Shown here: positions 1-64,000 of the stretch, in pieces | How the letters are laid out: each line of letters begins with the position of its first letter | How positions within the stretch are numbered: position 1 is the first letter of the stretch | Program-made: the position numbers and the translations under genes | Notes under the pieces: model-generated | Database searches by the model: none | Told to the model about the DNA's origin: nothing | Seen by the model: only the letters and a program-made list of their open reading frames with translations | IMG/VR virus record: IMGVR_UViG_3300036792_000363 | Location: 60,774 to 124,773 of that record | Reading direction: 5' to 3' (one strand) | DNA length: 64,000 nt | Origin: a virus

Positions 1-111
1 CGCGTACCGGCCGAACTGGACGTCGTACAGCCGGTCGTCTTTCGGGGCGTCCTTCAGCCAGAGCAGCGCACCCGCCAGGGCGTCGTTCTCGGCATTCGCG
101 GCATTGCTCAT
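1..111 (-). CDS. Unrecognised protein, N-terminal part (runs off window)
   Basis: The first 37 residues are visible, starting at an ATG; the rest lies beyond the left edge. I do not recognise the family. The start is supported by an upstream GTAGTA-type element ending exactly 14 nt before the ATG (GCGTAGTAACGGGC). The TAG in that element is also the stop codon of the preceding dpdA-like gene. Its position directly after the transporter, QueF-like and DpdA-like genes suggests it could belong to the same modification cassette, but this is inference only. Confidence 0.6.
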   Translation of the reverse strand, partial: MSNAANAENDALAGALLWLKDAPKDDRLYDVQFGRYA

Positions 112-125
112 GCCCGTTACTACGC
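112..125 (-). promoter_or_regulatory. GTAGTA-type start-associated element
   Basis: GCGTAGTAACGGGC lies directly before the ATG at 111. It belongs to the class found at fixed 14-nt spacing before replication and metabolism genes. No Shine-Dalgarno is present. Confidence 0.4.
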
Positions 126-809
126 GGCAGCCTGATACGCCGCCAGCCGCTCGCGGTAGGCGGGATGGCTCGACGCGAACGCCACCCAGGTCTCCATCCC
201 CCCAGCCCTGTCCTCGACGAACTCCAGGTAGCGCAGCATGCGGCCCAGGTTCTCGTCGGGCCCGAAGCGGAAGAACTGGCCGTCCCCGGAATGACAGCCC
301 AGGTGCGCCGAGTACAGGAGGCGCTTACGGGTGTTGACCCGGCCCATGTGGACCCACAGCCCGCGAAGCCGGGCCTCGGCCACCATCTCGACCACCTCGG
401 CGCTGGCCTTGAACTCGTCGGTGCCGCCGATGAACAGCACGTCGAACTCGCCCCACGGCAGGTCGGCGCTGGTCCCCCCGTCCTGCACCGCGAGCGCCAC
501 CGGGTACCCGATCGAGCGGATGAGCGGCAGCCACGGGCGGGACAGCGCCAGCGACGCCTCGTGCTCGAACGGGACGTCGGGCGCGACCGCGAACTTGCAC
601 CGATCCGCCTGCGGCGCGAAGAGCCGGAGGAACTGGGTGAACTTCTCGTCGCCCACCCAGCCCTTCCCGAACTTCCCGTTGTCAGCGCACCACGTCACCC
701 CGTCGGGGATCGGGTTGAACTGCTTCGGGGTGACGATCTGCCCCAGGCGGCCGGCCTTCATCGCGGCGATGATCCGGTCGTTAGTGCAGGTGGTCCCGAA
801 ATAAAGCAC
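120..809 (-). CDS. dpdA: DpdA/TGT-like 7-deazaguanine DNA transglycosylase (putative)
   Basis: 229 residues from a GTG start. The sequence matches the small actinophage family that resembles tRNA-guanine transglycosylase/DpdA TIM barrels: CADNGKFG at 41-48 stands where TGT has its DSGGF motif, followed by FAVAPDV (73-79), LFIGGTDEFK (125-134), HMGRVNTRKRL (154-164) and a GC-S-DG motif (171-177). DpdA enzymes exchange guanine in DNA for a 7-deazaguanine such as preQ0 or preQ1. The gene overlaps the QueF-like gene by 29 nt and that gene overlaps a preQ0 transporter, which strongly supports the assignment. The usual TGT zinc cysteines are not obvious. Alternative: a TGT-like protein of other specificity. 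Confidence 0.65.
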   Translation of the reverse strand: MLYFGTTCTNDRIIAAMKAGRLGQIVTPKQFNPIPDGVTWCADNGKFGKGWVGDEKFTQFLRLFAPQADRCKFAVAPDVPFEHEASLALSRPWLPLIRSIGYPVALAVQDGGTSADLPWGEFDVLFIGGTDEFKASAEVVEMVAEARLRGLWVHMGRVNTRKRLLYSAHLGCHSGDGQFFRFGPDENLGRMLRYLEFVEDRAGGMETWVAFASSHPAYRERLAAYQAAA

Positions 810-1065
810 GCGCCCTGACCTCGACCGCCCACGGCCCGGTGCTCCAGGTGGTGACCACCTCCGAGCCCTCGGGCACCAGGGCCGCCACCTCGCGGGTGAA
901 GTCCTCGTGGGTGATGGGCTCGGTCGTCAGGGCGTCGATGCGCGCGCCCAGCTCGTGCAGCTCCGGGGCCTCGTCGGCGTCGATCGTGATGACAAGCTCG
1001 CCGACGTCGGTCTCGTTCTTGAAAGGGCAGGTCTTGACGACCTGCCGGCGCAGGGTGACGTTCAC
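781..1065 (-). CDS. queF: Compact QueF-like T-fold protein (preQ0 reductase-like)
   Basis: 94 residues from a GTG that overlaps the upstream transporter stop (GTGA). QueF reduces preQ0 to preQ1 with NADPH. The catalytic pattern of B. subtilis QueF (Cys55, Asp62, HE97D) is reproduced with nearly identical spacing: C13 in KTCP, D20, then H53-E54-D55. The substrate-binding acidic residue corresponds to E35 in PELHEL. The protein is much shorter than the usual 150-165 residues, so it is either a minimal T-fold or a derived paralogue with altered activity. Its location between yhhQ and dpdA points to making or handling preQ1 for DNA modification. Confidence 0.65.
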   Translation of the reverse strand: MNVTLRRQVVKTCPFKNETDVGELVITIDADEAPELHELGARIDALTTEPITHEDFTREVAALVPEGSEVVTTWSTGPWAVEVRARALFRDHLH

Positions 1066-1622
1066 GCGGGCATCGCCACAGGGCCGGTCCTGCGCAGGCC
1101 CCACACCACCGGCACGGCCGCCAGCTGCACCCAGACCTTGCCGAGGACGAGCCCGGCGACGGCCGCCTCCCCCGAAGGCAGGTTAGCCAGGTGCAGGAAG
1201 ACCACCGAGTCGACCACGGCGGCCACGCAGCCGGAGGCCAGCACGGCGGGGACGAGCCAGCGGCGCTGCAGCGGGGTGTAGATCAGGAAGTCGGCGCTCT
1301 CCGAGCACAGGTAGGTCAGCCCCGACGCCAAGGCGATGTGCGGGCTGCTGACGCCGTAGGAGACGGCCGCGCCCACCACGATGGCGGCCACCCCGAGCCA
1401 GCGGCCGCCGATCCGCTGGGTGACGTCGCGGGCGGGGAAGCTGACCGCGGCGGCCCAGACGCCCGACGGGGCCAGCAGGCCGAAGCCGACGTAGGTCAGG
1501 TGGGTGCCCGGCCCGGCGGGGATCCCGACGTACGTGATCAGGTAGTTGGAGAGGACGATGGCGGCCACGTAGACGCCGAACGCAGCCGCGGCCCAGGGCC
1601 AGGTCTCTTTGATTTTGGGCAT
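1062..1622 (-). CDS. yhhQ: VUT/YhhQ family queuosine-precursor transporter
   Basis: 186 residues, about six hydrophobic segments, starting at ATG with GGGAG 10 nt upstream. The family signature is clear: FGLLAPSGVWA followed by PARDVTQRIGGR (about 47-73), then a segment with SES-DFLIYTPLQRR (about 107-120) and VVDSVVFLHLA near 136-147. YhhQ imports preQ0/preQ1 across the cytoplasmic membrane. Phages that modify DNA with 7-deazaguanines sometimes carry it instead of the de novo GTP-to-preQ0 pathway. It is the first gene of a three-gene overlapping set (yhhQ, queF-like, dpdA-like), and no queC, queD or queE is present in this window. Confidence 0.85.
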   Translation of the reverse strand: MPKIKETWPWAAAAFGVYVAAIVLSNYLITYVGIPAGPGTHLTYVGFGLLAPSGVWAAAVSFPARDVTQRIGGRWLGVAAIVVGAAVSYGVSSPHIALASGLTYLCSESADFLIYTPLQRRWLVPAVLASGCVAAVVDSVVFLHLANLPSGEAAVAGLVLGKVWVQLAAVPVVWGLRRTGPVAMPA

Positions 1623-1647
1623 GAGTGTCTCCCGGTAGAGGGCTGAT

Positions 1648-1661
1648 GCTCTCTATTACGG
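1648..1661 (-). promoter_or_regulatory. GTAGTA/GTAATA-type element before yhhQ cassette
   Basis: CCGTAATAGAGAGC lies 39 nt before the yhhQ ATG, which has its own Shine-Dalgarno. As a minus-10-like element it would give a 5' leader of about 25 nt. Confidence 0.35.
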
Positions 1662-1668
1662 GCGAAGG

Positions 1669-2250
1669 TCAGATGCCCGGGTCCGTGGGGAAGCTCTGGG
1701 CGTTGACGTCGAAGAACTGCATGTCGAGCTGGTCGCGGTCGGCCGGGCCCACCAGGACCATCCGGCCCTCCTCGGGGTCCCACTTGATCCGCGCCAGGTC
1801 GTCCTTGGCGAAGTGCTCGAAGCCGGTGATCTGCCCGTAGAACACGCCGGCCAGGGACTGGCGCCGCGCCAGCCGCCGGATCGCCAGGTCGAACATGTCG
1901 ACCCCGGTCTTCTCCGACGTCACTTCGATCGCCTGCGCGTTGCGGGCCATCTCCTGGATCGGCTTGCTGTAGGAGTAGGACCCGATCTCCTCGGCCTGCA
2001 GCGGGTTGGCCATCACCTGCTGGTAGGGCCAGCGCAGGTACAGCCAGTCGGCCATCGCCATCACGCCCATGTTGGCGAGCAGCTGGTAGTCGGCGCTCAG
2101 CCCGCCGTAGTCGTCCGCCCCCAGCTCCGACAGGATCGTGAACATGATCGCGGCCTGCAGCAGCGCCGAGTTGGCGTACCCGGTGTAGCTGGTCACCGGC
2201 CGGCCAGAGTAGTTGGCAAGCTCGGCGACGGTGGGGACCGGCCAGGGCAT
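1669..2250 (-). CDS. Unrecognised structural-region protein, 193 aa
   Basis: 193 residues, ATG start one base into the stop of the upstream gene (TGATG), so translation is probably coupled. The protein is mostly soluble and rich in aromatic residues, with a central helical region. I do not recognise a domain. It lies at the end of the head/tail-fibre gene run, just before the 7-deazaguanine cassette, so a connector or other virion role is possible but not shown. Confidence 0.75.
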   Translation of the reverse strand: MPWPVPTVAELANYSGRPVTSYTGYANSALLQAAIMFTILSELGADDYGGLSADYQLLANMGVMAMADWLYLRWPYQQVMANPLQAEEIGSYSYSKPIQEMARNAQAIEVTSEKTGVDMFDLAIRRLARRQSLAGVFYGQITGFEHFAKDDLARIKWDPEEGRMVLVGPADRDQLDMQFFDVNAQSFPTDPGI

Positions 2251-2984
2251 CAGCCCTCCTGCCGCGCGAAGGCCAGCCGCGCCAGCTCGTGCCCCTCGTC
2301 GAGCACCAGCGCGCCGCCGTCAGCCCTGGCCGCCATGTGCTGCGCGTGCACCTGGCTGCCGACGTTGGCCCACAGCACCTGCACCCGGCCGTCGCCGCTG
2401 CCCCGCGCGCCCATCGGCACCACCGCTGCCTGGTGCCCTTCGGAGTCGGTGACGAACAGGTTGAAGTCGGCGCGCTTGAACGTCTCGATGTCGGTGATGG
2501 GCGTCGGGTAGTGGTGCACCCCGCCGCCGTGCGGCAGCACCCCCGAGTGCAGGCCCGCGGGCATCGGCACGCTGGCGTTGCAGATGCTGTCGGTCCACCT
2601 CGCGACCCCGGCCGCGTCCGTGATCGGGGCGGCCAGCAGGTCAGCGATCCCCAGTTCGCTCACCGCGCCGGGGAAGGCGGCGTACAGCCTGGACGCGTTG
2701 AGGCGAAGCTGGTCAACTCTGGACGGATCTGCGCAGAACTGGGCGCTCCACTCGATGCCGGCCAGGTTGCGGACGAAGAACCAGCCGCCGGAGTCCTTCA
2801 GCCACAGGCCGCCGCCGTGGTGGTCCTGGATGGGCGGCGGGCCGTAGTAGGTGCCGTCGCCGACCAGGTGGTGCAGCTCCGCCCGCGAGGCCTGGTACTC
2901 CGGGGAGTCGGTCCGGGGCGGGTGGTCGGGGATCTCGATGTCCCAGCCGTGGTCCTCGTGCTCGGTGTGGGTGCCCTCGCTCAT
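2250..2984 (-). CDS. DUF6424-like actinophage protein
   Basis: 244 residues. The N-terminus (HEDHGWDIEIPDHPPRTDS, 9-27) followed by QDHHGGGLWL and GIEWSAQFCADP resembles a widespread actinophage family I recall as DUF6424, of unknown function; the family name comes from memory. The start is decided by a CCGATT element exactly 14 nt upstream of the ATG and there is no Shine-Dalgarno. It is followed by a gene overlapping its stop codon. Likely expressed late with the virion genes. Confidence 0.75.
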   Translation of the reverse strand: MSEGTHTEHEDHGWDIEIPDHPPRTDSPEYQASRAELHHLVGDGTYYGPPPIQDHHGGGLWLKDSGGWFFVRNLAGIEWSAQFCADPSRVDQLRLNASRLYAAFPGAVSELGIADLLAAPITDAAGVARWTDSICNASVPMPAGLHSGVLPHGGGVHHYPTPITDIETFKRADFNLFVTDSEGHQAAVVPMGARGSGDGRVQVLWANVGSQVHAQHMAARADGGALVLDEGHELARLAFARQEG

Positions 2985-2998
2985 GACCGTTGAATCGG
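2985..2998 (-). promoter_or_regulatory. CCGATT element (WhiG-type minus-10), leaderless spacing
   Basis: CCGATTCAACGGTC directly precedes the ATG at 2984, placing GATT at -12 to -9 if transcription starts at the start codon. Confidence 0.5.
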
Positions 2999-3008
2999 AG
3001 AGGCTTCG

Positions 3009-4190
3009 CTAGTCTGCGCCCATGAACGCCAGGAACGCCGACGGGTTGCCGGGAGCGGGGCCGACGGTCAGCTCCGCCTGGTCCATGGTGACGGAGATGA
3101 CCGTCGTGGAGCCGATCTCCGGGACCTGGAGGTAGGCCGCGACGCGGACGGTGTTAGGCGGGCACAGGTAGCTCACGCTGTACCGGGTGGGCGTGCCGGT
3201 CAGCGTGGTGAAGTTGGTGTCGGACTCGGACAGGTAGCTGCTGGACGAGTCGAAGCCCTCGATGCCGATGAAACCGTAGGCGTTAGTCAGCGACCCGGAG
3301 AGCCATACCGAGAACGTCAGGTACTGCCCGGGACTGGCGGTGATGGGCGACTGGTAGATCTCGGTCTTCGCCGTGCCGGCGTCGCCGGCCACGCCCGTGT
3401 AGGCGAAGTTCTGCGCGACGAGGCCGTCCGTGACCCCGCTGGTAACCAGCGAGTAGGTGGCCTCGGTGGCGGTGGTGTGCTCGTCCGTCCAGCCGGTGGC
3501 GATCGTCGTACCGGACTCGAAGCTCGGGTTGGTCAGCAGGTTGGGAGTGCCGCCGGGAGCGACCTGCAGCACGACGGCGATCGAGTTCTGGTTGCGGGCG
3601 GTGCCGTTGGAGCCCCGGTCCACGGTGATGGGGACGCCTGTGAGGCGTCCGGCGGCTAGGTTCACCGCGTCGACCATGAGCGCGGCGTTGTTCGCGGTCG
3701 TGTGGAACTGCGTCCCGGCGTCCGTCGTCCACGCGGCGGTGGAGTTGACGCCCGCCGCAGAGATCATCACCTCGTTGCCGGTGGCGATGTACCCGAGCTG
3801 CACTTCCGGCATGGCCACCGTCGAGGATGAGGAGTTCCCGACGGGCTGGGTGCCCGAATAGGCGGTCAGGGACGTGCTGGCACCCCGGTAGTTCGCGCAC
3901 CACCAGGACCACACCGAGCTGACGGTGCCGGTGACGGTGAATGTGGTCTGGCCGAGGCCGTTCGGGGTGAGCTGATACGCCCAGATCCGGCCGCCAGAGC
4001 CCCCGGCCGGGAGCGGGGTCGCGGTGGAGATGGCCGAGGAGAAGGTCAGGCTCGTCTGGACGTTGTTGCTGTTGACGATCAGCAGGATGCAGTCGCCGGT
4101 GGTGTAGCTGGGCAGCGTGACCGTGATGGATGTGCCGCCAGCGGTGTTCTGGCCGTTCGTAGCGGCAGTGGGTGCGGGGCTGAGCGGCAT
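3009..4190 (-). CDS. Tail-fibre-like or receptor-binding protein with carbohydrate-binding-like domain
   Basis: 393 residues; ATG shares one base with the stop of the upstream tail-fibre-like gene (TGATG). The N-terminal third is beta-rich and Ser/Thr/Gly-rich. About two thirds along, a new domain opens with LLTNPSFESG, a typical start of CBM4/9-like jelly-roll modules, and continues with alternating beta-strand patterns to the end. This suggests binding to host surface glycans from the tail tip or the capsid surface. No catalytic motif is visible. Confidence is good that it is a virion surface protein, low for its exact site. Confidence 0.7.
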   Translation of the reverse strand: MPLSPAPTAATNGQNTAGGTSITVTLPSYTTGDCILLIVNSNNVQTSLTFSSAISTATPLPAGGSGGRIWAYQLTPNGLGQTTFTVTGTVSSVWSWWCANYRGASTSLTAYSGTQPVGNSSSSTVAMPEVQLGYIATGNEVMISAAGVNSTAAWTTDAGTQFHTTANNAALMVDAVNLAAGRLTGVPITVDRGSNGTARNQNSIAVVLQVAPGGTPNLLTNPSFESGTTIATGWTDEHTTATEATYSLVTSGVTDGLVAQNFAYTGVAGDAGTAKTEIYQSPITASPGQYLTFSVWLSGSLTNAYGFIGIEGFDSSSSYLSESDTNFTTLTGTPTRYSVSYLCPPNTVRVAAYLQVPEIGSTTVISVTMDQAELTVGPAPGNPSAFLAFMGAD

Positions 4191-5518
4191 CAGGCCCCGG
4201 CCAGGAACGCGACGAACACCCATTTGCCCTTGGCTGCGTTATAGATGAACCCGAGCAGGTCCGTCGCCCCGGCGGCCGTGGACAGGGTGGGTGCCGGGAG
4301 GCCGGCGGTGAACTCGTAACCGGTGCCGTAGGCCAGGGTGAAACCGCCGCCGGTTCCCTGGGTCACCCACACGAGCATCTTCTGGCCGTCCACGGGATTC
4401 GTGGGGGTGGCCAAAGTGCCGGTGCTGGCGGTCAGGGTCAGCCGGAAGTCGTTGCCCAGGGCGGCGTTCACGGGGGTCGGGTTGCCGAACGCCAGGGTGA
4501 CCACTGCCGGGGCGACGTAGGCGGGCAGCGTCGCGCCCCCGGCAAAGTTCGTGGCCGTGGCCGCGTTCCCCGACGTGGACTGGTTGAGCGTCGGGACGTC
4601 GGCGGCGGCTATGGCGCGCATCGACGGGGCGCCCGCCCCGCCGGACGACGGCCCTGCGAACACCGCGTTCTGCGCGGCGGTCGACGCGCCGTAGCCGCCG
4701 TGCGCGACCGACAACGGCAGGGCCGACACCGGGACGCTCGCCGCCTCGGCCGCGCTCTGCGCCGCCGCCGCCGCGCCCGATACGTCCGCTCCGACCTGCG
4801 ATGCGGTGATGCCCGTCAGATCCGAGCCGCTCCCATTCGGAGCGAGGTAGTCGGAGCCCGCCGTCGCGGGCTCAACGGCGGGCGGGACGCCCTTCAGCAG
4901 CCCCGCGACCGACGTGCCGACCCCGACGGCAGGCGTGGTCGTCCCGTTCGTCACGCCGACCGTGAAGCCGTTCCCGGGCGTGCCCGTCACCTGGGTAACC
5001 GTGCCGGAGCCGCCGCCGGCCGACGGCTGCAGGGTCACGTTGCCGTCGGCGTCGGAGGTGAGCACCTCGCCCGACGTGCCGCCGGGGACCTTCAGCGGCG
5101 GGGACCCGGCGAGGGTCTGCGGCTCCGACCAGGTGTTGGCGGTGCCGAACGCCGTCGAAGCGGGCGGCGCGGTCCCCGGCACCAGCGCCGACAGGTCCAC
5201 CGACGCACCCAGCGTGCTCGGGATGGAGACGTTCGGCGTCACCGTCTTGCCCTGGAAGCCGTCGGGCGTCGCCAGCGTCACGTCGATGGTGTAGACGAAG
5301 GCCGGGGACACGCAGTCGGTGGTGGGGATGATGACCGGGGCCATCACGCCGTTCTCGACCTCGGCGGTCCCCGACCCGTCCAGCAGCACGCTGAGCGCCG
5401 GGTCGGCGACCGTGCCGCCGGCGCTGAAGACCACCATCCCGCTCAGCGGGGTGCCGTCCAGGGCCAGCAGGTGGAGCCCGGTGACCTCGATGACCGACAG
5501 CCCGGCGGGGAACGTCAC
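4190..5518 (-). CDS. Tail-fibre/virion-associated protein with repeat-rich shaft
   Basis: 442 residues from a GTG. The C-terminal half has the low-complexity signature common in phage fibres and baseplate-associated proteins, including LSVAHGGYGASTAAQNAVF and NQSTSGNAATATNF, followed by a beta-rich tip ending in a short W-F-VAF motif. The N-terminal 120 residues look like an immunoglobulin-like or attachment domain. The start is set by ACGATTGCACCGGC exactly 14 nt upstream. The next gene starts within its stop codon. Confidence 0.75.
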   Translation of the reverse strand: MTFPAGLSVIEVTGLHLLALDGTPLSGMVVFSAGGTVADPALSVLLDGSGTAEVENGVMAPVIIPTTDCVSPAFVYTIDVTLATPDGFQGKTVTPNVSIPSTLGASVDLSALVPGTAPPASTAFGTANTWSEPQTLAGSPPLKVPGGTSGEVLTSDADGNVTLQPSAGGGSGTVTQVTGTPGNGFTVGVTNGTTTPAVGVGTSVAGLLKGVPPAVEPATAGSDYLAPNGSGSDLTGITASQVGADVSGAAAAAQSAAEAASVPVSALPLSVAHGGYGASTAAQNAVFAGPSSGGAGAPSMRAIAAADVPTLNQSTSGNAATATNFAGGATLPAYVAPAVVTLAFGNPTPVNAALGNDFRLTLTASTGTLATPTNPVDGQKMLVWVTQGTGGGFTLAYGTGYEFTAGLPAPTLSTAAGATDLLGFIYNAAKGKWVFVAFLAGA

Positions 5519-5532
5519 GCCGGTGCAATCGT
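5519..5532 (-). promoter_or_regulatory. ACGATT element, leaderless spacing
   Basis: ACGATTGCACCGGC directly precedes the GTG at 5518; same class and spacing as the other CGATT elements. Confidence 0.5.
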
Positions 5533-5537
5533 CCCGG

Positions 5538-6281
5538 TCAGGTGAAGTTGAGCATCGGCACGGCGCGCCCGCGCCGCCGCTCCGCCTCGTCCGCCTGCAG
5601 CAGCTGCGCGGTGGTCGGCGCCGGCACCCGCACCGGCGCGTCCTTCGGCCCGGTCACCAGCGGCTCGAAGCTGCCGTCGGCCTCGGTGTAGCTCCGGCGC
5701 CCGGGCCACGGCCCGAAGTCGAACTTCTGCTCCCCCCAGCGCTCGATCTGCTCGAACCGGCTCATGGTGATCCACCGCCGGGCCTCCGCCCACCGCGGGT
5801 GGTCGGGCCCGATCTCCAGCTCCTGCCCGATGAACCAGATCTGCCCGAACGCGGTCAGCCCGTCGGCGATGAAGTGGATGAGCACCGCCTCGCCCTCCGA
5901 CGCCACGAACGACGGCTCCACCTGCTCGAACTTGGCGGCCGCCGCCATGGCGGCGGCGTGCTGGCGGTCGCGCTCGGCCCGCTCGGCGTCGCTCAGCTCC
6001 GCGGTCGGCCGGGGGCGCGCCACGGTGACCGCGGCGGGCGGCGGGGGCGCGTCCATCGGCAGCCCGCAGTCGGCGCAGAACCGGGCGGACGCGAGGTTGG
6101 CGTGGCCCAGCGCGCAGCTGGCGGGCAGCGTCGGGACGGCCGGACCTCCAACTTGCGTTGGGGCTGCAGGCGCAACCTCCAACGAAACAGGCGATTTGTT
6201 GGAGGTTACCGCGCTCGGGCGCAGCGCCTCGGAGGCCGCAACCACGTCAACGACGGTCTGGTGACCGCTCAATCCTGCCAT
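5538..6281 (-). CDS. Unrecognised protein with a single zinc ribbon
   Basis: 247 residues. Residues about 54-75 contain a zinc-ribbon-like C-x-L-G-H...C-x-x-C-G cluster, after which the chain is Ala/Pro-rich and then folds into a Trp/Phe-rich domain (WFIGQELEIG, EARRWITMSRF). The ATG at 6281 is chosen because a GCCGATTC element ends exactly 14 nt upstream; an in-frame extension to 6341 would run through a strong hairpin. It lies between the major capsid gene and the fibre genes, so a virion or assembly role is plausible. Function unknown. Confidence 0.7.
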   Translation of the reverse strand: MAGLSGHQTVVDVVAASEALRPSAVTSNKSPVSLEVAPAAPTQVGGPAVPTLPASCALGHANLASARFCADCGLPMDAPPPPAAVTVARPRPTAELSDAERAERDRQHAAAMAAAAKFEQVEPSFVASEGEAVLIHFIADGLTAFGQIWFIGQELEIGPDHPRWAEARRWITMSRFEQIERWGEQKFDFGPWPGRRSYTEADGSFEPLVTGPKDAPVRVPAPTTAQLLQADEAERRRGRAVPMLNFT

Positions 6282-6486
6282 GGCGGGGGAATCGGCCGGA
6301 AATGCAACGAGGGCCCGGTTCGAGTCCAGGCCCTCGTCCAAACAGGAAGAACAACTCCGAGAATGATGCTACCGGAAATCGGGAGGGACGGGTGGCGGCT
6401 CTGCCCGGACTGCGCCAGGCCAGCGTAGCGCCCGGCCCTCCCTCATTCCCGGTGCCGGGTTCGGCGAGGCCCGCGCCACGGCACAT
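6247..6486 (-). CDS. Doubtful small ORF, 79 aa
   Basis: The ORF starts at an ATG 13 nt after a GACGTATTAG element, the same kind of element that precedes real genes. However, it overlaps the next gene by 35 nt, is read through the hairpin at 6307-6337, and its composition (Arg/Gly/Pro-rich) looks non-coding. Listed because of the promoter-like element only. Confidence 0.2.
   Translation of the reverse strand: MCRGAGLAEPGTGNEGGPGATLAWRSPGRAATRPSRFPVASFSELFFLFGRGPGLEPGPRCISGRFPRHGRIERSPDRR
6282..6295 (-). promoter_or_regulatory. CCGATT element, leaderless spacing
   Basis: CCGATTCCCCCGCC, preceded by G (GCCGATTC), abuts the ATG at 6281. Confidence 0.5.
6307..6337 (-). terminator. Hairpin with tRNA T-loop-like loop
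   Basis: A 9-bp perfect stem (ACGAGGGCC / GGCCCTCGT) encloses a 13-nt loop. The loop on the plus strand contains GGTTCGAGTCC, the hallmark of a tRNA T-arm. On the minus strand it is followed by TGCATTT, a weak U-tract. It is either a terminator between the capsid region and the next promoter or a relic of a tRNA 3' end. Confidence 0.5.
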
Positions 6487-6510
6487 CGTCTAATACGTCC
6501 GGACGCGAAA

Positions 6511-6535
6511 CCCCCGGGCCGACGAGGCCCGGGGG
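6511..6535 (-). terminator. Terminator of the major capsid gene
   Basis: A perfect 10-bp GC stem (CCCCCGGGCC / GGCCCGGGGG) with a 5-nt loop, followed on the minus strand by TTTC. It lies 34 nt after the capsid gene stop. Confidence 0.8.
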
Positions 6536-6569
6536 CTCACGTGATGCCCATCCGCTGGGCGGTCCGAGC

Positions 6570-7829
6570 CTAGTCGATCGGGCTGCCGGTGGTGCCCGCG
6601 CCGCCGTTGTAGTAGCCGGCCGGCGGGGTGTTGCCGTTGGTGATGATCCCGGTCGCCACCAGCATCTGCTCGGGCCGGGTGACGATCGGCAGCATGTGCC
6701 ACTCCAGCAGGTACTGGCGCGCCGACGGGTCCTTCTCTTTCCACGTCTTCGCGTACTTGCCGGTGAAGCCCTCCGGGGCCTCGTCGTCCGCGGTCGGCCC
6801 GATGAGCATCTCGACCGGCCGCTGGTCGGTGTAGTTGCCCATGTAGAGCTGGCCGTCAGGGACGAAGAACGTCAGGTTCCCGAGGTCGGACTCGAAGACC
6901 TGCTCCACCGTGTTCCAGGTGAGGCCCATGAACCCGGTCATGATGCCGGTCGAGTAGAACTCGTCCTTCATCCGGTCGCTCAGCATGGTGGCCGGGATGC
7001 TGACGGTGGACGCCTGCGTGGCGCTCACCCACGCCTCCATCAGGGCCGCCATCGTCACCGAGGTGGCGAACACCTCCTTGGCCGGCACGCGGCCGTGGAT
7101 CTGCAGCAGCCGCTTCCACGACCGGACGTCCTCGATCATCGACACCGGGGTGGCGTAGGTGATGGTGCCGCCGGAGGCGTTCAGCCTCGTGTTCGGCTGC
7201 CCGAGGGTGGACGCGCTGCCCGCCGCGCCGCTGTTGCCGCTCGCGCCGCCGGTGGTGTAGTAGCCGAGCGCGGTGTTCTCCACCCACGGCGTCGCCGGGG
7301 TGACGAAGTGGCTGCTCGGGAACTTGAAGTCGATCGTCGCCTGGATGTCGGCGTAGTTGTACTGGATCGCCCCGCCCAGGGCCTGCCAGCAGCTCCACTC
7401 GGCGAAGTTGTCGAACCGCTGGTTGATGTCGTTGATCTCGCGCAGCACCGCGCGCTCGGCGTTGATCTGGGCGATCTCGCCGGGGGTCCGCAGCCAGTGC
7501 AGGGTGGTCGGCTCGAAGACCTTCTTCTCGCGCAGGTAGATGAAGCTGGCGCTTTCCTGCGAGCGCCCGAGGCGGCTGATGATGTGCGCCTCGGAGTTGG
7601 GCACGTTCGGCTTGGCGACCGCGCGCGACCCCTTCACCACGTCCCAGGTGGCGGACGGGAAGGGCCACGGGGTCTGGTCAAGCCGGTTGAGCATGAGCAG
7701 CGTCTCGGGGGTCACGAACTTCTCGACCACGCCCCTCAAAACGACGGGTTCGAGTAGGCTGATGTCAGGAATCGCGTCCACCACCCTTGAGCGGATAGGC
7801 TGTCTGTTAAAAGTCTGTAGCAGCGACAC
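6570..7829 (-). CDS. Major capsid protein (lambda gpE-like family)
   Basis: 419 residues. The N-terminal pattern LLEPVVLRGVVEKFV, the long central Gly/Ser/Thr insertion and the C-terminal LLEWHMLPIVTRPEQMLVATG match the major capsid protein E fold (HK97-like). Context agrees: a lambda D-like decoration gene and a Mu-type protease gene lie upstream. The GTG at 7829 is the longest in-frame start but has no clear Shine-Dalgarno; a start a few codons later is possible. A GCCGATTA element about 60-70 nt upstream and a strong downstream hairpin suggest its own high-level late transcript. Confidence 0.88.
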   Translation of the reverse strand: MSLLQTFNRQPIRSRVVDAIPDISLLEPVVLRGVVEKFVTPETLLMLNRLDQTPWPFPSATWDVVKGSRAVAKPNVPNSEAHIISRLGRSQESASFIYLREKKVFEPTTLHWLRTPGEIAQINAERAVLREINDINQRFDNFAEWSCWQALGGAIQYNYADIQATIDFKFPSSHFVTPATPWVENTALGYYTTGGASGNSGAAGSASTLGQPNTRLNASGGTITYATPVSMIEDVRSWKRLLQIHGRVPAKEVFATSVTMAALMEAWVSATQASTVSIPATMLSDRMKDEFYSTGIMTGFMGLTWNTVEQVFESDLGNLTFFVPDGQLYMGNYTDQRPVEMLIGPTADDEAPEGFTGKYAKTWKEKDPSARQYLLEWHMLPIVTRPEQMLVATGIITNGNTPPAGYYNGGAGTTGSPID

Positions 7830-7888
7830 CCGCTTGAGAGTGCCCGGCCTGCGCCGCCCCCGAGGGAGCCACCTGGCTGGCCTGTCTG

Positions 7889-7902
7889 GGCGTGTTAATC
7901 GG
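7889..7902 (-). promoter_or_regulatory. GCCGATTA promoter of major capsid gene
   Basis: CCGATTAACACGCC (GCCGATTA with the preceding base) is the best match in the window to the WhiG/FliA minus-10 GCCGATAA. It lies about 60 nt before the capsid start. Confidence 0.55.
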
Positions 7903-7918
7903 CACCAGGGAGGAAGCG

Positions 7919-8680
7919 ATGACTCAAGGCCGTCTAGCTGACGCGGAACCGCGCGTCTGCGTCATCTGCGGGACCCGGTTCACGCCCGCCCGGCGAAAGC
8001 AGGAGGCCTGCCCGGCGTCCACCGGGCGCACCTGCGCAATCACGCTCTCCAACCAGAAGCGGAGCGGGACGCGCAGTGCCGCGGGCAAGTTCGACAAGCC
8101 CGGGGAACGCCTGTGCGACCGATGCGAGCGGCCTTACCAGCCAGCGCGATTCGACTCCCGGACCTGCGGGGCCGACTGCCCGGGAAGGCCTGACGAGATC
8201 CGCGTCTGCGCCAACCCCGACTGCGCCCTCCGCACTCCTGTCGTCACGCGTGTCGTGGATGGCCGGGAGCTGCGGCCGGGCGAGTACATCGTCAAAGGCG
8301 GCAACCGCGGAAAAGCCAGCCAGCGGTACTGCTCGAAGAAATGCCGGGACCATGTGGCCCGCATCCGCCAGGGACAGCGGTTCCGCCGGTACGACGGCCT
8401 GACCCGCGAGGAGTTCACCTCTGCAGGGGAGGAGCGCGGCTGGCGATGCGACATCTGCGGCCAGGTCCCGCTCCCGGACTCTCGGCGCATCATGCTCGAC
8501 GAGCTTCCGTATCTTGTCGTCGACCACTGCCACAGGTCAGGCGAGCGCCGCGGGCTGCTCTGCGGGCCGTGCAACACGGCCATCGGGCTCCTGGCTGACG
8601 ACCCTGACCGCGCTGCCGCGGCAGCGGCCTACCTCCGGCTGTGGCAAACCCCGGCGGCGGCATCACCGCGCGCCGTATAA
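7919..8680 (+). CDS. HNH endonuclease, endonuclease VII type (homing/mobile)
   Basis: 253 residues on the plus strand, opposite to its neighbours. ATG preceded by GGGAGG. It has three Cys-pair zinc motifs (CVICG, CDRCE and a C..C near 130-150) and a C-terminal recombination endonuclease VII core: CDICGQ, then DHCHRSGERRGLLC and GPCNTAIGLL. Such enzymes cleave DNA and are often free-standing homing endonucleases in phages. It sits with a winged-helix gene inside the capsid operon, which supports acquisition as a mobile gene. Confidence 0.85.
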   Translation: MTQGRLADAEPRVCVICGTRFTPARRKQEACPASTGRTCAITLSNQKRSGTRSAAGKFDKPGERLCDRCERPYQPARFDSRTCGADCPGRPDEIRVCANPDCALRTPVVTRVVDGRELRPGEYIVKGGNRGKASQRYCSKKCRDHVARIRQGQRFRRYDGLTREEFTSAGEERGWRCDICGQVPLPDSRRIMLDELPYLVVDHCHRSGERRGLLCGPCNTAIGLLADDPDRAAAAAAYLRLWQTPAAASPRAV

Positions 8681-8686
8681 GGGGGT

Positions 8687-9055
8687 ATGACCTACATGAC
8701 CTACCGCCGCGCCGGGGCCCTCGGGCAGACCCGCGTGCGGCTGACCCGAAGACGCCGCCGGATGCTGCTGGCGCTGCTGGCCGGGGCGGACAACATGCAC
8801 GCCGAGCGGCTGAGTGCGGCGGCCGGGGTGTGGTCGGGGACGGTGTACCCGTTCCTGGAGCACCTGGAGAAAGCCGGCTGGGTGGTCCGCCACCGCCGCC
8901 GGGTGTACCTGCGCGACGTCTACTGCTACGACCTCACCGACGAGGGCCGGGTGCACGCCGCGGGCGCGCTGCTGCTGGTCTTCCCCGGCAAAAGCGAGGC
9001 CCGGCCCGGGTTCGCAGCCCCGGGCCGGGCCTCAACTAGAAGCTTCAGAACATGA
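8687..9055 (+). CDS. PadR-like winged-helix transcription regulator
   Basis: 122 residues on the plus strand; ATG with AAGGGGGT upstream, a second ATG three codons in. The segment RRMLLALLAG...HAERLSAAAGVWSGTVYPFLEHLEKAGWV is a winged-helix/PadR pattern (recognition helix near 46-60), followed by a beta-wing RRRVYLRDVYCYDLTDEG. It follows the HNH gene by 6 nt. Its last codons run through a 15-bp hairpin that terminates the opposing decoration gene. Target unknown; it could regulate late genes or be passenger DNA. Confidence 0.7.
   Translation: MTYMTYRRAGALGQTRVRLTRRRRRMLLALLAGADNMHAERLSAAAGVWSGTVYPFLEHLEKAGWVVRHRRRVYLRDVYCYDLTDEGRVHAAGALLLVFPGKSEARPGFAAPGRASTRSFRT
8996..9033 (-). terminator. 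15-bp hairpin terminator
   Basis: Perfect 15-bp inverted repeat (GAGGCCCGGCCCGGG and its complement) with an 8-nt loop. On the minus strand it is followed by GCTTTT, so it terminates the decoration gene transcript; it also overlaps the 3' end of the plus-strand winged-helix gene. Confidence 0.85.
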
Positions 9056-9737
9056 AGGCGTTGACCCCGATGCCGGTGGGCACCGCGCCCGCGGCCGTCG
9101 GCGGCACCCCGTCCATCGGGCCGCCGGGGAACGGGGCGCCGAGCGAGGCCCCGGACACCGCGCCGCCCCACGGGACGTAGCGCGCCCCCAGCAGCGTCAG
9201 CGCCTGGCCGACGCCGGAGCCGACGCCGTTCTGCAGGATGTTGGTGGTGTCGGTGCCGGAGACCACGTTGCCGTTGAGGATGCCGCGGACCACCACGTTC
9301 CCGAGCGCGTCGACCGGGCCCTTGCCCGCCGGGCTGGGCGGGAACAGGCCGGTGGCGGCGCTGCCCGACAGCGTGATGCCGTCCGGGTTGACGTTGTTGG
9401 TGTTGGAGTTGTACGCGCTCAGGCTGGCCGAGCCGGGGCCGCCGGTGTCGCGCGCGTCGCGCAGCACCCCCACCGGGTTGGCGCGCCCGTCGGTGGCGGC
9501 CGCGTTGTAGGCGAAGTAGCGCCCGCTCGCCGTGTGCCGGGCGATGATGCAGCCGGTCGGCAGGACGCCCTGCCCGGCGGCCAGGGTGACCCCGCGCTGG
9601 GTGAACCCGGCGTAGGACAGCAGGAGTTCCTGGACGGCCTCGGCGTGGAACTCGTCGCCGTAGGGCTGCCCGTACTCATGGGTCGGCTTGCTGTAGCCGG
9701 GCGGGTAGTTGAACTCCACGCTGTCGTTGGCTGGCAT
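9045..9737 (-). CDS. Head decoration protein (lambda gpD-like)
   Basis: 230 residues. Composition and pattern (QELLLSYAGFTQRGVTLAAG near the N-terminus, GRYFAYNAAATDGRANPVGVL at about 72-92) match head decoration protein D families, which trimerise on the capsid surface. Longer than lambda D (110 aa), with a Gly/Pro-rich C-terminal part. ATG has AAGGAG 10 nt upstream. It lies between the protease and the capsid gene and is closed by a strong terminator. Confidence 0.8.
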   Translation of the reverse strand: MPANDSVEFNYPPGYSKPTHEYGQPYGDEFHAEAVQELLLSYAGFTQRGVTLAAGQGVLPTGCIIARHTASGRYFAYNAAATDGRANPVGVLRDARDTGGPGSASLSAYNSNTNNVNPDGITLSGSAATGLFPPSPAGKGPVDALGNVVVRGILNGNVVSGTDTTNILQNGVGSGVGQALTLLGARYVPWGGAVSGASLGAPFPGGPMDGVPPTAAGAVPTGIGVNAFMF

Positions 9738-9764
9738 TCCCGGTGCTCCTTGTGCTCGGCCCGG

Positions 9765-10883
9765 TTACTTCCGGGTGCCGTCCGGCGTGAAGAACTCGCT
9801 GTGCGTGGCGGTCAGGCGCGCCAGTTCCGCGTCGATGTCCTGCTCCTGCTTCTGCTCCCCGTCAGGCCCGCCGATGCCCTTCTGGTTGTTCAGCGCGACG
9901 TACGGGCTGCCGGCGGGGGCGAGGATGGCGTCCAGGCCGGGGCGGTTGGACAGCGCCATCTGGACGGCGACCTCGCGCGTCTTCGGCAGCAGCCGCCCGG
10001 CGGCGATGTACCCGTCCACCTCGGTGCCCGCGGCGGCCAGCTGCAGCTCGTCCACCTTGGTGCTCAGGCCCCGGTTGTCCGCGGCCAGCTCCACCACCGC
10101 GGCGGTCACGTCGGAGAGGGTCAGCTGCCCGTTGTCGGGGGCGGCCAGCTGCACGCCCGCGGCCTTGACCGCCTCGGTGAAGGCGGCGGTGAGCGCGGCG
10201 GCGTCCGGCCCGGCCGGGGGGACGGCGGCGGCCTGCAGGGCGGCGACGTCGATGCCGTGCTCCGTCTTGAGCTGCGCGAGCAGCTCTTCCTTGGTAAGCG
10301 GCACAGGGTCCTCCGGCGCGGCGGTGAGTACGACGACTTCGCCGTCACTATCGGCCGAGGCCGCCAGGACCTCCTTGTAGTCGTCCAGGCCGGTCACGTA
10401 CGGGCGGTTGGTGACCGCCACGTGCAGCAGCGTCGGCCCGGCCTTCTTCCCGGTGGAGCTGTCGGTGTAGTCGGTCGACAGGAACGCCGACGCCCCCAGG
10501 TAGGTCTTGCCGAACTTGTCGGCGTCCTGGCGCGCGTCGATGAGCGCGTACACCTTGTCCCCGCGCGAGCGGATGCCGACCACCTCGCCCAGGTTGGCGG
10601 CCGGGCCCTCGACGTGCTTGTTGTCGTCGTTGGCGAGCGGCACCTGCACGATGTCGCAGGTGCCCCTGGCGAAGTTGTCCTGCATCGCCGCCACGAACGC
10701 GTCGTCGATGTTGATCTTCGCCCCGGTCTTCGGGTGCAGCAGCGTGCCCTTGTTGAGGATGTGCTTCTCGAACAGCCGGCCCTGCACCCGGCGCTCGCGC
10801 GCCAGCGCCACCGGGACGTCGGCCACCGGCCGGAAGGTGTCCGCCCCCGCCGGGGCCGGGACGATGTAGCGCAGGTCATCCAT
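9765..10883 (-). CDS. Mu gpI-like capsid maturation protease / scaffold
   Basis: 372 residues. The N-terminal 160 residues resemble the Mu-type prohead protease family (LLHPKTGAKINIDDAF at about 51-66, SRGDKVYALID at about 105-115, GASAFLSTDYTD). The remainder is helical, Ala/Glu/Lys-rich and Gln-rich, as expected for the scaffold part cleaved during head maturation. The ATG is preceded at exactly 14 nt by CCGATTAACGGCGC; the TAA inside that element is the stop of the upstream gene. Confidence 0.8.
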   Translation of the reverse strand: MDDLRYIVPAPAGADTFRPVADVPVALARERRVQGRLFEKHILNKGTLLHPKTGAKINIDDAFVAAMQDNFARGTCDIVQVPLANDDNKHVEGPAANLGEVVGIRSRGDKVYALIDARQDADKFGKTYLGASAFLSTDYTDSSTGKKAGPTLLHVAVTNRPYVTGLDDYKEVLAASADSDGEVVVLTAAPEDPVPLTKEELLAQLKTEHGIDVAALQAAAVPPAGPDAAALTAAFTEAVKAAGVQLAAPDNGQLTLSDVTAAVVELAADNRGLSTKVDELQLAAAGTEVDGYIAAGRLLPKTREVAVQMALSNRPGLDAILAPAGSPYVALNNQKGIGGPDGEQKQEQDIDAELARLTATHSEFFTPDGTRK

Positions 10884-10897
10884 GCGCCGTTAATCGG
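10884..10897 (-). promoter_or_regulatory. CCGATTA element, leaderless spacing
   Basis: CCGATTAACGGCGC abuts the protease ATG; its TAA doubles as the stop codon of the preceding small gene. Confidence 0.5.
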
Positions 10898-11018
10898 ATG
10901 ACGGCTCCCGGTTCACCGGCAGCGGGCACGCGCTGAGCAGGCGCAGGAAGTCGAAATCGGGCTCCAGGGTGTACCCGGGCTCCCCGTCGTCGCCCGGCCA
11001 TTCCCTGGTGAACGTCAC
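10890..11018 (-). CDS. Small unrecognised protein, 42 aa
   Basis: 42 residues from a GTG overlapping the upstream stop (GTGA), with GGAGG 7 nt before. Acidic-aromatic, no domain recognised. Sits between a 73-aa helical protein and the protease in the head operon. Confidence 0.65.
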   Translation of the reverse strand: MTFTREWPGDDGEPGYTLEPDFDFLRLLSACPLPVNREPSSD

Positions 11019-11236
11019 CGCCCGGCCTCCCCGACCGCGACGGCGGCCTGCTTCAGCAGCTCCGCCGCCTGGGCGACCTTCCCCAGGCGGGCCAGGGCCT
11101 CCGCCCGGGCCACCAGGTCCTCCGCCTCCGCCAGCCCGAGCCCCGCCAGCCGCCGCCTCATGTCGGACAGCATGGCGGCCACCTGGTCCCCCGGCAGCGC
11201 CGTCACCCCGTGACGGCGGCTGAACGTTCCCGGCAT
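11015..11236 (-). CDS. Small helical protein, 73 aa
   Basis: 73 residues; ATG with AGGAGGGG 6 nt upstream. Mostly helical and Ala/Leu/Glu-rich (MLSDMRRRLAGLGLAEAEDL), compatible with a short coiled coil. First gene of the small run before the protease. The palindromic promoter at 11248-11265 lies just upstream, divergent between this gene and the plus-strand 38-aa gene. Function unknown. Confidence 0.7.
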   Translation of the reverse strand: MPGTFSRRHGVTALPGDQVAAMLSDMRRRLAGLGLAEAEDLVARAEALARLGKVAQAAELLKQAAVAVGEAGR

Positions 11237-11247
11237 GGACCCCTCCT

Positions 11248-11279
11248 GCTTGACTTGAGTCTAGTATTTCGGGCAGTAT
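11248..11279 (+). promoter_or_regulatory. Palindrome GCTTGAC-N4-GTCTAGT with sigma-70-like promoter
   Basis: GCTTGAC-TTGA-GTCTAGT is a variant of the perfect palindrome found at three other places. The embedded TTGACT (11250-11255) is followed after 18 nt by CAGTAT (a weak minus-10), pointing to the plus-strand gene at 11326. Confidence 0.5.
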
Positions 11280-11325
11280 GGGCCTCGGCAACCAATAGCG
11301 CAATTTCTACCGCAGGAGGCTACGC

Positions 11326-11442
11326 ATGGGACCATCATTCGCCAACGGGCCGAGCGACGGCAAGCCGCGCGAGGTGGCGGCGTCCGAGACCACCTTCTGG
11401 CACTTCGCCCACGGCACCAACCCGGGGGTCTACGCCAGCTAG
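11326..11442 (+). CDS. Plus-strand small protein, 38 aa
   Basis: 38 residues; ATG with CAGGAGG 7 nt upstream, about 45 nt downstream of a sigma-70-like promoter inside the shared palindrome. The peptide is soluble (WHFAHGTNPGVYAS at its end) and unrecognised. It points against the head operon, and its stop codon overlaps the stop of the opposing 47-aa gene (TAG against CTA). Good ribosome site plus regulated promoter suggest an early, possibly regulatory peptide. Confidence 0.7.
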   Translation: MGPSFANGPSDGKPREVAASETTFWHFAHGTNPGVYAS

Positions 11443-11582
11443 GCTGATTCAGCCTCATCATGCGGCGGGGAGTCCACCACGGGCTCCCCGCCGTTGTCGT
11501 CCCCGGGCAGGGCGGCCTCCTCCGGCGCCCTGGCGGGCGGCGTCACCCAGGCCGGCTCGCGCAGCGTCCACTCGGAATCCAC
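11439..11582 (-). CDS. Small unrecognised protein, 47 aa
   Basis: 47 residues from a GTG. Its start is supported by ACGATTAGCCCGGC exactly 14 nt upstream, the late-type element; the TAG in that element is the stop of the preceding gene. Acidic and Pro-rich. Convergent with the plus-strand 38-aa gene, sharing stop-codon bases. Confidence 0.6.
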   Translation of the reverse strand: MDSEWTLREPAWVTPPARAPEEAALPGDDNGGEPVVDSPPHDEAESA

Positions 11583-11596
11583 GCCGGGCTAATCGT
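11583..11596 (-). promoter_or_regulatory. ACGATTA element, leaderless spacing
   Basis: ACGATTAGCCCGGC abuts the GTG at 11582. Confidence 0.45.
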
Positions 11597-11816
11597 GCTC
11601 GGCCAGGCCGGGGATCTGCGCCAGCACCGCCGCGGCCGCCTCCAGGTCCTCCGGGCTGCCCGACACCACCAGGCCGCCGTCGCGCATCGACGCGACGTCC
11701 AGCGGCCCGTAGGCGTAGCTCACCGGGTGGGTGCGGGCGTACTCGAACAGGTTGATGACCGCCAGCGCGTAGGAGAGGGTGCTGTCCCCGAACCACTGGC
11801 GTGTCTGGTCAGCCAC
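11589..11816 (-). CDS. Small unrecognised protein, 75 aa
   Basis: 75 residues from a GTG overlapping the end of the MuF gene by 8 nt, with GGGGGA just upstream. Mixed alpha/beta pattern; no domain recognised. The position after MuF suggests a head-assembly accessory protein. Confidence 0.7.
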   Translation of the reverse strand: MADQTRQWFGDSTLSYALAVINLFEYARTHPVSYAYGPLDVASMRDGGLVVSGSPEDLEAAAAVLAQIPGLAEHD

Positions 11817-12810
11817 TTCCCCCTGCCAGTCTCTTCAGTACCAGGTCCAGCTGGTGGGCCGCGGCCTGCAGGAACGCCAGGTCGGCCTGGTAGGCCTCCT
11901 CCGGCATGTCCCTGACGTCCTCCGCCGACACGAACCCGGCCGGCTCGGCGGGGGTCACGACGGCGGCCGCCCCTCCGGCCCGGACGATCTCCAGCCAGCA
12001 CCGGCAGAACGGGTGGAGGAGAGGGCCCTGCAGCTGCCCGTGGTACAGGCGGGGCGGGTGCGTGTAGATGATACGCGCGCCCGTCGGCAGGCCGTACCTG
12101 CGCTCCCCCGCCGGGGTGGCCACCCTGCGCTCGGTCCGCTGCGGCAGCGCCACCGCGGTGCCCAGGTAGGGGGCGAAGCTCTCGCGCAGGCCAATCGTCA
12201 CCCCGTTCAGGCGCCGGCACCAGACGCAGCAGGACGGGCTCTCCACGTGCGCCCGCCAGCGCTTCATCAGCCGCTCGCCCCGCGCCTCGCGGGCGTAGGC
12301 ATCCGCCAGCGTCGCCGCGGTGCCTCCGTGGCCCGCCGCCACGCTGGCCGTCATCCGCGCGCGCAGCGCCGCCTTCCGGGCCCAGGCGAGGATCGCGTCC
12401 CGCACCGCGGTGCCGCGCTCCTCCGCCGCCCGGGCCGACGGGTGGTCCCCCGGCTGGGTGACGCCGCGGACGAACCGGGCCGGGCCGACCGACGCGTGCG
12501 CGGTGCGCGTCAGCCCGCGCAGGTGGGGCAGGGCGTCGAAGATCCGGTCGACGTCGGCCAGCAGGTGGCCCAGCGTGGCGTCCTCGCCCGAGCCCCCGGC
12601 GTCGTACCAGGCCTGGCGGACCGCCTCCTCGGCCGCGGAGCGCGCCGTCTCCAGAGCCCCCGACAGCACCGCGTCGACGTCGGGCCGGGCCAGCATCGCG
12701 TCGGCCGACCCGAGCGGGTTGACCCGGGTGACCAGGGCGAGGTACCCGGCCGCCTCGGCCATGGCCGTGGTGATGGCGTCGGCCAGCTGGCGCTCCGCTG
12801 CCTCAGCCAT
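11809..12810 (-). CDS. MuF/SPP1 gp7-like minor head protein
   Basis: 333 residues. The N-terminal 140 residues are helical. The C-terminal part has the MuF signature: CCVWCRRLNG (about 200-209), HPPRLYHGQ and HPFCRCWLE (about 264-272), giving a Cys/His zinc cluster. MuF proteins sit inside the head near the portal and assist genome packaging or ejection. ATG overlaps the upstream stop. Neighbours (portal upstream, protease downstream) agree with the canonical order. Confidence 0.85.
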   Translation of the reverse strand: MAEAAERQLADAITTAMAEAAGYLALVTRVNPLGSADAMLARPDVDAVLSGALETARSAAEEAVRQAWYDAGGSGEDATLGHLLADVDRIFDALPHLRGLTRTAHASVGPARFVRGVTQPGDHPSARAAEERGTAVRDAILAWARKAALRARMTASVAAGHGGTAATLADAYAREARGERLMKRWRAHVESPSCCVWCRRLNGVTIGLRESFAPYLGTAVALPQRTERRVATPAGERRYGLPTGARIIYTHPPRLYHGQLQGPLLHPFCRCWLEIVRAGGAAAVVTPAEPAGFVSAEDVRDMPEEAYQADLAFLQAAAHQLDLVLKRLAGGSG

Positions 12811-13288
12811 GTAACTCGGGGTTCAGCTCGCCCCGGAACGACGTGCGGCGGTCCTCCGCGGTGGAGACCACCGTGACCAGGTAGGGGTCCCATCCCGGCT
12901 TGTGCACGGGCGCGTACGGGCGGGCGAGGATCTCGGCCTCCTCCCCGGCGCGCGCGAACGCGAAGTCCTCCATCCGCTCGTGGGTGTCGACGTCGCCCAG
13001 CCGCTCGAACAGCCAGCGGGTCCACGAGTCCCGGTTGTAGGTGGCGGCCGGCACCGCGAAGTAGTGGTTGACGGCGATCACGCGCTCGGGGTGGTAGGTG
13101 TCGCGCCCGCACCGCTGCACCACCAGCGTCATCCCGCGCGCCTCCCCGGTGTGGCGGCCCGGCTTGTCCCGCTGCAGGTCGTCGTCCAGCCAGACCAGCC
13201 AGCCGAGGTCCCGGCGGTAGCGCAGGCGCTCGACCAGATCGGCCAGTTCGATCGGGTACGGCGCGGTCTGGCTCATCATCTCGGTCAC
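12803..13288 (-). CDS. Unrecognised head-operon protein, 161 aa
   Basis: 161 residues from a GTG that overlaps the upstream stop (GTGA) and lies exactly 14 nt after CCGATTTCCGGTCG; two later ATG codons are alternatives. Rich in Trp, Tyr and Arg (LGWLVWLDDDLQRDKPGRHTG), single-domain appearance, no family recognised. Lies between the portal-associated gene and MuF. Confidence 0.7.
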   Translation of the reverse strand: MTEMMSQTAPYPIELADLVERLRYRRDLGWLVWLDDDLQRDKPGRHTGEARGMTLVVQRCGRDTYHPERVIAVNHYFAVPAATYNRDSWTRWLFERLGDVDTHERMEDFAFARAGEEAEILARPYAPVHKPGWDPYLVTVVSTAEDRRTSFRGELNPELHG

Positions 13289-13578
13289 CGACCGGAAATC
13301 GGCGGGCGGGGCGGCTGCGCGGGCGGCAGCATGCCCGGCGCCTGCCCGGTCGGGTTCAGGTGCTGGTAGGCGTGACCGGAGATGGCGTCGCCGGGCAGCG
13401 TCGCCAGGTACCCGCCCAGCCCCGGGTAGACGGCCGCCGCGCCGGCGGGGGCGGGGCCCGGCGGGGCGGGAGCCGGGGCGGCCTGCGGCGGCCCCGCCAG
13501 CTCCAGCGCCCGCCCCGCGCTGATCTCCTCCACCAGGTCGCGGGCGAGCGCCATCAGCGCCTCGTGCGGCCCGCTCAC
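13285..13578 (-). CDS. Small Pro/Ala-rich protein, 97 aa
   Basis: 97 residues from a GTG overlapping the portal stop (GTGA). The first 30 residues form an amphipathic helix; the rest is Pro/Ala-rich and disordered. No family recognised. Probably translated together with the portal. Confidence 0.65.
   Translation of the reverse strand: MSGPHEALMALARDLVEEISAGRALELAGPPQAAPAPAPPGPAPAGAAAVYPGLGGYLATLPGDAISGHAYQHLNPTGQAPGMLPPAQPPRPPISGR
13289..13302 (-). promoter_or_regulatory. GCCGATTT element inside upstream coding sequence
   Basis: CCGATTTCCGGTCG lies within the last codons of the preceding gene yet keeps the exact 14-nt spacing to the GTG at 13288. Confidence 0.4.
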
Positions 13579-15182
13579 GACCCGCCCAGCCCGTTCCCCT
13601 TGGGCCCGGCGCTGATGGCGCTGCCGCCGGAGGCCGACGTGCCGGTGGCCTGCGTGCCGACCGGCACCTTGATGTGGATGGCGGGCGGCTGGCGCGACCC
13701 GGACGGGCTGCCCGCCCCCGTCGGAGGCTGCTGCTGGGCCTGCTGCGCGGCGGCCTTCGCCTGCTGCGCCATCTGGCGCTGCATCGTCTTCGCCTGCTGC
13801 TCGCGCTGCTCCTGGATCGTGTCGTAGTCCAGGTCGAAGCCGAAGTCCTGGGCCATCCGCTCCTCAAGCGCCAGCATGAACTCGGGGGTGACGTTCGCCT
13901 GCGGGCCGGCCTGGGACAGCTTGTCGAACGTGTCCTGGATCGCGCCCTTCTGCTCCTTGGTGAGCGGGCCCCACTTGAACTGCGGGTACTTCTGCGAGCC
14001 GAAATTCCAGTCGACGAACCGCGGGAAGATGTGGTCGTTGATGATCTGCGCCATCTCCTCCAGGATGCCCTCAAGCATCAGGAAGAAGGTGACGTCATCC
14101 TGCTGGCCGAAGTCGACCATCCGCGAGTCGCCCTGGCCGCCGCCGGTCGAGTCGTCGAACCACTGGGCCAGCACCGACTTGGACATCTGGCTGTTGTGGT
14201 GGTTGATCAGGCCCAGGAAGTCGAACCGCCCGGCCGCCTCGTTGAGCGTCTGCACGGTCCAGTCGGCGGTGGGCACCGCGATGTACTGGGCGAGGCCGAG
14301 CTGGGCGAGCGCGCGGATGAAGTTGCTCTTGTCCTCGGCCGGGGCGTTCGGCACCATCGTGCCCACCCGCAGGCCCACCGCCGCCCGCTGCGCGGCCAGG
14401 TGGGCGATGTAGTAGAGCTTCTCCTTCTTGTCGTAGTGGTAGAAGGCGCTCTCGAACATCGAGACCCCGTAGAACGGCCGCTCCGCCTCCTCGTGGGCGT
14501 AGTAGAGCGCCGTCTCCTTGGCGATCTTCACGTCGATGGTGCGGCCCTGGAAGAACGTCCGCTGCCGGAACCCGTTGAACTCGCCCTGCCCGTCGAGCAG
14601 GAAGGTGAGGGTCTCGCTCGGCCGCCAGTCGAGCTTGCGGAGCGTGTACTTGCCCTTGTTCGGCCCCGTGTCGGGCTGCCAGTACACCATCTCCCAGGCG
14701 GAGAACCCGTTGAACAGGGCCAGCAGCATCTGCTTGACGAACCGGTCGAAGCTGTGGGTCATGCCCCCCTGCGAGCGCGGCGCGAACAGCAGGTCCTTGC
14801 AGAACCTCGCCTCCTCCACCCCGCCGGTCACGCCGTCGGCCGGCACCACGTCCGCGTTCTTCATCGCCGCCAGCAGCGGCTTGGTCAGCAGCCGGTACAG
14901 CGCCCGCGCCTGGCCGTCCCGGCGGCGCATGGTGACCAGCTGGCGGATCGAAACCGGGTCGTCCCTGAAGACTTCCCAGCTGTCGCGGTACGGGGTGGCG
15001 AACGGGAGGAAGTACGGGACGCCGGTGGCGAAGTTGAGCGCCTCGTCGGGCGGCTGGACCAGCTCCTGGTCGTCGGCCAGGCGGTAGCCCTCCTGGCCGT
15101 AGCCCTGGGTGGAGACGCCCATCCCGCCGGGCGGGGCCATGCTGGAGGGTGAGCTGCCCTGCCCGCCGCCTGGAGTGGTCAC
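13575..15182 (-). CDS. Portal protein (DUF935 / Mu gp29-like)
   Basis: 535 residues from a GTG. Domain pattern is that of Mu gp29-type portals: LLTKPLLAAMKNADVVPADG near the N-terminus, FNGFSAWEMVYW (about 158-169), long central helices, and SQKYPQFKWGPLTKEQKG around residue 395. The C-terminal 100 residues are Gln/Ala/Ser/Gly-rich. The start lies 14 nt after CCGATTAGAACGGT. Forms the ring through which DNA enters and leaves the head. Unusually, the terminase is about 9 kb away across the tRNA array. Confidence 0.88.
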   Translation of the reverse strand: MTTPGGGQGSSPSSMAPPGGMGVSTQGYGQEGYRLADDQELVQPPDEALNFATGVPYFLPFATPYRDSWEVFRDDPVSIRQLVTMRRRDGQARALYRLLTKPLLAAMKNADVVPADGVTGGVEEARFCKDLLFAPRSQGGMTHSFDRFVKQMLLALFNGFSAWEMVYWQPDTGPNKGKYTLRKLDWRPSETLTFLLDGQGEFNGFRQRTFFQGRTIDVKIAKETALYYAHEEAERPFYGVSMFESAFYHYDKKEKLYYIAHLAAQRAAVGLRVGTMVPNAPAEDKSNFIRALAQLGLAQYIAVPTADWTVQTLNEAAGRFDFLGLINHHNSQMSKSVLAQWFDDSTGGGQGDSRMVDFGQQDDVTFFLMLEGILEEMAQIINDHIFPRFVDWNFGSQKYPQFKWGPLTKEQKGAIQDTFDKLSQAGPQANVTPEFMLALEERMAQDFGFDLDYDTIQEQREQQAKTMQRQMAQQAKAAAQQAQQQPPTGAGSPSGSRQPPAIHIKVPVGTQATGTSASGGSAISAGPKGNGLGGS

Positions 15183-15196
15183 ACCGTTCTAATCGG
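15183..15196 (-). promoter_or_regulatory. CCGATTA element, leaderless spacing
   Basis: CCGATTAGAACGGT abuts the portal GTG; GTAGC lies just upstream, as at several other sites. Confidence 0.5.
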
Positions 15197-15198
15197 GG

Positions 15199-15528
15199 CT
15201 ACGCTCCGCCCGCGGGCTTGGCCCGGGGGCCTCGGCCCGGCCCGGCGTGCTTCTCCTCGTCGTCCGGCTTGTCGTCCCCGGCCGGGGCGTCGATGATGCC
15301 GGCCAGGTTGGCCGCGGTCACGAACAGGTGGCGGCCGTCGTGCCCCTTCACCTGCAGGCCGATGAAGTTGCCCGCCTCGACCGCCAGCGTCACCTCGCTG
15401 CTGGGGACGCGGACCTCCTCGACCCCGCCCACCGGCTTGATGAGGGTGACGACGACATCGCCCTGCTGCGCGCCGGGGGCGTTGCCGGCCTCGGCCATGA
15501 ACTTGTGCCACATCGGCTGAAGATGCAT
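15199..15528 (-). CDS. Unrecognised small protein, 109 aa
   Basis: 109 residues. Beta-rich core (DVVVTLIKPVGG, VTLAVEAGNFIGLQV) and a charged C-terminal tail. The start is set by GCCGATTACGCCGGC directly upstream. First minus-strand gene after the tRNA array, so its element is probably the start of the portal/MuF transcript. No function assigned. Confidence 0.7.
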   Translation of the reverse strand: MHLQPMWHKFMAEAGNAPGAQQGDVVVTLIKPVGGVEEVRVPSSEVTLAVEAGNFIGLQVKGHDGRHLFVTAANLAGIIDAPAGDDKPDDEEKHAGPGRGPRAKPAGGA

Positions 15529-15542
15529 GCCGGCGTAATCGG
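15529..15542 (-). promoter_or_regulatory. GCCGATTA element at the head of the portal transcript
   Basis: CCGATTACGCCGGC, with a preceding G giving GCCGATTA, abuts the ATG at 15528. It is 7/8 identical to the sigma-28 minus-10 consensus. Confidence 0.55.
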
Positions 15543-15557
15543 CTCCGCTACGCTGCC

Positions 15558-15893
15558 GTGGTGAACCTGCCCGCGCCGGTGCCCGAGCCGGACTTCGAGG
15601 ACGCCCTCTCCCGGCCCGACTTCGTGCTGTTCGGCATCACCGACCCGCTGGGCGGGGTGATCCTGTTCGCGAGCAAGGAACTCACCAAGGCGAAGCTGGA
15701 GAGCAAGGTCGTCGGGCTGGAGGTCGTCCCCCTCGGCCCGATCGTGAAAGCGCGCGTCGCCGACCGGCGGACCACCCTGTACGCGGAGTTCAAGAACTTC
15801 ACCATGATCCGCGCCGAGACCTACCCCGAGGCCTTCCGCTCGCTGATGAGCACCTGGCGGCCCCCGGACCCGCGGCGGGCGCTGCCGCAGTAA
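15558..15893 (+). CDS. Plus-strand unrecognised protein, 111 aa
   Basis: 111 residues starting at tandem GTG codons (15558/15561). Short alpha/beta protein (VLFGITDPLGGVILFASKEL) without a recognised domain. TACGCT ends 7-9 nt upstream and fits a leaderless sigma-70-type minus-10. It is divergent from the portal transcript and ends just before the tRNA array. Confidence 0.65.
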   Translation: MVNLPAPVPEPDFEDALSRPDFVLFGITDPLGGVILFASKELTKAKLESKVVGLEVVPLGPIVKARVADRRTTLYAEFKNFTMIRAETYPEAFRSLMSTWRPPDPRRALPQ

Positions 15894-15917
15894 GACCACG
15901 GCGGTGAGCATCGAGGG

Positions 15918-15990
15918 TGGCCCTGGCTGGACTCGAACCAGCGCCGTACCGCTTAGGGGGCGGCCGCTCTGTCCACTGAGCTACAGGGTC
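15918..15990 (-). tRNA. tRNA-Arg(CCT)
   Basis: Anticodon loop CCCCTAA on a GCCGC/GCGGT stem; reads AGG. Position 33 is C instead of U. A2-C71 mismatch; CCA not encoded. Last tRNA of the array in transcription order. Confidence 0.85.
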
Positions 15991-15991
15991 C

Positions 15992-16068
15992 TGGAGGCGG
16001 CACCCGGAATTGAACCGGGGTCCATGACGCTTTGCAGGCGACTGCCTAGTCCTCTCGGCCATACCGCC
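15992..16068 (-). tRNA. tRNA-Cys(GCA)
   Basis: Loop CTGCAAA; acceptor GGCGGTA; 3' TCCA encoded. T33 normal. Confidence 0.88.
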
Positions 16069-16079
16069 AGGTAATTGCG

Positions 16080-16153
16080 TGCGCCCGGAGGGACTCGAAC
16101 CCCCGGCCTGCTGCTTCGGAAGCAGCCGCTCTACTCCACTGAGCTACGAGCGC
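16080..16153 (-). tRNA. tRNA-Arg(CCG)
   Basis: Loop TTCCGAA on a GCTGC/GCAGC stem; reads CGG. T-arm GGGGG-TTCGAGT. Confidence 0.88.
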
Positions 16154-16157
16154 GTGG

Positions 16158-16241
16158 TGGCAGAACCAGGTGTCGGGCCTGGTATGTCCCGAAGGACGAC
16201 GGCTTTACAGGCCGCTGAGCGTGCCGCCGCTCACTTCTGCC
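16158..16241 (-). tRNA. tRNA-Tyr(GTA), aberrant T-loop
   Basis: 84 nt, class II with a hairpin variable arm, loop CTGTAAA. The T-loop reads CCCGACA between CCAGG and CCTGG instead of TTCGANN, so U54/U55 are replaced by C. Confidence 0.75.
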
Positions 16242-16242
16242 T

Positions 16243-16318
16243 TGGGGTGAGATACGGGAGTTGAACCCGCCTTGCGGGGTCCACGGCCCCGCGCCTTCCC
16301 TCGACGGCAAATCCCACC
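16243..16318 (-). tRNA. tRNA-His(GTG)
   Basis: Loop CCGTGGA (C33). Carries the histidine identity pair: extra G at -1 opposite C73. CCA encoded. Confidence 0.88.
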
Positions 16319-16326
16319 ATGTGAAC

Positions 16327-16391
16327 TGGCAGGGGGCGGACTTGAACCGCCAGTCCCTCGTCAGGTCCCGGATCCGCGCCGGGCTCCTGCC
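16327..16391 (-). ncRNA. Degenerate tRNA-like element (65 nt)
   Basis: Acceptor-like GGCAGGA/CCCTGCC and a perfect T-arm (GGCGG-TTCAAGT-CCGCC), but only one further arm (CCCGG-CGCGGAT-CCGGG), so either the D-arm or the anticodon arm is missing. Confidence 0.5.
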
Positions 16392-16398
16392 AGCTGCG

Positions 16399-16470
16399 TG
16401 GGCGCAGAAGGGATCGAACCTACGACCTGTCCGGTGTGAGCGGACCGCTCTTCCGCTGAGCTATGCGCCC
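16399..16470 (-). tRNA. tRNA-Val(CAC)
   Basis: Loop CTCACAC on GTCCG/CGGAC; reads GTG. Confidence 0.88.
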
Positions 16471-16587
16471 TTGTTCGCTAGTGCGGGGTACCGGCTCTCC
16501 CGCTCCCTGGTTCACGCCACACCCCCTGCAGGACCCGGGCCCGTGGCGCGCACCTGGGCTGTATCCCGCGGGCACCAGGCCCGCACG

Positions 16588-16660
16588 CGCGTTCGGAGGG
16601 ACTCGAACCCCCAGCCAGCAGCTCCGTAAGCTGTCGCTCTATCCGTTGAGCTACGAACGC
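16588..16660 (-). tRNA. tRNA-Arg(ACG)
   Basis: Loop TTACGGA; reads CGT/CGC/CGA if A34 is deaminated to inosine. Acceptor GCGTTCG. Confidence 0.85.
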
Positions 16661-16671
16661 ATTGTCTTGCG

Positions 16672-16743
16672 TGGGCGTGCCTGGAATTGGACCAGGCACC
16701 TCTTCCGTGTCGGGGAAGCGCTCTGCCGATGAGCTACACGCCC
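16672..16743 (-). tRNA. tRNA-Val(GAC)
   Basis: Loop CCGACAC on CTTCC/GGAAG; reads GTC. C at position 33. Confidence 0.85.
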
Positions 16744-16790
16744 GGGTTAACCCTGGTCAAGAGACCGGACATCGCGTACCGTCAGTAAAC

Positions 16791-16925
16791 GTGCTAGCAG
16801 CCTTCATCATCGGAGCCGTGATCGGCTTCCTCGTCGGCAACTGGGTCGGCGGCTGGCGGGCCGTGATCAACGTCAGCCGGGTCGCCCACAACGAACTCAT
16901 GCGCAAGGCCAAGCTGCGCAAATAG
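16791..16925 (+). CDS. Small membrane protein, 44 aa, plus strand
   Basis: 44 residues from a GTG; residues 2-22 form one hydrophobic transmembrane helix (FIIGAVIGFLVGNWVGGW) followed by a basic helix with RKAKLRK at the end. It lies on the plus strand within the minus-strand tRNA array. TACCGT ends 8 nt before the GTG, which fits a leaderless promoter (TGGTCA 17 nt further up). Single-TM with positive tail resembles small holin/antiholin or regulator peptides, but no family is recognised. Confidence 0.6.
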   Translation: MLAAFIIGAVIGFLVGNWVGGWRAVINVSRVAHNELMRKAKLRK

Positions 16926-16926
16926 G

Positions 16927-17002
16927 CGGTCGAGACGGGATTTGAACCCGCGTTCTTCACCTTGACGGGGTGACGGGGACGGCCGAACTCCCCTACACGA
17001 CC
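16927..17002 (-). tRNA. tRNA-Asp(GTC)
   Basis: Loop CCGTCAA on TCACC/GGTGA; C33. Enlarged D-arm. Confidence 0.85.
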
Positions 17003-17012
17003 ATGACCTGCG

Positions 17013-17085
17013 CTCTCCCGATAGGACTCGAACCTATAACCCGCTGGTTAACGGCCAGCCGCTCTGCCAATTGAGCTACGGGGGA
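17013..17085 (-). tRNA. tRNA-Asn(GTT)
   Basis: Loop CCGTTAA on GCTGG/CCAGC; C33 instead of U33. Confidence 0.85.
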
Positions 17086-17086
17086 T

Positions 17087-17164
17087 TGGTGGCGGAGGCG
17101 GGATTCGAACCCGCGTACCCCGGGTTATGAGCCCGGACTGGGACCTAACTCCAGCTACTCCGCG
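17087..17164 (-). tRNA. Initiator-like tRNA-fMet(CAT)
   Basis: Loop CTCATAA flanked by GGG and CCC pairs, the initiator hallmark; unpaired C1-C72; CCA encoded. A second CAT tRNA at 17665 looks like the elongator. Confidence 0.8.
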
Positions 17165-17169
17165 TCGTT

Positions 17170-17192
17170 GGCACCAGCGTACGCCTGGTGCC
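17170..17192 (-). repeat. Inverted repeat between tRNAs
   Basis: GGCACCAG, 7-nt loop, CTGGTGCC: 8-bp hairpin between initiator and Glu tRNAs; probable processing element. Confidence 0.6.
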
Positions 17193-17195
17193 TCG

Positions 17196-17268
17196 TTCTC
17201 CCAACGGGATTCGAACCCGTGCTCTCGCCTTGAAAGGACGGCGACCTGGGCCACTAGTCGATAGGAGA
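17196..17268 (-). tRNA. tRNA-Glu(TTC)
   Basis: Loop CTTTCAA; weak anticodon stem with one mismatch and an alternative pairing TCGCC/GGCGA. Confidence 0.8.
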
Positions 17269-17279
17269 GCGATGCTGCG

Positions 17280-17353
17280 TAGTCCTGGTCGGATTCGAAC
17301 CGACGTCAACTGAGCTGAGAACCCAGCATCCTAGGCCGCTAGACGACAGGACC
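17280..17353 (-). tRNA. tRNA-Glu(CTC)
   Basis: Loop TTCTCAG on CTGGG/CTCAG; reads GAG. Confidence 0.82.
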
Positions 17354-17441
17354 GCGGCCCGGCGGCTTGGCCGACCGCCGGATGAGGGAGCGGCGCTAGC
17401 AGCCGCGCCCACGGGGCCGTCTTTAAGCGCGGCCGTTCATG

Positions 17442-17514
17442 TGCGCCGGGCAGGATTCGAACCCGCGCGCGACTCCTTAGAGGGGAGCGGCTCTATCCGC
17501 TGAGCTACCGGCGC
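17442..17514 (-). tRNA. tRNA-Arg(TCT)
   Basis: Loop CCTCTAA on GCTCC/GGAGT; reads AGA; C33. Confidence 0.85.
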
Positions 17515-17518
17515 TCGG

Positions 17519-17592
17519 TGGGCCGCCAGGGACTCGAACCCTGAACCCGCTGATTAAAAGTCAACTGCGCTGCCAGTTGCGCCAGCGGCCCC
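17519..17592 (-). tRNA. tRNA-Lys(TTT)
   Basis: Loop CTTTTAA, normal T33; T-arm CAGGG-TTCGAGT. Confidence 0.88.
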
Positions 17593-17594
17593 GG

Positions 17595-17627
17595 CTAGTT
17601 AACCGGAAACCGTTTCAGCTTAAACAT
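17595..17627 (-). CDS. Ten-codon mini-ORF with perfect Shine-Dalgarno
   Basis: MFKLKRFPVN then TAG. GCAGGAGG ends a few bases before the ATG, the best ribosome site in the tRNA array. Too short for a folded protein; it could be a leader peptide, a basic toxin-like peptide or a chance match. Confidence 0.3.
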   Translation of the reverse strand: MFKLKRFPVN

Positions 17628-17664
17628 GGAGCCTCCTGCGTCCGCTTAGTGAACGTCATGCAAG

Positions 17665-17737
17665 TAGCGGTAAAGGGACTTGAACCCCTGGCCGACCCAT
17701 TATGAGTGGGGCGCTCTACCGGCTGAGCTATACCGCC
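17665..17737 (-). tRNA. tRNA-Met(CAT), elongator-like
   Basis: Loop CTCATAA with a normal acceptor GGCGGTA; no initiator GGG/CCC stem. A lysidine-modified Ile2 role cannot be excluded. Confidence 0.82.
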
Positions 17738-17743
17738 GTGCTG

Positions 17744-17819
17744 TGGTGGGCGGAGGAGGACTTGAACCTCCAACCTTTTCCGTATCAGAGAACTGCTCGG
17801 ACCATCGAGCTGCCCGCCC
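17744..17819 (-). tRNA. tRNA-Ile(GAT)
   Basis: Loop CTGATAC with a weak anticodon stem; ACCA 3' end encoded. Confidence 0.8.
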
Positions 17820-17823
17820 GGAG

Positions 17824-17913
17824 CAGAGGAGGCGAGACTCGAACTCGCACGGGGGTTTCCCCCCTAACCGTTTTCGGGACGGCATCCGGTAGGCCAGCTC
17901 GGATTACTCCTCC
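17824..17913 (-). tRNA. tRNA-Ser(CGA)
   Basis: Class II, 90 nt with long variable arm; loop CCCGAAA (C33); reads TCG. Confidence 0.85.
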
Positions 17914-18011
17914 ATGACAAACTGTGATACTTCGGTTACCGTGGTGAACGAACTTCTCGCCCGAGAGTTCGTAGGTTAACTACCGGCGTGAAGCGCGGCC
18001 AGATTACCGGA

Positions 18012-18072
18012 GAAGCACCCGGGGCCTGACGAGGCCGATGACGTCCCCGTTACAAGGGCGACCGGGTGCTTC
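18012..18072 (-). ncRNA. Structured tRNA-like three-way junction
   Basis: An 11-bp closing stem (GAAGCACCCGG/CCGGGTGCTTC) encloses two arms, CCC-TTGTAAC-GGG and GGCC-TCGTCA-GGCC. It resembles a tRNA missing one arm and without the TTC T-loop. Confidence 0.45.
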
Positions 18073-18080
18073 TTCCGTTG

Positions 18081-18170
18081 CGGAGGGAGCGGGATTCGAA
18101 CCCGCGGGGCCGCTCTCGCGGCCCACTGCCTTAGCAGGACAGCGCCTTCAACCACTCGTGCCATCCCCCC
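18081..18170 (-). tRNA. tRNA-Ser(GCT)
   Basis: Class II, 90 nt; loop CTGCTAA; variable arm GGGCCGC...GCGGCCC. Confidence 0.88.
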
Positions 18171-18255
18171 AGGGGCCGATCGCCCCCTCCCGGGAAGGGG
18201 ACTGACCGCCGCGGCATGCGCGACGCCCCGGGGCCTCGTGCCAACAGCCCCAAAG

Positions 18256-18340
18256 TGGGCGAGGAGGGACTTGAACCCTCACTCCTCTTGCGGGGAACCG
18301 GATCCTGAATCCGGCGCGTCTGCCGTTCCGCCACCCGCCC
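18256..18340 (-). tRNA. tRNA-Leu(CAG)
   Basis: Class II; loop TTCAGGA on CCGGA/TCCGG; reads CTG. Confidence 0.88.
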
Positions 18341-18414
18341 GAGCGTCACCGTGCCGGGCGCGACCCGGACATGTGCTGGACCCCCCTGCCCGGTGACCAC
18401 GGCGGGGGTACACG

Positions 18415-18488
18415 AGCCGACGACGGGATTCGAACCCGCGACCTCAACCTTGGCAAGGTTGCGCGCTAGCCAGCTGCGCTACGTCGAC
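18415..18488 (-). tRNA. tRNA-Gly(GCC)
   Basis: Loop TTGCCAA on CAACC/GGTTG; discriminator T. Confidence 0.88.
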
Positions 18489-18499
18489 ATTGAACTGCG

Positions 18500-18571
18500 A
18501 GCGGACGACGGGGCTCGAACCCGCGACCCCGTGCTTGGGAAGCACGTGCGCTACCACTGCGCCACATCCGC
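18500..18571 (-). tRNA. tRNA-Gly(CCC)
   Basis: Loop TTCCCAA on CGTGC/GCACG; reads GGG. Confidence 0.88.
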
Positions 18572-18574
18572 ACG

Positions 18575-18598
18575 CCGGGGCGGCGCTGGCCGCCCCGG
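18575..18598 (-). terminator. Strong hairpin after 66-aa gene
   Basis: Perfect 10-bp stem CCGGGGCGGC/GCCGCCCCGG with 4-nt loop, no U-run. It separates the protein-coding insert from the next tRNAs; could be a terminator or an RNase processing site. Confidence 0.5.
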
Positions 18599-18604
18599 GC
18601 ACTG

Positions 18605-18805
18605 CTAGAACCGCTCTCCCTCTTCGGACTGGGCGAACGGGTCGATCACCTCGATGCCGCCGTCATCGTGGAAGTCGATCGAGACCTCGCTGCCGAGGCA
18701 GGTGACCTTGCACCTGGCGCCCCAGCTCTCGACCTTCACCTTCAGCTCGGCCTGGACGTTGCCCAGGCCCACCGCGACGTCGCCGCGGGGCTTACTAGCG
18801 CTCAT
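18605..18805 (-). CDS. Small unrecognised protein, 66 aa
   Basis: 66 residues; ATG with GGGGAGG 7 nt upstream. Beta-rich (AELKVKVESWGARCKVTC), acidic C-terminus. It overlaps the end of the 35-aa beta-repeat ORF and lies with it and the Ig-like gene as a protein-coding island inside the tRNA array. Confidence 0.7.
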   Translation of the reverse strand: MSASKPRGDVAVGLGNVQAELKVKVESWGARCKVTCLGSEVSIDFHDDGGIEVIDPFAQSEEGERF

Positions 18806-18902
18806 CGCCGGCCTCCCCGTCTGCCACCGTGACCGTGACCGACTCGGTGACCGAGAGGCCCTGCGAGTCGGTCGCGGTGACGGTGATGGTGAGGTCAGCC
18901 AC
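18795..18902 (-). CDS. 35-aa beta-strand ORF, possible frameshift extension of Ig-like gene
   Basis: 35 residues from a GTG that overlaps the stop of the upstream Ig-like gene. Its sequence (ADLTITVTATDSQGLSVTE...) is the same Ser/Thr/Val beta pattern as the upstream protein and looks like its next domain strand in the +1 frame. It could be made by a +1 frameshift, by reinitiation, or the split could reflect a sequencing or assembly error. Confidence 0.45.
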   Translation of the reverse strand: MADLTITVTATDSQGLSVTESVTVTVADGEAGDER

Positions 18903-19230
18903 CGGCCGGCGGGGTGACGGTGGTCGTGAAGACCGCGGTCCCGGTCCCGTTGGCCAGGGTGTTGGACCCCGCGGCGTAGGTGTCGCCGAAGGTGTCCGTC
19001 GGGGTGACGTCCATCGACTCGCTGGCCTGCTCGACCACGGTGACGGTGGTGGATGCCGAGGCGGAGTTGCCCGCGGCGTCAGTCGCCGAGGCGGAGATGG
19101 TGAGGGTGACCGGGTTGGACTGGCTGTCGGCGTAGGTCGCCGTCAGCGTCAGCTGCTGGCCGGCGATGTAGCTGGCCGCGTCGGTCGCGAGGGAGAGGGT
19201 GGGGGTGCCAGGGGCTGGCGGAGTGGTCAT
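18895..19230 (-). CDS. Ig-like/cadherin-like repeat protein, 111 aa
   Basis: 111 residues; ATG with AAAGGAA 7 nt upstream and a CCGATCA element just before it. Bacterial Ig-like pattern: PTLSLATDAASYIAGQQL, then SQSNPVTLTISASATDAAG, Ser/Thr-rich strands to the end. Such domains decorate virions or bind carbohydrate weakly. The frame stops right where a second ORF of the same composition begins (18902). Virion decoration is plausible despite its location in the tRNA array. Confidence 0.65.
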   Translation of the reverse strand: MTTPPAPGTPTLSLATDAASYIAGQQLTLTATYADSQSNPVTLTISASATDAAGNSASASTTVTVVEQASESMDVTPTDTFGDTYAAGSNTLANGTGTAVFTTTVTPPAGG

Positions 19231-19277
19231 GGCGTTCCTTTGATCGGGAGGACGTTGCCTCCTGACCAATCGCCACC

Positions 19278-19354
19278 TGGAGCCCGGAACCGGGTTCGAA
19301 CCGGTGACCTCATCCGTACCGGGGATACGCTCTTCCACGCTGAGCTATCCGGGC
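19278..19354 (-). tRNA. tRNA-Thr(GGT)
   Basis: Loop CCGGTAC (C33) on TATCC/GGATG; TCCA encoded. Confidence 0.85.
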
Positions 19355-19496
19355 GAGTCTGATTCCATCTGCCGTCTACCTGCTGTTTTCCCGAAGGAAG
19401 GGGAGGTGTTCTTCGACAGTCAGAGTTCGCGGGCGTGTGAACTACCGGGGGCTCTGACCCCCCGGGCGGCCTGCCCAGAACCGCGTCTCCTCCCGG

Positions 19497-19581
19497 TGTC
19501 CGAGGCGGGACTTGAACCCGCACACCCCTTTCGGGGCACCAGCACCTCAAGCTGGGGCGTCTGCCGTTCCGCCACCCGGAC
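19497..19581 (-). tRNA. tRNA-Leu(GAG)
   Basis: Class II; loop TTGAGGT on CCAGC/GCTGG; reads CTC/CTT. Confidence 0.88.
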
Positions 19582-19723
19582 GCGGGGCCTCGCCAATCCT
19601 GACGGACCCGTCGTGGTCGCAGAGGGAGCCGTCCGCGTGCACGCGCCGCGGGTGCCCTGGCTGCGAGTAGTCGATGCTCACGACTACGAGATCCCCGGTG
19701 CAGTAGACCGCCTTCGCTGTCAT
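19547..19723 (-). CDS. Small protein overlapping tRNA-Leu, 58 aa
   Basis: 58 residues; ATG 7 nt after TATCCT, which fits a leaderless minus-10. N-terminal 45 residues look protein-like (VYCTGDLVVVSIDYSQPGH); the last dozen are encoded by the 5' half of tRNA-Leu. No family recognised. Either a real small gene ending inside a tRNA or a chance ORF. Confidence 0.4.
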   Translation of the reverse strand: MTAKAVYCTGDLVVVSIDYSQPGHPRRVHADGSLCDHDGSVRIGEAPRPGGGTADAPA

Positions 19724-19737
19724 ACCGCCGAGGATAG

Positions 19738-19811
19738 AGCCCCGAACCGGAGTCGAACCGATGGCCTGCTCATTACGAAAGAGCCGCTCTGGCCAGCTGA
19801 GCTACCGGGGC
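19738..19811 (-). tRNA. tRNA-Thr(CGT)
   Basis: Loop TTCGTAA on GCTCT/TGAGC; reads ACG. Confidence 0.85.
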
Positions 19812-19820
19812 GTGCCTGCG

Positions 19821-19893
19821 TTCCTCCTCATGGATTCGAACCACACACCTCTGACACCAGACGCCAGCGCTCTGCCAACTGAGCTAAGGAGGA
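19821..19893 (-). tRNA. tRNA-Gln(CTG)
   Basis: Loop GTCTGGT on CTGGC/GTCAG; unusual G32 and T38; reads CAG. Confidence 0.82.
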
Positions 19894-19990
19894 GCATTGC
19901 CGGGGGTCTTTTCTCCCCCCGGGGTAACGGCCTTGTCCCTCCCGCAGAGGAGGCCGGGCACGGATTCGCAGGACGGCCGTGCCAGCCGAG

Positions 19991-20066
19991 TGGGCGACGC
20001 GGGATTCGAACCCGCAGGTGACGCGGCTTTTGGGGCCGCCGCATATGCCGGTTCTGCTACTCGCCC
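19991..20066 (-). tRNA. tRNA with anticodon CAA, class I body
   Basis: Perfect stem GCGGC/GCCGC with 7-nt loop CCCAAAA gives anticodon CAA (Leu, TTG), with C33, but there is no long variable arm as bacterial tRNA-Leu needs. Identity uncertain; a separate normal tRNA-Trp exists at 21930. Confidence 0.65.
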
Positions 20067-20070
20067 GTTG

Positions 20071-20142
20071 TGCGCCGCCAGGGACTTGAACCCCGTTCCG
20101 TGGATTAAGAGTCCGCTGCATATCCCTACATGCTCGCGGCGC
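20071..20142 (-). tRNA. tRNA-Lys(CTT)
   Basis: Loop CTCTTAA; acceptor GCGCCGC; reads AAG. Confidence 0.85.
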
Positions 20143-20337
20143 ATTGTTTCCGGAAGTCAGTCCCGGGACCCCGCCGCGCGGAGCCTGGTGTCGCCCGCTT
20201 GCGGCGGGCTCACAGGGCGTCGGCGGGTGCCCCGGGGAGCATGAGACCCGGCCAGCCGGCTGGCCGGGCTTACGAGGCGTGTCGACTCGCGCCCGCCGGC
20301 CGGCCGTTTGATTACGGTCCTGACCGTCATACCCAAG

Positions 20338-20408
20338 AGCGGATGACCGGAATTGAACCGGCGTGGTCAGCTTGGAAGGCTGATGCTCGGCCACTGAGCC
20401 ACATCCGC
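20338..20408 (-). tRNA. tRNA-Gly(TCC)
   Basis: Loop CTTCCAA on TCAGC/GCTGA; reads GGA/GGG. Confidence 0.88.
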
Positions 20409-20419
20409 ATTGAACTACG

Positions 20420-20493
20420 TGGTCACAGAGGCGATCGAATCCTCGAACCTACCGCTTTTCAGGCGGTCGCTCTTCCGTCTGAGCTATGCGACC
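20420..20493 (-). tRNA. tRNA-Phe(GAA)
   Basis: Loop CTGAAAA on ACCGC/GCGGT; T-arm with one mismatch. Confidence 0.83.
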
Positions 20494-20531
20494 TCGTTGC
20501 TTGTCCCCGGATTTCCACTGTCGCAGGAATA

Positions 20532-20609
20532 CCGGGTAACCGCACCTCGGCACGCATGCACCAGGTGGCCACCCAGTGCTTCAGCCGGTCTCTGCCAGGC
20601 GCTACCCGG
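20532..20609 (-). ncRNA. Degenerate tRNA-like element
   Basis: 7-bp acceptor-like stem CCGGGTA/TACCCGG with a D-arm-like GCCTGGCAGAGAC, but no TTC T-loop and no clear anticodon stem. Confidence 0.35.
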
Positions 20610-20632
20610 GAACTGCAACTCGGGCCGCGGCC

Positions 20633-20702
20633 CGGCAGTCGGCAGGAGTCGAACCTGCCCGTGCGCATACCCCGCAGAGGGGCCAGGGCAGTCGCCGCTG
20701 CC
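20633..20702 (-). ncRNA. Degenerate tRNA-like element
   Basis: Good T-arm (GGCAGG-TTCGACT-CCTGCC) and GGCAG/CTGCC acceptor, but a shortened D region and a CCC-CTCTGCG-GGG arm. About 69 nt. Confidence 0.45.
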
Positions 20703-20707
20703 CGTGG

Positions 20708-20781
20708 TCGGGATGACGCGATTTGAACGCGCGGCCCCCTGGTCCCAAACCAGGTGCTCTACCAAGCTGAGCTACACCCCA
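20708..20781 (-). tRNA. tRNA-Pro(TGG)
   Basis: Loop TTTGGGA on CCTGG/CCAGG. Confidence 0.88.
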
Positions 20782-20850
20782 GTGCGCGTTGTTTAGGGTC
20801 CCGTAGGCAGAGCCGGATACGGGCCTTATGGCACAACGCGTAAAGCCTGG

Positions 20851-20924
20851 TCGGGGAGGCGGGATTCGAACCCACGACCTCTGCTTCCCGAAAGCAGCGC
20901 GCTACCAAGCTGCGCCACTCCCCG
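20851..20924 (-). tRNA. tRNA-Pro(CGG)
   Basis: Loop TTCGGGA on CTGCT/AGCAG; reads CCG. Confidence 0.88.
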
Positions 20925-21047
20925 ATGCTCCGGTCCTCAGAGCCCTGCTTCGCCTTGACGAGAGTCCCCGGCCGACGTCAGCCAGGTGCCTCAGCGGCCG
21001 CGTGGCGGCGGCCTCGGCCAGCAGGCCCGAGTGGGGGTGGAGCTGGC

Positions 21048-21118
21048 GGGGCAGACCGGCTAGTGCCTTGTTCCGCATTACCAGGACAGCTTCCCCGCGG
21101 CCAAGCGGCTACCTGCCC
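21048..21118 (-). ncRNA. Degenerate tRNA-like element (Thr-like loop)
   Basis: GGGCAG/CTGCCC ends, internal CTGGTAA loop that would read GGT, but no T-loop consensus (GGC-ACTA-GCC instead). Confidence 0.35.
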
Positions 21119-21123
21119 GAGCG

Positions 21124-21196
21124 TGGAGACGACGCGATTCGAACGCGCAACCGCTTCAGTGCGAGTGAAGTGCTCTACCAGCTGAGCTACATCCCC
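21124..21196 (-). tRNA. tRNA-Ala(CGC)
   Basis: Loop CTCGCAC on CTTCA/TGAAG. Its first base is the last base of the stop codon of the HNH gene upstream. Confidence 0.88.
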
Positions 21197-21618
21197 TAGA
21201 TATGCTGCCAAATCTTGCGCTGCCTGATCTGCCAGATCAGGGTGTAATCCACCCCGAGCTGATCCGCTACCGCCCGAAGGGAGAGCGGCGAGGATCTCGC
21301 CATCAGGACGTCTGCTTCAGTCAGCTTGGCCGCGGCGTTGTCTTCTCCGCACAGCGCCTCGGCTGCCGACTTCTTCCTGTAGCACGGGCTGCACCGAACC
21401 ACGCATTTGGCCAGTTCGGCTTCCCGCCGGGCCTTAGCCCAAGACCAGACCCTGTGCGTGATCTTGGTAGACGGATCCACATGATCAACTTCAGGGCTGT
21501 CCCAGGAACCGCAGTCGACGCACGGCCCATTTTCTGCAATCCACGCAGCACGACGAGCAGCCATCCACATGCGCATGTACTCTCGCTGCTGAACTGGATC
21601 TTTATACGGCACGCTCAC
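21196..21618 (-). CDS. HNH homing endonuclease in the tRNA array
   Basis: 140 residues. HNH/zinc core: CVDCGSWDSPEVDHVDP (33-49) and CSPCYRKKSA (76-85); the C-terminal part GEDNAAAKLTEADVL...LSLRAVADQLGVDYTLIWQIRQRK is a helix-turn-helix DNA-reading module. Codons are visibly less GC-rich than those of neighbouring genes, a sign of recent acquisition. The stop codon shares its last base with tRNA-Ala(CGC), so insertion was precise next to a tRNA. Confidence 0.85.
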   Translation of the reverse strand: MSVPYKDPVQQREYMRMWMAARRAAWIAENGPCVDCGSWDSPEVDHVDPSTKITHRVWSWAKARREAELAKCVVRCSPCYRKKSAAEALCGEDNAAAKLTEADVLMARSSPLSLRAVADQLGVDYTLIWQIRQRKIWQHI

Positions 21619-21636
21619 TATTACGTGAAGCGCCCG

Positions 21637-21709
21637 TGGAGCCTACGCGATTCGAACGCGTGACCTTTTGCATGCCATGCAAACGCGCTACCAGCTGCGC
21701 CAAGGCCCC
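21637..21709 (-). tRNA. tRNA-Ala(GGC)
   Basis: Loop ATGGCAT on TTTGC/GCAAA; reads GCC. Confidence 0.88.
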
Positions 21710-21714
21710 AGATA

Positions 21715-21759
21715 GGCGCTCGGCCAGGACGCGATGCGAACACGCCCCGGCCGAGCGCC
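21715..21759 (-). ncRNA. Hairpin with T-arm-like core
   Basis: 11-bp stem GGCGCTCGGCC/GGCCGAGCGCC enclosing GCGTG-TTCGCAT-CGCGT, a T-arm-like hairpin. Looks like the acceptor/T half of a tRNA without the rest. Confidence 0.4.
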
Positions 21760-21768
21760 GGTCAAACT

Positions 21769-21827
21769 GGCGCGACGCCCGGTACAGAGTGATCCCCGGG
21801 AGTAGCTGCTCTATCTTCCGTCGCGCC
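21769..21827 (-). ncRNA. tRNA-like hairpin without T-arm
   Basis: 9-bp stem GGCGCGACG/CGTCGCGCC with internal short stems. Complementary in make-up to the previous element: D/anticodon-like side without a T-loop. Confidence 0.35.
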
Positions 21828-21929
21828 CAAATACACGGCGGCGAGATGGCGCTCGCCGCCTGATGCTCACCGCTATGGTCTTGTCATGTAGCGAGCACGT
21901 CCCCCGGGCCGAGGCCCGGATGGTGCCAG

Positions 21930-22003
21930 CAGGGGCGGCAGGATTTGAACCCGCGACGCGCAGTTTTGGAGGCTGCCGTTCTGCCTGGCTGAACTACGCC
22001 CCT
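21930..22003 (-). tRNA. tRNA-Trp(CCA)
   Basis: Loop CTCCAAA; T-arm GCGGG-TTCAAAT. First tRNA after the promoter at 22279-22308. Confidence 0.88.
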
Positions 22004-22278
22004 ACGTTCAGTTGTGAAACTAGAAAAGCCGCCCGCCAGGATCTTCTCCCGGGGACGGCTCCTGATGAGTCAGGGCCTGGTCCGCTACCCGGGGACCGCC
22101 TCGAAGGTCGGGATGCAGCTGCCTTCGGACAGATGCATGCGTGCGGGGATGGCGTACCACCCTCGTAGCTGCTTCTGATCCGATGACCTGTTCACCATGG
22201 CTCCTACGTTATCCGGGTGCCGGGCCGGCACCAACCGTTTTATCGGACGGGGGGCTTCCGCGCCCGCCGTGAGGTTCC
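22004..22278 (-). other. Leader of the tRNA transcript
   Basis: No gene is supported here. The leader contains hairpins such as GGGTGG-TACG-CCATCCC and CCTGA/TCAGG, and a 17-codon ORF without a ribosome site. It lies between the array promoter and the first tRNA. Confidence 0.5.
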
Positions 22279-22310
22279 ACCATACCGCGCTTGCTTGACT
22301 CGTGTCAAGC
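22279..22310 (-). promoter_or_regulatory. Sigma-70 promoter of tRNA array with palindromic operator
   Basis: TTGACA (22303-22308), 18-bp spacer, TATGGT (22279-22284), reading into the tRNAs. The minus-35 lies in the perfect palindrome GCTTGAC-TCGT-GTCAAGC (22293-22310), shared with two other promoters and, imperfectly, with two more sites counted in total as four. Confidence 0.75.
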
Positions 22311-22562
22311 GCCGAATCCCGTGACGATCGTCCCCCGGTCGGCCACCACCGCGCGGGCCACCACCTCGTCCGTCGCGGCGCGGATGTCGACCGGGCTGAC
22401 GTAGGTCCGCTCCCCCGCCATGACCCGCACCGCGGCGATGGCGTCCAGCAGGCGGAACGGGTCCTCGCCCACCAGGCCGGCCAGGGCGCTCACCGACTCC
22501 TCGCCGTCCTCCGGCCCGAGCGTGGCCGCGTACTCCATCAGGCGCTCGAACGGCATCCGCAT
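22305..22562 (-). CDS. Small unrecognised protein, 85 aa
   Basis: 85 residues; ATG (a second ATG two codons later). Helical, acidic (MEYAATLGPEDGEESVSALAGL); no family recognised. TACGAT ends 9 nt before the ATG with TGTCGA 17 nt further up, a possible leaderless promoter. Its stop codon lies inside the tRNA-array operator. Confidence 0.65.
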   Translation of the reverse strand: MRMPFERLMEYAATLGPEDGEESVSALAGLVGEDPFRLLDAIAAVRVMAGERTYVSPVDIRAATDEVVARAVVADRGTIVTGFGA

Positions 22563-22670
22563 TCGTCCATTATCGTACGAATCCGTTCGGTTAGTCGACA
22601 CCCCCGCCCGCGCCCGGCACACTGGGGGTGCGGGGTAAGCCTTTCCCCCGCGCGCACCATGGGCGGGTGC

Positions 22671-22907
22671 TCAAGGGGAGGCCCGGGCAGCGGGCCTCCC
22701 CTGCCTGCTCACCAGCCACCCCCGGTGCTGCCGGACGAAATCGTGGTAGGCGGTGCCGAGGCCGCACTCCGCGCAGGTCAGCATCCCGTTCATCGAGGTG
22801 ATGAACGGCAGCCTGTTCCGGCGCCGCATCAGGCCCGCCTCAATCTTGAAGAAGATCCCGCCGCAGAACGGGCACCGGAGGCGGAACGGGGGACGACGCA
22901 GGCGCAC
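22671..22907 (-). CDS. Zinc-ribbon protein, 78 aa
   Basis: 78 residues from a GTG, 9 nt after the terminase stop. Two Cys pairs (CPFCGG at 12-17, CAECGL near 45-50) form a zinc ribbon. The last codons run through an 11-bp hairpin. The place after the terminase gene suggests a packaging accessory or a DNA-binding role; not recognised further. Confidence 0.7.
   Translation of the reverse strand: MRLRRPPFRLRCPFCGGIFFKIEAGLMRRRNRLPFITSMNGMLTCAECGLGTAYHDFVRQHRGWLVSRQGRPAARASP
22674..22702 (-). terminator. Terminator of terminase operon
   Basis: 11-bp perfect stem AGGGGAGGCCC/GGGCCTCCCCT with 7-nt loop, immediately followed by the stop codon TGA of the zinc-ribbon gene. Confidence 0.65.
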
Positions 22908-22916
22908 CGGCCCAGG

Positions 22917-24884
22917 CTACTGCTGCCACCCGGCCTCCGGCCCCCAGTCGTCCATGAACCCGCCCGCGTGCTCCATCCCGGCCCGGGACGGGGGCAGGAA
23001 GGCATCGGGCCCGAGCTGCGAGAGCGACGGCATGCCGGCGGGCGTGAACCCCTCCAGGCCGCTGTGCGGCCCGTAGAACTGGATCTGGCCCGGGTAGGCG
23101 CGCTTGCCGGCCGGGTCCTCGGCGCCGCCGACCTCCAGCGCCCCCACCACCGCGCCGGCCAGGGAGTCGGCCTCGTCCTTGGAGCTGTCGCCCAGGTGGT
23201 CGATCTTCCCGCTGGGCAGCCGCGACAGCCCCAGCAGCTCGATGATCGTCAGCTCCCGCAGCGGCATCTCCAGGCGGCCCTCGTACATGACGTCGCGCAG
23301 GGTCCGCCAGCCCTCCTCCGACACGTCGGTGGAGAACCGGTCGGTCTCGATGCCGTGGCTCTCCAGGATCTGCATCGAGTCCTTGCTCTGCCACTGGTCG
23401 AAGGAGAACCGCATGATCGGGAAGCCCATCCGGCGCAGCTCCAGGCACAGCATCCGGGCCCACCGGATCTGGATCTCCATCGGGGGCACCGCGCCGGCGT
23501 CGGACTGGTAGGACAGGGTGAAGTCGACCTTCACCACCGGGCGGCGCTCGCTCACCTGGATCTCCAGGCCCTGCTCGTCCGCGCCGGTGAGCGCGTGGTC
23601 CTGCCAGCGCTTCACGTGCGCCATGCTCACGCCGGCCCGGTCGCCGGAGGCCGCCAGGTCGGCGTGCATGGCGTACAGCGCGCCCTTCACCGCGAACAGC
23701 TCCGGGGAGAACGTGTAGACCGGCCGCCAGCTGGCCCCCTCGCGCACGTAGCCGACGCTGACCGGCGGCTGCGCGTACTCGGTGCAGCAGTCGCGGATGG
23801 CGGCCTCGTTGGCGAAGTAGGGGTTGATCGCCCGCCGCGGCTTGCACTCGTACTTGGCCTCCGCCAGCGCCGGGTCCTTCTCGTAGTCCTCCGCGAACGC
23901 CGCCTTGCCGGAGATGCGGGGGTTGGCCTCCCAGGTGGCGAGCGGGCCCGACACGTAGTAGCGGCTCGCCTCGCCCTTGGCCGCGTTGTCGGCCTTGCCC
24001 TTCGCGACCAGCTGCTGGATGGTCGAGCCGAGGTAGCGCGGGTAGCTGATGTGCACGTTCTTGAACACCTCGGGGAACCGGGTGGTGGCCGAGGTCCGGA
24101 TCATGTCCAGGATCGCCTCGGCGGAGCTGCTCGACTCGCGCTGCTTCGGCCCCGACGACCTGGCCAGCTCCGCCGCCGAACGGAAGGCGTCGATCTCGTC
24201 GGCGATGCCGAGGATCAGGTTGAGGCCCTCCTGGCTGTCGGCGTCGCTGTGGCCCGACACCGCCTCGATGTTGTGCTCGAACCTGATCGTGTCCAGCAGC
24301 GCGGTGGTGCGCTCGCCGCGGGCGCCGCGGCGCTGGCGGTCGGCGGCGTCGAGGATGTCGATGCCGCCGACCCGCTGGAACCAGCAGCCGGGCCGCTGCA
24401 CCGCGCGGCGCATGGGGGCGAAGAACGCGCGCTGGGCCTGCTTCGAAGAAGATGCGACGTTGAGGACGTGGATCGAATCCTGTTCGGGCATCTGGTAGTA
24501 AAGCTGCGGACTGCGCAGGCACAGCAGCAGGTAGCAGACCCGCATGGCGATCATCCGGCAGGTGTGGTCCTTGCCCCCGCCCTTGCCCCACTCCAGCTCC
24601 AGGAAGTTGACCATCCGGCACGGGGCCGACCAGTAGGCGCGCACGGCCGGGTCGGCGCTGTCGGCCAGCAGCTTGTAGGTCTCGGGGTAGTAGACCCGCT
24701 CGGCGTGCCGGACCGCCTCGTACTGCACGTCGGACAGCGGCGGGTTGGCCATGTACCCGCGGTCGCGCACGAACACGTCGAGCGGGACCGGCTCCTCCTC
24801 GAAGACCGAGAACCCGGGCGCGCTGGTGCCGGCGGCGCCGACGTTCCCGAGCAGCGCCGCCGCGGCGGCGCCGGGGGTGGTCAC
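22917..24884 (-). CDS. Terminase large subunit
   Basis: 655 residues from a GTG overlapping the upstream stop (GTGA). ATPase: Walker A-like WGKGGGKD around residue 98-105 and Walker B GIADEIDAF around 228-236. Nuclease: SFDQWQSKDS near residue 493-502, followed by the conserved GIETDRFSTDVSE region. It packages DNA through the portal with ATP and cuts concatemers. The order is unusual: it precedes the tRNA array and lies about 7.7 kb from the portal gene. Confidence 0.92.
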   Translation of the reverse strand: MTTPGAAAAALLGNVGAAGTSAPGFSVFEEEPVPLDVFVRDRGYMANPPLSDVQYEAVRHAERVYYPETYKLLADSADPAVRAYWSAPCRMVNFLELEWGKGGGKDHTCRMIAMRVCYLLLCLRSPQLYYQMPEQDSIHVLNVASSSKQAQRAFFAPMRRAVQRPGCWFQRVGGIDILDAADRQRRGARGERTTALLDTIRFEHNIEAVSGHSDADSQEGLNLILGIADEIDAFRSAAELARSSGPKQRESSSSAEAILDMIRTSATTRFPEVFKNVHISYPRYLGSTIQQLVAKGKADNAAKGEASRYYVSGPLATWEANPRISGKAAFAEDYEKDPALAEAKYECKPRRAINPYFANEAAIRDCCTEYAQPPVSVGYVREGASWRPVYTFSPELFAVKGALYAMHADLAASGDRAGVSMAHVKRWQDHALTGADEQGLEIQVSERRPVVKVDFTLSYQSDAGAVPPMEIQIRWARMLCLELRRMGFPIMRFSFDQWQSKDSMQILESHGIETDRFSTDVSEEGWRTLRDVMYEGRLEMPLRELTIIELLGLSRLPSGKIDHLGDSSKDEADSLAGAVVGALEVGGAEDPAGKRAYPGQIQFYGPHSGLEGFTPAGMPSLSQLGPDAFLPPSRAGMEHAGGFMDDWGPEAGWQQ

Positions 24885-25054
24885 GCGGGCGGGACCCGCC
24901 CCGGCCACCACCGGTAGTGCAGGTACAGGTGGATGGCGATGGAGATCATCCCCAGCAGGAACACGCCTTCCGCGTCGAACGGGTTATGGCCCTTGCCCGC
25001 CCAGTGCAGGACGAAAGCGATGAGCCACAGGACTCCGGCGATGATCGCGAACAT
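24881..25054 (-). CDS. Small two-helix membrane protein, 57 aa
   Basis: 57 residues; ATG with GAGGAG 10 nt upstream. Two hydrophobic segments (2-18 FAIIAGVLWLIAFVLHW and 33-46) separated by a short Gly/Asp loop. Resembles the short membrane proteins common in actinophages, some of which act as holins; the endolysin gene is far away, so this is not assured. Its stop overlaps the terminase start. Confidence 0.7.
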   Translation of the reverse strand: MFAIIAGVLWLIAFVLHWAGKGHNPFDAEGVFLLGMISIAIHLYLHYRWWPGRVPPA

Positions 25055-25067
25055 GTCTACCAGCTCC

Positions 25068-25868
25068 TCACCAGTTGCGCTTCGGGGTCGACCCGGGCCG
25101 GTGCAGCGGCCCGCCGTCGTGGTGGCTGTCGCCCGCGTGCTGGTGCGGGTGGCTGTGGGCGCCCGACTGGAAGTGGGTGTGCGTGTGGGTCCCGTTGAAC
25201 GGCCCGTGGTTCATCGGGATGCCGCCGTCCCCCGCCGCCTTGGCGGCCAGCTCGATCATCGACGCGGCGGCCTTCTCGCCGTCCTCGTCCGACTGCCCGA
25301 ACCCCGGCAGCGTGCTGACGTCCACCCCGAACTTGGGGGCCTTCCTGCGGATGAGGGCCTGGGCGGCCTTCCAGTCGCCGTGGTGCGAGGCGGCCAGGGT
25401 CGCGGCGGAGTGCAGCTGCCGCACGCTCTTGACCGGGTACGACCCGTCCGGCAGCGCGTCGCCCTCGTCGGCGGCGGCCCTGCGGCCTTTCGCGGTCTCG
25501 CTGGGCGGCGTCAGCGTCACCATGTCGATGTCGAGCCCGGGGCGTCCCGACAGCATCGCCGCCAGCGACCCCGCCAGCCGGGACGCCTTCACCTTCTTGT
25601 CGGACCGGGCGCACATCGACGACGCCCGCGCGGCCGGGACGCCCTTCTTCACCAGGGCCTTGTAGGTAGGGTGGTCGGCGTGCCCGCCGCCATCGCCATC
25701 GCCCCCCTTGCCGTCGTCGCCCTTGCCGCGGTCGTCCTCATCGTCGTCGGACGCAAGCAGGACGGCTAGCTCGCCGGCGGCCGTCTGCACGGCCAGCAGG
25801 AGGTCGGCGTCCGGGTCGGCCGGGGCGGGTCCGCCGCCCGCCAGCGCCAGGACCTTATCGAGCGACAT
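25068..25868 (-). CDS. Structural-region protein with His-rich C-terminus
   Basis: 266 residues. An Asp/Gly-rich linker (42-64) is followed by HPTYKALVKKGVPAARASSMC and LPDGSYPVKSVRQLHSA...IRRKAPKFG, a short segment repeatedly seen in phage capsid-associated proteins. The C-terminal 50 residues hold 16 or so histidines (HTHTHF, HSHPHQH), probably metal binding. ATG with GGGGAGG upstream. Function unknown; likely virion or maturation related. Confidence 0.7.
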   Translation of the reverse strand: MSLDKVLALAGGGPAPADPDADLLLAVQTAAGELAVLLASDDDEDDRGKGDDGKGGDGDGGGHADHPTYKALVKKGVPAARASSMCARSDKKVKASRLAGSLAAMLSGRPGLDIDMVTLTPPSETAKGRRAAADEGDALPDGSYPVKSVRQLHSAATLAASHHGDWKAAQALIRRKAPKFGVDVSTLPGFGQSDEDGEKAAASMIELAAKAAGDGGIPMNHGPFNGTHTHTHFQSGAHSHPHQHAGDSHHDGGPLHRPGSTPKRNW

Positions 25869-25895
25869 CAGGGGCCTCCCCGTCGGCGTGGGTTC

Positions 25896-25909
25896 CCCGT
25901 GCCAATCGG
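25896..25909 (-). promoter_or_regulatory. CCGATT element with 27-nt leader
   Basis: CCGATTGGCACGGG lies 41 nt before the ATG at 25868, which has its own Shine-Dalgarno; fits a promoter better than a translation signal. Confidence 0.5.
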
Positions 25910-27514
25910 TTACCTGCCCGCCAGGGTCACCCGCTCGACCGCGCTCAGCTTCGCAGCCGGGGTCTGGTTGCCGGTGTCGGCCACCGTCTGCGGGCTGTTC
26001 TGCGGGCTCACCGTCTTCCCGCCGCTGGCCATCCGCCCCGCCTCGGCCCCGGTGTGAGTCGTGCTGCCCATGTCGGCCAGCGCCCGGACGTGGTGCCTGA
26101 TGTGCCGGGCCAGGTCGTGCGCGCCGCTCTCCCAGGCCACCGCGGCGGCGCGGATGGCGAACTGCGCCGCCCCGGCCCGGTTGGTGCCCAGCATCTCCCT
26201 GGCCCTGTCCAGGTAGGCGGTCACCCGGGCCTTGTCCAGCGCGGGCAGGGCCGCCAGCTGCCGCGCGGCGTCCGCGTCGGCGATGTTCAGCAGGTCCTCC
26301 GGCGGCTGGATGAGCGGGGTCCGCCCGCTGACGTCGGAGGTAGCCGGGAAGGACACGTCCTTGCCGGTGGTGATCGGCGCGCCGGCCAGCGCCAGCAAGC
26401 GGTCGAGCGCGGTCATGTCATCCTCCGTGAACCTGCCCAGCTGGGAGGGCCCGTTGTAGACCCCGTGGAAGAACTTCTTGCGGATGCGCTCCGCCAGCGC
26501 CTGCACGTGCTGCTCGGCCTTGCGCCAGGCCAGCTGCCTCGCCGTGCCCTGCTTCATCGCGGTGGTGGCGGACGACTGGGCGGCCGGGGGGACCGCGGTG
26601 AACACGTTGGCGGTGTAGACCGCCGGCATCAGCTCGCTGATGTCGGCCTTGTGCCCGGCGTACAGCGCCGCCTGCGCCGACCGGAGCACCCCCAGCGCCT
26701 CCACCGGGTTGCCGCGCTCGATCTTGGCCGCGGCCTGCTCCAGGAACTTGCGGGCGGTGGCCGACAGGTCCGGCTTGCTGCACTCGGGCACCAGGGCGAT
26801 GCACGCCTTCACCTCGGCCGGGGTCGGCAGCGCGACGTCGGGCGGCAGCGGCGGGCTGGGCGAGATGGTGGCGGCCGGGCGCTGGTGCAGCCCGTACTGG
26901 GCGTAGCTCCCGCCGGTCGGGCTGGTCACCGGGGCGGGGCGGGCGCCGGGCGCGGTCATCATCTGCGGGCCGGCCAGCCCCACCGCGGTGGCCTTCGCCT
27001 CGTGCCCGGCGCTCCGGGCGTGCGCCTTGGCCCGCGACGCCTCCCACTCGGCCACGTTCTTGGCGGCCGCGGCGCGGACGTCGGGGTGGGTGCGCTTGCC
27101 CTTGCCGCTCTTGGTGTCCCACCCGCCCGGGTTGACGCCCGCCGCCCACTTCTTGACGATGCCGATGGCCACCCCGTACGCGCCGTGCTTGCCGTACCGG
27201 CCCACCAGGTGCTTGTAGAGGTGCTCCACGTACGGCGGCAGGTGCTCGCCCTTGATGTGGAACAGCCCCGGCCCTCCGGGCGGGACGGTCGGCTGCACCA
27301 CCGTGGAGGCCTCCGGGGTGCGCGGGGTGAACTTGACCAGCGCGCCGCCGCGGTCGTCCTCGTCGTGCGGGTCGGGCACCGAGCGGCAGTACATGTCCGG
27401 GTGCTCGCGCCCGCCGCCCTCGACGTGCCGGAACCACGGGCACTCGCCGACCAGGTGCACGCGCGCTTCGCGGTCCTCGTGGTCGGCGACCAGCTTCTCC
27501 AGCGCGGCGGCCAT
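25910..27514 (-). CDS. Large structural/maturation-region protein, 534 aa
   Basis: 534 residues. An N-terminal Cys/His segment (CPWFRHVEGGG) is followed by LPPYVEHLYKHLVGRYGKHGAYGVAIGIVKKWAAG (about 92-126), a helical module common at the ends of actinophage capsid proteases and minor head proteins. Long Ala-rich helices follow. The ATG is set by CCCGATTACCAGTGC directly upstream. It lies upstream of the terminase; a role in head assembly or packaging is likely but unproven. Confidence 0.72.
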   Translation of the reverse strand: MAAALEKLVADHEDREARVHLVGECPWFRHVEGGGREHPDMYCRSVPDPHDEDDRGGALVKFTPRTPEASTVVQPTVPPGGPGLFHIKGEHLPPYVEHLYKHLVGRYGKHGAYGVAIGIVKKWAAGVNPGGWDTKSGKGKRTHPDVRAAAAKNVAEWEASRAKAHARSAGHEAKATAVGLAGPQMMTAPGARPAPVTSPTGGSYAQYGLHQRPAATISPSPPLPPDVALPTPAEVKACIALVPECSKPDLSATARKFLEQAAAKIERGNPVEALGVLRSAQAALYAGHKADISELMPAVYTANVFTAVPPAAQSSATTAMKQGTARQLAWRKAEQHVQALAERIRKKFFHGVYNGPSQLGRFTEDDMTALDRLLALAGAPITTGKDVSFPATSDVSGRTPLIQPPEDLLNIADADAARQLAALPALDKARVTAYLDRAREMLGTNRAGAAQFAIRAAAVAWESGAHDLARHIRHHVRALADMGSTTHTGAEAGRMASGGKTVSPQNSPQTVADTGNQTPAAKLSAVERVTLAGR

Positions 27515-27528
27515 GCACTGGTAATCGG
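27515..27528 (-). promoter_or_regulatory. CCGATTA element, leaderless spacing
   Basis: CCGATTACCAGTGC abuts the ATG at 27514; GTAGCAC just upstream includes the preceding gene's stop. Confidence 0.5.
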
Positions 27529-27531
27529 GTG

Positions 27532-27759
27532 CTACCGCCCCCGAACGCGCCTGCGGGCAGCCCTGTCGCGGCGCGCCTGGTCCCGGGCCTGGTCGCGTGC
27601 CGTCCGCTCCAGCCGGTCGGCGCGGGCCCACTCTGCGGCCACCTCGCGCCCGGCCGTCATCTCGCTGCGCCGGAAATCCGCGTCGGTGGCCAGCCTGTAG
27701 ATCATTCCGAGATTGCCCCTGGGGCGTTCGTCCGGGCTCCGCTTCCTGAATAGCCTCAT
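27532..27759 (-). CDS. Small Arg-rich protein, 75 aa
   Basis: 75 residues, strongly basic with Arg-rich helical C-terminal half (RDQARDQARRDRAARRR), so nucleic-acid binding is likely. Start follows CCGTATCAGGGGT. No family recognised. Near the terminase genes; a small-terminase or DNA-bridging role is conceivable only. Confidence 0.65.
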   Translation of the reverse strand: MRLFRKRSPDERPRGNLGMIYRLATDADFRRSEMTAGREVAAEWARADRLERTARDQARDQARRDRAARRRVRGR

Positions 27760-27778
27760 ACCCCTGATACGGAGGGGA

Positions 27779-28219
27779 TCAGGCGGCCGCCAGGGCGTCC
27801 ACGAACTTGTCCTGCAGCAGCGCGCGCAGCCCCGCGTCGTGCACCTCGCCCAGCACCGCCAGGAACACGTCCCGCACCCGCTCGGGCGACAGGCCCTCCA
27901 CCCGCGGCCTGCTCTTCATCCGCACGTCGTCCCACGTCTTGGCGATCTGCTCCCAGGCCAGGATCGCGTCCTTCTCCTGCCCGGGGTGCTGGTAGCCGTC
28001 GTCGGTGCCGTAGCCCTTGCGGGAGGTCTGCTGGTGCTTGAAGAACCAGTTGAGCATGACGCTCGTGCGCATGATCTGCGCGGCCGACATGTCCAGGCCC
28101 TCGCACTCGCGGCGCGCGGTGGCGTAGAACTCCTCGTAGCTGCTGCGCAGGTCCACGTCGGTCACGGAGGCGGGGCAGGTGAACAGCCCGTCGAACTTGT
28201 CCCAGTTAGCGTCGGCCAC
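27779..28219 (-). CDS. Unrecognised protein, 146 aa (possible small terminase position)
   Basis: 146 residues from a GTG set by CCCGATTACCAGGGC directly upstream. All-helical appearance (QIMRTSVMLNWFFKHQQTSRKGYG). Lies in the region upstream of the large terminase where small subunits are usually encoded, but I cannot see a clear HTH, so the assignment stays open. Confidence 0.65.
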   Translation of the reverse strand: MADANWDKFDGLFTCPASVTDVDLRSSYEEFYATARRECEGLDMSAAQIMRTSVMLNWFFKHQQTSRKGYGTDDGYQHPGQEKDAILAWEQIAKTWDDVRMKSRPRVEGLSPERVRDVFLAVLGEVHDAGLRALLQDKFVDALAAA

Positions 28220-28394
28220 GCCCTGGTAATCGGGTCGGCCCGTGGTGCGGGCACTCCGGGTCGGTGGTGAGGCGCACCCAGCCCTTGCCGTAGCCGCGCG
28301 TCTCCTTCAGGGCGTACTCGCACGGGCACAGGTCGTCGTGGTAGACGTAGACGATCCAGGCCCGCAGGCTCTCGTCCTCGCTAACGCGGGTCAG
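28206..28394 (-). CDS. Small Cys/His protein, 62 aa, probable CTG start
   Basis: About 62 residues: WIVYVYHDDLCPCEYALKET, then CPHH, a likely zinc site. No in-frame ATG, GTG or TTG lies near; the only candidate overlapping the upstream stop in the pattern used by neighbours is CTG (CTGA). Protein-like composition supports it. Overlaps the next gene's start. Confidence 0.5.
   Translation of the reverse strand: MTRVSEDESLRAWIVYVYHDDLCPCEYALKETRGYGKGWVRLTTDPECPHHGPTRLPGRGRR
28220..28233 (-). promoter_or_regulatory. CCGATTA element, leaderless spacing
   Basis: CCGATTACCAGGGC abuts the GTG at 28219 and lies inside the 3' end of the preceding gene. Confidence 0.5.
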
Positions 28395-29182
28395 CCGGGC
28401 ATCCCCGACAGCCGCATCCGGTACCGCCCGCCCTCCCGGTGCGGCCGGAACGAGCGCGACTGCTGCCCGGGGAACATGTGCGGCAGCGACGCCCAGCCGC
28501 CGAACTCGCCGATCGTCTGACTGCGGGCGGCGTCCGGCACGATGCACGACCAGCCGCCGGCCTGGACGAGGCGCTGCAGGTTCCAGTCGTAGCCGGAGTC
28601 CTGGTCGCCGCCCGAGTCGCAGTCCCAGTCCCAGGCCGGGCGCATCACCGTCAGCCAGGTGCCCCGGCGGACCATCCACACCCAGGGGTTGAAGTAGGGC
28701 AGCTGCCGCGCCCGCCACTGGTCGGCGTCCTGGTCCTGGCGGGGGCCGTCCAGCCCGTCCCAGCCGGTGCCGCCCTGGTTGTGGGCGAGCACGGCGAGCA
28801 CCCCATCCAGGTACCAGTGCTTCGACCACTCGAACCAGGCGAGGGCGTCGTCGGAGACGATGACGTCCTCCTCGCCGCAGATCACGTACTCCGGCCGGGT
28901 CTCGCCGAACGCGCGGTCGATGCCCTCGCCCAGCGCCCGGTGCATGCCGGGGCTCTCGCGCGCCTCGATGCTGTCGCGGAACACGACGACCGGGCGGCCG
29001 AGATCCGCCTCCGCCTCCTTGATGACGTCCATCTGGTCGTCCCACCGGTGCGACATGCCGAGCGCGACGATGACGCGGCCAAGCTCGCCGACCTCCGGGC
29101 ACGCCGCCCAGCTGGCCAGCGTCTCGCGCAGGTACTCGGGCCGCTTGTAGGCGGTGATGAGCAGCGCGGTGTCACCCAGCAC
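28391..29182 (-). CDS. Glycosyltransferase (GNT-I/GT-A-like)
   Basis: 263 residues from a GTG with GAGGGGG upstream. Opens with LLITAYKRPEYLRETLASW, the Rossmann start of GT-A enzymes, and has CGEEDVIVSDDAL (about 99-111) with the acidic metal-binding cluster, then LPYFNPWVWMVRR for acceptor binding. Likely transfers a sugar from a nucleotide-sugar. It overlaps the next glycosyltransferase gene. Target could be DNA bases, virion proteins or host glycans. Confidence 0.8.
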   Translation of the reverse strand: MLGDTALLITAYKRPEYLRETLASWAACPEVGELGRVIVALGMSHRWDDQMDVIKEAEADLGRPVVVFRDSIEARESPGMHRALGEGIDRAFGETRPEYVICGEEDVIVSDDALAWFEWSKHWYLDGVLAVLAHNQGGTGWDGLDGPRQDQDADQWRARQLPYFNPWVWMVRRGTWLTVMRPAWDWDCDSGGDQDSGYDWNLQRLVQAGGWSCIVPDAARSQTIGEFGGWASLPHMFPGQQSRSFRPHREGGRYRMRLSGMPG

Positions 29183-30041
29183 GGAGCCCCCTCGGCCGGA
29201 ACCACACGTCGGGCGCGGGCCCCCGCGGGCTCTTGGCCTCGGCGTCCCAGCTGTCGGCGATCCACTGCGGCCAGGTCCGGTCGACGGTCACCGGGGTGAA
29301 CTGGGTCTCGTGCGGGCGGCCGCTGCCCGGCCACCACACGCCGTCGCGGTAGTACTTCCCGGCGCCCAGGCCGGTCATCGTCTCGGGGATGGCCTCCACG
29401 TGGCTGAACGCGTGCACCTTCTCGACCGCCGCCTGGCGGCCGCCCAGCCAGGTCAGGTGCCAGCCGTGCGAGCCGTCGGGGGCCTGCCCGTGCGGCCATG
29501 TTCCCCACCCGGTCTCGCGCAGCTGCGTCATGTTCTCCAGCTGGCCGACCCGCATCACCGACGGGGCGTTCCAGCGCCAGGGCACCTCCCAGTCGACCGC
29601 GAACATGAAGAACCGCAGCGACAGCTTGCACGGCACGATCTCGTCCTCGCGCGCCCGCAGCGAGGTGACCGCCGCGCGGGTGGGGATCTCGTCCACGTCC
29701 CCGTGCAGGATGACGTCGCCGTCGACCGCGCCCGCCGACCGCGCCCCGAACAGGGCGGCCTGGCGGGACGAGTGCTCGCGCGCCCAGGCGAGCCCGGGCT
29801 CCTTGCCGGGCTCGACGGTGGTCGGGTAGTGCGGGACGTACATGATCCGGTCGCGCCACGGGGCGAACCGGCGGGCGTCCAGCTCGTCGAAGGTGAGCGG
29901 CTTGACGTCCCCCTGGAAGGTGAGCGCGCCCTCCACAATCACATGCCAGTCGACCAGCCCGTCAAGCTCGCGCAGGCGGCACTCCAGCAGGTCCGGCTCG
30001 GTGCCCATCCCGGAGTAGAGGAACGTGTCGTAGAGCTTCAC
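29172..30041 (-). CDS. Family 17-like glycosyltransferase (1)
   Basis: 289 residues from a GTG overlapping the methyltransferase stop (GTGA). GT17 pattern: YDTFLYSGMGTEPDLLECRL at the start, VDWHVIVEGALTFQGDVKPL, then ILHGDVDEIPTRAAV with the DxD-like motif, and HGWHLTWLGG. GT17 enzymes transfer GlcNAc-type sugars. Paralogue of the gene at 30600; both flank a methyltransferase. Confidence 0.8.
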   Translation of the reverse strand: MKLYDTFLYSGMGTEPDLLECRLRELDGLVDWHVIVEGALTFQGDVKPLTFDELDARRFAPWRDRIMYVPHYPTTVEPGKEPGLAWAREHSSRQAALFGARSAGAVDGDVILHGDVDEIPTRAAVTSLRAREDEIVPCKLSLRFFMFAVDWEVPWRWNAPSVMRVGQLENMTQLRETGWGTWPHGQAPDGSHGWHLTWLGGRQAAVEKVHAFSHVEAIPETMTGLGAGKYYRDGVWWPGSGRPHETQFTPVTVDRTWPQWIADSWDAEAKSPRGPAPDVWFRPRGLRAG

Positions 30042-30613
30042 GCGCCCAGGTGCTCCACGTAGAAGAGCGTCTCCGACCTGTACTGGGTGTCGGTGGGCAG
30101 CGCCTCGGCGCGCCAGCGGAAGTCCCCCAGGTGCCCGGTCAGCTCGAAGTAGTTGAGCGCCAGGTCGCAGTACGGGTCCCCGGGCGGCCGCAGCCTGCTG
30201 GTCGCCCCGTTGGTGAACGGGGTGAAGACGACCAGGCACAGCCGCTGGGTGAACGACTGCAGCGCGTGGTCCAGGATCCGGTCCCAGTTGAACTCGTTGT
30301 GCTCCAGCACGTGCCGCATGAAGATGCCCTGCGGCTTCGGCTTCGGGTCCCACGCGGTCAGCTCGCACACCACGTCCGACAGCGGCGCGCTGTCGGGGCT
30401 GCCGTCCACGCCGGTGTAGAACCTGTCCGGCGGGCAGAACCGCCGCCCGTAGGCGGGCCCGCAGCCCCAGTCCTGCACGTACTCGCAGCCCTCGTACAGC
30501 CAGCCGAGGCCCATCCGGTAGGTGGTGTCGTCGCCGAACGGCCGGACGGCCGCCGGGTCCGGGTACTGGTAGGTCCAGATCTCCGGCGTGTACCCGCCCT
30601 CAAGCCGCGGCAC
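30038..30613 (-). CDS. SAM-dependent methyltransferase (class I)
   Basis: 191 residues from a GTG with GGGGAGG upstream. Motif I is VQDWGCGPAYGRRF (about 46-59), followed by FYTGVDGSP (strand 2) and GIFMRHVLEHNEF, the HVLEH post-motif typical of small-molecule or sugar methyltransferases. It sits between two GT17-like genes, so methylation of a sugar is a reasonable guess. Confidence 0.75.
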   Translation of the reverse strand: MPRLEGGYTPEIWTYQYPDPAAVRPFGDDTTYRMGLGWLYEGCEYVQDWGCGPAYGRRFCPPDRFYTGVDGSPDSAPLSDVVCELTAWDPKPKPQGIFMRHVLEHNEFNWDRILDHALQSFTQRLCLVVFTPFTNGATSRLRPPGDPYCDLALNYFELTGHLGDFRWRAEALPTDTQYRSETLFYVEHLGA

Positions 30614-31442
30614 GGGGCCTCCCCTTGATCGGCCGCCACCAGACGTCGGGGCACAGGCGGCGGTGCACCCACAGCGGGGACTGCAGCTCCCACGGCAGCG
30701 CGTCCCGCTCCTGGCGGCTGTCGACCCACGGGATGTCGATGACCGGCTGCGGCTCGACCGACCCGTCCGGGCGCACCCGCGACATCCCGTACGTCCACAT
30801 GACGTTGGCGTCGTTGGCCGCCATCGTGTCGTCGTAGGACTCCAGGTGGGCGAAGCAGTTGGCCTTCTCCGCGATGGCGGCCTGGCCGCCCAGCCACGAC
30901 AGGTGCCAGCCGGCCCGCTCGTAGCGCGGCAGCCGGTCCCGGCGCTGGCGCATCTGGTCGATCGAGTCGATCGCGCCGGCCCGCGCCAGCACCTGCATCA
31001 CGCCCGGCGTGCCCGGGGTGTCGACGGTGGCGAACCGCAGGTCGATGCAGCCGCCCAGGAACGGGGCCGGGTTCTGCTCGAACGCCGCGGTCGACGGGAT
31101 CTCGTCCAGGTCGGAGACGATCACGATGTCGTCGGGGTCGGTCTTCGGCATGAACGCGAGCATCGCGCAGTCGCGCTGCCAGCGCTCGCGCACCCACGGG
31201 TCGGGCACCTGCTCGCGGGTGGGCATGTCGTCGACCACCACGTGGATGATCTTGTCGCGCCACTGCTCGAACCGGTCCTGGTGGTCGTCATAGTAGAGGG
31301 GCTTCGGCCGCCCCTGGTGGGTGAGCGTCGCCTCCACCAGCACGAACTTGTGCACCCGGTCGGCGTTCTCCTCCAGGGCGCATTCGAGCATGTCGAGTTC
31401 CCAGTTGAGCATGAACGGGAACCAGTAGCGGGGCGCGCTCAC
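30600..31442 (-). CDS. Family 17-like glycosyltransferase (2)
   Basis: 280 residues from a GTG overlapping the upstream stop (GTGA). Starts YWFPFMLNWELDMLECALEE, contains LVEATLTHQGRPKPL, IVIVSDLDEIPSTAA (DxD region) and AGWHLSWLGGQAAIAEKANCF, matching the first GT17-like protein motif by motif. Duplication with divergence is likely. Function as above. Confidence 0.8.
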   Translation of the reverse strand: MSAPRYWFPFMLNWELDMLECALEENADRVHKFVLVEATLTHQGRPKPLYYDDHQDRFEQWRDKIIHVVVDDMPTREQVPDPWVRERWQRDCAMLAFMPKTDPDDIVIVSDLDEIPSTAAFEQNPAPFLGGCIDLRFATVDTPGTPGVMQVLARAGAIDSIDQMRQRRDRLPRYERAGWHLSWLGGQAAIAEKANCFAHLESYDDTMAANDANVMWTYGMSRVRPDGSVEPQPVIDIPWVDSRQERDALPWELQSPLWVHRRLCPDVWWRPIKGRPRAAA

Positions 31443-31669
31443 CCGTCCGAGTCCTCGATCGCCTGCCGCACCGCCGCGTCCCTGCCGTCGGTGAGGTGGC
31501 GCAGCGCGATGACCAGCTGCGGGCCGTCGCCCAGCTTCGACAGCAGCCGGTCCCTCATGTCTGCGAACATGGCCGAAACCGTAGCAGGCAGGCCCGGCGG
31601 CAGGCTGGGGTTTGGCGTAAGCCACTTGGCCGCGTCCCGCACCGACGGGTGCCGGTCCTCCAGTTTCAC
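31439..31669 (-). CDS. Small unrecognised protein, 76 aa
   Basis: 76 residues from a GTG overlapping the dnaX-like stop (GTGA). Helical with a basic middle; no domain. Links the replication genes to the glycosyltransferase group by overlapping starts. Confidence 0.65.
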   Translation of the reverse strand: MKLEDRHPSVRDAAKWLTPNPSLPPGLPATVSAMFADMRDRLLSKLGDGPQLVIALRHLTDGRDAAVRQAIEDSDG

Positions 31670-32835
31670 GTCTCCCCCAGCAGGGTCCTCAGCTCGTTGA
31701 TGGGGGCCGGGGCGGCCTCCGGGGAGGACATCGGCACGGGGGCGTCCAGCGCCTGCGGGCACAGCCTGCGGGCGATCATCGCCGCGGCCAGCGTCACGCC
31801 GGCCTCGCGGTCGTCGGGCCGGACGCGGGCGAGCACGTCCCACAGCACGGCCAGGGCGGCGTGCGCGCGGGCCGGGCCCAGCCGGGCGGCCAGCTCCCTG
31901 CGCGCCTCCAGCGCCTGCCCCTGCGCGGGGACCTGCGCGCCGCACGACAGCACCAGCACGTCGCGCAGGCAGCGCGACAGCTCCCTCACCACGTGGGCGG
32001 GGTCCCCCAGCGACGACAGCGCGCCGTCGAGGGCCGCGTACATGGCCGGGTAGTCGCCGTCGGCGGCCGCCTTCAGCAGGACGGGGGCGAAGTCGGTCTC
32101 CCCGGTCAGCTCGCGCCACAGCGCCACGCTGGTGATCCCGGCGGCGGCCATCTGGTCGAGGCGCACCAGCGCGTCCCGCACCCGCCCGCCCGACACCTCC
32201 GCCAGTTCCGCCAGCAGCTCCGGCTCGGCGTCGAACCCCTCCGCCGCGCACACCTTCTCCAGCCGCTCCAGGACCTGCCCGGCAGGCAGCGCCCGGAACT
32301 GGAACGGGCTGCAGCGGCCGCGGATCGTCTCCGGCAGCGCCATCGGCTGGGTGGTGAGCAGGATGAACACCGTGCGCGGCGGGGGCTCCTCCAGGATCTT
32401 CAGCAGCGTCTCGGCCCCCGGGCCGCTCATCGCGTGCGCCTCGTCGATCAGGAACACCCGGTACCCGGGCCCCGCCGGCCCGTACTGCGCCCGCTGGCGC
32501 AGCTCGCGCATCATCTCCACCGTCCCGTTGGACGCGGCGTCCACCTCGTCCACGTCCAGCGAGTTCCCGGCCAGGATGGCCGTGCAGCTGGCGCACGAGC
32601 CGCACGGCCACTGGCCGGGCGGCCCGGGCGGCGCCTCGCAGTTGATCGCGCCGGCCACGATCCGCCCCAGCGTCGTCTTGCCGCTGCCGGACTCGCCCGA
32701 CAGCAGGACGGCGGGGGGGAGGGTGCCCCGCTTGGCCATCAGGTACAGCAGCACCACCACCGGGCGCTGTCCGGCCACGTCCCCGAACGTGCGCGGACGG
32801 TACTTGGTCGCCAGCGCCTCGCGGGCGTCACTCAT
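31666..32835 (-). CDS. dnaX: DnaX-like clamp-loader ATPase (tau/gamma)
   Basis: 389 residues; ATG with AGGAGG 5 nt upstream. Typical DnaX N-terminus (ATKYRPRTFGDVAGQ), Walker A GESGSGKT (47-54), zinc site CGSCASC (about 82-88), Walker B VFLIDEAH (about 126-133), sensor region ILLTTQP and collar helices. It loads the sliding clamp with delta and delta-prime, both encoded in this phage. No tau-type C-terminal domain V is evident. Its frame is open upstream into the radical SAM gene without a stop. Confidence 0.92.
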   Translation of the reverse strand: MSDAREALATKYRPRTFGDVAGQRPVVVLLYLMAKRGTLPPAVLLSGESGSGKTTLGRIVAGAINCEAPPGPPGQWPCGSCASCTAILAGNSLDVDEVDAASNGTVEMMRELRQRAQYGPAGPGYRVFLIDEAHAMSGPGAETLLKILEEPPPRTVFILLTTQPMALPETIRGRCSPFQFRALPAGQVLERLEKVCAAEGFDAEPELLAELAEVSGGRVRDALVRLDQMAAAGITSVALWRELTGETDFAPVLLKAAADGDYPAMYAALDGALSSLGDPAHVVRELSRCLRDVLVLSCGAQVPAQGQALEARRELAARLGPARAHAALAVLWDVLARVRPDDREAGVTLAAAMIARRLCPQALDAPVPMSSPEAAPAPINELRTLLGET

Positions 32836-33061
32836 CGGGCCTCCTGCGTATGTCAGCGCCGAGGAACACGGGCCCCGGCTCGGTCTCGGGGGCGACGGGG
32901 AGCCCGGCCGCGCACACCGGGCCGGCGGACGCCAGCTGGTACCCGAACTCGGCCCCGCACTGCGGGCACGCGTAGTACCGCGCGTCCCCGGCCTGCTCCG
33001 GCTCCGCCTCCGAATAGCACTGCGGGCACTGCGCGGGCTCCGCCAGCAGGGGCTCAGCCAC
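32828..33061 (-). CDS. Zinc-ribbon protein, 77 aa
   Basis: 77 residues from a GTG. CPQCYSE (about 11-17) and CPQCGAEFGY (about 32-41) form a clear zinc ribbon; the rest is extended and acidic. Overlaps the dnaX-like start by 8 nt. It reads in another frame than the open dnaX/radical-SAM frame, which shows that the stop-free frame across this stretch is not the coding one. Confidence 0.7.
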   Translation of the reverse strand: MAEPLLAEPAQCPQCYSEAEPEQAGDARYYACPQCGAEFGYQLASAGPVCAAGLPVAPETEPGPVFLGADIRRRPDE

Positions 33062-33203
33062 CCTGCTGGTCCGGGTCCCCGGTCTCGTCGTCCACCGGCC
33101 TGGTGAACCCTCTGCCCGCCCAGTCCTCCTCGGCGGCGGGCGGCGGCCCCCCGTAAGGCTGGCCGAATTGGTGCGCCCTGCCGCTGAATCCGGGACTGTC
33201 CAC
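33054..33203 (-). CDS. Small Gly/Pro/Asp-rich protein, 49 aa
   Basis: 49 residues from a GTG with GGGGAG 8 nt upstream. Low complexity (Gly, Pro, Asp), no family recognised. Overlaps the zinc-ribbon gene by 8 nt. Supported by the ribosome site and the overlap pattern. Confidence 0.5.
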   Translation of the reverse strand: MDSPGFSGRAHQFGQPYGGPPPAAEEDWAGRGFTRPVDDETGDPDQQGG

Positions 33204-33246
33204 AGGCTTCTCCCCACCGCGTGGAAAACATCTGGTGCCCTGTTAA

Positions 33247-36093
33247 TACGCCCGCGGCGGGAAGGGCGGCGATGACCCGCCCCGCGGCCTCGTCGGCGCA
33301 GCGCGGGCACAGGCCCTCCGGCCAGGGCGCCCCCAGCAGGCTGACCGGCACCGGCGCGCCGCACCCGGCGCAGGCGCCGGCGCCGCCGGAGAAGAACTCC
33401 ACCCGGCGGGCGGTGTAGCGGGCCGCCTCGATCCAGCTGGGCCGCCCCATCAGCGCGGCGTAGGCCTGGTACGGCCCGATCCTGCCGTTCAGCACCATCC
33501 GCAGCACGATCCTGCGCCCGTCGCGGGCGACCCAGAAATCAGCGACGTGCTCCCTGGCGTCCCCGTGCTGCGCGGTGGCCCCCACGTAGAAGCTGTCGGC
33601 CCGCACCAGGACCGGCACCTCCTGCGCCTCCGCCCACCAGCGCAGCCGCGCCGCCACCTCGGCGGCGGGGTCGGCCACCTCCAGTTCCCACAGGCTGGCG
33701 GGGCGGGGCGGCAGCCGCGCGCCGGGCGGCAGCTCCCCGAACTCCCCGCGCCATTCCAGGTGCGGGGCAAGCTCGTCGCCGAACGCGGCCAGGAACCACG
33801 GCAGCCCGGCGTCGTCGCGGCGGGTGACGCCGAACTCGGCGTAGTCGGCGCCGGTGGACCGGTCCCGGTAGGCGGTGGAGCCCGACACCAGCCGGACGGT
33901 GGCGGGCGCGATGGGCGGGAACCCGGTCCGCTCGCACGCCCGGTAGGCGGCGCGGCGGATGATGAACGCCAGCGAGGAGTTGGAGACGAACCGGAACGCC
34001 TCCGGCCGCTCCACCCGCAGCCGCAGCTTCAGCGCCACGGTGGAGTGGTCGAGCGGGGTCACCGGGTCGGCCGCCAGGTCGCGGTCGGCGGCGGTCACGC
34101 GGTCCCGGCGGATCTCCAGGTCGCGGCGGTCGCACGCCCCGCACGCGTTCCCCTGGCAGCGCTGGTCGCAGCGGTCGACCCACTCGTTGCCGTGGTAGCC
34201 CTCGTCGCACAGGTCGTCGTAGGTGCCCGCGCTGGTGCCGGTGAGCAGGTCCACCATGTCGCGGTAAACCCGCCACATGAGGGACTTCTCCACGCCGGTG
34301 TCGATGTGCTCCCAGCCGAGCAGGTCGTGCTCGAACCGCTCGCCGAAGATGTCGGCCAGCCCGTTGCGGAACCCGCGGCCGATGAGGGCGGCGTCCAGCC
34401 GCTCGGGCGTGTCCTTGGGGAACCCGCCCCAGCTGGCGACGCCCAGGCCCTCGATCACGTCGACGATCGCCTCGCCCGCGTCCCGGCTGGCGCGCTGGCA
34501 CGCCTGGAAGAACGCCAGCTTGGCCGGGTTGGCCTTGCTGCCGATCTTCACCCAGATCCGGTGCTCGCGCAGCGCGTCGAACGCGGGCTGCAGCGAGTAG
34601 TCGGGCGGGGTCACCTCGAACCACTGCATCGGGGTCTGCGCCTCGATGAGCAGCGGCGTCCAGCTCATGATGATCTGCACGCCGGCCGCGTCGGGCCCGA
34701 AGCCGTCGCGGACGTCGGCCAGCCGCTTCCCCAGGTCCACGATCCGCATGACGTCGCGCTCGGTCTCGCCCGGCCAGTTGGTGATCATGTAGAGCTTCAC
34801 CTTGCGGATGCCGGCGCCGATGGCCTGGGCGACGGCGCGCACCACGTCCTCGTCGGAGGTGCCCTTCCCGGCCAGGTCCCGCATCAGCTGGCTGTTGCCC
34901 TCCAGCCCGAACGTGATGGCCTCGGTGCCGCCGATCTGCATCACCATCGACAGCTGGGGGTCGGCGGTGTAGTCGTCGATCCGCATGCTGGACGCGTTCA
35001 CCCGCCCGGTGACGTTCTCCAGCAGCCCCGCAATCAGTGCCTTTTTCAGCGTGTGCGCGGGCGGGTCGGGGGCCACCAGGGAGATCTCGGTCGAGCCCAT
35101 GTTCCGCCGCCACTTCCCGGCGCGGGCGATCGTCCGTTCCGGGTCCTCCTGCCGCTGCGGCTTGGTGACCCACCCGAGCTTGCAGAACACGCACCAGTTG
35201 TCGCAGCCGCGGGCCATCTCCACGTCGCCGGAGCCCATGCTCGGGTCGGAGAACAGCACCGGCGCCGACGTCATCAGGTCGGCGGCGTTGAGGTCGTGCA
35301 CCCGGCGGGCGCGGAACCGCGGCCCGACCCCGGGCACCAGCGGGTAGGAGCGCGAGACCATCTTCGTCGGCTCGGGCAGCCCGCGGTCCTCGTACCGGTA
35401 GGAGAACGCGGTGAAGCGCGGGAAGTACAGGAAGTTGAACTCGCGGGCGAGGGCCAGGTAGCAGCCCTCGCGGTCAGCCTGCCACGACCCGGCGCTCTTG
35501 AACTGCGCGATGCGCTCGCACACCGCGCCGATGCCGGGGTTGCCGGGCTCGTCCTCGGCCTCCCCCAGCCACACGCAGTCGACCACCGGGGCCATGAACT
35601 CGGGCGCGCAGTAGGCCAGCCCGCCGACCATGACCATGGGGTAGTCCTCGGCCCTGGCCTGGCGGTCCGCCCAGCGCAGGGGGACGCCGCTCATCGACAG
35701 GTACTTGCAGAAGTTGACCAGCAGCACCGTGTAGCTGATGGACGTGCCCACCACGTCGAAGTCGCGCAGCTGGCGCCTGCTCTCGATGCCGAACGCCGGG
35801 ACCTGGCCCTTCTCCAGCAGGTCCATGTCGCGCTGGGTGGCGGGCAGGTACCAGCGGTCGGCCAGGTTCCGCGGCCCCGCCTTGTGCACCGCGTCGTAGA
35901 TCACCGGCATGGCCATGTTGCCGGCCGCCTGGCTGTAGTCCCAGGACGCGGCCAGCAGGCAGCGCACGTCGGTGTGCTCCCACGACCGCCGCTCGGCGTT
36001 CGGCTCGGTGCCCAAAAATTGTCCGGGCCCATCAAATCTATATAGATTTGCGTCCAACCATCGAGCGATTGAATCTGGCGAGCGGCCTGCCAC
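33247..36093 (-). CDS. B12-binding-type radical SAM protein (YgiQ/TIGR03960-like)
   Basis: About 950 residues; 3' limit approximate. Residues 26-120 match the N-terminal B12-binding-like domain of this class (FLGTEPNAERRSWEH, then VGTSISYTVLLVN); the radical SAM cluster CDNWCVFC is near 297-304; later there is a CDQRCQGNACGACDRRD cysteine motif and a C-terminal Cys2-Cys2 pair. Substrate unknown; such enzymes methylate or modify RNA or peptides. Two oddities: the 5' end is fused to a homing-endonuclease insertion, and the frame has no stop before dnaX; a +1 shift at CGTATTAA would give one. Confidence 0.75.
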
Positions 36094-36550
36094 AAAGAGT
36101 CACCTCCTCCCCCTCGAAGTACGCCACCTTGGCGCATGCCACAGCCAATTGCGTCAGCCGCCGGTCCGACAACAAAGGACCGACCAACACCAGAAACTCC
36201 CAGGCCCGCTTGCCGTTTAGATACAGATAGCTAATGCCGTCCACTCCAGGATTGCCCATACTGCCCCCGAAGTACCGACGAAGGAACACCAATGGCTGCA
36301 CGTCCTTCTGGGGCAGGGTCACACGCAACGACCCGCCATGGCAGTCCGCACTTCCCTCGCCCTCGTAAAACCCAGCAGCGTACCCAATCTCTAGAGGACC
36401 GGGAATTAGCTCGGGGGCGGTTCTCTCAGGCGGGTTGTTCCATCGGAACCGGTCTGCGCACCTCCGGCAGCGTGCCGCGTAGTGATATTTGGCGTTACCG
36501 CACTCACAAAATGGACCACAACGCGGGTCCGACGCAGGGATGCTCGGCAT
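36038..36550 (-). CDS. LAGLIDADG-type homing endonuclease
   Basis: 170 residues; ATG with GGGGAG 8 nt upstream. An N-terminal Cys-rich finger (CECGNAKYHYAARCRRC, 15-31) precedes IGYAAGFYEGEGSAD, the LAGLIDADG helix, and YFGGSMGN...KRAWEFLVLVG typical of the fold; only one LAGLIDADG motif is seen, so it would act as a dimer. Codon use is much less GC-rich than in neighbours, indicating recent arrival. It is inserted exactly between the Rad50 C-half and the radical SAM gene and disturbs the ends of both. Confidence 0.85.
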   Translation of the reverse strand: MPSIPASDPRCGPFCECGNAKYHYAARCRRCADRFRWNNPPERTAPELIPGPLEIGYAAGFYEGEGSADCHGGSLRVTLPQKDVQPLVFLRRYFGGSMGNPGVDGISYLYLNGKRAWEFLVLVGPLLSDRRLTQLAVACAKVAYFEGEEVTLCGRPLARFNRSMVGRKSI

Positions 36551-37206
36551 AACTCACTCTCCCCTTCGAAAACCCGCGTCAGCCCGTCCGGCCCGAGCGT
36601 CAGGCGGATGAGCTGGTCGGCGTACTGCGCGTAGGTCACGCTGTGGGCGGACAGGACGATCTGCACCCCCGCCTGGTAGGCCGCCTCGCGCAGGAACGCG
36701 GCCACCCGGTCGGCGTAGCTCTCGCTCACGTGCGCGAAGCTCTCGTCCAGGAACAGGACCTGCCGCGCGCCCGGCGTGAACAGCAGCATGACCAGCCGCA
36801 TCATGAACCCGGCGACCGCCGCCATCCCGCCACCGCGGGCGTCGAGCACGGAAGTCTCCGTTATCGTACCGCCGTAGTCGGAGCGGATGACGGGCTCCAG
36901 CGTGGGCTGCCCGCCGGTCTCCCCCGGCACCAGGCCGAACGACAGCTCCGGCCCGAAGATGATCTGCAGCGCCCGGGTGACCGCGCCCTCGAACCGGGCC
37001 CGGTCGTCCTCCTGCTTGCGCTCGCTGATGGTGGTGAGCAGCAGCGCCACCTTGGCGTGCAGCTCCGCCGCGGCCTCCAGCCGGGCGATCTCCGCGTTCA
37101 CCGCGGCGGCGTCGGCCCGCACCTGCTGCGCCCGGCCGGTCTCCCGGTCGACCTGCTGGCGGGCCAGCCGGACGCGCTCGGCGAGCGCGGCGGCGTCAGC
37201 GGTCAC
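36406..37206 (-). CDS. Rad50/SbcC-like C-terminal half (Walker B, signature)
   Basis: 266 residues as read, from a GTG overlapping the upstream stop. An N-terminal coiled coil (1-75) leads to the lobe-II ATPase: ARGGGMAAVAGFMMRLVML takes the place of the signature motif, QVLFLDESFAHVSE is Walker B/D-loop (about 150) and IVLSAHS the H-loop. No Walker A. It pairs with the gene at 41856, which has Walker A and ends at the zinc hook. The last 45 residues derive from the inserted endonuclease DNA; the native end was probably near 36,560 (VFEGE). Confidence 0.8.
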   Translation of the reverse strand: MTADAAALAERVRLARQQVDRETGRAQQVRADAAAVNAEIARLEAAAELHAKVALLLTTISERKQEDDRARFEGAVTRALQIIFGPELSFGLVPGETGGQPTLEPVIRSDYGGTITETSVLDARGGGMAAVAGFMMRLVMLLFTPGARQVLFLDESFAHVSESYADRVAAFLREAAYQAGVQIVLSAHSVTYAQYADQLIRLTLGPDGLTRVFEGESELCRASLRRTRVVVHFVSAVTPNITTRHAAGGAQTGSDGTTRLREPPPS

Positions 37207-37376
37207 TGGGGCTCCTGCAGCGTCCAGTGCCACAGGTGGATGTTCTCGGCGACCTCGGGATGCGCCGACAGGTAGTCCACCATCTCCGCCGGGCTGTCGA
37301 ACTTCACCTGCGCGTGCGCGTCGGTGATGGACACCGACTGGGGCGGCGGCCGGAAGCGGCCGAGCAGCCACGACAT
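37203..37376 (-). CDS. Small unrecognised protein, 57 aa
   Basis: 57 residues; ATG shares a base with the upstream stop (TGATG). Ends with ENIHLWHWTLQEPQ. No domain recognised. Part of the tightly overlapped clamp/Rad50 operon. Confidence 0.65.
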   Translation of the reverse strand: MSWLLGRFRPPPQSVSITDAHAQVKFDSPAEMVDYLSAHPEVAENIHLWHWTLQEPQ

Positions 37377-37594
37377 CAGGGGTTCACCGCCGAGATGGCC
37401 GCGGTGACGGCCCGCATGTGCCGCGGGGTCCCCGCGCCGCGCCCGCGGTCGTAGGCCGCGTAGACCTCCCGCTGCAGCGGCCCGGGCACCTGCCCCCAGT
37501 GCCCTCCGCACATCAGCTTGTTCCTCGGCACCTGCGCCTTGCACAAGTGCCCGGGGCACTTGTGCGTGTTCTGCACTGCCTGCGCCATCGTCAT
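37376..37594 (-). CDS. Small Cys/His protein of a common actinophage family
   Basis: 72 residues; AAGGAG precedes two ATG codons, the second (37588) at better spacing. CPGHLC and LMCGGHWGQVPGPLQREVYAAYDRG give a probable zinc site; the second segment is typical of a widespread actinophage hypothetical protein. Function unknown. Confidence 0.7.
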   Translation of the reverse strand: MTMAQAVQNTHKCPGHLCKAQVPRNKLMCGGHWGQVPGPLQREVYAAYDRGRGAGTPRHMRAVTAAISAVNP

Positions 37595-37600
37595 TCTCCT

Positions 37601-38800
37601 TCAGTAGCCGAGCCGGCCGGGGACCTGCTGGGGGCAGGTCCCCATCACGCCGGCCTCGATGTCCTCCAGCAGCAGCGGGAACCGCCGCTGCCCGCTGTCG
37701 GGTGCCAGCCGGAAGTCGCAGACGGGCGACGGGTGCGCCGCCAGCATCGCCTCCAGGAACCCGGCGTTGACCACCGCCTGCTGCTCGTCGGCGCCGGGCT
37801 GCCAGTCGTCGCCGACCTTGGCGGACCAGTCGGCGGCCGGGATGACCTCCTCGGAGCTGTTGCCGTCGGGGTCGCGGGCGGTGACGGCCAGGGTGGCCCG
37901 GCCGTCCGCCACGGCGGCGCGCAGCGCCACGGCCGACGACCGCGGGTTGGCGTTGATCCGGGCCCGGCGCAGCGCGCCCGCCAGGTCGGCCTTGTCCACC
38001 GTCAGCCGGCGGCTGTGCCCGGCGACCGGCTGCAGGAACTGGCTGTCGACGTCGGGGAACTCGCGGGTCGACCTGGCGGCGGCCAGCGTCACCCGCCCGA
38101 TGCGGAACACCACGCACGCCTCGGTCTCCCCTGCCTCCACCGTCTCGCCCTCGGGGCTCTTGGCCAGGATCTTCAGCAGGTCGTCCAGCGCGGTCAGCGG
38201 CACCGACACCGGGAACGGGAAACCGGGGACGGCCGCGCGGGCGAACTGCCCGCTGTCGGACGCCATCGCGCACATGACCCCGCCCGACATGCCGATCCGC
38301 ACCTGGGTGAACTCGGGCCGGCCCAGGTCCCGGCCGACCGCGTGCTTCACCGTCTGCAGCGCCGACAGCAGCCCCTTGCGGTCGACCGCGGCGAACTCGG
38401 CCCCTGACAGGTCCGGCAGCCCGATGTAGGACTTGGCGGGCCACAGCCGCAGCGACCACGACGCGGACCCGGCGGTCACCTTCGCGGCCGCGCCCTTCAC
38501 CGCCACGGTGACGTCCCCCTCGGGGGCGGCCGCCAGCATCTCGCGCAGCTTGCGGGCCGGGATGAGGGCCTCGCCGCCGGTCTTGGACTCCACCGTCGGC
38601 GTGGAGGCGATCACCGTCAGCTGCTGGTCGGTCCCGGCCAGCGTCAGCAGCTCGGGGGTGACGGTGACCTTGAAGCACCCGTTGACCGGCAGCGTCGGCG
38701 AGCCCGGCACCGCCTGCACCGCCCACTCCGCCAGCTGCGCCAGCCACCCCCGCCGGGTGGTGAACGCCCAGTTCCCGTAGTCCGCCCCGCCGTCGCTCAT
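37601..38800 (-). CDS. dnaN: DNA polymerase III beta-like sliding clamp
   Basis: 399 residues; ATG overlaps the upstream stop (ATGA). Three repeated alpha/beta domains: residues to about 120 with ALIPARKLREMLAAAPEG, then SGAEFAAVDRKGLLSALQTVKHAVG (beta domain 2 start) and SRRLTVDKADLAGALRRARI (domain 3). The C-terminus lacks the usual MPMR and ends in PGRLGY. It probably tethers the PolA-type polymerase encoded downstream; DnaX-, HolA- and HolB-like loaders are also present. Confidence 0.85.
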   Translation of the reverse strand: MSDGGADYGNWAFTTRRGWLAQLAEWAVQAVPGSPTLPVNGCFKVTVTPELLTLAGTDQQLTVIASTPTVESKTGGEALIPARKLREMLAAAPEGDVTVAVKGAAAKVTAGSASWSLRLWPAKSYIGLPDLSGAEFAAVDRKGLLSALQTVKHAVGRDLGRPEFTQVRIGMSGGVMCAMASDSGQFARAAVPGFPFPVSVPLTALDDLLKILAKSPEGETVEAGETEACVVFRIGRVTLAAARSTREFPDVDSQFLQPVAGHSRRLTVDKADLAGALRRARINANPRSSAVALRAAVADGRATLAVTARDPDGNSSEEVIPAADWSAKVGDDWQPGADEQQAVVNAGFLEAMLAAHPSPVCDFRLAPDSGQRRFPLLLEDIEAGVMGTCPQQVPGRLGY

Positions 38801-39045
38801 GCCGCGCTCCCTGTCAGCTGCTCTTCCACGTTGGCGGCCTCCGCCGCCACCTGCTGGCGCAGCAGCGCCAGCAGCCGCTCCGCGTCCTCCAGGCCGTCGG
38901 CCTGGAACTCAGCGCGCAGCTCCTCGGCCGCCAGCCGCTCCCTGGTCTCCGCCTCGGCCACCCCGGCGGCCGCGGCGGCGTGCCGCCGGCCTGCCTCCTC
39001 CGCCTCGCGGCGGAGCCTCGCCACCTGCTGCGCGATGTCTTCCAT
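38797..39045 (-). CDS. Coiled-coil protein, 82 aa
   Basis: 82 residues, almost entirely heptad-like helix (EDIAQQVARLRREAEEAG). ATG preceded at 14 nt by CGGTAGTAGCTGAC, which also encodes the last residues of the nuclease upstream. Role unknown; might bridge repair proteins. Confidence 0.65.
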   Translation of the reverse strand: MEDIAQQVARLRREAEEAGRRHAAAAAGVAEAETRERLAAEELRAEFQADGLEDAERLLALLRQQVAAEAANVEEQLTGSAA

Positions 39046-39059
39046 GTCAGCTACTACCG
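39046..39059 (-). promoter_or_regulatory. GTAGTA element inside coding sequence
   Basis: CGGTAGTAGCTGAC abuts the ATG at 39045 and nearly matches the element before 47527 (CTGTAGTAGGTGAC). Confidence 0.4.
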
Positions 39060-39892
39060 GCGGTGAGGGCGGCGCGCCCGGTGCGGCCGATGGGCGGCGC
39101 GAACTTGGGGCAGACGCGCTGCACGTCGCACCAGTCGCAGCCCTCGTCATCCGCTTTTGGGTGCACCCGGCCTGCCCAGATGTCGTGGGCGGTCCGCTCG
39201 ATCCGCCACGACATCTCCCGCACGGCCGTCATGCCGACGTCGAACGGCAGCACCTGCTCCGAGCACATGGGCTGGATGATGCCGGTCTTCACCGGCAGCC
39301 GTCCCCGCATCGCGGCCACCGCGATGGCGTAGAACGCCAGCTGCCCCAGCACCTTCTTGTAGTACTGGTCGTTCTGGGTCGCCTTCAGGTCCCAGACGAC
39401 GATGCGCCCCTGGCTGTCCTCCACCAGCAGGTCCATCTCGCCGATGAGGATGATCCCCCGCGGCTCGCCGTCCAGGCCGGTGATGGTGACCGGCACCTCG
39501 AACCGCCTCGCCGGGGTCCAGGTGAACGGCAGCGCGTACCGGTTGAGGATCTTCTCCAGCCGTTTGACCAGCTCGCGGCAGAACGCCAGCAGCTGCGCCC
39601 GGTCGTCGGCGTGCTTCCACTTGACGATCCCCTCTTTCGAGGGCTTGCTGCACTCGTCGAGCAGCTCCTCGATGTGCGCCAGCATCCACCCCGGGGGCGG
39701 CTCCTCGAACTCCAGCCAGCGCCGCATCGCCAGGTCGGTCGCGTTGCCGTGCACGAAGTTGCGGTTGTCGAACAGCGGGGACCGGTTCCCCCTGCGCAGG
39801 TCGTACTTGGCCGGGCACTCGTCATGGGTTCGCAGCCGGCTCCAGGACAGCCGCAGCGGCTTCGGCGCTTCCAGGACCGCCAGGTCGCTCAA
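39047..39892 (-). CDS. RecB/Cas4-like PD-(D/E)XK nuclease
   Basis: 281 residues from a TTG overlapping the upstream stop (TTGA). SWSRLRTHDECPAKYDLRRG is the N-terminal Cas4/RecB helix; GEMDLLVE and VVWDLKAT supply the D-(x)n-(E/D)xK active site (about 168-190); CDWCDVQRVCPKF near the end completes an iron-sulphur cluster with the N-terminal cysteine. A 5'-3' or end-processing exonuclease that fits the adjacent Mre11/Rad50 system. Confidence 0.85.
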   Translation of the reverse strand: MSDLAVLEAPKPLRLSWSRLRTHDECPAKYDLRRGNRSPLFDNRNFVHGNATDLAMRRWLEFEEPPPGWMLAHIEELLDECSKPSKEGIVKWKHADDRAQLLAFCRELVKRLEKILNRYALPFTWTPARRFEVPVTITGLDGEPRGIILIGEMDLLVEDSQGRIVVWDLKATQNDQYYKKVLGQLAFYAIAVAAMRGRLPVKTGIIQPMCSEQVLPFDVGMTAVREMSWRIERTAHDIWAGRVHPKADDEGCDWCDVQRVCPKFAPPIGRTGRAALTAGSS

Positions 39893-40872
39893 CGCCCGCC
39901 CCCGTAGGCCGCTTCCGCCAGCAGCTCCGACGCCAGGTCGACCTGCGCCGGGTCGAGCCCCAGCGACTTGATGTGAGCGATGACGCCCTCGATGCTCAGC
40001 ACGTCCATCTGCGCGGTGCCCACCTGCTCCAGGAACCCGGACAGCAGCGCGCGGGAGGTGACCACCCGCTCGTGCTCGCGCAGCCGGAACACCTCCTCCG
40101 GCGGCCGGGCCCGCAGCGGGGCGAAGGTGAACTGCCCGGTCACGGTGTCCCACAGCGTGCACCCGACCTGCCGGCCCGGGTCCAGGTTGTAGTCGTCCAG
40201 GCTGCCCCGGGAGATGGCCCCGTTGTTGCAGAACGTCAGCCCGCCGTGCTCCCACACGCCGTGCGGCTCGTGGATGTGCCCGTAGAACAGCCCGTGGCCC
40301 ATGTCCCCGTCCTCGGCGGCCGTCGACCACCAGCCGGCCGGGGTGCACTCGGCCCCCTCGTAGCGCGGCACCTTGTCCGGCGGGTAGATGGGCGCGTGGG
40401 AGACGATCAAGGTCCGGCTGAAAACGCTCTCGCGGAAGTCCCCCAGCGCGGCGGCGACCCGAGCCTCCGACCAGTCCTGCTGCCAGGGCACGCCGTACAC
40501 CGGCAGGCTGCCCTCGGCCCAGCCCTCCAGCCGCTGCGCCCCGGCCTCGTACAGCACCCCGAGCGGCTGGGTCGCCTCGATCGAGTCGAGCCGGTCGTTC
40601 TGCAGGTCGTGGTTGCCCGGGGTGATGAGCACCGGGCACGGGTACGCCTTAATCACTCTTATCAGGTCGAGGATCACGCCGTACGTGGTCCGCCCGGGGG
40701 CCTTGTGGTGCAGCACGTCGCCCGCCCAGGCCACCGCCAGCACCTCGTGCTCGCGCGCCAGCGCCACGCTCTGCCACAGCAGGTCGAGCAGGTCGGGCCA
40801 GTACGCGTCGGTGCACGACGACGGCGGCCGGTAGGTGGCGTGGATGTCGGACAGGCACAGGATCTCACCCAT
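39889..40872 (-). CDS. Mre11/SbcD-like metallophosphoesterase
   Basis: 327 residues. Calcineurin-type phosphodiesterase motifs in order: CLSDIHATY (6-14), WAGDVLHHK (about 49-57), TPGNHDLQ (about 83-90), VSHAPIY (about 156) and YGHIHEPHG (about 196-204). It should cut DNA ends with manganese as the partner of the split Rad50. Start set by CCGTAGTAAGAGGC 14 nt before the ATG. Confidence 0.88.
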   Translation of the reverse strand: MGEILCLSDIHATYRPPSSCTDAYWPDLLDLLWQSVALAREHEVLAVAWAGDVLHHKAPGRTTYGVILDLIRVIKAYPCPVLITPGNHDLQNDRLDSIEATQPLGVLYEAGAQRLEGWAEGSLPVYGVPWQQDWSEARVAAALGDFRESVFSRTLIVSHAPIYPPDKVPRYEGAECTPAGWWSTAAEDGDMGHGLFYGHIHEPHGVWEHGGLTFCNNGAISRGSLDDYNLDPGRQVGCTLWDTVTGQFTFAPLRARPPEEVFRLREHERVVTSRALLSGFLEQVGTAQMDVLSIEGVIAHIKSLGLDPAQVDLASELLAEAAYGGGR

Positions 40873-40886
40873 GCCTCTTACTACGG
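40873..40886 (-). promoter_or_regulatory. GTAGTA element before mre11-like gene
   Basis: CCGTAGTAAGAGGC abuts the ATG at 40872; no Shine-Dalgarno. Confidence 0.45.
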
Positions 40887-40887
40887 A

Positions 40888-41808
40888 CTAGCCGTAGAGG
40901 GCCTCCCAGGTGTCCCGGCCGATGCGGCCGTCCTCCGTCAGCTTGTAGTGCCGCTGCACCGCCACCACCGCGGCCTTCATCTTGGCGCCGAACACGCCGT
41001 CGTCGGCGATGGCGGTCACCGCCCCCAGCCCGTTCCAGCGCCCGACGGCCGCGACCATCACCTGGGCCCGGTGCACGTAGAACGTCGACCCGGCCTTGTC
41101 GTCCGAGCCCTCCTCCAGCGTCGGCAGGTTCGCCATCATCTCATCCGTCCAGTTGAACTCGGCCCGCCAGGCGGCAAGCTCGTTGAGGTCGCCGTTGAAG
41201 TAGTCGAGGTCCCCGCCGCCGGGGCCGCCGCCCTGCTCCTTCTGCCAGAACACCCACATCGGCCAGGGGTGCACGTTCTCCGGCGGGGCCGGTTCGTACC
41301 AGGCGGCGAACAGCGGGTAGCGCGCGCAGGACGTCAGGTAGTTCTGCGCCATCCACATGTCGGTGTAGAGCATCACCGGGCACGTCGGCCCGACCAGCTC
41401 CTCCACCTTCTCCAGGAACGCCAGCGCGGCCGCGCCCACCGCGGTGCCCGCCGGCCCCCGCAGCAGCGGCAGGCTCATCCGGCGCGCGGGCGCGGCCCCG
41501 TACCGCTCCACCCCGTCCCCGCCGGAGAGGATCTCCACGTCGGCCAGGAACACGTCGCCGTCGCTGATCCCGTGCGCCCGCACGGTCGAGACGAAGAACT
41601 CGGCCTGGGTGACCGGGTTCTCGGCCGGGTGGAAGAAGTGGTAGGCCCCGCGGACGATGCCGGCGTGGCCCAGGTTCCCCCAGTTGGCCGCGAACGTCGG
41701 GTCGTCCCAGGTGGTGCCCTCGGTGGCCTTGGCGAACCCGAAGGAGTTCCCGCCCCACCCGGTGACGGGCTGGTAGGTGCTCCGGTCTTCGCCGGGCGCG
41801 TACGACAT
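40888..41808 (-). CDS. GH25 lysozyme endolysin with C-terminal peptidoglycan-binding domain
   Basis: 306 residues; ATG with GGCGGGAG upstream. GH25 fold: D8 near the N-terminus (GEDRSTYQP), FGFAKATEGTTW, VRGAYHFFHP and the catalytic pair in FLADVEI (about 98-104). The last 60 residues (GVFGAKMKAAVVAVQRHYKL...GRIGRDTWEAL) are a PG_binding_1 repeat. It degrades the host cell wall at lysis. It stands alone among recombination genes but carries a late-type CCGATT element 43 nt upstream. Confidence 0.9.
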   Translation of the reverse strand: MSYAPGEDRSTYQPVTGWGGNSFGFAKATEGTTWDDPTFAANWGNLGHAGIVRGAYHFFHPAENPVTQAEFFVSTVRAHGISDGDVFLADVEILSGGDGVERYGAAPARRMSLPLLRGPAGTAVGAAALAFLEKVEELVGPTCPVMLYTDMWMAQNYLTSCARYPLFAAWYEPAPPENVHPWPMWVFWQKEQGGGPGGGDLDYFNGDLNELAAWRAEFNWTDEMMANLPTLEEGSDDKAGSTFYVHRAQVMVAAVGRWNGLGAVTAIADDGVFGAKMKAAVVAVQRHYKLTEDGRIGRDTWEALYG

Positions 41809-41837
41809 CCGGACTCCCGCCTGCGAGGCAACACGAC

Positions 41838-41851
41838 GCAGGGGGAATCGG
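41838..41851 (-). promoter_or_regulatory. GCCGATTC promoter of endolysin
   Basis: CCGATTCCCCCTGC (preceded by G) 43 nt before the endolysin ATG; leader of about 29 nt. Nearly identical to the element before 6281. Confidence 0.55.
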
Positions 41852-41855
41852 CCGG

Positions 41856-42794
41856 TTAGGTGACGGCCTGCCCGCAGGTCGGGCACAGGCCGGCCCGGGC
41901 CAGCGCGTCGTGCGCCGTCTGCCGCGCCCGGTCCGCCCGGTCCGACGCGTCCGACGCGACCTGCCGCAGCCGGGCGGCGTCCTCCCGGCCCTGCCGCAGC
42001 CGGGCGATGACGCCCGCCAGCCGGGCCTCGCGGGCCGCCAGCCCCTCCAGCCGGGCCAGGGACGGCGGCTCCCGGCGCGAGGCCTCGGCGCGGGCTCCCG
42101 CGGCCGCCGCCCGGGCGGCCCGCAGCCGGGCCGTGAGGGCCTCCAGCCGACGCAGCGACGCGGACGCCGCCTGCAGCCGCGCCAGCGCCTCCTCGGCGGC
42201 CTGGACGGCCTTCCTGCGCTCGCCCAGCCCGATGAAGGACTGCGCCTGCGCCAGCAGCGCCTCGCGGCGCTCGCGGGCCGCCTCCAGGTCCCGCTCGATC
42301 CGCTTGCGGCGGCGGCTGGCGCCCGCGGCGGCGGCCAGCACCCAGGACACGTTAGTCAGCTCGCCCAGCGTGCCGGCCAGCTTGGTGCCGGTCACGTCCA
42401 GCAGGTAGGGCATGTCGAACTGCCCGGCGAAGTTAAGCTCGGTCAGCCGCAGCGCGTCCGCCGCCTCCTGCGGCACCGCGCCGGCCAGCTTGGTGTGCTT
42501 GGTCCGCGTCCACGCCGCGCCGTCCCACGCGGCCACGTGGTAGGCGTCCAGCCTGCGCGAGCGGGAGCGGGTGATCCGGACCACGCCGGCGCCGTCCCCC
42601 ACCGCCACCGAGCACGAGGCGCGGCCGTTGGTGATGTAGCCGGTGCCGCGGGCGTTGAAGGCCAGCAGCCGCACGGCGCGGAAGACGGCGCTCTTGCCGG
42701 AGCTGGACGGGCCGGTGATGACGGTGAACATGCGCAGCGGGATGTCCACGGCGTCCAGGCTCTGGTACCCGCGGACCTCGATGCGCTCAAGCAC
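41856..42794 (-). CDS. Rad50/SbcC-like N-terminal half ending at zinc hook
   Basis: 312 residues from a GTG overlapping the upstream stop. Walker A GPSSSGKS at 28-35, N-lobe to about 150, then a coiled coil with heptads (ERDLEAARERREALL...RLRRLEAL type) to about 300, and CPTCGQAV at 304-311: the protein stops five residues after the zinc-hook CxxC. Walker B and signature are absent and are found in the gene at 36406. The two would form one ATPase by joining across the hook or through the head domains. Confidence 0.85.
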   Translation of the reverse strand: MLERIEVRGYQSLDAVDIPLRMFTVITGPSSSGKSAVFRAVRLLAFNARGTGYITNGRASCSVAVGDGAGVVRITRSRSRRLDAYHVAAWDGAAWTRTKHTKLAGAVPQEAADALRLTELNFAGQFDMPYLLDVTGTKLAGTLGELTNVSWVLAAAAGASRRRKRIERDLEAARERREALLAQAQSFIGLGERRKAVQAAEEALARLQAASASLRRLEALTARLRAARAAAAGARAEASRREPPSLARLEGLAAREARLAGVIARLRQGREDAARLRQVASDASDRADRARQTAHDALARAGLCPTCGQAVT

Positions 42795-42948
42795 GCGGGC
42801 CCCGCTCGATCCGGAACGGCAGCATCGGGATGATGACGATGTAGTCGGAGTCCTCGCCGTGGAACCACCCGATCCACAGGTCGCGCGGCTCGAACCACTG
42901 CGACCAGCGCCCAAGCTCCCACAGCCGGGTCTTCAGCTCCCAGAACAT
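42787..42948 (-). CDS. Small Trp-rich protein, 53 aa
   Basis: 53 residues; ATG shares a base with the upstream stop (TGATG). Six or more tryptophans (LWELGRWSQWFEPRDLWIGW). No family recognised. Confidence 0.65.
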   Translation of the reverse strand: MFWELKTRLWELGRWSQWFEPRDLWIGWFHGEDSDYIVIIPMLPFRIERGPRA

Positions 42949-43166
42949 CAGCCCGCCTCCGTCCGGTAGGAGTAGCCCGGGTACTCGGCTTCCCACGTCT
43001 CCGCGCACTCGCCGCAGGTCTGCAGGGCGGGCTCCACGTCGTCGTCGGAGTCCTCCGGCTCAAGCCAGACGCCCTCCATCTCGACGCGGCACTTCGGGCA
43101 GCAGATGACCATGACCAGCGGCTGCCGGTCCGACTCGGGAAGACTGGCGTCAGGCAGGCCTGGCAT
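42948..43166 (-). CDS. Zinc-ribbon protein, 72 aa
   Basis: 72 residues. CCPKC and CGECAETW give a Cys2-Cys2 ribbon separated by an acidic stretch (EPEDSDDDVE). Overlaps the upstream gene by 17 nt. Unknown function, probably DNA or protein binding. Confidence 0.7.
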   Translation of the reverse strand: MPGLPDASLPESDRQPLVMVICCPKCRVEMEGVWLEPEDSDDDVEPALQTCGECAETWEAEYPGYSYRTEAG

Positions 43167-43365
43167 GGCCCCATCCGTTTCTCAGTGCGCTGCGGACCCG
43201 CGGCTGCAGGTCGCTCTTTAGTACCGGCACGCAGATCACGGGGTTCTGCGCCAGCGAGAACAGGTAGTGCCGGTCCGACCCGGTGGTGAAGACGCGCCAG
43301 CGCGTTCCGAACGCGCCGTTCACCTCGGCCACGAACTTCATTACCTGCAGCTCGGGGACCATCAT
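43150..43365 (-). CDS. Small unrecognised protein, 71 aa
   Basis: 71 residues; tandem ATG two bases after the upstream stop. Alpha/beta (VMKFVAEVNGAFGTRWRVF) with a basic C-terminus. No domain recognised. Confidence 0.65.
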   Translation of the reverse strand: MMVPELQVMKFVAEVNGAFGTRWRVFTTGSDRHYLFSLAQNPVICVPVLKSDLQPRVRSALRNGWGHARPA

Positions 43366-43367
43366 CG

Positions 43368-44540
43368 CTACTCGGCCTCGTCCCGGGACCAGTCCTCCGG
43401 GACGGGCCGGCGGCAGCCGTGCTTGAGGCTGCCGTCGCACATGCCGCCGCCGCGGTGCACGATGTCCCCGCCGAACATCATCAGCGTCTGCGCGGTCCGC
43501 CAGCCCACCTCGTCGGTCAGGTTGGCGGCCTCGATGCCGGCGTTCATGATGGCGTACATGGTCAGGTCGCCGGGCAGGTCCTCGATCGCGACCGCGATCC
43601 GCAGCTGCTCGTCCCGCGGCACCTTGTTGTCCTTGAACAGCTCCCGCAGCAGGCGCCCGTAGTCGCCGTCCACCTGGCGCTTGACCAGCGCCTGCAGCCC
43701 GCTGAACGCGGACTCGACCCCGCCGAAGATGTCGCGGCAAGCCTCGGCGCACCAGGCGTACGCGCCCTCGGGGGTGGAGCCCCGGCGCTTGAACCCGCCG
43801 GAGGTGTGCTCGACGTCCAGGCACACCGCGGTGGTGGACAGGCGCATCATGCACCCGCTGACGATGGTCTGCTTGAGCGCGGTCAGGGAGTTGTGCACCT
43901 CGATGCCGTAGCACCAGGCGTCCTCGTCCTCGTCGGACCCGAGGATGATGCTCTGCACGGCCGGGAACAGCACCCGGAAGCTGGTGTGCTCCAGGTCCGT
44001 CCACAGCTTATAGTCCACGCAGGCGGTGTCGGCGGCCTCGTCGCCGAACCGGGCCCGCGCGCAGCGCAGCACCGTGTCCAGCAGCGTCACGTCGCTGAAC
44101 GGGACGATGGTGTCGCGGCACTGGGCCACCGCCAGCGGCACCCGCTCCCCGTTCTGGTCGGCGCCCGAGCCGGACAGCAGCAGCTTCAGCGGCCGCTCGC
44201 CCAGCCCGTCGCGCAGCGCGAAGTTGGCCGCCTGGGACAGCAGCGGCGCGGGCAGGAACTCCTGCAGCTTCTTCGGCACCCGCGCGGTCGAGCCGACCTG
44301 CTTGGCGGCCATGTGGGTCAGCTGGAACCAGCCGCCCGACGGGACGTACAGCCACGCCGGGGCCGGCTCCAGGTCCGGCACGGTGAACCAGTCCGCGCCG
44401 TGGACGACGGCCAGCCCGTCCTCGCCGCACTCGAAGGTGAAGCTGCCCAGCTGGTCGCCCAGGGCCAGCCGGGCGCGCGCGTCGTCCACCGGGATCATCC
44501 CGGCGTCGTCCGCGTCGAAGGGAACGCTGGTCCAGGTCAT
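43368..44540 (-). CDS. DUF932-like protein (putative), 390 aa
   Basis: 390 residues; ATG with GGAG 10 nt upstream. The middle (AWCYGIEVHNSLTALKQ, then SGCMMRLSTTAVCL) resembles phage/plasmid DUF932 proteins whose function is unclear; the C-terminal region is helical and ends with a Cys/His cluster (GGGMCDGSLKHGCRR). Located between RuvC-like resolvase and small zinc proteins, so a recombination role is possible. Confidence 0.65.
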   Translation of the reverse strand: MTWTSVPFDADDAGMIPVDDARARLALGDQLGSFTFECGEDGLAVVHGADWFTVPDLEPAPAWLYVPSGGWFQLTHMAAKQVGSTARVPKKLQEFLPAPLLSQAANFALRDGLGERPLKLLLSGSGADQNGERVPLAVAQCRDTIVPFSDVTLLDTVLRCARARFGDEAADTACVDYKLWTDLEHTSFRVLFPAVQSIILGSDEDEDAWCYGIEVHNSLTALKQTIVSGCMMRLSTTAVCLDVEHTSGGFKRRGSTPEGAYAWCAEACRDIFGGVESAFSGLQALVKRQVDGDYGRLLRELFKDNKVPRDEQLRIAVAIEDLPGDLTMYAIMNAGIEAANLTDEVGWRTAQTLMMFGGDIVHRGGGMCDGSLKHGCRRPVPEDWSRDEAE

Positions 44541-44550
44541 TGACGGTCTC

Positions 44551-45132
44551 CTATCCGGCGTCGGCCGCCAGCGCGGCCAGCCGCGGCCAGTCGATGACCG
44601 GCTCGCTCTTGTGGGTCCGCTTGTTCACCCTGACCCGGCGCAGGACCGCCTCGCGGTCGGCCGGCATCTTCACCAGCGGCAGGCCGTACGCGGCGGCCCC
44701 CATGGCCGCCAGGGTGAAGGCGTCCGCCTCGTCGTCGCCCCGGACGTCGACCAGCGGGAACCGCTTGACGACCTCCAGCACGCACTCGACCTTCTCGGCC
44801 TTGCCCTTGCCGGTCAGCCACAGCACCCGCGAGGCCGGCTCCACCACCGCGTAGGGCACGCCCATCTCGTACAGGGCGTGCCTGACCAGCCAGTGCAGCC
44901 CGACCAGGGCCATGTGCGTCTGCGCGCCCGGCAGGCGGCTGAATGGCGCGCCCTCGACCACCGCCACATCGCAGCCCCGGGCGATGGTCATCACCTCGGA
45001 CATCAGGTACGCGAGCCGGGGGTGGCCCGTCAGCTTGGTCTGGAACCGGAACAGCTCCGGCGCCACCCCCGGCCCCTGCACGACCGCCCCGCCGAACGAC
45101 GTCAGCGAGGGGTCTAGGCCGCAGACGCGCAC
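44551..45132 (-). CDS. ruvC: RuvC-like Holliday junction resolvase
   Basis: 193 residues from a GTG. RNase H-like fold with the four acidic residues in register: D7 in GLDPSLT, E60 in VVEGAPF, and D133/D134...D137 in GDDEADAFT. KGKAEK (109-114) is the conserved basic motif. Cleaves four-way junctions or branched DNA during packaging. C-terminal 40 residues extend beyond RuvC. Confidence 0.88.
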   Translation of the reverse strand: MRVCGLDPSLTSFGGAVVQGPGVAPELFRFQTKLTGHPRLAYLMSEVMTIARGCDVAVVEGAPFSRLPGAQTHMALVGLHWLVRHALYEMGVPYAVVEPASRVLWLTGKGKAEKVECVLEVVKRFPLVDVRGDDEADAFTLAAMGAAAYGLPLVKMPADREAVLRRVRVNKRTHKSEPVIDWPRLAALAADAG

Positions 45133-45134
45133 GC

Positions 45135-46397
45135 TCAGCCTTCCAGGCCTTCGAAGATGTCGTCGAACGACTTGGCAGTTCCCGGGGCGGCAGGTGCGGG
45201 CGCCGCCGGGGCCTGCGCAGCCGCCGGGGGAGCTGCGACGGCAGGCGCAGCCGCCGGGGCCTGCACGGGCGCCGCCGGGGCGGCAGGTGCGGGCGGCACA
45301 TCCGCCGGGCCGCCGAACAGGTCGTCGTCCGGGGCCGGGGGCAGGGGAGCGGCCGCCGCCAGCGCGGGCTGCTGGTCCGGGGCGGCGAACTCCGCCATCC
45401 CGCCCGGGTGCCCGTCCAGCGGGTCGTCGGCGAGCGCGGACGGGGCGAACAGGTCGTCGCTGTCCAGGCTGGCCGACAGGCCGTCGATGCTGGCCGACAG
45501 GGAGTTCGTGCCGAGCGCCAGCGCGCCGCCGCCGGTCGGGTCAGCCCCGGCCGGGCTGCTGGCGCCGTGCGCCTTCCGCCAGCGCCACTCCACGTCCTCG
45601 GTGTCGCGCGCCAGCCATTCGAGGGTGCTGTCCCGCCCGCAGGCCGCCCGCAGCTGCTCGTCGGTGGGCCGGTTCTCCTCGTTCCCCCACAGCGCCGCGA
45701 TGAAGGCCTTGACCTGCCGGCCGCCCTCCGACTGGTGCTGCCAGATGGCGCGCAGCGCCCAGATGCGGTCGTACTTCTGCCAGGCCTTGTTGTCGCAGTG
45801 GATGGCGAGGTCGCACATCGACAGCTTGACCTGATCCTTGAGGACGTCCTTCTCGGGCGTGCTCAGCAGCTCCGCCATCTGGCCGCGGGTCTCGTCCAGC
45901 TGCTTGTACGTCCACCCGGACATCGCCCATACCAGGATGGAGCCGCCCGGCGGGGTCTGCAGCGGCGCGGGCTCGGTCCGCTTGAGGGTGGTGTACCGGA
46001 TCACCGGCACGGCCAGACGCAACTGCGCCTTCATGTCCACGGCCTCGGTGATGCCGTCGTCCACCAGGCGCTTGATCATCGCGCAGGCCAGGCACTTGTC
46101 GACGTCAAGCCCCTGCGACTTGAGCGTCTCCTCGTCGCCCTTGCAGATGGGGCGGCCGAGGAAGTCGGTCTCGATGACCGGGCGCTCGATGCCCCGGATC
46201 GTCTTGGTCCCCATCAGCGGCGAGCCGTCCTCCCTGAACAGCGGGACGCGCAGCGTGTGGGTGTACTCGCGCCAGGCCTTCTTCTGGTCGGGGATCCAGA
46301 GGCGGGCGACCTCATCCTTATCCAGCTTGAGCTGGTCGTACCGGTCGCCGCCCTGCTCCTCGCGGTAGGCCCCGGACTCCAGGTTTGCTCTCGGCAT
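45135..46397 (-). CDS. Putative single-stranded-DNA-binding protein
   Basis: 420 residues; ATG with CAGGAG 7 nt upstream. N-terminal 270 residues are globular with a Cys pair (CLAC) and many aromatic residues; then a Pro/Ala linker (about 290-405) ends in an acidic-aromatic tail (SFDDIFEGLEG). This layout (core, flexible linker, acidic tail) is that of phage SSBs, and the gene sits just before RuvC and after polymerase genes. No classical OB motif can be proven by eye. Confidence 0.55.
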   Translation of the reverse strand: MPRANLESGAYREEQGGDRYDQLKLDKDEVARLWIPDQKKAWREYTHTLRVPLFREDGSPLMGTKTIRGIERPVIETDFLGRPICKGDEETLKSQGLDVDKCLACAMIKRLVDDGITEAVDMKAQLRLAVPVIRYTTLKRTEPAPLQTPPGGSILVWAMSGWTYKQLDETRGQMAELLSTPEKDVLKDQVKLSMCDLAIHCDNKAWQKYDRIWALRAIWQHQSEGGRQVKAFIAALWGNEENRPTDEQLRAACGRDSTLEWLARDTEDVEWRWRKAHGASSPAGADPTGGGALALGTNSLSASIDGLSASLDSDDLFAPSALADDPLDGHPGGMAEFAAPDQQPALAAAAPLPPAPDDDLFGGPADVPPAPAAPAAPVQAPAAAPAVAAPPAAAQAPAAPAPAAPGTAKSFDDIFEGLEG

Positions 46398-46428
46398 TCG
46401 CGTCTCCTGACTTGGCGAGTAGCTCTTT

Positions 46429-46442
46429 GGTGTCTAATACGC
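46429..46442 (-). promoter_or_regulatory. GTATTA element before SSB-like gene
   Basis: GCGTATTAGACACC 45 nt before the ATG at 46397; leader about 31 nt with a Shine-Dalgarno. Confidence 0.35.
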
Positions 46443-46459
46443 CCGAGCCGCGCGGGCCC

Positions 46460-46621
46460 TCAGCGGTCCGAGACGAACCGGATGGTCTGCGTGCCGGGGT
46501 CGAACTCGATCCGGTCGACGGTGTACCACCAGGGCTCAACGGCGTCGGGGATCTGCAGCTTGCACGGCCCGTACTCGTTCTGAATGCGCTCGATCTCCTC
46601 CAGCGCCTCCGGAGACTCCAA
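46460..46621 (-). CDS. Small protein, 53 aa, TTG start
   Basis: 53 residues from a TTG with GGAAGGG 6 nt upstream. Acidic helix then a strand-rich end (WWYTVDRIEFDPGTQTI). No family recognised. Confidence 0.6.
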   Translation of the reverse strand: MESPEALEEIERIQNEYGPCKLQIPDAVEPWWYTVDRIEFDPGTQTIRFVSDR

Positions 46622-46658
46622 CGATCTTCCCTTCCGCCGGGTTTTGGCGGAGCGATCG

Positions 46659-47165
46659 TCACGACTCCAGCGAGTGCAGCCAGGGCAGGAAGCTGTCCAG
46701 CGTGGTGAGCAGCTCCTTGCGGATGTCGCGCAGGCCGAAGAACGACGACCGCAGCGAGTCCTCGGCCTCCTCCACCCGGTCGAGCACGACCGCGGCGGCG
46801 CGCGCCTGCCTGCGCAGCGGCGAGGCCTTGATCCGGGCCCCCACCAGCCGGTCCTGCGCGCTCTCGAACTCGCGCGTGACCGCGCGCTCGGCCCGCCGGT
46901 TCAGCTCGGTGTCGTAGACCTCGTTCGCCTTGTCGTCCAGCCGCCGGTAGGCGCGCCGGACCCGGCGCTTGGCCCTGGCGATCTCCTGCACGAGCCCCTC
47001 GGCGGCGTCCAGCCGGGCGCGCAGCTCGCGCACCGCCTGGTGCACGTCGTCGGGCAGCGCGTCGTGCGGCGGGATCTCGAACTCGCGCAGCGTCCTCATG
47101 GCGGCCAGCGTCTGGTCGATCAGGGCGACCGTCTCCGGCTCCAGGCTCTCCAGGTCGTCGATCAC
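46659..47165 (-). CDS. Helical protein, 168 aa
   Basis: 168 residues from a GTG overlapping the upstream stop (GTGA). Long Arg/Glu-rich helices (VQEIARAKRRVRRAYRRLDD). Probably a coiled-coil or DNA-associated accessory; no family recognised. Confidence 0.68.
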   Translation of the reverse strand: MIDDLESLEPETVALIDQTLAAMRTLREFEIPPHDALPDDVHQAVRELRARLDAAEGLVQEIARAKRRVRRAYRRLDDKANEVYDTELNRRAERAVTREFESAQDRLVGARIKASPLRRQARAAAVVLDRVEEAEDSLRSSFFGLRDIRKELLTTLDSFLPWLHSLES

Positions 47166-47527
47166 TGCGCTGCGGCCGCCTGCTGCGCCGCGCGGCGCTC
47201 CTCGGCCTCCGCCAGCGCCGCGGCGAGCGCGGGCACGTACTTGGCCAGCACCCGGTCGCGCCGGCCCCGGTGGAGCTTGATGCCAGCCTTCAGCTCGCCC
47301 TCCTCCACGGAGCCCCTCGGTGTCCAGGACAGGGCCAGGTAGGCCGTGAAAGACTGCAGCTCCTCGTCCATGGCCATAAGCACGTCGGAGGAGATCATGG
47401 CCGCCGACGTCTTCTCCGGGTCGTCGGCCCCCGCCTCGGCGAGCATCCGCAGCAAATCGGACTCCTCCACCATGGCGCTGACCTTGTTCCGGCCGAAGTC
47501 GGTGCTCACACCGCGCTGAACGTTCAT
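47162..47527 (-). CDS. Unrecognised protein, 121 aa
   Basis: 121 residues; ATG after CTGTAGTAGGTGAC. Helical, with a Glu/Ala/Gln-rich tail. Lies immediately after the polymerase gene. No domain recognised. Confidence 0.68.
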   Translation of the reverse strand: MNVQRGVSTDFGRNKVSAMVEESDLLRMLAEAGADDPEKTSAAMISSDVLMAMDEELQSFTAYLALSWTPRGSVEEGELKAGIKLHRGRRDRVLAKYVPALAAALAEAEERRAAQQAAAAQ

Positions 47528-47541
47528 GTCACCTACTACAG
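47528..47541 (-). promoter_or_regulatory. GTAGTA element, 14-nt spacing
   Basis: CTGTAGTAGGTGAC abuts the ATG at 47527; its first TAG is the polymerase stop codon. Confidence 0.4.
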
Positions 47542-50055
47542 GTCGAGGTCCCCGGCGAGGGCCTCCGCGTCCACCGAGTCGAGAGCGTAGTGCACCGACC
47601 CGCCGCCCAGGATGAGCGACACCCGCGCCTCGTGCCCCGGGGTCAGCCCGCAGGGGAAGCCGACCGGCACCACGGCGTCCGGCACGTGCAGCTCCACCGT
47701 GTTGGCGCCGGGCAGCTGGCGCAGGTACGTGGCCAACTGCGCCGCCTGGTCGCGCGACGGCGCGCTTTTCGCCAGCACAATCACTTTCCTCGGCGGACCC
47801 GCCGCAGGCAGGGGGCTCGGGAGATCGGGGACGACCTCGGCCGGGGCAGGCTCGGGAGGCGGCGCAGGGCGCTTTTTCTTCTGCTTCACCCGGACGCTGC
47901 CGTCGTCGAGGACCTCGATCTCCTTCTTGCCGCCCCACGACTCGCCGATGTGCCAGTCCGCCACCAGGGTGGGCCACGCGACGCCGGGCCCGTTGATGGG
48001 CACGATGACCGCCGGGTGCAGCACGGCGATGACGTCGGCGGGGGCGACGTCGCGCCGCACCTCGAACTCCAGCGCGTCGTGCACGTTCATAATCAGGCGA
48101 ACCCGGTCCGACAGCCCGGCCTTCTCCAGCGCCTTCACCGCGCGGACCATGACCGCCTTCACGTAGTCGCCGGTGGCCGGGCCCTGGATAACGCAGTTGC
48201 CGGCGGTGCGCTCCTCGGCCGACCGGACCCGCTTGTTCTCGTTCCAGATGTCGTGCAGCGTCACCCGCCGCCCGAACTTGGTGATGACGAAGCCCAGGCG
48301 GCGGGCCTCGGCCACCACGCGCCGGGAGTAGGGCTTCAGCCTCGGGTACGCGCGGTGGTAGTCGGCGAACAGCTGCTCGCACTCCTCCAGCGGCTTGCCC
48401 GTCTGCTCGGCCATGCCGTGCGGGCTCAGGCCGTAGCCGATGGCGAAGTTCATCCGCTTGCCCTTGTCCTGGCGCTGCTCGTCGGTGACGTCCTCCAGCG
48501 GGATGCCGAGCATGCGCGAGGCGGTGAGGCGGTGCACGTCCTCGCCGCGCTCGAACGCCTCCAGCAGCTCCGTCTCCCCCGCCTCGGCCGCCAGCACCCG
48601 CAGCTCGATCTGGCTGTAGTCGAACCCGAGGATGTACCAGGGGATCGCGCTCGGCTCGTCCGGCGGGGTCCAGCCGGCCTCGATGAGCACCAGCTCCCAC
48701 CACTGCCGCTGCCCCGGCAGGGCCGGGATGATGGCGTCGCGGAAGTTGAAGTCGAACGTGTCCCCGTCAGCCAGCACCACGTGGTACTTGCCGGGCGGCT
48801 GCTGGGCGTTGGGGCTCTCGCAGGAGAACCGGCCGGCGATGGTGCCGTGCTGCACCAGCAGCGGATGCGCCCGGCCGTCGGCCGCCCACAGGTACTTCTC
48901 CTCGTAGATGTCCAGGAAGTTGTCGATCAGGGTGTTCAGCCGCCGCCACTGGTGGTACCGGGCGACCGCCGGGTACTCGGCGATGAGCCGCGGCAGCGCC
49001 TTCTTCGCGTCGGTCGACGCCTTGGGCACCCCCGACTTGCCGCCGTCGGTCCAGTGGTAGACCGGCATCTTGCACTTGACGTAGAACAGGTCGGCCAGCT
49101 GCTGCGACGACCCGAAGTTGAAGTCCGGCGGCAGCCGCTCCCCGCACAGCTCCTCGAATCCCTCGATCACCTCCGGCAGCAGCCGGTTGGCGAACTCGCG
49201 CGCGTCCTCGGCGGCGCGGCGGATCATGTCCCAGTCGTACTGCAGCCCGGTGTCGGCCATCTGGCAGACGACCGGCAGCACCGCCATCTCCACCTTGTAC
49301 GGGAACCCGTTCCGCACTTTCGGCCAGCGCCGCAGGTGGTGCCCGAGCGCGTACACCACGTCCTCGCAGGCGTAGGAGATGACCTCCGGCGCGCTCGGGT
49401 CGAACACGTTGAACCGGACCGAGTTGCCCTCCTGCGAGGTGGGGGCCCGCCCCAGGTGCCAGGCCAGCAGGCTGCCCGGGCCGTCTTTCAGCTCCCGCAT
49501 CTGGTGCCCGAACCCGCCCTTGCCCGGCGGCAGGGCGGTCATGTTCTTGAGGCCGTGCGAGGGGTTGACGCCCTCGGCGAACGACTCCAGCAGAGTGCAG
49601 GACCGGATGGGGTAGTACCCGCGGGCGGCGATCACCTGGCGCCCGTACAGCGGGTGGTCCCACAGGTTCCGCAGGAACCACCGGGCGAGCCAGCGCAGCT
49701 CGGCGACCGCCCCGTGCGCTATGGCGAGCGGCAGCCCCTCGTCGTCGAGAGCGTGCAGCATCGGCCAGAGGATGGCGGCGGCGGCCTTGTTGTCGACGTT
49801 CTCGCCCGAGTCGAACCCGAGGGGGATCAGCCGCGCCCAGGACATGTCGTTGGTGAACTGGAAGGAGACGATGAGGTTCTCCTCCGCGTGCAGCGACACG
49901 CCCTCCCGGCTGTCGCCGTGGTACCCGGTCTCGACGTCGATGGCGATCGGCAGCTTCGCGGCGGCCAGCGCCTCGCAGCGCTCGCGGATCTCCGCCAGGT
50001 CGGTCAGCGCCGCGGTGCTGGGCGAGGCGGGGGCCTCCAGGACCGCCGCCGTCAC
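47536..50055 (-). CDS. polA: PolA-type DNA polymerase with C-terminal extension
   Basis: 839 residues from a GTG overlapping the upstream stop (GTGA). 3'-5' exonuclease begins at AIDVETGYHGD (about 38-48). Polymerase motifs: A, DYSQIELRVLA (about 474); B, KGKRMNFAIGYG (about 530-541, with Phe at the nucleotide-selectivity position); C, VHDALEFEV (about 656). No 5' nuclease domain. After about residue 710 a Lys-rich, Pro-rich linker leads to an extra domain of about 100 residues ending ALAGDLDL. It is the replicative polymerase, probably working with the phage clamp. Confidence 0.93.
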   Translation of the reverse strand: MTAAVLEAPASPSTAALTDLAEIRERCEALAAAKLPIAIDVETGYHGDSREGVSLHAEENLIVSFQFTNDMSWARLIPLGFDSGENVDNKAAAAILWPMLHALDDEGLPLAIAHGAVAELRWLARWFLRNLWDHPLYGRQVIAARGYYPIRSCTLLESFAEGVNPSHGLKNMTALPPGKGGFGHQMRELKDGPGSLLAWHLGRAPTSQEGNSVRFNVFDPSAPEVISYACEDVVYALGHHLRRWPKVRNGFPYKVEMAVLPVVCQMADTGLQYDWDMIRRAAEDAREFANRLLPEVIEGFEELCGERLPPDFNFGSSQQLADLFYVKCKMPVYHWTDGGKSGVPKASTDAKKALPRLIAEYPAVARYHQWRRLNTLIDNFLDIYEEKYLWAADGRAHPLLVQHGTIAGRFSCESPNAQQPPGKYHVVLADGDTFDFNFRDAIIPALPGQRQWWELVLIEAGWTPPDEPSAIPWYILGFDYSQIELRVLAAEAGETELLEAFERGEDVHRLTASRMLGIPLEDVTDEQRQDKGKRMNFAIGYGLSPHGMAEQTGKPLEECEQLFADYHRAYPRLKPYSRRVVAEARRLGFVITKFGRRVTLHDIWNENKRVRSAEERTAGNCVIQGPATGDYVKAVMVRAVKALEKAGLSDRVRLIMNVHDALEFEVRRDVAPADVIAVLHPAVIVPINGPGVAWPTLVADWHIGESWGGKKEIEVLDDGSVRVKQKKKRPAPPPEPAPAEVVPDLPSPLPAAGPPRKVIVLAKSAPSRDQAAQLATYLRQLPGANTVELHVPDAVVPVGFPCGLTPGHEARVSLILGGGSVHYALDSVDAEALAGDLDL

Positions 50056-50219
50056 CGCGCCGCCTTGTCCTCGGCGTCCAGCCGGGCGCGCACCTCGCCC
50101 CACTGGGCGTCGCTCACGACCTCCAGGACCGCCCCGAGCACCCGCTCCAGGGAGGCCTTCTCGGCCGTCACCTCGTCCAGCCTGGCCTGCAGCTCCACCA
50201 GGTCCTCCTCAGCGCTCAT
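50052..50219 (-). CDS. Small coiled-coil protein, 55 aa
   Basis: 55 residues, helical throughout (DLVELQARLDEVTAEKASLE). ATG preceded by GGCATTACCCGGTT. Overlaps the polymerase start; translation coupled. Function unknown. Confidence 0.62.
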   Translation of the reverse strand: MSAEEDLVELQARLDEVTAEKASLERVLGAVLEVVSDAQWGEVRARLDAEDKAAR

Positions 50220-50239
50220 AACCGGGTAATGCCCCGCCG

Positions 50240-50253
50240 TGTCGTTACTACGG
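50240..50253 (-). promoter_or_regulatory. GTAGTA element before polymerase gene pair
   Basis: CCGTAGTAACGACA 34 nt before the ATG at 50219. Confidence 0.35.
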
Positions 50254-50256
50254 CCC

Positions 50257-51174
50257 TCACCACAGCGCCACGATGCTCTCGGCCAGCCCGACGGCCGCGC
50301 CGGAGCGCCAGGCGGAGTCGACCCGCGCCAGGACGGAGCGCAGCCGCTGCACCCGGGCCGGGTCGTAGGCGGCGGCATGCAGGGCGACCTTGCGCGGCAC
50401 GTACCGGTCGCGGCCGGGGTCGTCGCCGGACCGCTGGGCCTCGCGGACCTCGGCCATGGCGGTCAGCCGGTAGTCCAGCAGCCCGACCAGGGCCCCGACC
50501 TCGCCGCGCGGCACCTGCGCGGCCAGCGCCATCGCCCGCGCCCTGTCCCCGGCGGCGAGGGTGTCCGCCAGGTCCCCGATCGCGGCCTGCGGGCAGACCA
50601 GGGCCGCCCGCTCGGGCGTCGGCTCCAGCCCCGCGGCGGTGCCCTGGCGGCAGGCCTGCCAGGCGGCCTCCAGCGACCCGCAGCGGGCCAGCAGGTCGTA
50701 GGCGAGGACCGGCGTCATGCCGGGCCACCAGGAGGCCACCAGGGCCGCCCTGGCGTCGGCGGACGACGGGGCGCAGCAGCGCACCAGCTGCGCGTCCCGG
50801 GCGGACTGCAGCGCGGCCAGGTGCGGCGCCAGGCCGTCCTTGGTCTTGGCGAAGTCGCCCTCGGACGACACGAACACCGCCACCGAGGCGTCCAGGCCTT
50901 TCGCCTGCGCCAGGTCGACGAGGGCGTCCGGGTGCTTCAGCCTCTCCGCGCCGTAGATGACCGCCCGGCGCCCGCCCGGCGGCGGGTAGGTCAGCAGCGT
51001 GTCCCACATGGCGGTCTCCGGGCCCTCCCCGGCGAACCACGTGGCCAGCTGGGACGGCTGCGCCCCCTCGCGGTGCGCGGCCACCACCTCGCGGGCGAGG
51101 CAGGCCTCCCCGCCGCACACCCAGGTGAGCCTGCGGACGGTCGGGTTCTTGCGCCAGGTGCTGTAGGTCGCCAT
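50257..51174 (-). CDS. holA: Clamp-loader delta-like subunit (HolA-like)
   Basis: 305 residues. Delta pattern: LTWVCGGEACLAREVVAAHR at the start (the nucleotide-free P-loop region), RRAVIYGAERLKHPDALVD, a sensor-like VAVFVSSEGDF, and a helical collar domain (ALVGLLDYRLTAMAEVREAQ). No Walker A, as usual for delta. Opens the clamp together with DnaX- and HolB-like proteins. Start set by GCGCAATAGAGGGC 14 nt upstream. Confidence 0.8.
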   Translation of the reverse strand: MATYSTWRKNPTVRRLTWVCGGEACLAREVVAAHREGAQPSQLATWFAGEGPETAMWDTLLTYPPPGGRRAVIYGAERLKHPDALVDLAQAKGLDASVAVFVSSEGDFAKTKDGLAPHLAALQSARDAQLVRCCAPSSADARAALVASWWPGMTPVLAYDLLARCGSLEAAWQACRQGTAAGLEPTPERAALVCPQAAIGDLADTLAAGDRARAMALAAQVPRGEVGALVGLLDYRLTAMAEVREAQRSGDDPGRDRYVPRKVALHAAAYDPARVQRLRSVLARVDSAWRSGAAVGLAESIVALW

Positions 51175-51188
51175 GCCCTCTATTGCGC
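51175..51188 (-). promoter_or_regulatory. CAATAG variant element, 14-nt spacing
   Basis: GCGCAATAGAGGGC abuts the ATG at 51174; TAG is the stop of the preceding gene. Confidence 0.35.
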
Positions 51189-51668
51189 CTGACGGAGTGT
51201 CCCCGTCTGGCGGGCGAGGGCGGCGATCATCCCCGGCGTGTAGCGCGCGCCCTCGGCCAGCTGCATCCGCCGGGTGGCCGGGCCCGCCTGCTCCAGTTCG
51301 GCGGCGATGTAGCGCTCGAACTCCAGCCTGGTCAGCGCCGCCCACCGCGGCCCGTTCGGCCCGGCGAAGCTGCTGATGGACTCGATCAGGTGGTTGACCC
51401 GGGCGTGCACCAGGAAGAACGGGTCGGGCGCGGCTCCCTGCGCGGCCAGTTCGGCGAACTTTCCCTGGTTCGCCTGGACCAGCTGCTCGAACTCGGCCTG
51501 GATCACCTCAAGGGAGGGGGTGACCTTCGGCGGGGCGATGCGGCCCTCCTGGGACGGGCCCGTGATCCCCTGCGGGTGCTGCTGGATGTCGGGCGCCGCC
51601 GGGCCGGGCGTCTCGGTGCGGATGACGCGGCGGGTCCTGCGCGGGATGCCGTCGGGCTGCTGGCTCAA
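51180..51668 (-). CDS. Unrecognised protein, 162 aa
   Basis: 162 residues; the TTG at 51668 is preferred because GAGGAG lies 6 nt upstream; an earlier TTG at 51722 exists. Helical C-terminal two thirds (HARVNHLIESISSF, RWAALTRLEFERYIAAEL), disordered N-terminus. Family not recognised. Sits between two clamp-loader genes. Confidence 0.65.
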   Translation of the reverse strand: MSQQPDGIPRRTRRVIRTETPGPAAPDIQQHPQGITGPSQEGRIAPPKVTPSLEVIQAEFEQLVQANQGKFAELAAQGAAPDPFFLVHARVNHLIESISSFAGPNGPRWAALTRLEFERYIAAELEQAGPATRRMQLAEGARYTPGMIAALARQTGTLRQAQ

Positions 51669-51694
51669 GGTGACTCCTCGGGGAGAGATTCGAC

Positions 51695-51708
51695 CCCTCC
51701 CCAATCGC
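51695..51708 (-). promoter_or_regulatory. GCGATTG element with 26-nt leader
   Basis: GCGATTGGGGAGGG lies 40 nt before the TTG at 51668. Confidence 0.3.
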
Positions 51709-51722
51709 CAGATCCGGCGCAA

Positions 51723-52400
51723 TCACCCCCCGCAGAAGACCCGGGCGAGCGCGACCTGGGGGGCGAGCCGGGCCCCGGGCATCCGCGCCAGGTCCGCCAG
51801 CAGCTGCAGGGCCTCGCTCGGGGTCACCCCGGGCGCGAAGTCGGGCCCGAACGCCCGCCAGCGCTGCGAGGCGGCCTCCGCCGCCCAGGCGGCCAGCACG
51901 CGCGGCTGCGGGGCGTCCTTCGGGGTCTCCTTGAACCACCCGCGCACCGTGGCGGCCAGCCGCAGGTGCTGCCCCCGGCGGGCGGCGTCGACCGCGGCGG
52001 CCACCGACATGCGGATCCGGGGGTCGGCCATGGCCGGGTCGTCGGCGGTGCCCGACAGCGGCAGCAGGCGGCACCGGGACGCGATCGTGGGCAGCACCCG
52101 GCCGGCCGACGCGAGCACGAACCGGGTGGTGGCGGGCGGCTCCTCCAGCACCTTCAGCAGCGAGTTCTGGGCGGCCGCCGAAGCGCCGTCCAGGCAGATC
52201 AGGTAAACGCGCTGCTCCCCTGTCGGCCGCAGCCACGCGGTGCGGTGCACCTCGCGCGCCGCCGCGGCGTCCAGCTTCCCGGTCACGTGCCATGCCGGGC
52301 GGTCCAGGGCGCCGGCAAGCTCCCACGCCCCCGCCCCGCGCACCAGCGTGGCCGGGGGCAGGTCGCCCTCCAGGGCCGCGCGCACCTGCTCAGGCGTCAC
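51723..52400 (-). CDS. holB: Clamp-loader delta-prime-like subunit (HolB-like)
   Basis: 225 residues from a GTG. LDGASAAAQNSLLKVLEEPPATTRFVLAS (about 70-98) is the conserved SRC-adjacent segment of delta-prime, ending LPTIASRCRLLPL. There is no Walker A, so it is a catalytically silent wedge subunit, shorter than the usual 300 residues. Overlaps the upstream small gene by 11 nt. Confidence 0.85.
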   Translation of the reverse strand: MTPEQVRAALEGDLPPATLVRGAGAWELAGALDRPAWHVTGKLDAAAAREVHRTAWLRPTGEQRVYLICLDGASAAAQNSLLKVLEEPPATTRFVLASAGRVLPTIASRCRLLPLSGTADDPAMADPRIRMSVAAAVDAARRGQHLRLAATVRGWFKETPKDAPQPRVLAAWAAEAASQRWRAFGPDFAPGVTPSEALQLLADLARMPGARLAPQVALARVFCGG

Positions 52401-52593
52401 CGGTCTTCTCCTCGTCTGTCACAGCCCAGAACTTCCAGTAGCCGCCCCGGGTGCGGCCGGCGTGGATGAGCGCGTCCGGGTGCCCGTTGTCCCAGTGACC
52501 CGGGCGCTGCTCGCACCGGGCGGTCGAGCGCTTCGACGGCCACGTGCCACACGTCGGCGGCGGCTCAGGCGCTGACTCGATCGTGATCTTCAA
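52390..52593 (-). CDS. Small unrecognised protein, 67 aa
   Basis: 67 residues from a TTG with GGAGGTGG 6-7 nt upstream. Trp/His-rich (GHWDNGHPDALIHAGRTRGGYWKFW). Overlaps both neighbours. No family recognised. Confidence 0.62.
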   Translation of the reverse strand: MKITIESAPEPPPTCGTWPSKRSTARCEQRPGHWDNGHPDALIHAGRTRGGYWKFWAVTDEEKTGDA

Positions 52594-53659
52594 CGGCGGC
52601 CACCTCCGCCACGTCCTCCTCGGCGAGCACCGACTGGATGACGGTGAGCAGGAACGAGGTCTTGGACTCGCTGGCGCCGGGCATCCGCGACAGGATGGCC
52701 TGCAGCGCGCCCCACATGCGGGCGTCGAAGATCCGGACCGGGGCCTCGGGCTCGCGGTCGACCAGCAGCTCCAGGCCGTAGATGAGCGCCGCCTTCACCC
52801 CGCCGAAGTGGCCGCCCGGGTAGTGGCCGCCTTTCGGCACCCGGCACTCGGGGTGCTGCGCCTGCACCTTGCGGGCGAACGCGATATACCAGGTCTTGCC
52901 GGCGCCGGCGAGCGGGTGCCCGGCGTCGATGAAGGCCGGCAGCACCCGGTTGCCGGGCGCGGCCTTCAGCGCGGTCACGGCGGCGCGCACCTGCTCGGCC
53001 GACAGCACCATGCCGCCAAGGTCGAACCGGCGCGGGTCGGTGATCTCCCTCAGCGCCGCGCGCAGCTCCGCGTACAGGGCGGTCGCGTCGTCCCGGCCGA
53101 GCCCCAGCTGGCCGCGCACTCCCGCCGCGGTGACGGTCTCGCCCGCCGCGTACCGGGCGGTCACCGCGTCGAACATGGCCGCCAGCGGCGGGCTGCCGGG
53201 CTCCGCCTCGCGCGCCGCCAGCTGCCCGCGCAGGCGGTCCAGCACCTCGCTGTCGCCCAGCGACGGGTAGTCCTCCCACTGGCCGGGAAGCCGGTCCACC
53301 CAGCGGCCGCCGGACTCCTCGTCCCCGGACGCGTCGGCGTCGTACGACACCTCGCGGCGCTTGCGGGCCAGCCGGTCGCGCAGCCCCTTGCCGTAGGCGG
53401 CGACCTTGCTCAGCATGTACGCCCTGAACGTCACCGTCTTGCCGGTGAACTCGCTCAGGTGGCCCGCGTCGTACTTGGCGATGATGTCGTTCTGGATGAA
53501 CTGGCCGAGAATGTACTGCACGCCGTCGTCGGCGTCGGCCTCCAGGGCGTCAGGGCCGAGGGCCCGCCAGACCACCCGCTTTATGACCGGCCCGTACTCC
53601 CGGAACAATTCGTCGTAGTCGGCCGGGGCCGCGCAGACAGCTGTATTCGGAGACGCCAC
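52565..53659 (-). CDS. Possible ECF-type sigma factor with long C-terminal region
   Basis: 364 residues from a GTG with GGGGAG upstream. Residues 15-100 look like sigma region 2: YDELFREYGPVIKRVVWRAL, a conserved acidic segment, then FRAYMLSKVAAYGKGLRDRLARKRREVSYDA. The region around 190-210 may be a region-4-like HTH (TAAGVRGQLGLGRDDATALYAELRAAL). The remaining 150 residues are not sigma-like. It has the best-placed sigma-70 promoter with the shared palindrome, consistent with an early regulator. Alternative: a DNA-binding protein of other type. Confidence 0.5.
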   Translation of the reverse strand: MASPNTAVCAAPADYDELFREYGPVIKRVVWRALGPDALEADADDGVQYILGQFIQNDIIAKYDAGHLSEFTGKTVTFRAYMLSKVAAYGKGLRDRLARKRREVSYDADASGDEESGGRWVDRLPGQWEDYPSLGDSEVLDRLRGQLAAREAEPGSPPLAAMFDAVTARYAAGETVTAAGVRGQLGLGRDDATALYAELRAALREITDPRRFDLGGMVLSAEQVRAAVTALKAAPGNRVLPAFIDAGHPLAGAGKTWYIAFARKVQAQHPECRVPKGGHYPGGHFGGVKAALIYGLELLVDREPEAPVRIFDARMWGALQAILSRMPGASESKTSFLLTVIQSVLAEEDVAEVAAVEDHDRVSA

Positions 53660-53698
53660 GTAGAACTCCCCACGAAATTACCTCACCAGGTAGGCCGA

Positions 53699-53729
53699 AG
53701 CCTAGCCCTGTGCTTGACCGTAGTCAAGC
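53699..53729 (-). promoter_or_regulatory. Sigma-70 promoter with palindromic operator
   Basis: TTGACT (53722-53727), 17-bp spacer, TAGGCT (53699-53704). The minus-35 lies in the perfect palindrome GCTTGAC-CGTA-GTCAAGC (53712-53729). Confidence 0.75.
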
Positions 53730-53738
53730 TGAACACCA

Positions 53739-54041
53739 CTACCAGACAGCGTTGTACTCCAGCCGCGCCTTCTTCAGGGCGTGCACGCCGACGGCGATCC
53801 GGGGGCCGGGCAGGTCAACCGCGCCGTCCGGGTCGGTCTCGGCCAGGATCACGCCGCGGCGGCCCAGGTTGGTCGACAGCGGGGAGCGGTAGGCGCCGGG
53901 GGCGTCCATCGAGAACCAGCCGCGGTCGAAGCTCACCACCACCCCGGGCTGCGCCGGGTCGGCCGCCTTGCCGGTCAGCTCCTCGGCAACCCGCCACTTG
54001 CGGCCTTTGAACAGGTCGTCCCACATGCCGGTGGTGCTCAC
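53739..54041 (-). CDS. Unrecognised protein, 100 aa
   Basis: 100 residues from a GTG overlapping the upstream stop, with GGAGGG upstream. Beta-rich (VVVSFDRGWFSMDAPG, RRGVILAETDPDGAVDLPG). No domain recognised. Last gene before the palindromic promoter of the sigma-like gene. Confidence 0.68.
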   Translation of the reverse strand: MSTTGMWDDLFKGRKWRVAEELTGKAADPAQPGVVVSFDRGWFSMDAPGAYRSPLSTNLGRRGVILAETDPDGAVDLPGPRIAVGVHALKKARLEYNAVW

Positions 54042-54223
54042 AGGTGATCCCTCCGCCAGTGCCGGCGGTACGCCCGCAGCGTCCGGAAGCGCGTGCCGGA
54101 ATAGCGGCGCCGGACCATCCCGCACGACCAGAACGTCACCCTGCCGGCGGACTTGACCTCCCGCTCCTCCCAGGGGCAGTACAGGAACGTGCCGCCGCGC
54201 TTGGGCTCCGGGGGGTCGGTCAT
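54038..54223 (-). CDS. Small basic Cys protein, 61 aa
   Basis: 61 residues; ATG with GGAG 7 nt upstream. Two cysteines, Arg/Tyr/Trp-rich C-terminus (RRRYSGTRFRTLRAYRRHW), probably nucleic-acid binding. Family unknown. Confidence 0.65.
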   Translation of the reverse strand: MTDPPEPKRGGTFLYCPWEEREVKSAGRVTFWSCGMVRRRYSGTRFRTLRAYRRHWRRDHL

Positions 54224-54226
54224 TGC

Positions 54227-54493
54227 TCACTCCAGCGGGTCGGGCACCTCGAACCGGGAGACGGACCGCGCCCGGCGGACCTGGGTATCGGCAACCCGGT
54301 CGGCTAGATCATCGGCATGCTCGGCCCGGGCCTCCTCGCGCCGCCAGCGGGCGTACTCCTGCGCCGCCGGGAGCGCGCGGTCCCGGTCGGCCCGGTACAG
54401 CGCGCCGAACTCCGCGCAGAACAGCACGTGCCGCTCGACCGCCTTGCGCTCCCCGGTCTCCCGGCACCCGGCGCAGCGGCCCCGCTCGCTCAC
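54227..54493 (-). CDS. Small Cys-containing helical protein, 88 aa
   Basis: 88 residues from a GTG overlapping the upstream stop (GTGA). CAGCRETGERKAVERHVLFC forms a treble-clef-like zinc pattern at the N-terminus; the rest is a charged helix. Unknown function. Confidence 0.66.
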   Translation of the reverse strand: MSERGRCAGCRETGERKAVERHVLFCAEFGALYRADRDRALPAAQEYARWRREEARAEHADDLADRVADTQVRRARSVSRFEVPDPLE

Positions 54494-54738
54494 CCGAACT
54501 CCAGGCAGAGGACGCCGGCGACGGTCAGCGGCCGGTCGGCCTCCAGCGCGGCGTCTATGTTCTTGCACAGCGTGTCGGCCCGGCGGGCGTAGCGGAACCC
54601 GGGGCAGGTGCACGACCACGACCCGTCGGCGTGCAGCGTCACCACGTGGATGGTGCCGGGGTCACGCGCCGACGGGAAGTGCCACTCGATGTCGGCCCCG
54701 GGCGCCGTCCGGTCGGGGACGCCGATGCTCACGTGCAC
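54490..54738 (-). CDS. SWIM-like zinc-finger protein, 82 aa
   Basis: 82 residues from a GTG that shares one base with the preceding TAG. WSCTCPGFRYARRADTLCKNID resembles a SWIM finger (CxC...C), though the final His is replaced by Asn. SWIM domains bind DNA or proteins. Small standalone version. Confidence 0.65.
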   Translation of the reverse strand: MHVSIGVPDRTAPGADIEWHFPSARDPGTIHVVTLHADGSWSCTCPGFRYARRADTLCKNIDAALEADRPLTVAGVLCLEFG

Positions 54739-55016
54739 TACCCCGCGACCGTGAGCGGGCCGTCGGCCCCGGGCGCGGGCCCCGGCGAGTACGTGACCTG
54801 GCCGGTCCCGGTGTCGGCCGTGTAGTGGCCGGGCTCCCCCGCGATGGTGACGTTGACGACGGGGGCCTGCCCGGCCGCGGCAAGCTCCCGTCTGTGCACG
54901 CTCTCCTGGTACTCGCGCACGGTGGCCTGGTCCTCCCAGTCCTTCTTCAGCCTGTCGAAGAACGGCGTGTCAGTGTCGCTGACCATCGCGGCGGGGGTGT
55001 CAAGCTCGTCGGCCAT
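54738..55016 (-). CDS. Unrecognised protein, 92 aa
   Basis: 92 residues; ATG after CGTCGTAGCATCAGCT. Charged helix followed by a beta-rich, Gly/Pro-rich tail (VVNVTIAGEPGHYTADTG). No domain recognised. Confidence 0.66.
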   Translation of the reverse strand: MADELDTPAAMVSDTDTPFFDRLKKDWEDQATVREYQESVHRRELAAAGQAPVVNVTIAGEPGHYTADTGTGQVTYSPGPAPGADGPLTVAG

Positions 55017-55024
55017 AGCTGATG

Positions 55025-55324
55025 CTACGACGCGAGCGCAGCCGGCTCCCGGGAAACCGCGGCCTTGGCCTCGGCGGCCTGGGCGCGCTCCGCGGCGGCC
55101 TGCTGCGCGGCCCTCTGCTCGGCCAGCAGCCTGTCCACCTCGTCCCTGGAGACGAGGTAGGCGGCCGGGCGCTTGTCCGGGTCCGAGCCCGGCACATAGC
55201 ACAGCGACGTCAGCTTGCCCGACTCAGCGCGCTGGAACATGCTCTGCCGCGAGATTTTCAGCTCCATGCCCGCCTCGGGCAGGGTGAGCCAGCCTTTGAT
55301 GTGCGGGCAGTCGATCTTCTTCAT
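55025..55324 (-). CDS. Small HTH (excisionase/MerR-like) DNA-binding protein
   Basis: 99 residues; ATG with GAGGAGG 6 nt upstream. GWLTLPEAGMELKISRQSMFQRAESGKL (11-38) is an excisionase/MerR-type winged helix, followed by a short wing and PAAYLVSRDEVDRLL, then a coiled-coil tail. It is transcribed from a promoter carrying the shared palindrome, so it is a candidate for the protein that binds that palindrome and regulates the early set. Confidence 0.75.
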   Translation of the reverse strand: MKKIDCPHIKGWLTLPEAGMELKISRQSMFQRAESGKLTSLCYVPGSDPDKRPAAYLVSRDEVDRLLAEQRAAQQAAAERAQAAEAKAAVSREPAALAS

Positions 55325-55342
55325 GAGTTCCTCCTCAGACGC

Positions 55343-55374
55343 TCTTTACCTTCCCAGCTTAACCCAAGTCAAGC
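55343..55374 (-). promoter_or_regulatory. Sigma-70 promoter with variant palindrome
   Basis: TTGACT (55367-55372), 18-bp spacer, TAAAGA (55343-55348). The palindrome is GCTTAAC-CCAA-GTCAAGC (one mismatch), 55357-55374. Confidence 0.65.
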
Positions 55375-55920
55375 TTACTTGGGTAGCGGGACATTCAGCG
55401 CCTTCCCCATGATTCTCTTGCACCCCGCCAGCCACGCATCGCAATCACTGGCTGATCGCACCTGCGGCAGCAGCGCGTTGCACCCCGCCAGCGCCCTGGC
55501 GGTGCGCGGCTCGAACTGCCGGGCCTGCCAGTCCGGGCAGTTGGCGGAGCACCAGATCCGCAGCGCGTCGGCCAGGTCGGAGCGGGCCGGCTCCTGCACG
55601 GCCGCCGCGGTCTCGGCGAACCGGGACGAGTAGTCGGGGGCCACGTACCCGATGAGGTCCAGCGCCTTGTCCGCGGCGTCCTCGCGCTCCATGTTCCAGT
55701 AGTCGGCCAGCAGCCGGACCGGGGTGACCCAGAGCCTTTGAGAGAAGCAGTACCCGTGATCGGGGTAGACGCGCATCCCCGCCGACGCGCCGCACAGCGG
55801 GCAGGTGACCTTCAGCCCGCGGTCCCGCCGCCCGGCCGGGGCCCCGGCCCACTCCAGCGCCTTGAGGAAGGACACCTTCTCGTTGGCGATCGAGGTCAGG
55901 GAGCGGGCGCCCCTGGTCAA
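55375..55920 (-). CDS. Primase zinc-finger protein (DnaG CHC2-like, no catalytic core)
   Basis: 181 residues from a TTG overlapping the helicase stop (TTGA). KVTCPLCGASAGMRVYPDHGYCFSQ-like region (about 43-66) has the C-x2-C...H-x2-C pattern of the primase zinc domain; the rest is helical with further Cys/Trp (DALRIWCSANCPDW). There is no TOPRIM domain. Directly after the helicase gene, as in helicase-primase pairs; may bring host primase to the phage fork or be half of a split primase. Confidence 0.65.
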   Translation of the reverse strand: MTRGARSLTSIANEKVSFLKALEWAGAPAGRRDRGLKVTCPLCGASAGMRVYPDHGYCFSQRLWVTPVRLLADYWNMEREDAADKALDLIGYVAPDYSSRFAETAAAVQEPARSDLADALRIWCSANCPDWQARQFEPRTARALAGCNALLPQVRSASDCDAWLAGCKRIMGKALNVPLPK

Positions 55921-57389
55921 TTCATGTCCAGGTCGGGCCCGAACAGCTCCTCCGGCGAGTCGAGCCCGCGCTCGGTGAAGCAGCAGGTGGCGTAGTCGGC
56001 GTAAAGCTCGAAGTTGTTGCCCCGTCGGCCCGCCCGGTTCTTCATCACGTTCACCAGCACCGGCGCGCGGCGCCCCCGGGAGTTGTCCTCGTCGGGGTTG
56101 AGCAGGGCCAGCACCAGGCCGGGGGTCTTGGCGGCCTCCTTGGTCTCGCTCATGTGCTGGTCGAGGACGAACTTGCCGTTGCTGCGCATCGACGCGGCCC
56201 CGTCCCCGTTCACCTGCCACGGGGAGATGAACGGGACCCCCTCCCCGTCGTCGACCGACCGGCACCAGCCGGCGGCGGCCTTGACGATCCCGGCCTGGTC
56301 CTCGTTGGCCCGCGAGTCGCGCTTGATCCGCTCGGGGGTGAACAGCTGCAGGTAGTCCGCGATGGCCAGGTCCACCGGGTACTGCCGCCGGATGGAGGCG
56401 TACCGGGCGGCCATCCCCGACACGGTGGCCACCTCGGGCAGCTGCACCACGTTCAGCTGCCCGTAGTCCCCGGTCTTCAGGTCGTCCAGCACCCAGGCGA
56501 GCGCCTTCTCCCCGTCGCCGTTCAGCCGGCCGGCCCGGATGTCGGAGTCGTCGATCCCGCGCGGCAGCCCGAACTTGGGGAGCATCGAGTGCCGGGCCAC
56601 GATCTTGGACCGCAGCGCCGGCCGCAGCTGCTCGGTGGTGAAGAAGACGACGTTCTTGCCCTCCATCACCGCGTTGAACCAGCCGCACTGCACGCACAGG
56701 GTCGACTTGCCCGCCGTGGTGGTCGCGGCCACCAGGGCCATCTCCCCGGGGCCCAGCCCGCTGCCCAGGTAGTCGTCCAGCGCGGGCAGCCCCCACCGGA
56801 TCCCGGGCGTGTGCCCGGCCAGCCGCAGCTCCTTCGCCCGCGCGTACTCCGACAGCACGGCGTCGCCCTCGGTGATGACGTTGCCCTCGGGGGTCAGCGC
56901 GCCCGAGGCCCGCTCGGCCCGGGCGAACACCTCCAGCACGTGCGCGCGGGCGTCCTTGTGGCCGACCAGCGGCTCTTTCGTCTTCTCGTCGATGATCTCC
57001 TCGCCCGGCCGCGGGTTGAGGATGGCCATGCCCTGCGCCAGCCCCTCGGCGGTGTAGCGGTGCGCCGACAGCTCGCGCAGCTGGGCAAGGGAGAACTTGA
57101 ACTCGTGCTCCTCCGGCCTACTCGCGGCCAGCTTGTCGTAGAACTCCGCCATCCGCTGCGCCGACCCGGGCCGCTGGGCCCGCATCAGGTCGAACAGGGC
57201 GTCCCGGCTGCAGATGCCGCCGTGGTCGCCCGCGTACCGGGTCAGGAACTCGAACAGCATCCGCTGCGCGCGGTCGGTGAAGTAGTCCAGGTCGTCGATC
57301 CGCGCGCCGGCGTAGTCGAGCGCCTTCAGGTCCCCGCCGCCCGCCAGGACGCGGGCGAGCACGATCTCGCCGTGCCCCTTGGCGTCCAT
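55917..57389 (-). CDS. dnaB: DnaB-like replicative helicase
   Basis: 490 residues; ATG with GGGAGG 8 nt upstream. N-terminal helical domain to about 150, linker, then RecA-like motor: GLGPGEMALVAATTTAGKSTL (Walker A near 218-228), FFTTEQL (about 255), IADYLQLF (Walker B, about 332) and ALLNPDEDNSRGRRAPVLV near 435. Unwinds DNA at the fork. Followed by the zinc-finger primase fragment. Start overlaps the methyltransferase end by 64 nt. Confidence 0.9.
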   Translation of the reverse strand: MDAKGHGEIVLARVLAGGGDLKALDYAGARIDDLDYFTDRAQRMLFEFLTRYAGDHGGICSRDALFDLMRAQRPGSAQRMAEFYDKLAASRPEEHEFKFSLAQLRELSAHRYTAEGLAQGMAILNPRPGEEIIDEKTKEPLVGHKDARAHVLEVFARAERASGALTPEGNVITEGDAVLSEYARAKELRLAGHTPGIRWGLPALDDYLGSGLGPGEMALVAATTTAGKSTLCVQCGWFNAVMEGKNVVFFTTEQLRPALRSKIVARHSMLPKFGLPRGIDDSDIRAGRLNGDGEKALAWVLDDLKTGDYGQLNVVQLPEVATVSGMAARYASIRRQYPVDLAIADYLQLFTPERIKRDSRANEDQAGIVKAAAGWCRSVDDGEGVPFISPWQVNGDGAASMRSNGKFVLDQHMSETKEAAKTPGLVLALLNPDEDNSRGRRAPVLVNVMKNRAGRRGNNFELYADYATCCFTERGLDSPEELFGPDLDMN

Positions 57390-58051
57390 AACGCAGCCTC
57401 CCGCGCCAAGTAGGACAGCGCGTGCACGGCGATGTAGTTGGTGAAGTACGCCGGCGCGGCCTCCTTCATGAACTCGCGCGGCATGTACCGGGAGACCCCC
57501 ATCACCTCGCGGACCTTGGCGATGGGGGCGGCGTGCCCGGCGACCGACATGACGGTGCCCGGCACCCAGTGCCCCGCCCTGCTGGCGGGCATGGTGTGCT
57601 CGGGGTGGCGCAGCGCGGGGACGGTCAGCCCGTTGCCCAGCTCGAACCCGCGGTGCCGGTAGATCTCCCGGCCGAACGAGAACCCGCACAGCCACAGCGG
57701 GTCGATGAGCGGGCTGTTCTCCACGTTCTCGATGACGTAGGGGACGCCGCTGGCCTGCAGGACCGGGCGCATCGGCGTTATCAGGTCGGGGTACATCTTC
57801 GCCAGCCCCGGCCTGCAGTTGCTCATCTTCGACCACCGCTGGCAGGGCGGGGCCACGTGCACCAGGTTGAAGTTCTCGGCCAGGTACTCGGGGGTGAGCG
57901 TCAGCATGTCGACGCAGTGGAACTCGTAGGGGTACCACCGCTCGCACTCGGGGTTGTTGTCGAAGCCGACCACCTCGAACCCCGCCTGGGCGTACCCGTC
58001 TCCTGAGATGCCGACGCCGCCTCCGACGTCGGCCACGCGCTGGGCCGCCAC
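57326..58051 (-). CDS. C5-cytosine DNA methyltransferase (small)
   Basis: 241 residues from a GTG. Motif I VGGGVGISGDGYAQAGFEVVG (near residues 9-29, given by its key residues GGG...G...G), motif IV APPCQRWS (67-74, catalytic C70), motif VI ENVEN (108-112). The TRD is short, as in many actinophage enzymes. It would methylate cytosine in phage DNA and add to protection from restriction. Overlaps the helicase by 64 nt. Start follows GCGGAGTAGGC. Confidence 0.85.
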   Translation of the reverse strand: MAAQRVADVGGGVGISGDGYAQAGFEVVGFDNNPECERWYPYEFHCVDMLTLTPEYLAENFNLVHVAPPCQRWSKMSNCRPGLAKMYPDLITPMRPVLQASGVPYVIENVENSPLIDPLWLCGFSFGREIYRHRGFELGNGLTVPALRHPEHTMPASRAGHWVPGTVMSVAGHAAPIAKVREVMGVSRYMPREFMKEAAPAYFTNYIAVHALSYLAREAALWTPRGTARSCSPASWRAAGT

Positions 58052-58053
58052 GC

Positions 58054-58584
58054 CTACTCCGCCAGGCGGAAGGCCCTGAGAGGGTGCCCGGGGTCGAACG
58101 CGGCCCGGTTGCCGGCGACGCCGGTGAGGATAACCTTCATGCCTACTGCTACGTCCGGCACGCCGGCGACCGTCTCGTAGCGCAGCACCTGCTCGGTCTC
58201 GGCGATCTTGCCCACGTCCGGCACCACGTCCCCGGCCGCCACCTCGTCGGCGCGGCACTGCGTCCAGGCGCGGCCGTGGCGGTCGAGCGAGATCCGCTCG
58301 CGGCGGAACGGGGCCGGCAGCACCCGGCGGGTGGACGGCACCCGCGGCAGGTGCTCGCCGTCGAAGGTGATCCGCGACGCGGCCTCCGCCTTGGTGATGG
58401 GCACCATGTCCTGCTCGCGCACCGTGGCGGCCGCGTCGGTGTTCCGGGCGATCTCCTCCAGCACCGGCTCGGAGATGAACGCCTCCATCGGCGGGGCGGG
58501 CCCGTTCCCGGCGTAGTACCGGTCGACGTCCCTGCCGAGGGAGTCAGGTATCTCCAGGATGTGGCCCGGCTTGTCGTCGCTCAA
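58054..58584 (-). CDS. Unrecognised protein, 176 aa
   Basis: 176 residues from a TTG with GGGAGGG 7 nt upstream. Central segment VREQDMVPITKAEAASRITFDGEHLPRVPSTRR suggests a DNA or nucleotide-binding beta domain; the end is hydrophobic-basic. Overlaps the preceding gene by 41 nt. No family recognised. Confidence 0.66.
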   Translation of the reverse strand: MSDDKPGHILEIPDSLGRDVDRYYAGNGPAPPMEAFISEPVLEEIARNTDAAATVREQDMVPITKAEAASRITFDGEHLPRVPSTRRVLPAPFRRERISLDRHGRAWTQCRADEVAAGDVVPDVGKIAETEQVLRYETVAGVPDVAVGMKVILTGVAGNRAAFDPGHPLRAFRLAE

Positions 58585-58996
58585 CGTCCGCCCTCCCGTT
58601 TCCGGCGGGACGATCGGCGGCGACCGCGAACCGCCCGGTGCTAGAGCGGACGACCCGCCCGCATCCGGCGCACCCACCCTCTCTCCATATCCACGTGAAC
58701 AGGCCGTCCGCAGCCAGCACCTTACTGCCGTCGCAGTCGTAGTGCGGGAACTCCGCCGAGGTCGCCCCGACGGCGCCGCAATAGCAGACCCGGTACTCCG
58801 GGCTGGCCGCGCGGTGCTCGCGCAGCGTGATGCCGACGCTCGCGCCGCCCCGTGCGGCGCACTCGTGCCGCACCACCCGCCAGACCGCCAGCGCCGCCCC
58901 GTGCGGCGGTCTGGCGGCGTTCAGGTCGTCGAGCAGCCCCTGACGGTGGGCGCGGAACATGCGCCCGGCCTGCTTCTCGTCATCGGTCAGGGTCAC
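58544..58996 (-). CDS. Cys-rich protein, 150 aa
   Basis: 150 residues from a GTG overlapping the upstream stop (GTGA). Zinc-binding cysteines in VCYCGAVGATSAEFPHYDC and GCAGCGRVV. N-terminal charged helix. No family recognised. Part of the overlapped run around the sigma factor gene. Confidence 0.66.
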   Translation of the reverse strand: MTLTDDEKQAGRMFRAHRQGLLDDLNAARPPHGAALAVWRVVRHECAARGGASVGITLREHRAASPEYRVCYCGAVGATSAEFPHYDCDGSKVLAADGLFTWIWREGGCAGCGRVVRSSTGRFAVAADRPAGNGRADVERRQAGPHPGDT

Positions 58997-59130
58997 CGGG
59001 CCCACCAGGACCGGTGCGTGACCCGGCCGCGCGGGTAGAACTGCACCCTCCGGCGGCACTGCGAGCACACCCAGCGCCTGCGCCGGTAGCTCCAGACCGC
59101 GAACGCCCGGTGCGGGATGAGCAGCCACAC
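58993..59130 (-). CDS. Small basic zinc-knuckle protein, 45 aa
   Basis: 45 residues from a GTG sharing one base with the sigma gene stop. WVCSQCRRRVQF gives one Cys pair; strongly basic with many Trp/Tyr/Arg. Probably nucleic-acid or RNA polymerase associated; not recognised. Confidence 0.62.
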   Translation of the reverse strand: MWLLIPHRAFAVWSYRRRRWVCSQCRRRVQFYPRGRVTHRSWWAR

Positions 59131-59825
59131 TAGGCCACCGCCTTCATCATCGCGGTGTGGATCTCCAGCACCGCCCTCTGGTGAAGCCTGACGGCCTCGT
59201 CCTCTGATACGCCGATGACGTCCGCCACCTCCTGCACGGTCATACCGTGGTAATAGCGCAGCACCAGGATGATACGGGACGCCTCGCCCAGCCGCGCAAT
59301 CACTCCCATCACGGCGGCCAGCACCTCCGACACCACCGCCGACCCCTCCACGTCGTCGGCGCCGGCCACGTCGTGCGGCTCGGCGTCGAAGCTTACCGGG
59401 CGGGCCGACACCGCGGCCATCGTCTCGCGGATGTCGGCGACGCTGATGCCGGTGGCGGCCGACAGCTCCGCCTCGCTCAGCCCGCGGTCCTGGCCGGCCG
59501 CGCGCAGCGCCTTCGACCTGGTGCGGGCGCTGCGGGTCACCCAGTCCTGGCTGCGCAGCCAGTCGAGCATCGAGCCCCGCATCCTGCGCAGCGCGTAGGC
59601 CGGGAAGAACTGGTAGGCGGTCGGGTCGTGCCCGTTCTTCTCGCAGTACACGAGCCACCTCGCGGCCGCGGCGGCCAGGCCCGACAGCGCCAGCGACTCA
59701 AGCTCGTCCATCTCCAGGACGTGCGGGGCCCGCTGCCACACCTTGTAGGCCTCGGCCCGCGCCTGGGGCATGATCTCCGCCACCAGTTCGTTGATGCGCG
59801 CGCGAACGGCGTCGTCGTCACTCAT
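59130..59825 (-). CDS. WhiG/FliA-type (sigma-28 family) RNA polymerase sigma factor
   Basis: 231 residues. Region 2: ELESLALSGLAAAAARW then RMRGSMLDWLRSQDWV followed by T-R-SAR, the near-diagnostic FliA/WhiG segment. Region 3: GLSEAELSAATGISVADIRETM. Region 4: LRYYHGMTVQEVADVIGVSE-DEAVRLHQRA, the minus-35-binding HTH. Members recognise GCCGATAA minus-10 boxes. GCCGATTA-like elements precede many structural genes here and one precedes its own operon (60010), so it is the best candidate for the phage late sigma factor. Confidence 0.88.
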   Translation of the reverse strand: MSDDDAVRARINELVAEIMPQARAEAYKVWQRAPHVLEMDELESLALSGLAAAAARWLVYCEKNGHDPTAYQFFPAYALRRMRGSMLDWLRSQDWVTRSARTRSKALRAAGQDRGLSEAELSAATGISVADIRETMAAVSARPVSFDAEPHDVAGADDVEGSAVVSEVLAAVMGVIARLGEASRIILVLRYYHGMTVQEVADVIGVSEDEAVRLHQRAVLEIHTAMMKAVA

Positions 59826-60009
59826 CCTGTCTGACTTCGGCCCGGGCGGGCTCGTCCTGCTCGACTTCGACCCGGGCGGGGCGGACGACGGCATCAATCT
59901 CGGCGCGGGGGATCCCGCAGTGCTCGGCCACCCGCTGGTCGTCCCAGTCCCGGTGGACGCGGATGGTGCGCTTGGCGGCCAGGAACCACTCAACTCGGCT
60001 TGACGGCAT
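59818..60009 (-). CDS. Small protein upstream of sigma factor, 63 aa
   Basis: 63 residues; ATG 14 nt after ACGATTCCGACGGC. EWFLAAKRTIRVHRDWDDQRVAEHCGIPRAEIDAVVRP looks like a short HTH, followed by an acidic tail. Overlaps the sigma gene by 8 nt; could be an anti-sigma or co-regulator by position, but this is inference. Confidence 0.62.
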   Translation of the reverse strand: MPSSRVEWFLAAKRTIRVHRDWDDQRVAEHCGIPRAEIDAVVRPARVEVEQDEPARAEVRQDE

Positions 60010-60023
60010 GCCGTCGGAATCGT
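60010..60023 (-). promoter_or_regulatory. ACGATT element before the sigma-factor gene pair
   Basis: ACGATTCCGACGGC abuts the ATG at 60009. Would make the WhiG-like sigma factor self-amplifying. Confidence 0.5.
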
Positions 60024-60055
60024 CACGCCACCCAGACGGCCCGCAGCCGCCGTCA

Positions 60056-61774
60056 TTACGCGGCGGCGGCCTCCCCGCGCACCGGCTCCAGGCGGCCGGT
60101 GGCGATCAGGCGCAGCATCTGCCGCGGGGTGAGCTGCGCGAAGGTGTTGGCCTGCTCGTCCCACACCGCGTCCGACATGACGCCCTCGCGGCGCAGCATC
60201 GACAGGAACGCCTCCTCCAGGGTGCCCGCCGCCAGCAGGTGCAGCAGGTACACCGTCGGGTAGGGGCTGCCGACCCGGCGCACCCGGCCGAACAGCTGCT
60301 CCATCCCCTGCACGTTGAGGATGGTGTCGACCGCGATCAGGTACCGCGCCACCTGCAGGTTGAGGCTGGTCTGGATGGTGGTGGTGCCGACCAGCACACG
60401 GCACGCCGGGTCGTAGCGGAACGCCTCCAGGCGGCGCTGCCGCTCGCGCTTGTCGGTCTCCTGCGACCACATGAGCACGTGCCCGACCCCGGCCGCGGTC
60501 AGCCGGGCCGACAGGGCCGCCACATTCGGCCTGAAGCCGACGTAGCAGACCACCTTCTCCTCCGCCAGGTCCCCGGTGACCTCGCGCATCGCCCAGTCGA
60601 GCTTGGCGCTGTCGTCGAGCGCCACCCCGTCCAGGGTGGCCAGGCCCGAGCAGACCTGGCGGGCGCGGGTGAACGCCGCGCCGGCCTGCGCGCGGGTGAT
60701 CTCCACCCCGCCGTCGGCCCGCAGCCGCCGCAGCACGCCGTCGGACAGCTCCCGGTACCGGGTGCGCTGCCGCGGGCTCAGGTCGACCATGACGGGGGTG
60801 TACTGCACCTGCGGCAAGGTCACGTCGTCGCCGAAGTCGGACGCGGTGCGCCGCAGCACCAGCGGGGCCACCTTCCGGCGGAACTCCGCCAGCCGCGCCG
60901 GGTTGGAGGTGATCCCGTTGTTCGGCTGGACGACGCGCGACATCGCCGTGCGGCCTCTCCTGTCGCGCGGGTCGGCGGTGACGATGACCCGGCGCTCGGC
61001 CGCCTCGTACTTGCTCAGCATCCAGTCGAGCGACCCGAGCGCGGCCTCCCCGCCGGCCGGCTCCAGCATCCCCCACAGGTCGCGCAGCTGCTTCTGCAGC
61101 GGGGTGGCGTGCGCGCCGTGCACCCGCGTGCACCGGGAGGCCAGCCGGTTGACCGCGATGGCGGTCTTCGACTCAGGGTTGCGCATCGGGTCCACGTCGT
61201 CGTAGACGAGGATCCCGATGTCCAGCTGCATCAACAGCTCGATGTCGCCCTCGCGCCTCGCCTTGCGGCCCTCCGCCGGGGCGAGGGTGCGGTCGGAGAC
61301 GACCGCCACCTCCCAGTCGCCCAGGTAGCCGCGGACCCGGCTGTCGCGGTCCCCATCGGCGATGAGCACCTTCAGGCCGGGGGTGAGGCGCTTCAGCTCG
61401 TTCGCCCACGGGTCGTGCACCGCGGCGGCCTTGGTGACGATGACCGCCCGGTTGCGGGGCCCAAGCTCCCCGTTCTGCTTGCACATCGCCAGCATCAGCA
61501 GGATCTGGGCCGTCTTGCCCGAGCCCACCGTGTCGCCCAGCAGGCCGGGCAGGCCGTAGTACATCCACGCCGCGCCGATCCGCTGGTGGGCGCGGGGCAT
61601 GATGCCGCACCGGCGGCACAGGATGTCCAGCTGCTCGTGCCGGGCGCACGGGGCGGTATTGAACCACTCCAGTTCAGGCCAGGGGTCGATGTCCTTCTGC
61701 TGGCGGATGCTCCAGGCAGCGCGGCGGCGGGCCTCCGTGGAGAGGCCCGCCGCGTCGCGCAGAGGGGTCGTCAC
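60056..61774 (-). CDS. SNF2/DEAD-type helicase-like ATPase
   Basis: 572 residues from a GTG. Motif I DTVGSGKTAQI (about 81-91), motif II YDDVDP in place of DEAH (about 190), motif III region HGAHATPLQ, then the second RecA domain with VVCYVGFRPN, GTTTIQTSLNLQ (motif V) and EQLFGRVRRVGS (motif VI). A Cys3 zinc-like motif (CRRCG) is near 52-57. DNA translocase, possibly for recombination or fork remodelling. Start set by GTGTAGTAACCAGG. Confidence 0.88.
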   Translation of the reverse strand: MTTPLRDAAGLSTEARRRAAWSIRQQKDIDPWPELEWFNTAPCARHEQLDILCRRCGIMPRAHQRIGAAWMYYGLPGLLGDTVGSGKTAQILLMLAMCKQNGELGPRNRAVIVTKAAAVHDPWANELKRLTPGLKVLIADGDRDSRVRGYLGDWEVAVVSDRTLAPAEGRKARREGDIELLMQLDIGILVYDDVDPMRNPESKTAIAVNRLASRCTRVHGAHATPLQKQLRDLWGMLEPAGGEAALGSLDWMLSKYEAAERRVIVTADPRDRRGRTAMSRVVQPNNGITSNPARLAEFRRKVAPLVLRRTASDFGDDVTLPQVQYTPVMVDLSPRQRTRYRELSDGVLRRLRADGGVEITRAQAGAAFTRARQVCSGLATLDGVALDDSAKLDWAMREVTGDLAEEKVVCYVGFRPNVAALSARLTAAGVGHVLMWSQETDKRERQRRLEAFRYDPACRVLVGTTTIQTSLNLQVARYLIAVDTILNVQGMEQLFGRVRRVGSPYPTVYLLHLLAAGTLEEAFLSMLRREGVMSDAVWDEQANTFAQLTPRQMLRLIATGRLEPVRGEAAAA

Positions 61775-61788
61775 CCTGGTTACTACAC
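61775..61788 (-). promoter_or_regulatory. GTAGTA element, 14-nt spacing
   Basis: GTGTAGTAACCAGG abuts the GTG at 61774. Confidence 0.45.
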
Positions 61789-61792
61789 CCTG

Positions 61793-62011
61793 CTAGTCGA
61801 ACTCGCTGCCGGAGTCGTCGTCTTCGTCCTCGTCGTCGCCCATCTCCTCGGTGGGGTCGACGTCGGAGTCCCCCAGGATCCACTGCAGGGTGTCGTAGAC
61901 GGCCGAGGCCACCTCGTCATCCTGGCCGCTGTCCTCGGCGTCGAACGCCGCCTTCTGGGCCCGCGCTCGGGCCTCGCTGATCTCTTCCGCGGTGCGCGCT
62001 ACTGCTGCCAT
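61793..62011 (-). CDS. Small acidic protein, 72 aa
   Basis: 72 residues; ATG with GAGGAG 8 nt upstream. Helical N-terminus, then EEMGDDEDEDDDSGSEFD: an extreme acidic tail, as in DNA mimics or protein inhibitors. No family recognised. Confidence 0.68.
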   Translation of the reverse strand: MAAVARTAEEISEARARAQKAAFDAEDSGQDDEVASAVYDTLQWILGDSDVDPTEEMGDDEDEDDDSGSEFD

Positions 62012-62100
62012 GGCTGTCTCCTCGGTCGGGCCGGCTCGGTGAGGATGCCGCGTGCCGTGGCCTTCCGGCCCGCAGGCCGGCGATCCGTGGGATAGGTCAT
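61999..62100 (-). CDS. Possible 33-aa leader peptide
   Basis: 33 residues, basic (RRPAGRKATARG). ATG follows a GCGTAGTAGAGGGCGG element. Overlaps the next gene start. May be a translated leader or chance. Confidence 0.3.
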   Translation of the reverse strand: MTYPTDRRPAGRKATARGILTEPARPRRQPWQQ

Positions 62101-62130
62101 CCGCCCTCTACTACGCCCGAGGGGTGCCGG

Positions 62131-62448
62131 TCACCGGCTGATCCGCTCCAGGTGCTCGGCGTGCAGCCGGTGGATCAGCTCCCGGTGCGGGCGCCGGCCC
62201 TTCAGGTCGGGGTGGTGGTGCCTGCACAGCTTGAACATCCCGCCCGCGGCCTCGTACTTCCCGCGCCGCAGGCACTTCCAGGAATCGTGGCAGGTCTGCC
62301 CCAGGTACCAGGTGACGATGAACACGATCACGCCGACCACGAACGACCCCGACACCCCGGACCAGAAGTCGTAGGGCACCAGCACGCCGTAGGGCGCGCC
62401 GTAGTCGCAGCCGAAGAAGTGGACCAGGAAATGCCAGGCGATGATCAC
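62131..62448 (-). CDS. Membrane protein of a common actinophage type, 105 aa
   Basis: 105 residues from a GTG. One strong transmembrane segment around 32-50 (SGSFVVGVIVFIVTWYL) after an aromatic N-terminus, then a Cys/His-rich cytoplasmic tail (TCHDSW, LCRHHHPDLKG). Such small membrane proteins recur in actinophages, often near lysis genes; here it is at the right end of the replication block. Function not established. Confidence 0.7.
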   Translation of the reverse strand: MIIAWHFLVHFFGCDYGAPYGVLVPYDFWSGVSGSFVVGVIVFIVTWYLGQTCHDSWKCLRRGKYEAAGGMFKLCRHHHPDLKGRRPHRELIHRLHAEHLERISR

Positions 62449-62467
62449 GAGACTGGTGGCGGGACCC

Positions 62468-62731
62468 TCACCCGGCGCTGAACAGCGCCTTGATGTCGGT
62501 GAACAGCTGCTCGCCCAGCGCCGCCAGCTCCGGCCCGTACTGCGCGGCCAGCGCGGCCAGCTGGTTCTTGGCGTTCTCGGCGATCAGGACGGCCTTGCCC
62601 TCGGCCTCGCCCGCCACGGCGATGGCCTGCCGGGCGACCGACAGCGCCTCGCCGTCGAACTCCCCGACCTTGACCTCCACCTCGTGGAAGACCTTCTCGA
62701 CGGCCTGCTCGACGTTACTCAGAACGGACAT
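62468..62731 (-). CDS. Small helical protein, 87 aa
   Basis: 87 residues; ATG with GGGAG 8 nt upstream. Entirely helical (VLSNVEQAVEKVFHEVEVKVGE). GCCGATTCC lies 39 nt upstream. No family recognised. Confidence 0.66.
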   Translation of the reverse strand: MSVLSNVEQAVEKVFHEVEVKVGEFDGEALSVARQAIAVAGEAEGKAVLIAENAKNQLAALAAQYGPELAALGEQLFTDIKALFSAG

Positions 62732-62897
62732 GCGGTTCTCCCTCGGCCTTGGCTCCGGACAGGGAATCGGCTATGTCCAGCACCCGGCGCAATTCGGCCC
62801 GCTGGGGCTGCTTCAGCAGCATGAAGCCCTTGGCGAGGGAGTCGGTGTCATAGTCGAGAAGCGCGCGCAGGTCCATCGCCGCGGCGGTCGACGCCAT
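62715..62897 (-). CDS. Small unrecognised protein, 60 aa
   Basis: 60 residues; ATG shares a base with the upstream stop (TGATG); a GTG one codon earlier is an alternative. Helical, charged. No domain recognised. Confidence 0.65.
   Translation of the reverse strand: MASTAAAMDLRALLDYDTDSLAKGFMLLKQPQRAELRRVLDIADSLSGAKAEGEPHVRSE
62757..62770 (-). promoter_or_regulatory. GCCGATTC element with 25-nt leader
   Basis: CCGATTCCCTGTCC (preceded by G) 39 nt before the ATG at 62731; it lies within the preceding coding region. Confidence 0.4.
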
Positions 62898-63625
62898 CAC
62901 GCCGCCCACCCCCCCGCCGCCACCGCGTCGTCGTCGAACACCTTCACGCCCTCGGCGAGCCCGCCCGCCGCCAGGACCTCGGCCGCCTGGGCGGACTCGG
63001 TGAACGACAGCCCGGCGCGGACGTGGTTGGCCGGCCGGGTGAACTTCCCGGGCCCGGCCACCGCGACCGCCAGCCGCAGGGCGGGCGAGGCGAACCGGCA
63101 CGAGCCGGAGCCGCAGGCGGTGTCCTCGTCGCAGGTGAACTCCCCGGGCCGCTCCCCGCACAGGGCCAGGGCGCGGTGCACCGCGGCCCGGACCGACGAC
63201 CGCACCCCGGCCGCGCGGGCCCGCTCGCGGACCCCGACGGCCTCGCGGGCCATCGCCGCCGCGTACCGCTCGTCGCGGGCGAACGCGTCCAGGGCGGCGG
63301 CGATCTCCCGCTCGCGCGCCGCCTCCAGGGCGGCCTCGACGGCGATGATGAACGCGGTCTTGGTCACGTGCCGCCCGGCTGCGCCGATCCGGCCCGTCCT
63401 CGGCCAGTACCGGCACTGCTCGATGTACGGCGCGGCCGCCGCGAAGTAGTCGCACCCGGCCAGCGGGCTGCCCGCGGTGCGCAGGGAGGGCTGGATGACG
63501 GAGCTGGCCGTGGCGGCCAGGATCCCGGCGGCGCGCTCGGCCTCGGCGTAGGACACCTCGACGCCGCCGACCGTGACGCGGCGCTCGGCCAGCGCGGGCC
63601 ACGCGCCCGAGAGGTTTGACTTCAC
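62897..63625 (-). CDS. Unrecognised protein, 242 aa
   Basis: 242 residues from a GTG overlapping the upstream stop (GTGA). Ala-rich helices; Cys pairs CDEDTACGSGSC near 165-176 may bind metal. N-terminal VTVGGVEVSYAEAERAAG. No family recognised. Second gene of the promoter/leader unit at 63796-63914. Confidence 0.68.
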   Translation of the reverse strand: MKSNLSGAWPALAERRVTVGGVEVSYAEAERAAGILAATASSVIQPSLRTAGSPLAGCDYFAAAAPYIEQCRYWPRTGRIGAAGRHVTKTAFIIAVEAALEAAREREIAAALDAFARDERYAAAMAREAVGVRERARAAGVRSSVRAAVHRALALCGERPGEFTCDEDTACGSGSCRFASPALRLAVAVAGPGKFTRPANHVRAGLSFTESAQAAEVLAAGGLAEGVKVFDDDAVAAGGWAA

Positions 63626-63795
63626 GGCGCGGTCGGGCAGACTGGATGTGCATGCGGCACATGGCGCGACCGCATAGGCACTGGTGCCCCGCCCGTATCC
63701 CCACCGTCCTCACCAGCCGGCTTCGGGCGGGGCGCTGTCATGTCCGGGGGCAGGCGAAAGGCCAGCCGCCCGGGTATCCAGATGGCTGGCCTCAT
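63622..63795 (-). CDS. Small protein, 57 aa, with switch-like leader
   Basis: 57 residues, Pro/Arg-rich (AIWIPGRLAFRLPPDM). ATG 4 nt after AGGAGG; stop overlaps the next start (GTGA), which supports reality. The Shine-Dalgarno can pair within CCTCCTGC/GCAGGAGG, so translation is likely to be conditional. Confidence 0.6.
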   Translation of the reverse strand: MRPAIWIPGRLAFRLPPDMTAPRPKPAGEDGGDTGGAPVPMRSRHVPHAHPVCPTAP

Positions 63796-63884
63796 CTATC
63801 CTCCTGCGATGCGGGCAGGAGGCAGGCCGGAGGCCTGTCCTCCGGCTGTGAACCGGCTGACGGGCCTCTCGGGCTCTGCGCCGA
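63796..63884 (-). promoter_or_regulatory. 5' leader with mutually exclusive hairpins
   Basis: One fold (CCTCCTGC-N7-GCAGGAGG) hides the Shine-Dalgarno of the gene at 63795. An alternative fold, GGAGG-A-CAGGCC-TCC-GGCCTG-C-CTCC, captures the same CCTCC and frees it. Upstream GC-rich stems could sense a ligand or protein. No known riboswitch consensus recognised. Confidence 0.45.
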
Positions 63885-63914
63885 AGGCTAAGCCCCCGGC
63901 CGCCCCCGCGTCAA
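63885..63914 (-). promoter_or_regulatory. Sigma-70-like promoter
   Basis: TTGACG (63909-63914), 18-bp spacer, TAGCCT (63885-63890). No palindrome, unlike the other sigma-70 promoters. Confidence 0.6.
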
Positions 63915-64000
63915 TAATCACCTCTTGCGCGTCGTCCGGTCCACCCGGTCCCGGGGCGTCCGGGACGTCCGGGCCCGGGACGTCCGGGCGCGCTTGGCGC

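What the first reader, a model, noticed from the sequence alone, without database searches (positions are those of the whole stretch)
36406..42794. Rad50 split into two genes exactly at the zinc hook
The gene at 41856 has the Walker A lobe and one coiled-coil arm and ends five residues after CPTC. The gene at 36406 begins with a coiled coil and contains the signature, Walker B and H-loop. Mre11-like and RecB/Cas4-like nucleases lie between them. A Rad50 made of two polypeptides that meet at the hook would have altered tethering geometry, since the second half has no CxxC of its own.
Basis: partly seen in the sequence, partly recalled or inferred. Interest (0 to 1): 0.7.

Follow-up and report, generated by a model that had tools for sequence, protein, structure and literature searches.

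The report
Rad50 repair protein in three genes
A DNA-break repair ATPase that is one long chain elsewhere is encoded in this phage by three separate genes, cut right after its zinc-binding tip, and the same cut is found in many unrelated phages and in the chromosomes of many Bacillota bacteria, so it is an old and undescribed form of the Rad50 machine rather than a broken gene.

Summary
The gene at 42794-41856 is Rad50 lobe I (Walker A, Q-loop) plus an arm and stops five residues after CPTC. The gene at 37206-36406 is lobe II (signature, Walker B, H-loop) with a short coil. It is not a local accident. The same split, always with an ~80-residue coiled-coil gene (here 39045-38797) between the halves, occurs in 125 of 125 loci holding both halves: 68 viral loci, including a 485-kb phage, and 57 in bacterial genomes, often between recA and rny. 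Of 123 distinct N-halves, 118 end 3-29 residues after CxxC. In 250 genomes of one phylum, 41 carry N and C as separate genes, none carries only one, and only 1 of the 41 also shows SbcC. One genome fuses Mre11, lobe I and lobe II in a single 700-residue chain and has lost arm, hook and coiled-coil gene. Best reading: a tripartite Rad50 whose head is assembled from N and C on Mre11; the hook sits on the N chain's C-terminus, and the coiled-coil protein is an arm subunit. The CC role, arm geometry and activity are inferred. I found no description in the papers searched.

The parts
41856..42794 (-). Rad50 N subunit: lobe I (Walker A, Q-loop), helical arm, C-terminal zinc-hook motif
   Evidence: (phrog_16465, 2.5e-22)
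41874..41885 (-). CPTC hook motif, five residues before the stop codon
   Evidence: 118 of 123 distinct N proteins end 3-29 residues after CxxC
38797..39045 (-). 82-aa coiled-coil subunit (CC); stop overlaps the DnaN start (ATGA)
   Evidence: present in 125 of 125 loci with both halves
36406..37206 (-). Rad50 C subunit: one long helix, lobe II with signature, Walker B, H-loop; conserved part ends near 36550
   Evidence: (phrog_15167, 1.3e-25)
39889..40872 (-). Mre11/SbcD-like nuclease, presumed partner that binds the head
   Evidence: Metallophos 1.6e-11; present in 123 of 125 loci
39047..39892 (-). PD-(D/E)XK (RecB/Cas4-like) nuclease, conserved neighbour in the actinophage and jumbo-phage form of the module
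   Evidence: PDDEXK_1 3.7e-21; synteny
37601..38800 (-). DnaN-like sliding clamp, conserved neighbour between CC and C
   Evidence: DNA_pol3_beta 6.9e-14; synteny

Best explanation
This is a tripartite Rad50. The N subunit gives lobe I, an arm and the zinc hook; the C subunit gives lobe II; N and C assemble non-covalently into one complete ABC ATPase head on the Mre11 nuclease. Two such heads would close on ATP and DNA ends as in Mre11-Rad50, and two N subunits would join through Zn(CxxC)2 at the ends of their arms. The small coiled-coil protein is an arm subunit, probably packing beside the N arm or the C-half helix as a separate piece of the descending arm. In the phage it serves replication and recombination next to polymerase, clamp, clamp loader and RuvC; in many Bacillota it stands next to recA and appears to take the place of SbcCD. 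Shown here: sequence and fold identity of the halves, exact cut after CxxC, co-occurrence of N, CC and C, one natural fusion. Inferred: physical complex, zinc binding, place of CC, nuclease and ATPase activity.
For: Complementary motif sets, neither half complete alone. N profile hits Rad50 among its best solved structures; C profile hits Rad50 C chains first. AlphaFold models (pLDDT 88.9 and 95.3) match Rad50 N chains 9a9j_A/1f2u_A and C chains 1ii8_B/1f2t_B/9a9j_B; in those P. furiosus entries the N and C segments are separate chains, so covalent linkage is not needed to build the head. 125 of 125 loci with both halves have CC on the same strand between them, 123 have Mre11. In 250 genomes: 41 with standalone N and C, 0 with one only (Fisher 5e-48); CC in 40 of those 41 at E below 1e-9 and in no other genome at that level, the 41st having it by another profile. 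SbcC profile found in 1 of 41 split genomes against 98 of 209 others. Fusion Mre11-lobe I-lobe II in one 700-aa ORF (L143). Magritte keeps all parts although N lies tens of kb away. The window's own genome shows no full-length Rad50/SbcC.
Against: CC matches only generic coiled coils, so its descent from the Rad50 arm is unproven. The Magritte clade (Magritte and L184) has no CxxC. Arm lengths of N do not match CC plus C coil in the long forms. The SbcC exclusion rests on a search that scored only the top three candidates per genome; four of 13 genomes with the split unit (two Paenibacillus, Brevibacillus, Pelotomaculum) also have an SbcC-like match.
Confidence: 0.85

Rival explanations
1. Bipartite Rad50: N and C form the enzyme with Mre11, while the small coiled-coil protein is a separate regulator or loader (for instance a link to the clamp or other repair proteins) and not part of the arm.
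For: CC has no detectable specific similarity to Rad50 arms and in the actinophage and jumbo-phage module it is translationally next to DnaN.
Against: CC co-occurs with N and C in every locus, also where there is no DnaN nearby, and in the one armless fusion genome it is absent (n = 1).
Confidence: 0.3
2. N and C are leftovers or act in different complexes, each with another full-length Rad50/SbcC or SMC partner.
For: The halves are kilobases apart in the window and in Magritte lie in distant parts of the genome.
Against: Perfect co-occurrence and near-exclusion of full-length SbcC, no full-length Rad50 in the window's genome, conserved motifs in about 120 sequences, and a natural N-C fusion.
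Confidence: 0.03
3. The full protein is restored after translation or by recoding: split-intein trans-splicing or programmed frameshift joins the halves.
For: Phages do carry genes fractured at split inteins (general knowledge), and inteins do occur in these genes in some relatives.
Against: N ends only 3-29 residues after CxxC and C starts within its own helix, leaving no room for intein halves; several genes lie between them, which rules out frameshifting.
Confidence: 0.01
4. Recent breakage of a single-chain Rad50 in this one phage, by mobile genes such as the endonuclease at 36038-36550.
For: A homing-endonuclease-like gene overlaps the 3' end of the C gene.
Against: Close relatives have the same split; all split forms group apart from five single-chain proteins with support 0.999.
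Confidence: 0.01

Closest known systems
Rad50/SbcC (P. furiosus Rad50, E. coli SbcC, T4 gp46)
   Same: Lobe I with Walker A and Q-loop, lobe II with signature, Walker B and H-loop, CxxC hook, Mre11/SbcD partner; fold matches to 9a9j, 1f2t/1f2u, 1ii8.
   Different: One chain with an antiparallel coiled coil through the hook there; here cut after the hook, with unequal arms and a separate coiled-coil gene; signature reads xRGGG rather than SGG-type.
PHROG families 16465 ('exonuclease') and 15167 ('ATPase')
   Same: They contain the N and C halves as separate phage proteins.
   Different: Not recognised as halves of one enzyme, no link to the hook or to the CC gene.
Mre11/Rad50 (SbcDC) fusion proteins, Yoshida et al. 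2011 (PMC3175470)
   Same: L143 is a fusion in the same order, Mre11 then Rad50.
   Different: L143 lies inside the split clade and has no arm or hook. The paper describes fusions and, by term search, no split; [quoted passage not shown]
Split DNA polymerase III and RNA polymerase subunits of jumbo phages, Iyer et al. 2021 (PMC7824862)
   Same: Replication and transcription enzymes carried as separate polypeptides in large phages.
   Different: That paper lists SbcC as a practically universal jumbo-phage ABC ATPase and, in the passages read, does not mention that it is split.

Membership tests
Rad50/SbcC superfamily (ABC ATPase heads) | Lobe I with Walker A and Q-loop | tested here: met
   N subunit
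Rad50/SbcC superfamily (ABC ATPase heads) | Lobe II with signature, Walker B, H-loop | tested here: met
   C subunit; signature is the variant xRGGG
Rad50/SbcC superfamily (ABC ATPase heads) | CxxC zinc-hook motif at the end of the lobe I arm | tested here: met
   118 of 123 distinct N proteins; one of the exceptions (L018) is a frameshift in the contig; the Magritte clade lacks it
Rad50/SbcC superfamily (ABC ATPase heads) | Mre11/SbcD nuclease partner encoded nearby | tested here: met
   123 of 125 loci
Canonical single-chain Rad50/SbcC | Both lobes and both coiled-coil arms in one polypeptide running through the hook | tested here: not met
   N and C on separate genes in 125 loci
Canonical single-chain Rad50/SbcC | Zn-mediated dimer and ATP-dependent Mre11 nuclease activity | not testable with these tools
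   needs purified proteins
Canonical SbcC (TIGR00618) | Match above curated cut-off | tested here: inconclusive
   no match above cut-off in 13 genomes with the split unit, but only 1 of 14 control genomes passes this cut-off
Split-intein fractured gene | Intein halves at the junction ends | tested here: not met
   3-29 residues after CxxC; C-half begins in its own helix

The most novel reading that the evidence does not exclude
A three-subunit Rad50 with an open, modular arm: the N arm is built of 47-residue helical units gained or lost whole, so it does not pair with an equal descending arm of the same protomer; it folds on itself, or pairs with the partner protomer's N arm, and the CC protein is the movable piece. 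DNA could then enter or leave without opening a closed ring, and arm length could evolve freely. In part of the Bacillota this is the housekeeping Mre11-Rad50.
Probability: 0.3. Interest if true: 0.88.

Novelty: new variant of a known kind. Interest (0 to 1): 0.74.

Why it matters
Rad50 is understood as a continuous rod from head to hook and back. A widespread natural form that cuts the rod right after the hook, keeps the cysteines and adds a separate coiled-coil subunit tests directly which parts need covalent linkage: head assembly, arm pairing, hook tethering. It also gives an identity to genes now named only 'exonuclease', 'ATPase' or hypothetical in phages, and suggests how Bacillota lineages in which no SbcC was found process DNA ends. 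The armless Mre11-lobe fusion and the hookless Magritte clade are natural experiments on the arm and the hook.

Tried and rejected
Nucleotide search gave almost nothing, single-sequence scans of viral contigs gave no C relatives and two N hits; the alignment-based scans gave the family. CC found nothing by tblastn in phages and only generic coiled coils in Pfam and NCBIfam; it was traced by profile and gene position. CC-C fusions: none convincing; the long C ORFs seen look like over-extended starts. L018 'without hook' is a frameshift in the contig. Rejected: split intein, frameshifting, recent gene breakage, a known intron or other RNA element (no Rfam match in 35500-43500). Inter-protein coevolution was considered and not run: about 110 distinct sets are too few.

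Full report
What is in the window. The window is bases 60774-124773 of a 124,773-base IMG/VR virus record, GC about 0.71, with 33 of 34 predicted tRNA genes clustered at 15.9-22.0 kb. The region of interest is a replication and repair block on the minus strand: polymerase (50103-47539), RuvC-like (45132-44554), then the genes described here, then a clamp loader (about 33000-31669). In reading order: Rad50 N-half (42794-41856), GH25 endolysin (41808-40888), Mre11-like (40872-39889), PD-(D/E)XK nuclease (39892-39047), 82-aa coiled coil (39045-38797), DnaN clamp (38800-37601), two small genes, Rad50 C-half (37206-36406), homing-endonuclease-like gene (36550-36038).

The two halves. The N-half holds Walker A and Q-loop and ends LCPTCGQAVT*. 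The C-half holds the signature-like ARGGG, Walker B and H-loop. In PHROGs they fall into two separate families, phrog_16465 'exonuclease' and phrog_15167 'ATPase'. Their profiles hit Rad50 in the PDB. AlphaFold models (pLDDT 88.9, pTM 0.46; pLDDT 95.3, pTM 0.78) match the N chains and the C chains of archaeal Rad50 structures respectively. In those structures the two segments are separate chains, which shows that the head can form from two polypeptides.

The split is conserved. Sequence searches in phages gave Microbacterium phage Magritte, Bacillus phage vB_BboS-125 and a 485-kb uncultured phage, each with separate halves. Alignment-based scans of viral contigs gave 65 C loci and 43 N loci. 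Two gene orders dominate in phages: N, Mre11, PD-(D/E)XK, CC, DnaN, C in the window's relatives and in jumbo phages, and N, CC, C, Mre11 in Bacillus phages. A genome scan gave 24 Bacillota loci with Mre11, N, CC, C or N, CC, C, Mre11. In Natroniella the order is cinA, metallophosphoesterase, RNA ligase, recA, recX, Mre11, N, CC, C, rny (gene names read from the sequences); 29 of 64 stretches of bacterial sequence examined have recA beside the unit and 28 have rny. That is a chromosomal gene set, not a prophage.

The cut is right after the hook. Of 123 distinct N proteins, 118 have CxxC 3-29 residues before the end, nearly always CPxC. Of the rest, L018 is a frameshift in the contig, some are truncated by contig ends, and Magritte with its relative L184 lacks the cysteines.

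The third gene. A coiled-coil protein of about 80 residues lies on the same strand between N and C in 125 of 125 loci that hold both; in the loci first missed by the profile it was found by position. Its sequence shows two helical stretches around a G-x-x-P or similar turn. In Magritte, whose genes are scattered, CC, the PD-(D/E)XK gene, Mre11, DnaN (annotated 'ASCE ATPase') and C are all kept.

Genome survey. In 250 genomes drawn evenly from the phylum of Natroniella, the C profile matched 42 and the N profile 44. Removing the fusion genome and two long single-chain N matches leaves 41 genomes with both as separate genes and none with one (Fisher 5e-48). CC matched at E below 1e-9 in 40 of these 41 and in no other genome; the remaining one (G168) has CC by another profile. 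The SbcC model matched 99 genomes, of which one is in the split set (Fisher 4e-9); that search scored only the three best candidates per genome, so the figure is approximate. Phyletic names of the sampled genomes are not given by the tool.

A natural fusion. Genome G056 encodes Mre11, lobe I and lobe II in one 700-aa ORF (L143) with no arm and no CxxC; CC was not found in that genome. This joins the three functions directly and suggests that CC belongs with the arm (one case). Mre11/Rad50 fusions as such are known (PMC3175470).

One origin. On lobes I and II, all split forms group apart from five single-chain proteins with support 0.999, and L143 lies inside the split clade, so it is a later fusion. 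The single-chain set is small and distant.

The arm. N arms are self-similar at an offset of 47 residues (Z about 44 against heptad-preserving shuffles, next peak 94), and hook positions tend to fall in steps of about 47 (near 303, 345, 392, 414, 460, 511); conserved hydrophobic and helix-breaking positions show the same spacing. The Z value sums related sequences and is not a probability. The C-half has a single helix of about 80 residues. So the arms of N and C are unequal, and the long N arms cannot be paired by C and CC alone.

Mechanism. Shown: identities, exact cut, universal trio, co-occurrence, fusion. Inferred: N and C form the head on Mre11; two heads engage with ATP; two N chains join at Zn(CxxC)2, as studied with short hook peptides (PMC5093744); CC is an arm subunit. 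The halves meet at the head; the hook is carried by N alone.

Known or new. Full-text searches for a split Rad50 or SbcC found none. The jumbo-phage overview (PMC7824862) lists SbcC as practically universal and, in the passages read, does not mention a split; the genome paper of vB_BboS-125 does not discuss it. Subscription journals and preprints were not searched, so an earlier description is possible. I rate it a new variant of a known kind.

Noticed in passing
L143 (G056) 4152-6254, minus strand: Single 700-aa ORF fusing Mre11, Rad50 lobe I and lobe II, with arm and hook gone; CC not found in that genome.
   Followed up: partly
L007 5001-6053 (Magritte gp155) and L184: Hookless N subunits: the CxxC position reads MREHGQTVD / MHEHGKSVD in both, so the loss is shared in this phage clade.
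   Followed up: partly
L126 3494-10370 and 28 further bacterial loci: The split Rad50 unit stands beside recA and usually rny in bacterial chromosomes, as a housekeeping locus.
   Followed up: partly
N arms in general: Arms are made of a 47-residue helical repeat and tend to vary by whole repeats.
   Followed up: partly
L070 2470-4497; L104 8948-11152; L004 4275-6359; L066 5151-7214: Inserts interrupt these genes: N of L070 at the Walker A has Hint and LAGLIDADG matches (an intein); N of L104 has a similar insert without a Pfam match; Mre11 of L004 and L066 have inserts with weak LAGLIDADG matches.
   Followed up: partly
window 36038-36550: Homing-endonuclease-like gene (phrog_5046, 4e-5; motif GYAAGFYEGEGS) overlapping the 3' end of the C gene, which appears to give the C protein a 48-residue unconserved tail.
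   Followed up: partly
window 40888-41808: A GH25 endolysin with a peptidoglycan-binding domain sits inside the repair module directly after the N gene; L004 has a similar gene at the same place.
   Followed up: no
window 15916-22003: Cluster of 33 tRNA genes.
   Followed up: no
L163 28006-29244 (Magritte gp247): Annotated 'ASCE ATPase' but matches the DnaN-type sliding clamp profile.
   Followed up: partly
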